From the NCBI RefSeq assembly GCF_040253635.1, contig NZ_JBEJGX010000005.1:1-19513 (forward strand): DNA of 19,513 nt. The letters run 5' to 3'. The DNA comes from Streptomyces sp. Edi2. GTDB taxonomy: Bacteria > Actinomycetota > Actinomycetes > Streptomycetales > Streptomycetaceae. Below are positions 1 to 19,513 of the stretch, one piece after another. Below the pieces are notes generated by a model, which worked only from the letters and a program-made list of their open reading frames with translations, searched no databases and was not told the origin of the DNA. The position numbers were made by a program, and so were the translations under genes. Position 1 is the stretch's first letter. Every line of letters starts with the position of its first letter.

Positions 1-500
1 CTACGTATTGCTAAGGTTAAACGTAACTTGGTTTGTTCCCTAACAGCACCTCCCGGCTACGCCGGGTAACCCCCGGCCTTCGGCCAGGGGGCTCGGGCCG
101 TTGGCCCTTCGCGGGTGCGTACGGTGAACTCCCGCGCTTCGCGCGGGAGTTGCGCGGGGCCTTCGGCCCTCGCGGGGTGGGTGGGGGCGGGGGCGTCCGG
201 GCTGGCGCCCGGACGTGGTGGGGTGCGGGTGGGTCAACTCCTCCGCTGCGCTGCGGAGTTGACTGGTGCCCGGCTTCGCCGGGTGGCACGGGCTGGCGCC
301 CGTGCTGGGGGATGGCGGGCGCTGCGCGCCCTTGGCGGGGCGTGGTCCAACTCCTCCGCTGCGCTGTGGAGTTGGTGGGTTGGTTGTGTTGGTTTGCAGT
401 TATGTTGGTTGGGGTGGGGTTTTCGGGGCTTGAGGTTGGTTACTTTGTGTGATGTGTGAGGGGGTGTTGGGTTGATCTTGTTGGGGAGCGCTTCGCGCTC
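1..500. repeat. Dense palindrome array, telomere-like
   Basis: At least eleven inverted repeats are packed head to tail: 52-66 (6 bp, loop TAC), 70-91 (9 bp with one bulge, loop TTC), 95-107, 127-151 (11 bp perfect, loop TTC), 153-174, 194-215 (9 bp), 233-263, 269-283 (loop TTC), 287-304 (7 bp, loop TGGC), 317-331, 347-375 and 486-500 (loop TTC). The hairpins at 233-263 and 347-375 are near copies. Densely packed GC hairpins with tiny loops are known from telomeres of linear Streptomyces replicons, where the 3' overhang folds. The first 50 bases are AT-rich and do not match the common telomere start, so this would be an atypical telomere, a subtelomeric element, or an internal palindrome cluster. 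The palindromes are seen directly; the telomere assignment is inference. Confidence 0.6.
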
Positions 501-660
501 TGGATCGTGGGGCGGTGACTGGGGGTCGGGTGGGTGGGGTGAGGGGGTGTCATGTTCCTTGGTTTGGGCGGGGTGTGGGGCGGGGCTGCGGTCGGGGGTG
601 CCTGGGTTCTGGGGTGATGTCATATGGGCTCGTTGGACAGTTAGTTGAGTTGCCCTCACT
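376..660. other. G/T-biased strand, no gene
   Basis: The plus strand is almost devoid of C and A here, with long runs made of GG, TT and GGGG. This composition is unlike the rest of the window. It includes closely spaced G runs at about 410-428 and GGTTGG-type motifs at about 376-395 that could form G-quadruplexes. Reading frames crossing it have no coding character. It lies directly inside the palindrome array. Confidence 0.6.
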
Positions 661-689
661 CCTGGGTGGGTGTGGCCGGCCGGGGTGGG

Positions 690-1144
690 CGCGGCGGCGG
701 GAGGAGGTGCAGCGGCTGCGTGCTGCGGGTGAGCTGCTGGACACCAAGGACGTGGTGCTCGGCTGCGGGCGGAGCTGGCGGCGCGAGGCTGGGATCGGGA
801 GTGGGGCGAGGCGCCCGAGGAGGCATGGGATCAGGGGCGGTGGCCCGGCTCGCGGGACGGCGGGCATCCCGACCGGGTGTCGGCCCGGCTGGACGAGGCG
901 CTCGTGCGCCAGTCGTGGCGGCCTGCTGGCACACCTCCCGCGAGGCGATCGCGGCGCTGTGGGCCTGGCGCGACGCCCACCCCGGCATCGTCCCACCGCG
1001 GCGCCGGCCGAAGGCGATGAGCCCACAGGGCCGCTGGCCGAGTACGAGCGGCTCGCCGCGCAGGTCACCACGACAGGCGCCATCTACCGGGCCGGCCTGA
1101 CCCGCGGCATCGCCGCCGCCCAATCCCTCGCCCCCACCCCCTGA
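690..1144 (+). pseudogene. Frameshifted gene of unknown function
   Basis: Protein-like sequence runs through all three frames in succession. It begins REEVQRLRAAGELLDTKDVV (about 699-758). It continues with LRAELAARGWDREWGEAPEE and ...HPDRVSARLDEALVRQSW (about 763-920), then with AACWHTSREAIAALWAWRDA (about 920-985). It ends with AEYERLAAQVTTTGAIYRAG and GLTRGIAAAQSLAPTP before TGA at 1142-1144. Each change of frame fits the loss of one base, three in total, so the net frame is restored. The amino acid composition of each piece (W, E, D, L, well-spaced R) is that of a real helical protein. I do not recognise the family. No convincing start or ribosome site is visible because the 5' end runs into the G/T-biased region. 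It is either a decayed gene or an intact gene with assembly deletions in GC runs. Confidence 0.5.
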
Positions 1145-1463
1145 GCGTCCGGCCACCCGGGGGACACCACACCGCCCCACACGGCCGAGCCGGCCACCTT
1201 CGGCCGGCCGGATACCCACCGCCCACTGCCACCGGGTCGGCGGCGCCCACCGAACTCGCCACCTGAGCCCACGGATTCCGGGCGACGGTGCGCCGGCGGG
1301 CGAGCGCACCATCGGCCGGCGCCGGCCTGGCCTGGGTAACCGTGGGAGGCACTGTCTACCCAGGCCGAACCTCAGATCCACCTGCAGTTCGTAGGCGCGA
1401 GGGCGCAGCGGAACCTCCGAAAGCACGGCAGGCCACAAGGGGCCGGGCGGCGGCCGCGCGGGG

Positions 1464-1570
1464 CTAGTCGAAGTCGCTCATGCGGTGCGGCACGAACGGC
1501 ACGGCCGTCGGGTTCTCCGGACGGATCTGCGTCGGCTCCCGGACTCCACCAGCAGCTCGCGTGTAGTCAG
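1464..1570 (-). pseudogene. Small broken gene, overlaps the upstream stop
   Basis: Reading leftward from a possible CTG start at 1570 gives LTTRELLVESGS. After a one-base slip the other frame gives REPTQIRPENPTAVPFVPHR, then MSDFD and TAG at 1466-1464. The CTG shares two bases with the TGA of the preceding gene (CTGA), the usual layout of a translationally coupled pair (normally ATGA). The product would be about 35 residues. The frameshift lies near GGGAGCC and again has the phase of a single-base deletion. It was recognised by continuity of protein-like sequence, not by homology. Function unknown. Confidence 0.4.
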
Positions 1571-1740
1571 CGCCACCGGCCCCGGCGAGCGATCTCCGTC
1601 AGCAGCTCGCTCGCGGTCAGCTCCCGGGGCGCCGCTTCGTCCTTCACGGCCTGGAGCACGCGGTCGGCGGCCGCCGCCAGGTCCTGCATCTCGTCACGGA
1701 TGACGACAACCGGCTTCGACGGAGAGGGCAGTTGCTCCAC
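1567..1740 (-). CDS. Small hypothetical protein, 57 aa
   Basis: GTG start at 1740 is preceded by GAAGGGA about eight bases upstream. The protein begins VEQLPSPSKPVVVIRDEMQD and then forms an amphipathic helical stretch (LAAAADRVLQAVKDEAAPRE). It ends with a second predicted helix (LTASELLTEIARRG) and a basic tail. There are no Cys or His motifs, no signal sequence and no membrane segment. The longer upstream extension of the same frame is Arg/Pro/Ala-rich low-complexity sequence lying in the duplicated element and is not believed. The gene sits in the block that interrupts repeat copy A and is followed by a broken partner overlapping its stop. Such tiny two-helix proteins are common on actinobacterial plasmids. 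I do not recognise the family. Confidence 0.55.
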   Translation of the reverse strand: MEQLPSPSKPVVVIRDEMQDLAAAADRVLQAVKDEAAPRELTASELLTEIARRGRWR

Positions 1741-2199
1741 GAGAATTCCCTTCGGATCGGACGTACTACTGCTGGTCGATGCTGGCGCCGGCCTGGACCG
1801 TACGGACCATGCCGCCCATCTGAACACACCGGCAGCTCCCGCCTTTCGACGCGCCGGCGGCAGCCGAGCGTAACCCCGCCCCAGCACGCTCGTTGAACAG
1901 ATACGGGGACCCCTGAGCTCACCCCGGGCCGGCTCAGCCGACGAGGATGCCCACGAAGCACCGGCCAGAACCCGGCGCGCGCCCGCCACAACCCCAACAC
2001 CCGTACACCCGCCTCGCCCTGGGCCGCCACAGCCGCGGCGAGGACCTCGTCGACCACAGGCAGTACGTGCCCGCCGACCGGCACCGGCCAAGCAGACCAT
2101 GGCGGCCGGCGCCCGGCGCGCGCCGGGCGCCGGCCGGGACGGGCACAGCAGGGGGCTGTCAGGACTCGCTGGTAACGTCCGGCCGGGGACGTGTATCGG

Positions 2200-2376
2200 T
2201 CAGGCCCAGCTACTCGGATCCGCGCCGAGCGCCAGGGCGTGGGCCATGACTCCGTCCTCGTGCCCGACGAAGACCACGTCTGCGTGTTCCTCGAGCAGGA
2301 CGTCGCAAGGGTCTCCCTGCGTGCCTCCCCGCTTCACCACGACCGTCAGGGTCACGTACTCGTCCTCGTGTGGCAC
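2200..2376 (-). CDS. Small hypothetical protein, 58 aa
   Basis: GTG start at 2376 has AGGAGA six bases upstream, which decides it over longer in-frame starts. The product begins VPHEDEYVTLTVVVKRGGTQ, with a beta-strand pattern, and continues GDPCDVLLEEHADVVFVGHE. It is acidic, soluble, without membrane segment or signal peptide. It is the third of three small minus-strand genes (2876-3094, 2433-2726, this one) with short gaps, probably one transcript from the promoter at 3168-3196. No terminator is obvious below it. Family not recognised. Confidence 0.6.
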   Translation of the reverse strand: MPHEDEYVTLTVVVKRGGTQGDPCDVLLEEHADVVFVGHEDGVMAHALALGADPSSWA

Positions 2377-2432
2377 TGCTTCTCCTGTCTCTGCGACGTG
2401 CGGGCGGGGCGGGGCGACTGGAGGAACGGCGG

Positions 2433-2726
2433 CTACCACCAGACGTGGACGAGGTACTCGCCACCGCCGATGACACCGCTGCACACGAGGTCGTTCATCA
2501 CCGAAGCCAGGTGGGGCTCGGGACCACCCGCGCGCCACGCGGCAATCTCCTCGGCTTCCTCCGGGTCCAGGGGCTCTGCCCACGCCTCGACGCGGTGGTA
2601 CGAGCCATTGGACACACCGAGCGCCCCAATCACGTTGTACTGCAAGCCGTAGTGACGGCGAATGAGGCACTCAAGGTCTGCGAGTTCAACCTGGCGGTAC
2701 GTGACGGATTTCAACGGCAAGCTCAT
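2433..2726 (-). CDS. Hypothetical protein, 97 aa
   Basis: ATG at 2726 (MSLPLKSVTYRQVELADLEC) is preceded by GGAAGGG nine to ten bases upstream. The in-frame extension upstream is Arg/Pro/Thr-rich and not coding-like. The protein is mixed alpha/beta, with a helix-rich centre (DPEEAEEIAAWRAGG) and an aromatic C-terminus (GGGEYLVHVWW). It has single Cys residues at about 20 and 82 but no metal-binding spacing. It is the middle gene of the small leftward operon. Composition and codon use are coding-like. I do not recognise the family. Confidence 0.65.
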   Translation of the reverse strand: MSLPLKSVTYRQVELADLECLIRRHYGLQYNVIGALGVSNGSYHRVEAWAEPLDPEEAEEIAAWRAGGPEPHLASVMNDLVCSGVIGGGEYLVHVWW

Positions 2727-2875
2727 ATATGGGCCCTTCCGTGACAGTTCGCGAGGCGGACGGCGGCCAGTTGGACCGCCGGAACGCCGAGGTGCGCTGG
2801 AGCTTGTGCTGGAGGCGGTAGTCGTTGACCACCGGACCGGCTGCGTCCCGCAGCCCGCGGCGGCCGGGGCCATGC

Positions 2876-3094
2876 CTACCGGAGGGGGCGGGGACGGGAG
2901 CGAGAGTCGAACACCACCCACCCCGTGCCGTGCACACGCCGGATGACACCACCGAGGGTGGCGATCTGGCCCGTACCCGAGCCCACACCCAAGGCGTCGA
3001 TGCGGTCCAGCATCGCGGCCGCCTGCTCGGCAAGCTCACGAGCCTGCTTCTGAAGCTCATCGAACTCTTCGGCGGTGCCGTTGAACATGATCAT
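2876..3094 (-). CDS. Small coiled-coil hypothetical protein, 72 aa
   Basis: The ATG at 3094 (MIMFNGTAEEFDELQKQARE) follows GAGGAG six bases upstream. A start at 3178 (MSKLMNETGG) is also open, but it lies upstream of the transcription start expected from the promoter at 3168-3196. The short form is therefore preferred. Residues 8-35 form a heptad-patterned helix (EEFDELQKQARELAEQAAAM) followed by a Gly-rich turn and a short beta-like segment (GTGWVVFDS). It is the first gene of the leftward set and may be a small oligomeric or DNA-associated protein, but no known domain is recognisable. Confidence 0.65.
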   Translation of the reverse strand: MIMFNGTAEEFDELQKQARELAEQAAAMLDRIDALGVGSGTGQIATLGGVIRRVHGTGWVVFDSRSRPRPLR

Positions 3095-3167
3095 GCGGCT
3101 CTCCTCGTTCGTGGGGCGATCTACGGCGGCCGGGGCAGTGGTGGTGTCACCCCCCGTCTCATTCATT

Positions 3168-3196
3168 AGTTTACTCATATTTGCGCTTTAAGGCAA
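3168..3196 (-). promoter_or_regulatory. Promoter for the small leftward operon
   Basis: On the minus strand TTGCCT (3196-3191) and TAAACT (3173-3168) are separated by 17 bases, in an AT-rich island in otherwise GC-rich DNA. The predicted start is near 3160, giving a 5' leader of about 65 bases to the ATG at 3094. Confidence 0.6.
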
Positions 3197-3234
3197 ACTT
3201 TAGGCGTCACGCAGGTTCGAGGGGGCGCGCCGCA

Positions 3235-3690
3235 CGACATGGCCGGAGCGTCCGGCCGGCCGGACGCCCACCCTCACCAGACCGGCGGCATCCACCGAAC
3301 CCGGCACCTGAGCCCACGGAGTCCGGCCGACGGCGCACCGCTGGCCGACCCCGGCCCGACCGGCGTAGCCACGGGAGGCCCACCCACCCAGGCCGAACCT
3401 CAGATCCACCTGCACTTCGCAGGCGCGGGGGCGCAGCGGAACCTCCGAAAGCACGGCATCCCCAGGAAAGGAATCCGGCAGCTCCCGCCCTTCGACGGCA
3501 CCGGCCGCCACCCGCACGACGCCGGAATCTCGCCCGCGCCGGCCGGACACCGCGCCGTACCCGGCCGAGGACCGCACGCGCCCGCCGGCGCCCGCGCGTA
3601 ACCCTGCCCCCGCACGCTCGTTGAACGGATACGGGTTTCCCTGATCTCGCCCCGGGCCGGCTCACTCGACGAGGAGGACACTCACAGCAC
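3235..3690. repeat. Copy B of the duplicated ~450 bp sequence
   Basis: This is the uninterrupted counterpart of 1180-1955 (see copy A for shared blocks). The junction where copy A is interrupted lies at about 3460-3476. Weak open frames on both strands are Arg/Pro/Gly-rich and not coding-like. The stretch 3690-4073 holds no gene I can support. An ATG at 3948 in frame with the next gene lacks a good ribosome site. Confidence 0.7.
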
Positions 3691-4073
3691 CAGACCGCCA
3701 CCCGCAGCAGCCGGCGCACCGCGGCGACGCGCGGCGGCCGGGGCCGGCCCGGCCGGCAACCGGGCGGTGACCCGGCCTTCGGCCAGGGCGCGGCAGGAAG
3801 GCTGCCGGCTGCGGAGAGCGGGGCGCAGCAGGCGGCGGCGCGCACGGGGAACCGGCCCGCTGGGGCCCTGCGGGCGGCCGGGAGACCTGCCGGCGGGCCG
3901 GGACAGTCTTCTCTCGTTTCTGGCATCTGACCTGGGAAAGCGTTGCGATGTCGAAGTTCACGTCGGCCTGTGCGGCCGCGGCCGGCAGCTCGCGCCGGGG
4001 GCCCTCGCCCTGCCACGATCAGAGCTCCACCGGGCCCGCCGGCCCACCGCAACTCCCGTACGGAGGCGCCACC

Positions 4074-4349
4074 ATGCCCACTCCCCCGCCCGCCCCCAAG
4101 TCCGCCGCGCCGTCGCCGGCCGCCGCCACCGCCCCGAACTCGCCGGCCGCCCGCGGGCGCCTGGGCGCGGCCGAGGCCGCCATCGTCATCACCGCCATCA
4201 CCGCGGTGACCGTCCTCGCCGTCCTGGAGCGCCCCGTCCCCGCCCTCCTGACCACCCTCGCCGCCGGCACCCTCCTGGTGCTGCTGCCCGGCCGCGCCGG
4301 CGGCCGGCTGCTCGCCGTCCTCCACGCGCTCACCAGTCCCCGCCCGTGA
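4074..4349 (+). CDS. Small two-helix membrane protein, 91 aa
   Basis: ATG at 4074 has GGAGG seven bases upstream. Residues 1-30 are a Pro/Ala-rich, probably disordered cytoplasmic tail. Residues about 34-51 (AAEAAIVITAITAVTVLAVL) and 56-72 (PALLTTLAAGTLLVLLPG) are hydrophobic and long enough for two membrane helices joined by a short LERPV turn. The C-terminus is basic. The TGA overlaps the GTG of the next gene by four bases (GTGA), so the two are translationally coupled. Small membrane proteins next to HTH proteins are frequent on Streptomyces plasmids, including transfer and spread regions. No spread-protein family can be assigned from sequence alone. Confidence 0.65.
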   Translation: MPTPPPAPKSAAPSPAAATAPNSPAARGRLGAAEAAIVITAITAVTVLAVLERPVPALLTTLAAGTLLVLLPGRAGGRLLAVLHALTSPRP

Positions 4350-5329
4350 ACCGCACACCCGACCGCACCACCCGCTCCCGCCCCGGCGCCGAACCGGCCG
4401 AACTCGCCACCCTCCGCGGCTGGCTGCGCGCGGCGAAGGGGAACCTGACCTTCTACAGCCTCGCCCGGCGCGCCCGGGGCGACGGCCGGCCGGACTACAC
4501 GGTCTCCGAGTGCACCCTGCGCCAGGCCCTCGACGGCCGGCTCCCCACCCTGCGCACCATCCTGGCCTTCGCCCGCGGCGCCGGCGCCGACCAGAAGAAG
4601 GCCGAGCGGCTCTGGAGGAGAGCCGACCGCGCCGTCAACCCGCCGCCGCGCCGGCCCGCCCCGCACGTACCCGGCTCCTTCACCACCCCGGCCGGACTCG
4701 TCCGCGCCATGAACCGCGTGCGCACCACCGCCCCCCACACCAGCCTGCGGGCCCTCGCCGACCAGGCCGGGCCCGCCCTCACCCGCAGCACCCTCCACCG
4801 CATCCTCACTGGCCAGCAGATACCCACCGCCGGCCAGCTCGCCGCGTTCGCCGCCGCCTGCGACGCCGGCGAGGCGGCCACCGCCGCGCTCCTGGCCGGC
4901 CACCACCGGATACTCAACGGCCCGCCGCTGCCGATGCCCTACTACGGATGCGCCTACGCCGAGGTCGCCGAAGAACGGCGCCTGCGCGACGAAACCGCGC
5001 GGCCCTGGCTCGCCGAGCCCGAACGCGACTGGTACGACCAGCAGCTGCACGACGAACGGGAAGCCGACCACCAGCGCCAGATCGACGAAGCCGAGGCCCT
5101 CCTCGACGAGCTCGAGGCCGAACCCCACCCAGCCCCCGCCGGGCCCAGCCCCGCCGACAGCAGCCTGCGCGCCGAACTCGCGGCGATCGCACGGGCCCAG
5201 CCCGTCTACGACACGCGGATCGGCCGGCCCCCGGCGCCGGCCGGGCCCAACCCGGAGCAGTCCTTAAATCCCCGGCCCGATGCCAGCGGCGCAGCGCCCG
5301 GGACGGGGCCCGGCCGGCAGCCGGCGTGA
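4346..5329 (+). CDS. DNA-binding protein with two XRE-like HTH regions, 327 aa
   Basis: GTG at 4346 overlaps the preceding stop. Residues about 18-95 (ELATLRGWLRAAKGNLTFYS, then ...YTVSECTLRQALDGRLPTLR) look like an XRE/Cro-type helix-turn-helix domain. Residues about 113-188 (TTPAGLVRAMNRVRTTAPHT, then LTRSTLHRILTGQQIPTAGQ) are a second domain with the same order of helices, so the protein could be an internal duplication able to contact two half-sites. Residues about 205-260 are highly charged and helical (ERDWYDQQLHDEREADHQRQ), probably a coiled coil. The C-terminal 65 residues are Pro/Ala-rich. Coupling to the membrane protein suggests membrane-linked regulation or DNA tethering, which is inference. 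The longer in-frame extension upstream is a shadow frame. Confidence 0.7.
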   Translation: MNRTPDRTTRSRPGAEPAELATLRGWLRAAKGNLTFYSLARRARGDGRPDYTVSECTLRQALDGRLPTLRTILAFARGAGADQKKAERLWRRADRAVNPPPRRPAPHVPGSFTTPAGLVRAMNRVRTTAPHTSLRALADQAGPALTRSTLHRILTGQQIPTAGQLAAFAAACDAGEAATAALLAGHHRILNGPPLPMPYYGCAYAEVAEERRLRDETARPWLAEPERDWYDQQLHDEREADHQRQIDEAEALLDELEAEPHPAPAGPSPADSSLRAELAAIARAQPVYDTRIGRPPAPAGPNPEQSLNPRPDASGAAPGTGPGRQPA

Positions 5330-5458
5330 GCCGGACTCGGGCCAGGAGTACGGCGGCCGGTCACCGGCGGGACGGCCGGGCGCAGCGGGCGGCGGACGCG
5401 AACGGACGGCGAACCGGCGGCAGGCCGACGGGGCGCAGGAGCGGACGGGTCTGGCCGG

Positions 5459-5797
5459 CTACCGGGCGCTGATGGTGGCCGACCAGCCGCTGCGGCTGAA
5501 GTGGCAGGCGCCGTCCGGGTCGACGCGTACCGCTGCCCCCGCGATGGGCAGGTCGCCGTCGATGACGAGCCAGGTGCGGATGCTGTCCAGCTCGTCCCAC
5601 AGCCAGCGCGGGCCGCCCTGATGGACGGTGGGCACATCCCGGGCACCGGCGGCCGTGGCCCGGGCCCAGGAGCCGTCCGGGTGCAGCATGTAGGCGGTGC
5701 GGGAGCCGTCCTTGGCCGCCTCCATGCGGTGCTCGATGCCGGGGACGGTCAGCTCCAGGGTGGAGCGCACGTCCCAGGTGCCGGCCACCCGCATCAC
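5459..5797 (-). pseudogene. 5'-truncated gene, C-terminal domain only
   Basis: The open frame begins GTG-ATG at 5797 (MMRVAGTWDVRSTLELTVPG) without a ribosome site and reads to TAG at 5459. The sequence is clearly protein-like (IEHRMEAAKDGSRTAYMLHP, VHQGGPRWLWDELDSIRTWL, GACHFSRSGWSATI). From memory it resembles the C-terminal segment found after the SAM-binding fold in a Streptomyces methyltransferase family. No SAM-binding motif is present and the frame upstream ends within 60 bases at the stop of the large gene, so the catalytic part is missing. This identification is tentative. It is probably a remnant left by recombination immediately downstream of 5857-8925. The 5330-5458 stretch holds nothing I can support. 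Confidence 0.5.
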
Positions 5798-5856
5798 GGA
5801 ACATCAACACGTCTGGCGATACGGGCAGTTCGGCCGACCAGAGCCGGCCGCGGAAG

Positions 5857-8800
5857 TCAGCCGGATGCCGTCCGGGCGGCATCGACTTCGCCCGCGTCGA
5901 TGAGGGCCTCGCGCAGTCGTGTGACGGCGTCGGTGTGCGGGTGGTCGGGTACGGCCTGGGCGGCCTGGAGCAGGGCCCGGGCGGGGCGCAGGACGTCCCG
6001 GGCCTCCCACAGGCCCGCGGGTTGGGCGACGAGGGCGGCGGTGAGCAGGAGTGCGTCCCGGTCGGTGGGGTGTGCGCAGGCGCGCCAGGCGGCGGTGGCC
6101 GGATCGTGGGGTGTGGTGTGTTCGGCGGCGGCGCGGGCCAGGGGGAGCCAAGTTAGGTCGTCGAGGGCGAGGTCGGCGAAGTAGCCGGCGCCGGCGAGCG
6201 CGCCGGGCGGCAGGTCGGCGGTGAGGGCGGCCCGCCACACGGTGGTCACCGCGGTGAGTTCGCCGGCGGTGGCCGGCCGTGCGGGGGGCCGGGTGAAGCG
6301 GAAGGTGCGGGAGTAGAGGTCTGCGCGGTGCGGTTGCAGGCGCCAGGCCATGACCTGCAGAAGCCAGGAGGCGGCGTCCGGGCCGCCGGGGCCGGCCGCG
6401 ATCCGGGCCAGCACGTCGGCCGGGTCGCCCAGGAGGTGCGGGTCCTCGGTCAGGGCGTGGGCCAGGTGCTCGGCCGGGCCGCCGGCGCCGGGGCGCAGCG
6501 AGTGGAGCACGGCGGTGCGGTCGAGCGAGGCGAGCAGCTGCGGGTCGGCGCGGCCGGTGTCCAGCCACGCGGCGGCCGGGGTGGGGCCGCCGTTCAGGGT
6601 GGTGAGCGCGGCGTGGTGGCGGGCGGTGAAGTCGGGGGCGCAGATGCGCAGGGGCATCAACCGGGCGCCGAAGAGGGCGGCCACGGCCGGGGCGGTGGCG
6701 CCGGCGGTGAGGATGTCCCCGAGGAAGTCCCAGACGTCGCCGGGCAGCGGCGCGCCGGGCCGGATCGCCGCGGTCAGCGCGCAGTTGAGGAGGCACTCCA
6801 GCGCCCGGACCGCGCTCTGCGGCGCCGGCGGCCGGGCGGCGGACGGCCGGGAGCCGGGCCGGCTTGCGGGGGCCGGGCGGTCCGCGGGCGGGGTCGCGGC
6901 GATGGGAGCTGCGGGGTGGGCCAGGGGCTCGGCCAGGGCACGGAGGCGGTCCAGGGCCGCGGGCAGCAGGGCTCCGAGGCCGGTCGGTCCGGCCGGGCGG
7001 GTCCACGCCGCGGCGAGCAGGCCGAACAGGGCCGCCTGCGCGAAGTGTTCCAGCGACTGGGCCGGCGCCGGCCCGGGCCCAGGCTCGGGCTCGGGTGTGT
7101 GCAGGTGGACGAGGTTGCGGCCCGGCAGGGCGCCGATTTGGTCCGCGGCCTCCTGGACGGCGACGAGGTAGAAGGCGCGCAGGACAGGTGCTTCGAGCGC
7201 GTCGAGGACCGCGGGGACGTCTGCGGTCCAGGCGGCCGGGTCGGCGGCCACCAGGCGGCTGACGATGTAGGCGTGGTCCTCCGCGCCGGCGTCCCGGGCC
7301 GTGGCCAGGGCTCGGGCGGCGGCCGGCGGGCCCTGGCCGGCGGCGAGTTCCAGCAGGCCGGTGCCGTCGGGGTCGGTGGGGGCCGGGGCCGGCAGCGGGC
7401 GGGCGGCGGTGCGCGGGTCGGGCGGGCCGGCGGGGGTGAGGCGGCGCATCCCCTCCAGCAGCGGGGCGAAGGCGGTGCGCAGGCGCGCGGGCAGGACCGG
7501 GGACCAGTCCCACACCCGCAGCCAGGCCGCGGGCGCGACGTCCTCGCCCCAGACCGCGGCGACGTCCCCGGCGGCGGGCGGCGGGCCAAGCAGCGGTGCG
7601 GCCGCGGCGTCCAGGGCGGCGGTGGCCCGGGAGGTGCACGAGCGCCACACCGCGGCGGCGAGGCGGGCCGGCTCAGGGTGCGGGGGGCCGGCCAGCAGGC
7701 GCGGCATCAGCCCGTACGCCAGCTCATGCCACCGCACCACCTCCGGCTCCGGCCGGGGCGCGGCCGCCGGCGCCTCATGCGCGCCGGCCGGGGCCTCATG
7801 CAGGTCGTCATGCGGGTCGTCATGCAGGCAGCGGGTGGGGACGCCGGCGGCCAGGTGCGCGGCCCAGATCCGGTCGGCGAGCCACCCGTCGGCGGCCGCG
7901 GCCTTGTGCCACTGCGCGGTCCGCTCGTCCAGGCCGACGCCGGCGGCCGCGTCCGCGTTGGCCAGGTCCAGGACGGCACGCGCCAGCATCGGCCCGCCGA
8001 ACACGCCCGGGGCGCCGGGGCAGATCCGGTCCAGGTCCTCGTGGAAGACGCTCCGGCGGACGGCCGGCGCGGTGAGCTCCACATCCCGCACCAAAAGGGA
8101 GGCGGCCACCGCGCGGATCATGCGCACCGACCGGTGTGGTGCGGCGGCGGGCCCGCCCGGGTGGGCGGCGGCGACCAGCGCCTGGAGGAGGCGCCCGGCC
8201 AGGTCCTGCGGCATCCGCGCAATGTCCGCACGCACCGCGGCGGACCAGTGGGCCGGGTCGCCGTCGAAGAGCGGGCGCCGGCCGGCTGCGGGCCGGGCCG
8301 CGGCCGCGCGGGCGCCGGCCTCCGCGGCCCGCAGCCGGCCGGCCGCTTCGTGCTCGGCGTCGACCGCGGCCAGCAGGAGCCGTTCGGCCACCAGGATCCA
8401 GTCGCGGTCCCGGCCGGCGAGCGGCACCGCGCACGCCCACTCGGCCGCCAGGCGCAGCACCCGGCTCCGGACCAGGACCGCCCCCTCCCCCACCCCGGTG
8501 CCGGCCCCGGTGCCGGCGGCGGCGTGCTCGTCGAGGACGGTGCGCACCAGCGCCGGCCCCATCAGCGCGGCATCACCGGCGGCCAGGTCCACCAGCGCGA
8601 CCAGCGCGGCCGGGCCCCCGGCGGCAACGGTCAGGGCGTGCTCGGCCAGCCACGCGCCGGCCGTGGCGGGGGCGGCGACGGCCAGGTGTTCCAGGAACCC
8701 CGCGGCCGGCCATCGGCCGCCGGCCGCCGGGTCGGGGCGCAGCAGATGCGGAGCGTGCTCCTGGAGCAGGGGCAGCCAGGCCGCGGCCGGCCGGGAGCGG

Positions 8801-8925
8801 AAGAAGAACGCGGTCGCGCGCGGGTCCGCCCACCGGGCCACCTCCCGTACGTGACCGGGGCCCGGGCGCTCCAGCGCGGTCAGTTCAAGGACCCGCGCGG
8901 CGCGGCCGGGCAGCGGCACCAGCAA
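5857..8925 (-). CDS. Very large Ala-rich helical protein, ~1020 aa, N-terminus uncertain
   Basis: A continuous minus-strand frame ends EVDAARTASG and TGA. The product is rich in Ala, Leu, Pro and Arg, with repeated amphipathic helices (e.g. VREVARWADPRATAFFFRSR; AAWRACAHPTDRDALLLTAA) like an alpha-solenoid scaffold. No Walker, protease or nuclease motif is visible. Two linkers stand out: a His/Asp linker near residues 370-385 (CLHDDPHDDLHEAPAGAHEA) and a PEPEPGPGPAP linker near 605-615. The first start (TTG at 8925, or GTG at 8919 with GGAG six bases upstream) falls inside sequence that already looks like domain (RAARLYAEVLDAARELLVPL). The real gene therefore probably begins further right and is frameshifted. 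The opposite strand is also open for 1005 codons but encodes G/Q/R-rich nonsense and is a shadow. Confidence 0.7.
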   Translation of the reverse strand: MLVPLPGRAARVLELTALERPGPGHVREVARWADPRATAFFFRSRPAAAWLPLLQEHAPHLLRPDPAAGGRWPAAGFLEHLAVAAPATAGAWLAEHALTVAAGGPAALVALVDLAAGDAALMGPALVRTVLDEHAAAGTGAGTGVGEGAVLVRSRVLRLAAEWACAVPLAGRDRDWILVAERLLLAAVDAEHEAAGRLRAAEAGARAAAARPAAGRRPLFDGDPAHWSAAVRADIARMPQDLAGRLLQALVAAAHPGGPAAAPHRSVRMIRAVAASLLVRDVELTAPAVRRSVFHEDLDRICPGAPGVFGGPMLARAVLDLANADAAAGVGLDERTAQWHKAAAADGWLADRIWAAHLAAGVPTRCLHDDPHDDLHEAPAGAHEAPAAAPRPEPEVVRWHELAYGLMPRLLAGPPHPEPARLAAAVWRSCTSRATAALDAAAAPLLGPPPAAGDVAAVWGEDVAPAAWLRVWDWSPVLPARLRTAFAPLLEGMRRLTPAGPPDPRTAARPLPAPAPTDPDGTGLLELAAGQGPPAAARALATARDAGAEDHAYIVSRLVAADPAAWTADVPAVLDALEAPVLRAFYLVAVQEAADQIGALPGRNLVHLHTPEPEPGPGPAPAQSLEHFAQAALFGLLAAAWTRPAGPTGLGALLPAALDRLRALAEPLAHPAAPIAATPPADRPAPASRPGSRPSAARPPAPQSAVRALECLLNCALTAAIRPGAPLPGDVWDFLGDILTAGATAPAVAALFGARLMPLRICAPDFTARHHAALTTLNGGPTPAAAWLDTGRADPQLLASLDRTAVLHSLRPGAGGPAEHLAHALTEDPHLLGDPADVLARIAAGPGGPDAASWLLQVMAWRLQPHRADLYSRTFRFTRPPARPATAGELTAVTTVWRAALTADLPPGALAGAGYFADLALDDLTWLPLARAAAEHTTPHDPATAAWRACAHPTDRDALLLTAALVAQPAGLWEARDVLRPARALLQAAQAVPDHPHTDAVTRLREALIDAGEVDAARTASG

Positions 8926-8989
8926 CTCCCGCGCCGCGTCGAGGACCTCGGCGTACAGGCGGGCCGCACGGCCCGGGGCGGCGGCCCGG

Positions 8990-9164
8990 CCGTGCGGCGG
9001 CCGCGTCCCGGTCCGGCCGGGCGCACCGGCGCCGGCGAGCAGGTCAGGACGTCGTCGGGCATCAAGCCGGCCCGGCCAGCACAGCCGACGGCCGGGACGG
9101 CGCCAGCGGGGCAGGTGAGGTCAGCGCCGGTGCGCCACACCACGCTCAGCACGTCGAACAGCAC
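8990..9164 (-). pseudogene. Probable N-terminal part of the large gene, in another frame
   Basis: GTG at 9164 opens VLFDVLSVVWRTGADLTCPA, then AVGCAGRAGLMPDDVLTCS, before turning into Arg/Pro-rich sequence. The downstream frame already carries GRAARLYAEVLDAARELL before its own first start. Moving between the two frames needs a one-base deletion between about 9060 and 8990. An AT-rich island at 9183-9202 just upstream could hold the promoter (minus-strand TAGAAC as a possible -10). Either the large gene is inactivated at its N-terminus or one base is missing from the assembly. The stretch 9205-9374 holds no gene I can support. Confidence 0.4.
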
Positions 9165-9374
9165 CCGGACGGCGCCTCGTTCTATGCAAAGTAGAAATAC
9201 CCAGCGGCGGCGGACCCCCTTGGCCGGCCGCGTCGCGCTCGCGCGGGCCGGAGGTGGTCGGGTCCGGGTCGAGTCGGAGGAACAGACGGTGGATTACGGC
9301 GGGGGCGGGCGGTGTGCGGTGCCCACGGCGTACGCCCGGCGGTGAGCGGCGGGTCGAGAGGGAGAAGTCGCCTG

Positions 9375-9421
9375 CCCTTCCGGCCGCCGGGAGCGTGCGG
9401 CGCTCCCGGCGGCCGGAAGGG
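9375..9421 (-). terminator. 21-bp perfect hairpin behind the zinc-ribbon gene
   Basis: Arms 9375-9395 and 9401-9421 are perfectly complementary over 21 bp with a five-base loop (TGCGG). It starts ten bases after the stop of the leftward gene ending at 9431. There is no U tract, which is usual for actinobacterial terminators. Confidence 0.8.
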
Positions 9422-9430
9422 GCGCGGGGG

Positions 9431-10132
9431 TCAGACCGTGGGGGTGTGCGCGGCGAGGGGCTCCGGGAGGTCCTTGGTGTACAGGCCCTCCAGGCCGGAG
9501 GGCGCGATCAGGCCCCAGGTGAAGGTGTCGGTGTCGGCGTAGAACCAGCCGCGCAGGCGGCTGGGGGCGTCGTGGGTGCGGATGACGCCTACCCCGTAGA
9601 CCTCAAGAGTCCCGTCGGCGAGGCCGTCCTGCTGCTCCTTGGTGAGGTGGCCGACGGCGTAGAACTTATCGAATTCCTCGTCGGCGACGACTGCGAGGAC
9701 GGGGCTGAAGTCGTCTTCGCCGCCGTCGTACACGCTGTTCATGCGCTCGCGGGCGAGAGCGGCCAGTGCTTCCGTGCGGGTGGGGCAGGTGGTCTCGTAG
9801 AGGACGCCGTCCTTGTGGCGGGGTTCCTCGTCCCTGTCGTACGTCCAGACCTCGACCTGGTGGTGGGCGTGGAGGCCGATGCCGTTGTGGCGCATGCGCA
9901 GGAAGCCGAAGGGCTTGCCGTCGACGACGACGGGGTGGCGCTCGGTGCAGAACTCGCAGGTGATGCCGACGTGGCGCAGGAAGCGCTGGAGGCGGGGGAA
10001 GCGCGCGAAGCGGGTGCCGCAGTTGCAGCAGGTGAACACCTTCCAGCTGGTGGGGTCGGCCGCCGAGTCGTGGTTGCAGCGGGGGCACGCGTAGGTCGCG
10101 CCGGTCTGCCAGTTGATCACGGTGTTGCCCAT
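9431..10132 (-). CDS. Zinc-ribbon protein of unknown function, 233 aa
   Basis: ATG at 10132 is preceded by GAGGAAG with a short spacing. Residues 16-38 contain CPRCNHD and FTCCNCGTRF, and CEFC follows at about 59-62, giving CxxC pairs that should bind one or two zinc ions. The centre has conserved-looking aromatic and histidine residues (MRHNGIGLHAHHQVEVWTYD). The C-terminal half is acidic alpha/beta (DFSPVLAVVADEEFDKFYAV; GWFYADTDTFTWGL). It is soluble, with no signal peptide. It is transcribed divergently from 10256-10780 from an inverted-repeat operator/promoter, has a 5' leader hairpin at 10150-10163 and a strong terminator. Nucleic-acid binding is plausible from the ribbon but the family is not recognised. 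Confidence 0.75.
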   Translation of the reverse strand: MGNTVINWQTGATYACPRCNHDSAADPTSWKVFTCCNCGTRFARFPRLQRFLRHVGITCEFCTERHPVVVDGKPFGFLRMRHNGIGLHAHHQVEVWTYDRDEEPRHKDGVLYETTCPTRTEALAALARERMNSVYDGGEDDFSPVLAVVADEEFDKFYAVGHLTKEQQDGLADGTLEVYGVGVIRTHDAPSRLRGWFYADTDTFTWGLIAPSGLEGLYTKDLPEPLAAHTPTV

Positions 10133-10149
10133 GGTCTTCCTCCTCTACT

Positions 10150-10163
10150 CGGGGGTTCCCCCG
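10150..10163 (-). promoter_or_regulatory. 5' leader hairpin
   Basis: A G5/C5 inverted repeat (CGGGGGTTCCCCCG) lies between the predicted start near 10174 and the ribosome site of the zinc-ribbon gene. It could limit translation or stabilise the leader. Confidence 0.4.
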
Positions 10164-10168
10164 CCGTA

Positions 10169-10223
10169 TTGTCTATTGAGACTGTACATGAATCACGGAC
10201 CGATGTACAGTCTTAATAGACAA
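10169..10223. promoter_or_regulatory. Divergent promoter pair inside an inverted-repeat operator
   Basis: The arms at 10169-10189 and 10203-10223 are inverted copies of one 21-base element containing TGTCTATTRAGACTGTACAT, with 20 of 21 positions matching and 13 bases between them. Each arm supplies a TACAGT -10 for one direction and a TGTACA -35 for the other: rightward TGTACA 10183-10188 and TACAGT 10206-10211, leftward mirrored, both with 17-base spacers. A protein bound to this repeat would shut both directions at once. The same element recurs at 10825-10878. Confidence 0.75.
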
Positions 10224-10255
10224 CGCGATTCGCCCGCCTCTCCCGGGAGTACGAC

Positions 10256-10780
10256 ATGAACCCCAGCACCCGCCCGGCCGTCTGGCGCTTCGCCGACCGC
10301 GACACCGTCCGCACCGCCGACGGCACGACCTGGCACCGGGGACTGCGCCGGCCCCGCTCCTGGGCCGCCCTCGGCAGTGACCTGCCCGAGCGCGACGACG
10401 AGGCGGTGCGCGCGCTGCTCGGCATCGACCCGCACGCCGTCTTCGCCCCCGCCGGGCCTGACGCCTACACGGCGCTGCCCGGCCACGTGCTGGATACGCC
10501 GCAGGCCCTGGCGCTGCTCGACGTCCGCCCCGCCACCGGCGCGACGCTCTACCGGCACTCGCTCGACCGCACCGGGGCCTTCCTCGGGAGCAACCCGGGC
10601 AGGCGCAGCACCCCGGTGCCGGGCCTGCGTCCCGCCGACGTCCGCACGTCCCTGCGGGGTACGGCGGCGCGGCACAGCCGCGCCCGGATCACCTTCGACC
10701 GCGCCCACGGCCGCCTCCACGCCCGGTACGCGATCGGCAGCACCCTGCACACCCATACCTACGCCCTGACCGCCCCCTGA
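10256..10780 (+). CDS. Hypothetical protein, 174 aa
   Basis: ATG at 10256 has GGGAG six bases upstream. The protein begins MNPSTRPAVWRFADRDTVRT and is a soluble, Arg-rich alpha/beta protein with no Cys, no membrane segment and no obvious catalytic motif. The C-terminal part (ARITFDRAHGRLHARYAIGS, then THTYALTAP) has alternating strands. It is the first rightward gene of the operator-controlled unit and is divergent from the zinc-ribbon gene. Reading frame, composition and ribosome site are all good. I do not recognise the family. Confidence 0.7.
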   Translation: MNPSTRPAVWRFADRDTVRTADGTTWHRGLRRPRSWAALGSDLPERDDEAVRALLGIDPHAVFAPAGPDAYTALPGHVLDTPQALALLDVRPATGATLYRHSLDRTGAFLGSNPGRRSTPVPGLRPADVRTSLRGTAARHSRARITFDRAHGRLHARYAIGSTLHTHTYALTAP

Positions 10781-10781
10781 C

Positions 10782-10795
10782 CCCTGGGCCCAGGG
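10782..10795. terminator. Short perfect palindrome after the stop
   Basis: CCCTGGGCCCAGGG lies two bases after the TGA of 10256-10780. It has no loop beyond the centre and no U tract, so termination is only possible, not shown. Confidence 0.3.
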
Positions 10796-10824
10796 CGGGC
10801 GGACTCGGGCCGCTCTCGCCCCTC

Positions 10825-10878
10825 TGTCTATTAAGACTTGCACTCGCGCCGCACTGGATGTACAGTCTTAATAGACAA
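10825..10878 (+). promoter_or_regulatory. Second operator/promoter of the shared regulon
   Basis: The right arm 10858-10878 is identical to 10203-10223. The left arm at 10825-10838 keeps TGTCTATTAAGACT and then diverges. The rightward promoter is TTGCAC (10838-10843), 17 bases, TACAGT (10861-10866). Loss of the left-facing -10 fits the absence of a divergent gene here. It drives 10919 and the genes after it. Confidence 0.7.
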
Positions 10879-10918
10879 CAGGGCGGGCCGGAAGGCACGC
10901 GGACGTAAGGAGCGGCGC

Positions 10919-11116
10919 ATGACGAACGACCTTGAGATCCTCGACGGCATCCTCAACGCACCCCTCCCCCCGTGCGACCTCGGGTACTACGGCTGCGAGG
11001 GCACGGCCGTCGAGCGCATCCCGCACCCGACCGGAGAGGCGCTGGGCGAGAAGGACTGGCCCGACGTCTGGGTCTGCGGGGGGAACTGCGAGCGGAACGC
11101 GGAACGCGACTCGTAG
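10919..11116 (+). CDS. Small Cys-containing protein, 65 aa
   Basis: ATG at 10919 follows AAGGAG with seven bases spacing. The product MTNDLEILDGILNAPLPPCD continues LGYYGCEGTAVERIPHPTGE and ends with WVCGGNCERNAERDS. Cys at 19, 26, 53 and 57 are spaced as in a small treble-clef or zinc-knuckle protein. This is suggested only by spacing. It is the first gene behind the second operator. A longer open frame starts inside the promoter and is rejected. Confidence 0.65.
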   Translation: MTNDLEILDGILNAPLPPCDLGYYGCEGTAVERIPHPTGEALGEKDWPDVWVCGGNCERNAERDS

Positions 11117-11185
11117 CCCCCGGCCCGGCGACACCGCCGGGCCCCCAGCACCCGCACCCGCACCCCGTCCTCAAGGAGAACCCTC

Positions 11186-11434
11186 ATGCACCTGAGCTTC
11201 GCGGCCATGGCCCTGTACCTGTCGATGCACGACACCGGCGCCCTCGTCACGCCGTACGAGGTGCAGCAGATCCGCGCCGAGGCCGTGGCCCGCTGGGGGT
11301 ACGACGGACTGCGCGCGGAGTGCGTCAAGCGGGCGCTGTTCTGCGCCGCCGCCGAGCCGGACGCCCACAGCGACCGGGGCGAATGGGCCCAGTCAGCCGC
11401 CGCGTTCGTCGAGGAGCCCTACGAGACGCCCTGA
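11186..11434 (+). CDS. Small hypothetical protein, 82 aa
   Basis: ATG at 11186 follows AAGGAG by eight bases. Sequence MHLSFAAMALYLSMHDTGAL, then VTPYEVQQIRAEAVARWGYD, is helical and ends acidic (EWAQSAAAFVEEPYETP). The hydrophobic start is too short and interrupted for a confident membrane segment. It sits 69 bases after the preceding stop and is probably co-transcribed. Family not recognised. Confidence 0.65.
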   Translation: MHLSFAAMALYLSMHDTGALVTPYEVQQIRAEAVARWGYDGLRAECVKRALFCAAAEPDAHSDRGEWAQSAAAFVEEPYETP

Positions 11435-11484
11435 ACGCCCGTACGAGGACCCGCCCGCCATCACCCAGGAAGAAGGACCCGACC

Positions 11485-11799
11485 ATGGCCACCGCCTCCT
11501 ACTCCAGCGTCCGGTACCACCTCGGCAAGGTCTTCGACCTGAGCCGGACGGCCACCGGCCGCCGCTCGGGCCAGCGCTGGTCCGAAGGCGCCCAGGTCCG
11601 CACCTCGCACACGCACGGCGTGATCGTCGACTACCTGGAGAGCCACGCCGCATGGGGCTCGGACGGCTCGCTCCGGAAGAAGAAGCTCGACGCCGTCCGC
11701 GAGCACCTGGAGCAGCGCTTCACCGTGCGGGACCACCCCGCCCAGGACGGACGCCTCATCGTCTCCGGCCCCGCGCCCGCAGGCGGCACACCGAAGTGA
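11485..11799 (+). CDS. Small basic hypothetical protein, 104 aa
   Basis: ATG at 11485 has AAGGA about eight to ten bases upstream. The protein begins MATASYSSVRYHLGKVFDLS and has a His/Arg-rich middle (SHTHGVIVDYLESHAAWGSD). A strongly basic helix follows (LRKKKLDAVREHLEQRFTVR), with a Pro/Gly tail. The charge pattern would suit nucleic-acid binding but no domain is recognisable. It lies 50 bases after 11434, in the same rightward unit. Confidence 0.65.
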   Translation: MATASYSSVRYHLGKVFDLSRTATGRRSGQRWSEGAQVRTSHTHGVIVDYLESHAAWGSDGSLRKKKLDAVREHLEQRFTVRDHPAQDGRLIVSGPAPAGGTPK

Positions 11800-11868
11800 C
11801 GCCTCCCGCCGGGGCCCCGGGCACCCGGCTCCGCGCCGGACCGCCGTCATACCCTCGGCCGTGATTGC

Positions 11869-11882
11869 TATAAGAGACAGGA
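11869..11882 (+). promoter_or_regulatory. Promoter giving a leaderless transcript
   Basis: TATAAG at 11869-11874 is a good -10, with a weak GTCATA 17 bases upstream. The expected start falls at about 11881-11882, on the ATG itself, so the mRNA would be leaderless, which is common in Streptomyces. This gives the next gene its own promoter independent of the operators. Confidence 0.5.
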
Positions 11883-12481
11883 TGGCATTGAGCATGAGCA
11901 CACCCGACCAGCCGGACATCGACCTGGCCCGCCGCCAGGAGCCCCTGAGCCTGACCGACATCGGCCGGGCGTTCGGGCTCTCCTCACGCAGCACCGTGTA
12001 CCGGTGGCACAAGCCGCCGCGCCAGAGCGCGATGAACGGCAAGCCGCCCGCCACCAAGCCCGCGCTGCACGCCGTGGCCGAGGCCCTCGGCACCCCCCTG
12101 GACCCGGCCCTGGCGGCCAGTACCCGGCCGCGCTTCCCGGTCGACGTCGTCCTCGCCCTGGGCAAGGCACTGGGCTACCTCGACGCCGACGGGCGCATCG
12201 TCGAAGAGCTCCGCGCCAAGGGACGCGGGCGCTGGCTCCCCGCCGCCCCCACCACCGACCCCGCCACCAGGAACCGGCGCGTCTACACCAACCACCTCGC
12301 CACCGCCCTCGGCGTCACCAACGAGAACATCGAACGGGGCCTGACCCGGGGCACGCTCACCGCACCGGACGGCACCGACGAACTCGACCGCAACTTCTGG
12401 TGGACCCCGACCGCCAACACCATCCTCATCGACCACGCCCAGCGACGGAACCAGAAGCCGGACACCACGAAGTTCTTCTGA
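11882..12481 (+). CDS. HTH DNA-binding protein, 199 aa
   Basis: The start is taken at ATG 11882 because of the promoter position. ATG 11894 (MSTPDQ) and GTG 11861 are alternatives. Residues about 22-43 (LSLTDIGRAFGLSSRSTVYR) form a clear helix-turn-helix. A second similar pattern is at about 135-159 (YTNHLATALGVTNENIERGL), followed by a beta-like segment (DRNFWWTPTANTILI). No enzymatic motif is present. Similar two-HTH proteins occur on actinobacterial plasmids and phages. As the only recognisable DNA-binding protein in the unit it is a candidate to act on the operators at 10169-10223 and 10825-10878, but that is inference. Confidence 0.7.
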   Translation: MALSMSTPDQPDIDLARRQEPLSLTDIGRAFGLSSRSTVYRWHKPPRQSAMNGKPPATKPALHAVAEALGTPLDPALAASTRPRFPVDVVLALGKALGYLDADGRIVEELRAKGRGRWLPAAPTTDPATRNRRVYTNHLATALGVTNENIERGLTRGTLTAPDGTDELDRNFWWTPTANTILIDHAQRRNQKPDTTKFF

Positions 12482-12517
12482 CCCCCCCGCGAACCCCACA
12501 CCGGACGAGGAGCCATC

Positions 12518-12736
12518 ACGGACAACGACAACCGCTACCAGGCCAAGGTCACCGGCCTGGACGCAGGCACATGGACGTCCCGGCCCTTCAACAACCCCTA
12601 CCTGGCCGCCGGGCACCTGGGCGCGGAACTCACCGCGGCCGGCTACGACGCAGAGAAGGGCTGGGCGATCCGCCTCGCCGAGATCCAGCACCACAACCGC
12701 CGCTACGAGGTACTGGAGACGCACAGCACCCCCTGA
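12518..12736 (+). CDS. Small protein lacking a canonical start codon, ~72 aa
   Basis: A coding-quality frame reads DNDNRYQAKVTGLDAGTWTS and RPFNNPYLAAGHLGAELTAA, ending RRYEVLETHSTP and TGA. AGGAG at 12508-12512 is correctly placed for a start at 12518, but that codon is ACG. The codon before it is ATC, and there is no in-frame ATG, GTG or TTG. One transition (ATG to ACG) would explain it. The gene is either started at ACG or ATC at low efficiency or has recently lost its start. It follows the HTH gene by 36 bases. Family not recognised. Confidence 0.5.
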   Translation, partial: TDNDNRYQAKVTGLDAGTWTSRPFNNPYLAAGHLGAELTAAGYDAEKGWAIRLAEIQHHNRRYEVLETHSTP

Positions 12737-12981
12737 CCGGCGCACCGGGCCCGAGCGCCCGACTCCTCGGCGAGGCGAGCGGCGAAGACCGCGTTGCCGA
12801 CGTACGGGGCGACGGCGACCAGGGGCCGCAGCCCGGCCGGATCGAGTGCTTCGGCCTCCCACTGCACAGGATTGTCCGCATCGAGCCGGGACCTGCGGGC
12901 GACCACCCAGCCCGCCTTCCCCCAGGCCCACAGGCGCAACGGCGAAGGAGGATTCGGGCTCGCAACACCTTCCGGGCGCAC
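12703..12981 (-). CDS. Possible gene fragment, unknown function
   Basis: A leftward frame from GTG 12981 includes the protein-like stretch LWAWGKAGWVVARRSRLDAD, then NPVQWEAEALDPAGLRPLVA and VAPYVGNAVFAARLAEES. It overlaps the 3' end of the previous gene on the other strand and has no good ribosome site. It is at best a 3' piece of a decayed gene. The rest of 12737-13265 shows no other supportable feature. Confidence 0.25.
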   Translation of the reverse strand: MRPEGVASPNPPSPLRLWAWGKAGWVVARRSRLDADNPVQWEAEALDPAGLRPLVAVAPYVGNAVFAARLAEESGARARCAGQGVLCVSSTS

Positions 12982-13265
12982 CGCGGGCTGCGGGCGCAGC
13001 AGCCCGGCTGGGCGCCGGCCGTCCGTCCAGGGTGTCTCGGGTGCCGGCCTCCGGCCGTACGGCGCCTGTCACGCCCGCCGACGTCGAAAAGCACAGGTCA
13101 CCAGGGGGACACCACGGGGTGACACCGAGCAGGCCCGACGAGGTTCTGTGGGCCCGTTCTGGATGCGGCTGGACGGAAATGGACACTTCTGGACGCCGGC
13201 GGGGGCCGGGTGCCGCGGGGCCGGCGCCGCGGGCGGGTCACGACGGGCGGGACGGCCCGGGGCGA

Positions 13266-14160
13266 TCAGGTGGTCAGGCGTAGGGGTGGGGCGGTGCGGC
13301 GGGCGAAGGCCCTCACGCCGGGCAGGTCCGGCCGGCGGGCGGCGACGTCGGCGGTCAGCGCGCGTACCGAGGGACGGCGTGCCTCCTGCGGCGCGGCCCG
13401 TTCCACCCGCTGCAGCTGGTCGAACGCGGCCGGCACGTCACCGGCGGCCAGGAGCGCGCGGGCCGTGTCGGTGGCCGCGCGGGCCCGGCGCTCCGGCGTG
13501 GGCAGTACGGCGGGATCCAGGCGCACCGCGTACGCGAGGGCCTTGTCGACGTCGCCGAGCTCCCGGTGGATCCCGACCCGGTACAAGACGCACTGCGCCG
13601 GCGACAGCTCGCCCGCGGGCACCCGGGCCCCGGCCACGGCGTGGGTGAGGCGCGCCGTGCTCTGCTCGGCCCGGTCGGCGAACTCCCCCGCCATGGACGG
13701 CATACGGGCCTGCGCGGCGGTGTAGGCGGCGGACAGGGCCACCATCCCCGACACGTCCAGCACGGCCAGGCCCGGCCGGCGGACGGCGTCCAGCTGGTCG
13801 TGGGCCTGCGCCAGGAGCTGCAGGGCCTGGCCGGCGCGGCCCGTACGGCGCAGCGGCGTGGCGGCTGCCCGTGCCGCGGCCGCGAGGAACACCGGGTCGC
13901 CCGACCGGGCGGCCGCCGCTGCGGCCCGAGCCGCGAACGCGCCCGCCTCCTCCAGGGCGGCGTTCTTGACCGCCAGCTGGGAAGCGAGCACCCACACCCG
14001 CGCGGCGTGGCCAGCGCCACCCGGTCCCGTTTCCTCGGCCTCGTCCGCGCGGGCCCGCCGTCCCGCTCCACGGCCGGCGCCCGCGTGCCGCCCGCGGCTC
14101 CTGGCCGCGGACGGCGTAGTACCGGGCGAGGCCGGCGCCGGGACCGGCCGTGGCGGGCGA
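13266..14160 (-). pseudogene. TPR-type regulator, frameshifted
   Basis: The last ~260 residues are one good frame. It includes ASQLAVKNAALEEAGAFAAR, GDPVFLAAAARAAATPLRRT, and further helical pairs DLDAVRR and HRELGDVDKALAYAVRLDP. It ends DLPGVRAFARRTAPPLRLTT. This looks like the helical TPR-like C-terminal half common in Streptomyces XRE-family regulators. Upstream, GLARYYAVRGQEP lies in a second frame and PAVERDGGPAR in the third, so two one-base deletions separate it from the intact part. No N-terminal HTH can be read. A further piece of the same family is at 15180-15330. Confidence 0.55.
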
Positions 14161-14323
14161 CGGCGCAGCGCGGGCTGGAGGCGCCGGCTCCCGGAGCGCG
14201 GGCGAGCAGTGGCTGTTACGGGCGGGCGACGGCAGAGTGGAGGCCGCGGGAACGCGGCCCGGGGCGGACGCGGGATGGGCCGGGGCGACCGGCCGAAGAC
14301 GACGCGGTGCTGCGCGGGCGGGT

Positions 14324-14640
14324 TCAGGGGCGCCCGCCGAGAGTGGGCAGGCCGAGGTGGCCCGCACGCTTCGGCCGCGGCGGGCGGCACGGCCGTCCTT
14401 GAGGAGTTGGCGGGCCCGCGCGCGCCACGCCTGCGCCTCCTCGGGGCGGCCGGCCTCACGGTGCAGCGCGGCGACGCGCAGCATGGCGGCGCGGGTCCGG
14501 GCGGCCAGGACGTCGGCCACGGGCGCCAGGGGGCCCTGCACCTGGATCGCGCCCAGGGCGCCCCGCAGGCACAGCACGAGCCGGCCGTCCGGCTCGTGCT
14601 CGGCGAGGTCGCGCACGTAGACCCGGGCCCGGCTCAGGCT
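14324..14640 (-). pseudogene. Truncated paralogue of the 17289-17798 gene
   Basis: SRARVYVRDLAEHEPDGRLV, then LCLRGALGAIQVQGPLAPVA and EEAQAWRARARQLLKDGRAA, match the C-terminal two thirds of the protein at 17289-17798 nearly residue for residue. The first ~65 residues are absent: similarity stops at about 14640, next to the end of the 14699 gene. About four bases are missing near 14352 relative to the paralogue. This shifts the frame past the old stop (TGA 14326-14324) and fuses it to the following remnant. Confidence 0.65.
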
Positions 14641-14698
14641 CAGGCTCCCCGGTACGGCGGGCGCCGGCCCGGGGCGAGCGTGCCGGGGCCGGGGCTCG

Positions 14699-15085
14699 TC
14701 AGTACGTGCTGGACGGCGCCTGCGATGAGGAGCAGGCGCGTTCCAGTTCGGCGACCAGGTTCGCTCCGGTATCGCGGACAGCGGTGAGGGCGTGCCAGAC
14801 GGCGTCGGCCACCGTGCGCTTGGGCAGCGAGGGCAGGTAGAAGGCGACTTCCTCGACCAGCGAACAGAGGCGCGGCCCGCAGTCGGGCAGATCGAGTGTG
14901 ATCAGGGCCTCGTGCGCGTTCAACGGCCAGATGGCCAGCGGCTGCGCCCAGACGACGCCCGCGTTGTGGGCCATGCTGAGGAGACCATCAATGTCGTGCC
15001 AGTCGAACTCCGGCCCCTCGTCGTGCGGGTCGGCATCGGGGTCCCATTCGGCGAGCGTGTCCAGCAGCCATCCAACGTGAGGCAT
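14699..15085 (-). CDS. Acidic hypothetical protein, 128 aa
   Basis: ATG at 15085 is preceded by GGAGG with four bases spacing, which decides against the longer Arg/Pro-rich extension. The product begins MPHVGWLLDTLAEWDPDADP and has an acidic segment (HDEGPEFDWHDIDGLLSMAH). A beta-like core follows (AQPLAIWPLNAHEALITLDL) and then a helical C-terminal half (VADAVWHALTAVRDTGANLV). It is soluble, without metal motif. It is the last intact gene of the leftward run, and its upstream neighbour is a remnant, so its promoter is unclear. Family not recognised. Confidence 0.65.
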   Translation of the reverse strand: MPHVGWLLDTLAEWDPDADPHDEGPEFDWHDIDGLLSMAHNAGVVWAQPLAIWPLNAHEALITLDLPDCGPRLCSLVEEVAFYLPSLPKRTVADAVWHALTAVRDTGANLVAELERACSSSQAPSSTY

Positions 15086-15148
15086 GGTCCTCCAAGGGGT
15101 GAGGGAAACGTGCGGGAGGCAGGATGTCGGCGGGCGAAGGCGGCGACG

Positions 15149-15178
15149 CCGGCGGGCGGCGACGCCGGCGGGCGGCGA
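15149..15178. repeat. Two tandem 15-base units
   Basis: GACGCCGGCGGGCGGC is repeated head to tail with a partial third unit. It lies inside the TPR-family remnant and may be slippage-generated. Confidence 0.5.
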
Positions 15179-15179
15179 C

Positions 15180-15330
15180 CTCGGCCGTTCGGCCGGTGCG
15201 GCGCAGCGGGGTCGTGGCCGTGCGGGCCGCTGTGGCGGGCACCGCCGGGTCGCCGGAGCGACGGGCCTCATCCCGGCGCTCTCTCGCGTAGGCGTAGGCG
15301 GCCCCGGTGCGGCCGCGAGCGGTCCCCGCT
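15180..15330 (-). pseudogene. Internal fragment of the TPR regulator family
   Basis: One frame gives GRTGAAYAYARERRDEARRS, then GDPAVPATAARTATTPLRRT. This aligns with RSGDPVFLAAAARAAATPLRRT in the remnant at 13266-14160. Both ends are lost: it stops in the tandem repeat at 15149-15178 on one side and abuts the stop of the 15336-15749 gene on the other. It is a second degraded copy of the same family within 2 kb. Confidence 0.55.
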
Positions 15331-15335
15331 GTATG

Positions 15336-15749
15336 TCAGCCGGCCGTGGTGGTACGCGGTGCCGGGGGGTTGGCGCTCACAAACTGGAGGAACCAGTCGG
15401 GGACCTGTCCCCGACTGGCGTGGTGGTGCGTCCAGATCTCCCGGACGGGCAGGCGACCGAGGCCCTCGTCGGGCAGGACCACATGGCCGGTCACCTCGAT
15501 GCTGTTCCATCGGGGCGTGGCGTCGCCGTTCTGGAACCAGCGGACGCGCAGCCTGACGGGTCGGACGGTCTCGCCGTCCTCGACGGTGAAGTCCGGACCG
15601 CACTGCCCCTGCCATAGCCGCTCGTACGTACGCTGCGGCAGCTTCGCCGTCATCGCGTCGTCGTACTGCACCACCTCGTCGAACCGCTCCACACGCAGCG
15701 AAGGCGTGAACTGGGCGAGTACGGAAGGCTGGTCGGTCGGTTGCTGCAT
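15336..15749 (-). CDS. Hypothetical protein, 137 aa
   Basis: ATG at 15749 follows AAGGA eight bases upstream. The protein (MQQPTDQPSVLAQFTPSLRV, then GPDFTVEDGETVRPVRLRVR) is beta-rich, with a histidine pair near the end (REIWTHHHASRGQVPDWFLQ). The C-terminus is a short Pro/Thr tail. It begins 15 bases after the stop of the ParB-like gene, so the two form an operon. No signal peptide or membrane segment. The HHH motif is suggestive of metal binding but not diagnostic. Family not recognised. Confidence 0.65.
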   Translation of the reverse strand: MQQPTDQPSVLAQFTPSLRVERFDEVVQYDDAMTAKLPQRTYERLWQGQCGPDFTVEDGETVRPVRLRVRWFQNGDATPRWNSIEVTGHVVLPDEGLGRLPVREIWTHHHASRGQVPDWFLQFVSANPPAPRTTTAG

Positions 15750-15764
15750 GTGCTGCTTCCTTGT

Positions 15765-16226
15765 CTATGACGAGGCGGTCGGCCGCCCGGCGGGTACCGC
15801 TGGCGGGGCCGGAAACGATGTCTTGGCCGTCAGGCCACCTCCCCCGTCCCCATTACTCACGCGGGAGACAGGAACGTAGGCGGTTACGTGGGTCCATCCC
15901 CGCTCTACGGCAAGGGCGGTCCGGTGTGCGCCGTCGCGCAGGCCCTCACCGGGCAGGACCACCACCGGCGGCACTTCGTGCCCGCCGGCGTCGAGCCCAG
16001 CTTCCAGGGGCGTAAACCGGTCTTCGGCATCGTTGGCTTCCAGCTCCTCCCGCGCGTAAAGGAGGCCGATCTCGTCGATCGGCACTCTCGCCCGGGTCAG
16101 TTCGGCGCCGAGGTCGTCGTCCCCGTACAAGTCGAATCCGATGAGGTCGGCGGCCTCGCCGAGGGTGAGTGTCGTCCGCCAGGCTGCGCCCCACGTTGGC
16201 AGCTCAGCGGCGTGGATGGTCTTCAC
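15765..16226 (-). CDS. Small ParB/sulfiredoxin-like fold protein, 153 aa
   Basis: GTG at 16226 has AGGGGG seven bases upstream; the longer open frame runs back into the tRNA array and is rejected. Residues 84-118 (HEVPPVVVLPGEGLRDGAHR, then TALAVERGWTHVTAYVPV) carry the strand-then-DGxHR-then-helix pattern typical of ParB N-terminal and sulfiredoxin-like nucleotide-binding folds, with the conserved D-G-x-H-R at 98-102. Residues 1-80 are helical (TLGEAADLIGFDLYGDDDLG). No HTH or dimerisation domain follows, so this is not a classical partition protein. Stand-alone ParB-like domains occur widely on plasmids and phages, some with nuclease or NTPase activity. It lies 200 bases downstream of array 1 with no obvious terminator between. 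Confidence 0.55.
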   Translation of the reverse strand: MKTIHAAELPTWGAAWRTTLTLGEAADLIGFDLYGDDDLGAELTRARVPIDEIGLLYAREELEANDAEDRFTPLEAGLDAGGHEVPPVVVLPGEGLRDGAHRTALAVERGWTHVTAYVPVSRVSNGDGGGGLTAKTSFPAPPAVPAGRPTASS

Positions 16227-16429
16227 ACGTCGCCCCCTTCTGGTGTGGTGTCTACGCGGAGCATCTGCTCGGTACGCGGTGTGGGGCCGCGCGGGTCGCC
16301 TATCCGTCCCGACGGGGCCGGGCCACCACTCGTGGGGAAGCGGTGAGTTGAGTGTTCCTGCGAGGCGGCGCGTTCGCGCTGTCGAGGCCGGAGTGCCAAG
16401 CGAGCGCGCGTGTGGTGCGCGTTGGTGCG

Positions 16430-16504
16430 TACCCTCGGCGGGATTCGAACCCGCGGTCTCCCCCTTGAGAGGGGGCGAGATTAGCCGGACTACTCCACAA
16501 GGGC
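16430..16504 (-). tRNA. tRNA-Glu(CUC), array 1, short anticodon arm
   Basis: Acceptor stem GCCCTTG pairs with CGAGGGT (with G-U pairs) and the discriminator is A. D-arm GAG/CTC is present and the T-arm GCGGG-TTCGAAT-CCCGC is perfect. The anticodon triplet is CUC, read in the context C-T-CTC-A-A. The anticodon arm is one base short: CCCCC and GGGGG enclose only six bases, or the stem has four pairs plus a mismatch. CCA is not encoded. It is the last element of array 1. Confidence 0.75.
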
Positions 16505-16520
16505 GTGGTTTCCCGCCGTC

Positions 16521-16579
16521 GGCCGGGGACCGGATCAGATGGGGCCCGCGAACGGGCTTGCTCGTCACCTTCCCCGGCC
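16521..16579 (-). ncRNA. Structured intergenic RNA, copy 1
   Basis: The outer helix GGCCGGGG (16579-16572) pairs with CCCCGGCC (16528-16521). Inside, AGGT pairs with ATCT including one G-U, and GCCCG-TTCG-CGGGC forms a hairpin. CTGATCCGGTCCCC is identical in the second copy at 18867-18941. It lies 16 bases before the 5' end of tRNA-Glu in the transcript. It has no T-loop or anticodon arm, so it is not a decayed tRNA of the usual form. Confidence 0.5.
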
Positions 16580-16649
16580 GGGGCGGGGCCGCCGTCGGCT
16601 CCTCCCCGGGAGCCTTCGGCGACGCGTGCCAGCGGACCGGATCCGCCGG

Positions 16650-16667
16650 GGGAAGCATCACCTTCCC
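16650..16667 (-). other. Conserved small hairpin after tRNA-like gene 2
   Basis: GGGAAG and CTTCCC enclose CATCAC (plus-strand reading). The same hairpin, extended by one pair, follows the corresponding element in array 2 (18999-19018). It is a possible processing or stabilising element between array members. Confidence 0.55.
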
Positions 16668-16679
16668 GCTGACACGTCG

Positions 16680-16746
16680 TGAACTCTGCGGGTACTGCTC
16701 CCGCTCTTCCCCCACACGGGGGCGTGCTGCTGACACCACGAGTCCC
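16680..16746 (-). tRNA. tRNA-like element 2 of array 1, degenerate
   Basis: It aligns in position and acceptor stem (GGGACTC / GAGTTC) with 19030-19096. The D-stem is GTG/CAC. The anticodon arm is CCCCC-GTGT-GGGGG, so only four to six bases remain in the loop. The T-arm stem GCGGG/CCCGC is intact but the loop is AGCAGTA instead of TTCGAAT. Pair 1-72 is G-A. Isotype cannot be assigned and it is probably not aminoacylated. Confidence 0.45.
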
Positions 16747-16868
16747 AGAGGGCGCGCTTTCCCTCCTTCAACCCGCACCGGGGATCAACCGGGCAGGTTC
16801 GCTCTGTGTGCTGGTACGCGCCCTCTCAACGGGGACGTCGCCTCTGGAGGGGCGCACACCAACACATC

Positions 16869-16940
16869 GCGATCCGAGGGGATTTGAACCCCTGCCTTCC
16901 CCCACACGGGAGACGCTCTACCGGGCTGAGCTACGGACCT
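16869..16940 (-). tRNA. tRNA-like element 1 of array 1, isotype uncertain
   Basis: TAGCTCAG, GCTC/GAGC D-stem and AGGGG-TTCAAAT-CCCCT T-arm are canonical. The acceptor AGGTCCG/CGGATCG pairs at six of seven positions, with A1 opposite G72. The anticodon region CTCCCGTGTGGGGGAAG is two bases shorter than normal. GTG (His) follows a T as expected of position 33, but the stem is then imperfect. Called as a tRNA-like gene with possible GUG anticodon. Confidence 0.55.
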
Positions 16941-16982
16941 GCCAGACGGAAGCGAATCGGCCGCTCCCCACCGTCTGACGAA

Positions 16983-17006
16983 GGAAGGGGTCGATCGCCC
17001 CCTTCC
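16983..17006 (-). promoter_or_regulatory. Leader hairpin of array 1
   Basis: GGAAGGGG pairs with CCCCTTCC around TCGATCGC, just after the promoter and before the first tRNA-like gene. The second array has an analogous hairpin with the same ATCGATCG-type loop but different stem bases (19324-19347). Confidence 0.55.
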
Positions 17007-17016
17007 GACATTCAAA

Positions 17017-17046
17017 AGAATATCCCACAACCGCGCCTCACGTCAA
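17017..17046 (-). promoter_or_regulatory. Promoter of array 1
   Basis: Minus-strand TTGACG (17046-17041) and TATTCT (17022-17017) with an 18-base spacer. TTAAGATTTGAC overlapping the -35 is shared exactly with the promoter of array 2. The initiation region is AT-rich. Confidence 0.7.
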
Positions 17047-17288
17047 ATCTTAATTGTCATCGGGGCGGACTCTGCGCCTCGCGGTTCGACAACGCCGCGG
17101 GCGGGGCCGACTGACGGGCGGCAGGGTGGCGGCGGGGGCGTTGCGGGTGGAGTCGCACGAGGTGGCCCGGCTCCGGCGCGGCATGACCCGGTCAGCCCCC
17201 GACCCTGCTCGACCCTGCGACGTCTGTGTCTTCCCCGGCGGCCGGGCTGGTCCCGCCGCCACCAGGTCAGCAGCGTACGGCGGCCGGC

Positions 17289-17798
17289 TCAGGGGTGCCG
17301 GCCGAGGGTGGGCAGTCCGGCCGAGGCGGCCCGCACGCTCCGGCCGCGGCGAGCGGCCCGGCCGTCCTTCAGGATCCCGCGGGCCCGCCCCCGCCACACC
17401 TGCGCATCCTCGACGCGGCCGGCCTCGCGGTGCACCGCGGCGACGCGCAGCACAGCGGCGCGGGCCCGGGCTGCCAGGAGCTCGGCGACGGGAGCCAGGG
17501 GGCCTTCGACCCGTACGGCCCCGGCAGCGCCTCGCAGGCACAGCACCAGGCGCCGCTCCGGCTCGGCGGCGCCGAAGTCCTGCACGTACACCCGGGCCCG
17601 GCTGCGGCCGGTGGCGATCTCAGCGAGACGCTCCAACTCCGGCCACGTACAGGGCAGCAGGACATCCTCCAGCACCGTGCGCGGAGCCGGCCGCCACGAC
17701 GCCGCCCGCGGGCCGCAGTCTCCGCGGCGTACCCGTACGCCGATCACCGGCCAGGGCGCGCCGGTCAGCGCCGGATGCCGCAACTCGTCCTGACCCAC
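17289..17798 (-). CDS. Hypothetical protein, 169 aa, intact paralogue
   Basis: GTG at 17798 has GGAGG five bases upstream. The protein begins VGQDELRHPALTGAPWPVIG. It has a central ELERLAEIATGRSRARVYVQ segment and a strand-rich piece RRLVLCLRGAAGAVRVEGPL. It ends with two long basic helices (ARARAAVLRVAAVHREAGRV; AQVWRGRARGILKDGRAARR). The C-terminal two thirds are duplicated in the broken copy at 14324-14640. There, a TPR-type regulator piece follows directly, so this protein may normally be paired with such a regulator. Helical repeats with Arg-rich faces could be a protein- or nucleic-acid-binding module. Family not recognised. The stretch 17050-17288 shows nothing else. Confidence 0.65.
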   Translation of the reverse strand: MGQDELRHPALTGAPWPVIGVRVRRGDCGPRAASWRPAPRTVLEDVLLPCTWPELERLAEIATGRSRARVYVQDFGAAEPERRLVLCLRGAAGAVRVEGPLAPVAELLAARARAAVLRVAAVHREAGRVEDAQVWRGRARGILKDGRAARRGRSVRAASAGLPTLGRHP

Positions 17799-18326
17799 CT
17801 GTTCCTCCGTACCGGTCGGGGTCGCCTCACCGCAGTATCACCGCCCGGCCCGCCCAGCGGCCGGGGTGACGAACACCCGCCAGCCAGAGGGCGGAAGCAG
17901 GGTGTTGCCCGCTCCCCCGCAACACCCGGCCAGCCAACGGCGTCAACACGGGCCGGCGTCAACCGCGCACCGCGAGCGCGGGGCACTCGGACCACATCGC
18001 CGGCAGGTCGGCAACGGCACGGGCCGAGCGGCCGGCGGGAGGCCCTGGGACCGGAGCTCTCAGACGGCAGCAGCCGGGCGGGGAGCAACACCGCACGGTC
18101 ACCGCGGCGTTGCCGGGCATGGAGCAGCACACCAAGCAGGCCGCCGCGGGCATGGCGGCGCACACCCTCGTCGAGCCGCCTCCGCCGCGGCCCTGTGCCG
18201 TGCGAGTGAATCCCACGCGTCACATCGCATGGGGGCGCTACCGTGGGCAGCGCCCCTCTCCATGTGGGAGGCATGCCGAAGCCCCTTCCGCGCGGCCGCG
18301 CCGCGCCGGTCGATGGGTGGAGGAGG
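17799..18326. other. No supportable gene
   Basis: Open frames exist on both strands but are Arg/Pro/Gly/Cys-rich, change character abruptly and lack ribosome sites. I see no tRNA-like, repeat or promoter sequence here. Confidence 0.5.
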
Positions 18327-18373
18327 GGTCCGGCAGCGCCATCCCGGCCAAGGGAAGAGGGCGCTGCCGGACC
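18327..18373 (-). terminator. 14-bp inverted repeat behind a gene remnant
   Basis: GGTCCGGCAGCGCC at 18327-18340 is perfectly complementary to 18360-18373, with a 19-base loop. It lies about 20 bases beyond the end of the leftward remnant at 18393-18529, as a terminator would. Confidence 0.6.
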
Positions 18374-18392
18374 GTTTCATGAGGTCAGGAGA

Positions 18393-18529
18393 CCCAGCGC
18401 CCCTGAGCTTGGCTGTCAGGGCGGCAATACCGCGGAGGTGTTCGTGCAGCTCCAGCACTTCGTCCCTGCTCAGTCAGACCAGATCTGCGAACAACACGGG
18501 CCGGGGCGGGCGGCAATCAGCTCCAGCAG
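18393..18529 (-). pseudogene. Remnant of a small helical protein gene
   Basis: LLELIAARPGP in one frame continues as VLFADLV in the next frame, then a TGA, then LSRDEVLELHEHLRGIAALT and AKLRGAG in the same frame. The pieces read as one helical protein interrupted by a one-base deletion and a nonsense codon (TGA 18476-18474). No start or ribosome site is evident. A terminator-like repeat follows. Function unknown. 18530-18658 shows nothing else I can support. Confidence 0.45.
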
Positions 18530-18658
18530 ACGGGGCGCCGCGGCCGGCGCCGGCCGCCGGCGTCGAGGGCGGGGTGGGCCGCCGCGGGTCGCCTAGGAAG
18601 TCCGCGTCAGCCAGCAGGCGTGGGCAGGTTCTCGGCGGTGCCGGGCGCAGGCATGCGA

Positions 18659-18685
18659 ACGGCCCCGGGGCGTACCCGGGGCCGT
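18659..18685 (-). terminator. Terminator of array 2
   Basis: ACGGCCCCGGG at 18659-18669 pairs perfectly with CCCGGGGCCGT at 18675-18685 around a five-base loop, starting five bases after the 3' end of tRNA-Arg. Confidence 0.8.
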
Positions 18686-18689
18686 GGTG

Positions 18690-18761
18690 TGCTCCTACGA
18701 GGATTCGAACCTCGATCTCCGGATCCGTAGTCCGGTGTCCTCTCCGTTGAACGACAGGAGC
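18690..18761 (-). tRNA. tRNA-Arg(ACG)
   Basis: This 72-nt element folds fully: acceptor GCTCCTG/TAGGAGC (one G-U), D-stem GTTC/GGAC (one G-U), anticodon arm CCGGA-CTACGGA-TCCGG with ACG anticodon, T-arm CGAGG-TTCGAAT-CCTCG, discriminator A. CCA is not encoded. It is the best-formed tRNA in the window and has no counterpart in array 1. Confidence 0.9.
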
Positions 18762-18787
18762 CAGCACGCGCGTTGCGCGGTAATGCG

Positions 18788-18862
18788 TACCCTCGGCGGA
18801 TTCGAACTCGCGGTCTCCCCGCTGAGAACGGGGTGAGATGAGCCGGACTACTCCACGAGGGC
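18788..18862 (-). tRNA. tRNA-Glu(CUC), array 2, short T-stem
   Basis: Acceptor GCCCTCG/CGAGGGT. The anticodon arm CCCCG-TTCTCAG-CGGGG is perfect, with a seven-base loop and CUC. The T-arm reads GCGAG-TTCGAAT-CCGC, so one base is missing on the 3' side. The D-arm and variable region match the array 1 copy. The defect is in a different arm from that of 16430-16504. Confidence 0.75.
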
Positions 18863-18866
18863 ATGT

Positions 18867-18941
18867 CCTGCCTCGGTCGGGGACCGGATCAGGTAGGGCC
18901 CGCGAAGGGCTTGCCCATCACCTTCCCCTACCCGAGGCAGG
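18867..18941 (-). ncRNA. Structured intergenic RNA, copy 2
   Basis: The outer helix CCTGCCTCGG pairs with CCGAGGCAGG (10 bp), then GGGG pairs with CCCC. Inside, AGGT/ACCT pairs and GCCC-TTCGC-GGGC forms a hairpin. The inner sequence is nearly identical to 16521-16579, while the outer helix uses different bases and still pairs. It ends four bases before the 5' end of tRNA-Glu in the transcript. Confidence 0.55.
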
Positions 18942-18998
18942 TCCGCCGTTGGCTCCTCCCCAGGAGCCGCAGGCGAAGCGTGCCAGCAGGCCCGGTTC

Positions 18999-19018
18999 CG
19001 GGAAGCATCACCTTCCCG
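18999..19018 (-). other. Conserved small hairpin after tRNA-like gene 2
   Basis: CGGGAAG/CTTCCCG around CATCAC, the counterpart of 16650-16667. Confidence 0.55.
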
Positions 19019-19029
19019 CTAGCACGTCG

Positions 19030-19096
19030 TGAACGGACGGGACTCGAACCCGTATCCAGCCCCGCAGGGCTGCTCTGACCATTGAGCTACCGTCCC
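19030..19096 (-). tRNA. tRNA-like element 2 of array 2, short anticodon loop
   Basis: GGGACGG pairs with CCGTTC (pair 1-72 would be G-A). TAGCTCAATGGT and GAGC form a normal D-arm. The T-arm ACGGG-TTCGAGT-CCCGT is canonical. The anticodon stem CAGCC/GGCTG is perfect but the loop has only six bases, CTGCGG, so no standard anticodon can be assigned (GCG if T is position 33). Confidence 0.6.
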
Positions 19097-19217
19097 AGAG
19101 GGAGCGTCCTCCCCCCTTCAACCTGACCGGGGATCAATCAGCCAGGCCCGAACAACGTGCCGGTGCGTGCCCTCTCAACGGGGACTGCGCCTCTGGAGGG
19201 GCACACACCAACACTTC

Positions 19218-19283
19218 GCGACCCGGAGGGAGTCGAACCCCCAGCCCGGGTACCCCCCGGGCCAGCTCCACAGCTGCGAGCCT
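19218..19283 (-). tRNA. tRNA-like element 1 of array 2, degenerate
   Basis: Acceptor AGGCTCG/CGGGTCG with A1 opposite G72, as in its array 1 counterpart. AGCT-GTGG-AGCT is a tight D-arm. The T-arm GGGGG-TTCGACT-CCCTC is intact. The anticodon arm is GCCCGGG/CCCGGGC enclosing only five bases, GGGTA. Probably not a decoding tRNA. Confidence 0.45.
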
Positions 19284-19323
19284 GCCTGACGGCACAGACC
19301 GGCCGATCCCTCCCGTCAGGCGC

Positions 19324-19347
19324 CAACGGGATCGATCGCCCCCGTTG
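19324..19347 (-). promoter_or_regulatory. Leader hairpin of array 2
   Basis: CAACGGG pairs with CCCGTTG around ATCGATCGCC, about ten bases after the -10. It matches the placement and loop of the array 1 leader hairpin. Confidence 0.55.
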
Positions 19348-19356
19348 ACATACACA

Positions 19357-19385
19357 ACTCTACTCACATCAAGGCTTGAAGTCAA
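19357..19385 (-). promoter_or_regulatory. Promoter of array 2
   Basis: Minus-strand TTGACT (19385-19380) and TAGAGT (19362-19357) with a 17-base spacer, preceded by the TTAAGATTTGAC element shared with array 1. This is close to the vegetative consensus. Beyond it, 19395-19513 shows no feature I can support. Confidence 0.75.
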
Positions 19386-19513
19386 ATCTTAAGCGCCACA
19401 TCGATGGAGGGCGGCGGGGACCGGACTGACCGGGAAGACACCGGGCGGCACACGACGAGCAGACGCCGGGGCAGCCCAGCGGCGGGCGGGCGCAGGCATG
19501 ACCGCCAGCGCCC

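Follow-up and report, generated by a model that had tools for sequence, protein, structure and literature searches.

Candidate modular RNA operons containing tRNA-like elements near the ends of giant linear Streptomyces plasmids

Our sequence comparisons indicate that giant linear plasmids of Streptomyces carry a family of modular RNA operons close to their ends. Two diverged members of this family lie in the 19,513-nt stretch of Streptomyces sp. Edi2 DNA analysed here (contig NZ_JBEJGX010000005.1, the window). BLAST comparison of the contig ends identified the window as the terminal inverted repeat of a 329-kb linear plasmid, in agreement with the sequence-only reading, which had placed both arrays on an accessory replicon. 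In our reading, the arrays form a new family of structured RNAs, in which a leader or decoy that mimics tRNA is tied to tRNA supply on mobile plasmids.

The two arrays are related copies, as had been claimed, with 75% identity over 643 nt (370 bits). Both run leftward on the minus strand in the proposed order, which Rfam/ARAGORN calls, homology and covariation support. In array 1, the promoter (TTGACG-18-TATTCT, 17017..17046) has an arrangement that relatives share immediately before their leader. The consensus fold gives leader hairpin 1 (16980..17009), whose loop CGATCG is self-complementary, and leader hairpin 2 (16941..16979), which contains CGGCCG and ends 1 nt short of tRNA-like 1. tRNA-like 1 (16870..16939) has a 6-bp acceptor, a 5-bp T stem and a 4-nt anticodon-arm loop. 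It is followed by the spacer (16746..16869; 139.8 bits with model R1), which consists of a CGAN linker, a long helix P1 and hairpins P2 and P3, by tRNA-like 2 (16680..16745), which has lost the T-loop consensus, by a structured RNA with helices P4–P6 (16508..16679) and by tRNA-Glu(CTC) (16430..16504). Array 2 has its promoter (TTGACT-17-TAGAGT) at 19357..19385 and both leader hairpins at 19284..19350; together with tRNA-like 1 they score 106.8 bits with model R2. Its tRNA-like 1 (19219..19282) has a short D-arm hairpin and a 7-bp anticodon-arm stem with a 5-nt loop. The spacer (19096..19218; 127.1 bits with model R1), tRNA-like 2 (19030..19095) with the 4-nt loop TGCG, the P4–P6 structured RNA (18866..19029), tRNA-Glu(CTC) (18788..18862) and tRNA-Arg(ACG) (18690..18761) follow. 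Rfam/ARAGORN scans called the three real tRNAs, and at 16869–16940 and 19029–19096 they gave tRNA-like matches in which no anticodon could be read. They missed tRNA-like 2 of array 1 and tRNA-like 1 of array 2, both of which were revealed by homology and covariation.

The promoter scan found the array promoters alone (three pattern matches at two sites) against 0.1 ± 0.3 in shuffled sequence, so the view that the arrays are promoter-driven is sustained by a predicted sigma-70-type promoter at the head of each. Array 2 was also said to add tRNA-Arg(ACG) and a terminator. Rfam and ARAGORN confirm the tRNA. The terminator is unproven, because the strong hairpin 3′ of tRNA-Arg (18659..18685; −27.4 kcal/mol, z −3.75) is not followed by a T-run, and the terminator scan found no stem with such a run.

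To describe the family, 16 arrays from Streptomyces plasmids and contigs were aligned, including the window's own two and leaving out two near-identical NBC_00239 rows. The leader, tRNA-like 1, spacer, tRNA-like 2 and structured RNA are all kept in 12 of the 16, again counting those two, and the same order is thus found in other genomes. Compensatory changes support the leader hairpins, tRNA-likes, spacer and structured RNA as conserved structures in these alignments, and covariation scores of these segments were reached by none of 500 shuffles. Such changes affect 17 of 31 pairs in the spacer, 15 of 33 in the leader with tRNA-like 1 (14 of the 16 arrays, without glob and viol, plus pFRL3 and G256) and 9 of 44 in the tail (12 of the 16 arrays). 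For tRNA-like 2, aligned from all 16 arrays and a third WM6378 copy, 33 doubly changed cells were counted against 11.0 in shuffles; its number of doubly changed pairs was reached by 69 of 500 shuffles. Further pair types do not favour the structure as a control either, since their number was reached in 48 of 500 shuffles for the leader, in 112 for the tail and in 56 for tRNA-like 2. The earlier statement that spacers, promoters and hairpins are conserved is therefore upheld, by covariation and by promoter placement in relatives.

tRNA-likes 1 and 2 are probably unable to decode, judging from their predicted shapes. The cloverleaf fit was given 16 copies of tRNA-like 1 (15 of the 16 arrays and pFRL3), 11 of the 16 copies of tRNA-like 2 and three tRNAs; no fit was obtained for tRNA-like 1 of hal_b and viol or for either tRNA-Glu. 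None of the 25 fitted tRNA-like copies has a 7-pair acceptor: 21 pair 6/6, and the remaining four 6/7, 5/7, 5/6 and 5/6. None has a 7-nt anticodon loop in this fit, which favours long stems. When such a loop was forced, 11 of 23 tested copies allowed a symmetric one (tRNA-like 2 of N1304 and hal_b, both fitted, were left out of this test), and U33 was present in just one of the 23. The NBC_01601 copy of tRNA-like 1 (TGC, U33) might still decode. The control, tRNA-Arg of array 2, has 7/7 acceptor pairs, a 7-nt loop and the T-loop TTCRANN, and scores 59.5 bits in Rfam. In the tRNA-likes the acceptor/T-stem half is kept, and the D and anticodon arms vary in shape; some copies of tRNA-like 2, and the versions ahead of protein genes described below, no longer match the T-loop consensus. 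The acceptor of tRNA-like 1 is paired in 16/16 copies, with G-U as the second formed pair in 12 of them. The tRNA-like domain of tmRNA is an alanine-type tRNA mimic that has no anticodon and carries a G-U pair near the acceptor end, and tRNA-like 1 resembles it in this respect; ARAGORN made no tmRNA call here. ARAGORN, which may force a 7-nt loop, labels 9 of 18 scanned copies of tRNA-like 1 as tRNA-Ala (NGC), and tRNA-Ala is probably the ancestor of this element. The arrays are thus more than simple tRNA arrays, and the earlier reading is unsupported as worded.

Payload tRNAs across the arrays are Glu, Arg, Asp or Trp. Arg(ACG) and Trp(CCA) are redundant with the host set, as both are present among 30 of the chromosomal tRNAs. 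Because GC-rich genomes use GAG and CGC frequently and the chromosome has a tRNA-Arg(ACG), compensation for codon use, one of the roles suggested earlier, is unlikely. The other suggested role, compensation for host tRNA cleavage, may apply. An RNA ligase (PF09414) is encoded on both of the strain's own plasmids and in 4 of 7 plasmid records with spacer-bearing arrays. As a tight partner of the array it is unsupported: of 15 plasmid records with the ligase, 11 showed no array by blastn, and in five ligase neighbourhoods, of which up to 20 kb on each side was retrieved, there was no tRNA. The analysis found no partner that cleaves tRNA.

Array positions are subtelomeric (KS p = 6e-7 for 17 positions on 10 replicons; p = 9e-4 for the innermost position of each replicon). 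The spacer is rare and occurs in 3 of 392 genomes of the same genus. In the same 392 genomes, a search with model R2, which returns every genome at its E limit, gave four above 100 bits; the next among the matches listed scored 62.2, a level taken to represent ordinary tRNAs. A first blastn count of 80 genomes was discarded; outside G000, G028, G284 and G256 the best scores were at most 56.3 bits. A match of G534 to model R1 (47 bits) was judged false because it has no neighbouring tRNA and sits in what appears by eye to be a protein frame, and one in G241 (32.8 bits) is on a par with reverse-strand self matches (21.6–36 bits). An exact 16-mer occurs in 30 stretches of the species-genome collection, of which two (L069 and L075) are real Streptomyces arrays. 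Among these stretches, a Streptosporangiaceae MAG has two putative fragments on opposite strands. A viral origin found no support: array 1 was unmatched in 50,697 phage records, and three patterns found 1, 3 and 3 stretches in IMG/VR, all without an ARAGORN tRNA.

The promoter, leaders and tRNA-like 1 also head two unrelated protein genes, one of 217 aa (four replicons) and one of 86 aa (two loci). For the 86-aa gene of pFRL3, two homologues on other plasmids are without the leader module. The whole transcript had been proposed as the unit that is kept; because its modules change places and recur ahead of protein genes, this is not borne out. Instead, the promoter, leaders and tRNA-like 1 seem to be a reusable RNA module with a selected function.

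This arrangement could also mean that the tRNA-likes are mere processing signals, at which RNase P and RNase Z free the spacer RNA, structured RNA, tRNAs and mRNAs. The acceptor/T-stem half is the recognition core of RNase P and is the best-kept part of the tRNA-likes, and in pFRL3 tRNA-like 1 lies about 50 nt upstream of the start codon. However, 5 of 6 protein-gene versions encode a CCA after the discriminator, compared with 3 of 30 chromosomal tRNAs, and such a CCA should block RNase Z. The leaders are predicted to be paired right up to the cleavage site, and leaders, spacer and tail are conserved structures in their own right. We consider this explanation unlikely. An ordinary mobile tRNA array with decayed pseudo-tRNAs is improbable and is disfavoured because of the covariation: decay would not yield compensatory changes, nor a fully paired 6-bp acceptor in most fitted copies from many plasmids. 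Decay would agree with the tRNA-Ala labels and with damaged copies such as tRNA-like 1 of S. violascens, which has lost its T arm. It also has a precedent, since tRNA arrays with structural changes in the anticodon domain are described on giant linear plasmids (PMC12803027). Arrays such as that of the Mycobacterium avium pS2b type likewise cluster real tRNAs on a giant linear plasmid, but they hold 26–27 tRNAs for 19–20 amino acids, whereas the present arrays combine few tRNAs with conserved non-tRNA structures.

It is also conceivable, though rather doubtful, that the transcript is a large ornate RNA like GOLLD or ROOL, with the tRNA-likes as domains, self-complementary loops leading to a dimer or cage, and the tRNAs as passengers. 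Hairpins adjoin both tRNA-likes, which the consensus folds hold identically (hairpin, 1 nt, acceptor, purine, linker, helix), and the CGAN linker follows tRNA-like 1 in 16/16 and tRNA-like 2 in 12/16 copies. The predicted openness of the 8 nt before tRNA-likes 1 and 2 is 0.19 and 0.15, compared with 0.37 for 30 chromosomal tRNAs (p = 5e-4 and 1e-5). This test used 16 + 16 tRNA-likes, 10 tRNA-Glu and 9 tRNA-Arg or tRNA-Asp, some of them placed from the alignment. For the last 4 nt, the difference from the array tRNA-Glu is not significant (p = 0.22 and 0.18), and for tRNA-like 1 against Arg/Asp p = 0.06. CGGCCG of leader hairpin 2 is found in 16/16 arrays, and the leader-1 hexamers are CGATCG, TGATCA, CGGCCG or wobble versions, which is suggestive only; in single-sequence folds the whole hexamer is in an open loop in only 9/17 (leader 1) and 8/17 (leader 2) cases. 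The second MMBL unit is without CGGCCG. According to PMC6582537 and PMC12286853, GOLLD is located in tRNA arrays, may contain a tRNA and forms a cage. Like the arrays, GOLLD of mycobacterial tRNA arrays and phages is a structured RNA beside or containing a tRNA or pseudo-tRNA on actinomycete mobile elements. In contrast, tRNA is the only Rfam family found here, with no match to GOLLD, ROOL or OLE at E up to 5 in 3,051 bases of the window or 58,265 bases of seven loci. The arrays also differ in having two tRNA-likes with dedicated leaders and modules that recur before protein genes; unlike in a fixed scaffold, the modules are found apart from one another. Nevertheless, the hairpins abutting both tRNA-likes are no less compatible with such a scaffold than with a decoy or sensor. 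The non-coding Y RNA YrlA likewise has a tRNA-like module that offers no usable anticodon, but YrlA (RF02553, gathering score 69) matched only weakly, with 23 bits in array 1 and 21.7 bits elsewhere on contig C2, and the genome's one partial Ro60/TROVE match is on chromosome contig C3, with none on plasmid contigs.

The structure of the array RNAs is secure, and from here on we infer function. We tentatively favour a possible counter-defence or self-protection locus of the plasmid, in which tRNA mimics serve as decoys or sensors and real tRNAs top up the pool. The sequences themselves show that the promoter adjoins two leader hairpins and a conserved, probably non-decoding tRNA-like RNA, and that the payload varies between a structured spacer with a second tRNA-like, structured RNA and real tRNAs, or a protein-coding gene. 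The tRNA-likes would offer an acceptor/T-stem half with an NCCA-like 3′ end to enzymes that handle or attack tRNA, and might in this way sense these enzymes or divert them as a decoy. Real tRNAs from that transcript would refill the pool when such enzymes act, and subtelomeric DNA may thus house an RNA locus for counter-defence or self-protection. tRNAs of mobile elements that counter tRNA-cleaving defences are a precedent (PMC10264068, PMC11555353). These phage tRNAs are likewise carried on mobile DNA, with a possible counter-defence role here too, but they decode, which tRNA-likes 1 and 2 probably cannot. A more speculative idea, to which we give little weight, is that the tRNA mimic represents a new class of RNA. 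In this view it would be promoter-linked, self-associating and non-decoding, would probably stem from tRNA-Ala and might be alanylated as tmRNA is. tRNA operons and mRNAs on giant linear plasmids would share it as their 5′ module, and it would sense or trap acceptor-half enzymes in a way linked to expression of the tRNAs or protein downstream.

The purpose of tRNA genes on phages and plasmids is unsettled. Here a tRNA-like shape is kept by selection in molecules that probably do not decode, beside real tRNAs and under the same promoter, so that being a tRNA mimic becomes separable from reading codons. The arrays add a family of structured RNAs unmatched in Rfam 15 and a 5′ leader common to tRNA operons and protein genes, and hypotheses of a decoy, sensor or scaffold become testable in culturable Streptomyces.

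Our data securely place both arrays of the window in a conserved, modular family of structured RNAs in which most tRNA-like parts are unable to decode. The positions and order of elements in the sequence-only reading, which regarded the arrays as two diverged copies, were borne out, and array 1 and array 2 share 75% identity across 643 nt. Sixteen arrays, including these two, were aligned after genome loci had been added and two near-identical rows dropped. In the consensus folds, compensatory changes occurred at 17 of 31 pairs in the spacer, 15 of 33 in the leader and tRNA-like 1, and 9 of 44 in the structured RNA (tail). The covariation score was reached by none of 500 shuffles in each of four alignments, and sliding the partner columns by 1–3 lowered the paired cells from 94.6–97.6% to 35–60%. 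The number of further pair types was matched in 48 of 500 shuffles for the leader, 112 for the tail and 56 for tRNA-like 2; because the shuffles leave relatedness in place, none of these shuffle figures is a probability. The six doubly changed pairs of tRNA-like 2 were equalled in 69 of 500 shuffles, and its support therefore rests on the score and on doubly changed cells (33 observed against 11.0 in shuffles).

Relatives, which the earlier reading had proposed to seek on other Streptomyces plasmids, were found, and 12 of the 16 aligned arrays, counting both of the window's, retain the structured RNA that separates tRNA-like 2 from the tRNA that follows. Among these 12, ARAGORN called the next tRNA Glu in eight (both window arrays, C2a, hal_b of S. 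halstedii, G028a, S. violascens, WM6378 and NBC_01601) and Val(CAC) in C2b, leaving hal_a, MMBL and glob uncalled. A blastn search of 72,556 plasmid records matched eight Streptomyces records in all, seven with spacer-bearing arrays and one, pFRL3, with no more than leader and tRNA-like 1; one Euzebya record was also matched, via a tRNA. At E 0.01 the covariance model of the spacer matched four of the 392 same-genus genomes: three strongly (87–140 bits, among them G284, whose coordinates suggest that it is NBC_01304) and one weakly. In class-level genomes it matched 2 of 296, namely the own genome and one judged false. Among the matches listed, four of the 392 genomes scored over 100 bits with the model of the leader hairpins and tRNA-like 1 (R2). 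The family is rare; all certain matches that bear a name come from Streptomyces. Only tRNA was above threshold in Rfam 15, and no description of this RNA was found by title and abstract in the open-licence literature of PubMed Central.

The window is one (C5) of the six contigs of a 9.8-Mb genome. In BLAST comparisons, the left end of the plasmid contig C1 (328,740 bp) matches window 5270–19513 at 99.4% identity and its right end matches window 8441–19513, inverted, at 99.7% identity, and the two ends align with one another as far as the same border. Therefore, the window is a terminal inverted repeat of the linear plasmid C1. The contig end at position 19513 coincides with the inner boundary of this repeat, which identifies the window as an unplaced copy of it. 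Each end of C1 carries both window arrays; further spacer-bearing arrays lie on a second plasmid contig, C2 (two; 297,118 bp), and on C1 at 71.7 kb (one). Arrays were positioned 5–72 kb from a replicon end (n = 17 on 10 replicons, taking in the pFRL3 leader module and an NBC_00637 unit without tRNA-likes; KS p 6e-7), and the bias persisted with the innermost position per replicon (p 9e-4). The ends of such replicons are crowded with accessory genes, and the subtelomeric position is therefore only suggestive.

A scan of 3.2 kb agrees with the promoters proposed for the arrays: its three pattern hits fall at two sites, the array promoters, and nowhere else, compared with 0.1 hits in shuffled sequence. 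The best -10 box ends 5–7 nt upstream of leader hairpin 1 in 21 of 22 leader copies, and TTGAC and TAnnnT are spaced 17–18 nt apart in 16 of 22. In several copies TGACCCTTTTAA or a variant stands just upstream of the TTGAC box, for example upstream of 6376 in the S. halstedii locus L010. With that box it makes a TGAC direct repeat about 14 nt apart at the array promoters, which is a possible operator.

The modules also occur in other combinations. WM6378 has a third spacer copy immediately 3' of tRNA-Glu (59.7 bits), and NBC_00637, read by eye, has a promoter-like stretch followed by the structured RNA with tRNA-Glu and no tRNA-like there. In the second MMBL 11-1 unit, leader, tRNA-like 1 and spacer are followed by a Glu-like tRNA sequence directly 3' of P3, and ARAGORN called only a tRNA-Arg in this unit. 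Promoter, leaders and tRNA-like 1 also head protein genes. In pFRL3 they stand about 50 nt ahead of the start codon of an 86-aa gene, and G256, a same-genus genome, has an intact relative of this gene with the same module upstream. A 217-aa gene is so headed on four plasmids (L009:7600–8640, L082:4300–5330, L010:6320–7340 and L084:220–1250), which belong to C1, C2, NBC_00239 and S. halstedii; the C1 module is partly deleted, and in the plasmid collection the gene was found in NBC_00239 and S. halstedii only. CCA directly follows the discriminator in five of six protein-gene versions (CTA in S. halstedii) and is encoded in 3 of 30 chromosomal tRNA genes. Pfam gave no match for either protein at E up to 1; in PHROGs the 217-aa protein had weak matches only and the 86-aa protein none. 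Another tRNA-like with encoded ACCA lies 5' of an apparent reading frame in a same-genus genome, on a contig of 73 kb (L087:3742–3813; just 43.8 bits with R2).

A cloverleaf was fitted to 25 of 27 tRNA-likes entered, and to tRNA-Arg. Six of six acceptor pairs form in 21 of the 25, four pair less well, and none shows seven of seven; in tRNA-like 1 all six form in 16 of 16. The constant part is the acceptor/T-stem half, while D arms range from near-normal down to a mini-hairpin and some tRNA-like 2 copies lack the T-loop consensus. The anticodon-arm hairpin has a 4–8 bp stem and a 3–6 nt loop. Because the fit favours long stems, a 7-nt loop was also forced on 23 tRNA-likes; it was symmetric in 11, one of which (NBC_01601) has U33. 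This tRNA-like 1, which keeps TGC, may still decode. ARAGORN named tRNA-like 1 tRNA-Ala (AGC, CGC or TGC) in 9 of 18 scanned copies (L014:19950–20024 is an example of a tRNA-like 1); it named two more Leu or Gly, could read no anticodon in another two and left five uncalled. The Ala names speak against a strictly non-decoding tRNA-like 1. The second formed acceptor pair is G-U in 12 of 16 copies, and falls at 3-70, the identity position for alanine, if the U that precedes the D arm is taken as the anchor of the numbering. Together, the Ala names and this G-U pair suggest descent from tRNA-Ala. In the S. halstedii array, an annotated hypothetical protein overlapping tRNA-like 1 and spacer (L010:8043–8261) is probably a spurious gene call.

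In the consensus, a hairpin and then one nucleotide precede both tRNA-likes, and CGAN follows the discriminator in 16 of 16 tRNA-like 1 and 12 of 16 tRNA-like 2 copies. The 8 nt upstream had a predicted openness of 0.19 for tRNA-like 1 and 0.15 for tRNA-like 2. The value was 0.37 in 30 chromosomal tRNAs, and array tRNAs gave 0.29 (Glu) and 0.47 (Arg/Asp). Over the last four upstream nt, tRNA-likes and array Glu did not differ significantly.

PF09414 RNA ligase genes are present on both own plasmids (L125:5965–6732 and L126:6777–7592). Their relatives occur in 15 of 72,556 plasmid records, including four of the seven with spacer-bearing arrays, and no tRNA lay around five array-less ligases in stretches of up to 20 kb on each side. 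On C2, a sub-threshold match to a HAD domain of the RNA-repair type (PF18143, L126:10237–10860) lies about 2.6 kb from the ligase. Giant plasmids of Euzebya (L013) and Curtobacterium (L120) have longer tRNA arrays, the latter with RNA ligase and HAD genes alongside.

The main rival to a decoy or sensor role is a scaffold formed by self-association, as with GOLLD or ROOL. Leader hairpin 2 has CGGCCG in 16 of 16 arrays and the leader-1 hexamers are self-complementary in 16 of 16 with wobbles allowed, which would suit such a scaffold, but the whole hexamer is open in only about half of the copies in single-sequence folds, and such short palindromes may be chance products. Processing signals alone, or decay, fit the tRNA-likes less well. 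We infer that the tRNA-likes would serve as a decoy or sensor of enzymes that target the acceptor half of tRNA, and that the real tRNAs of the array would be the supply.
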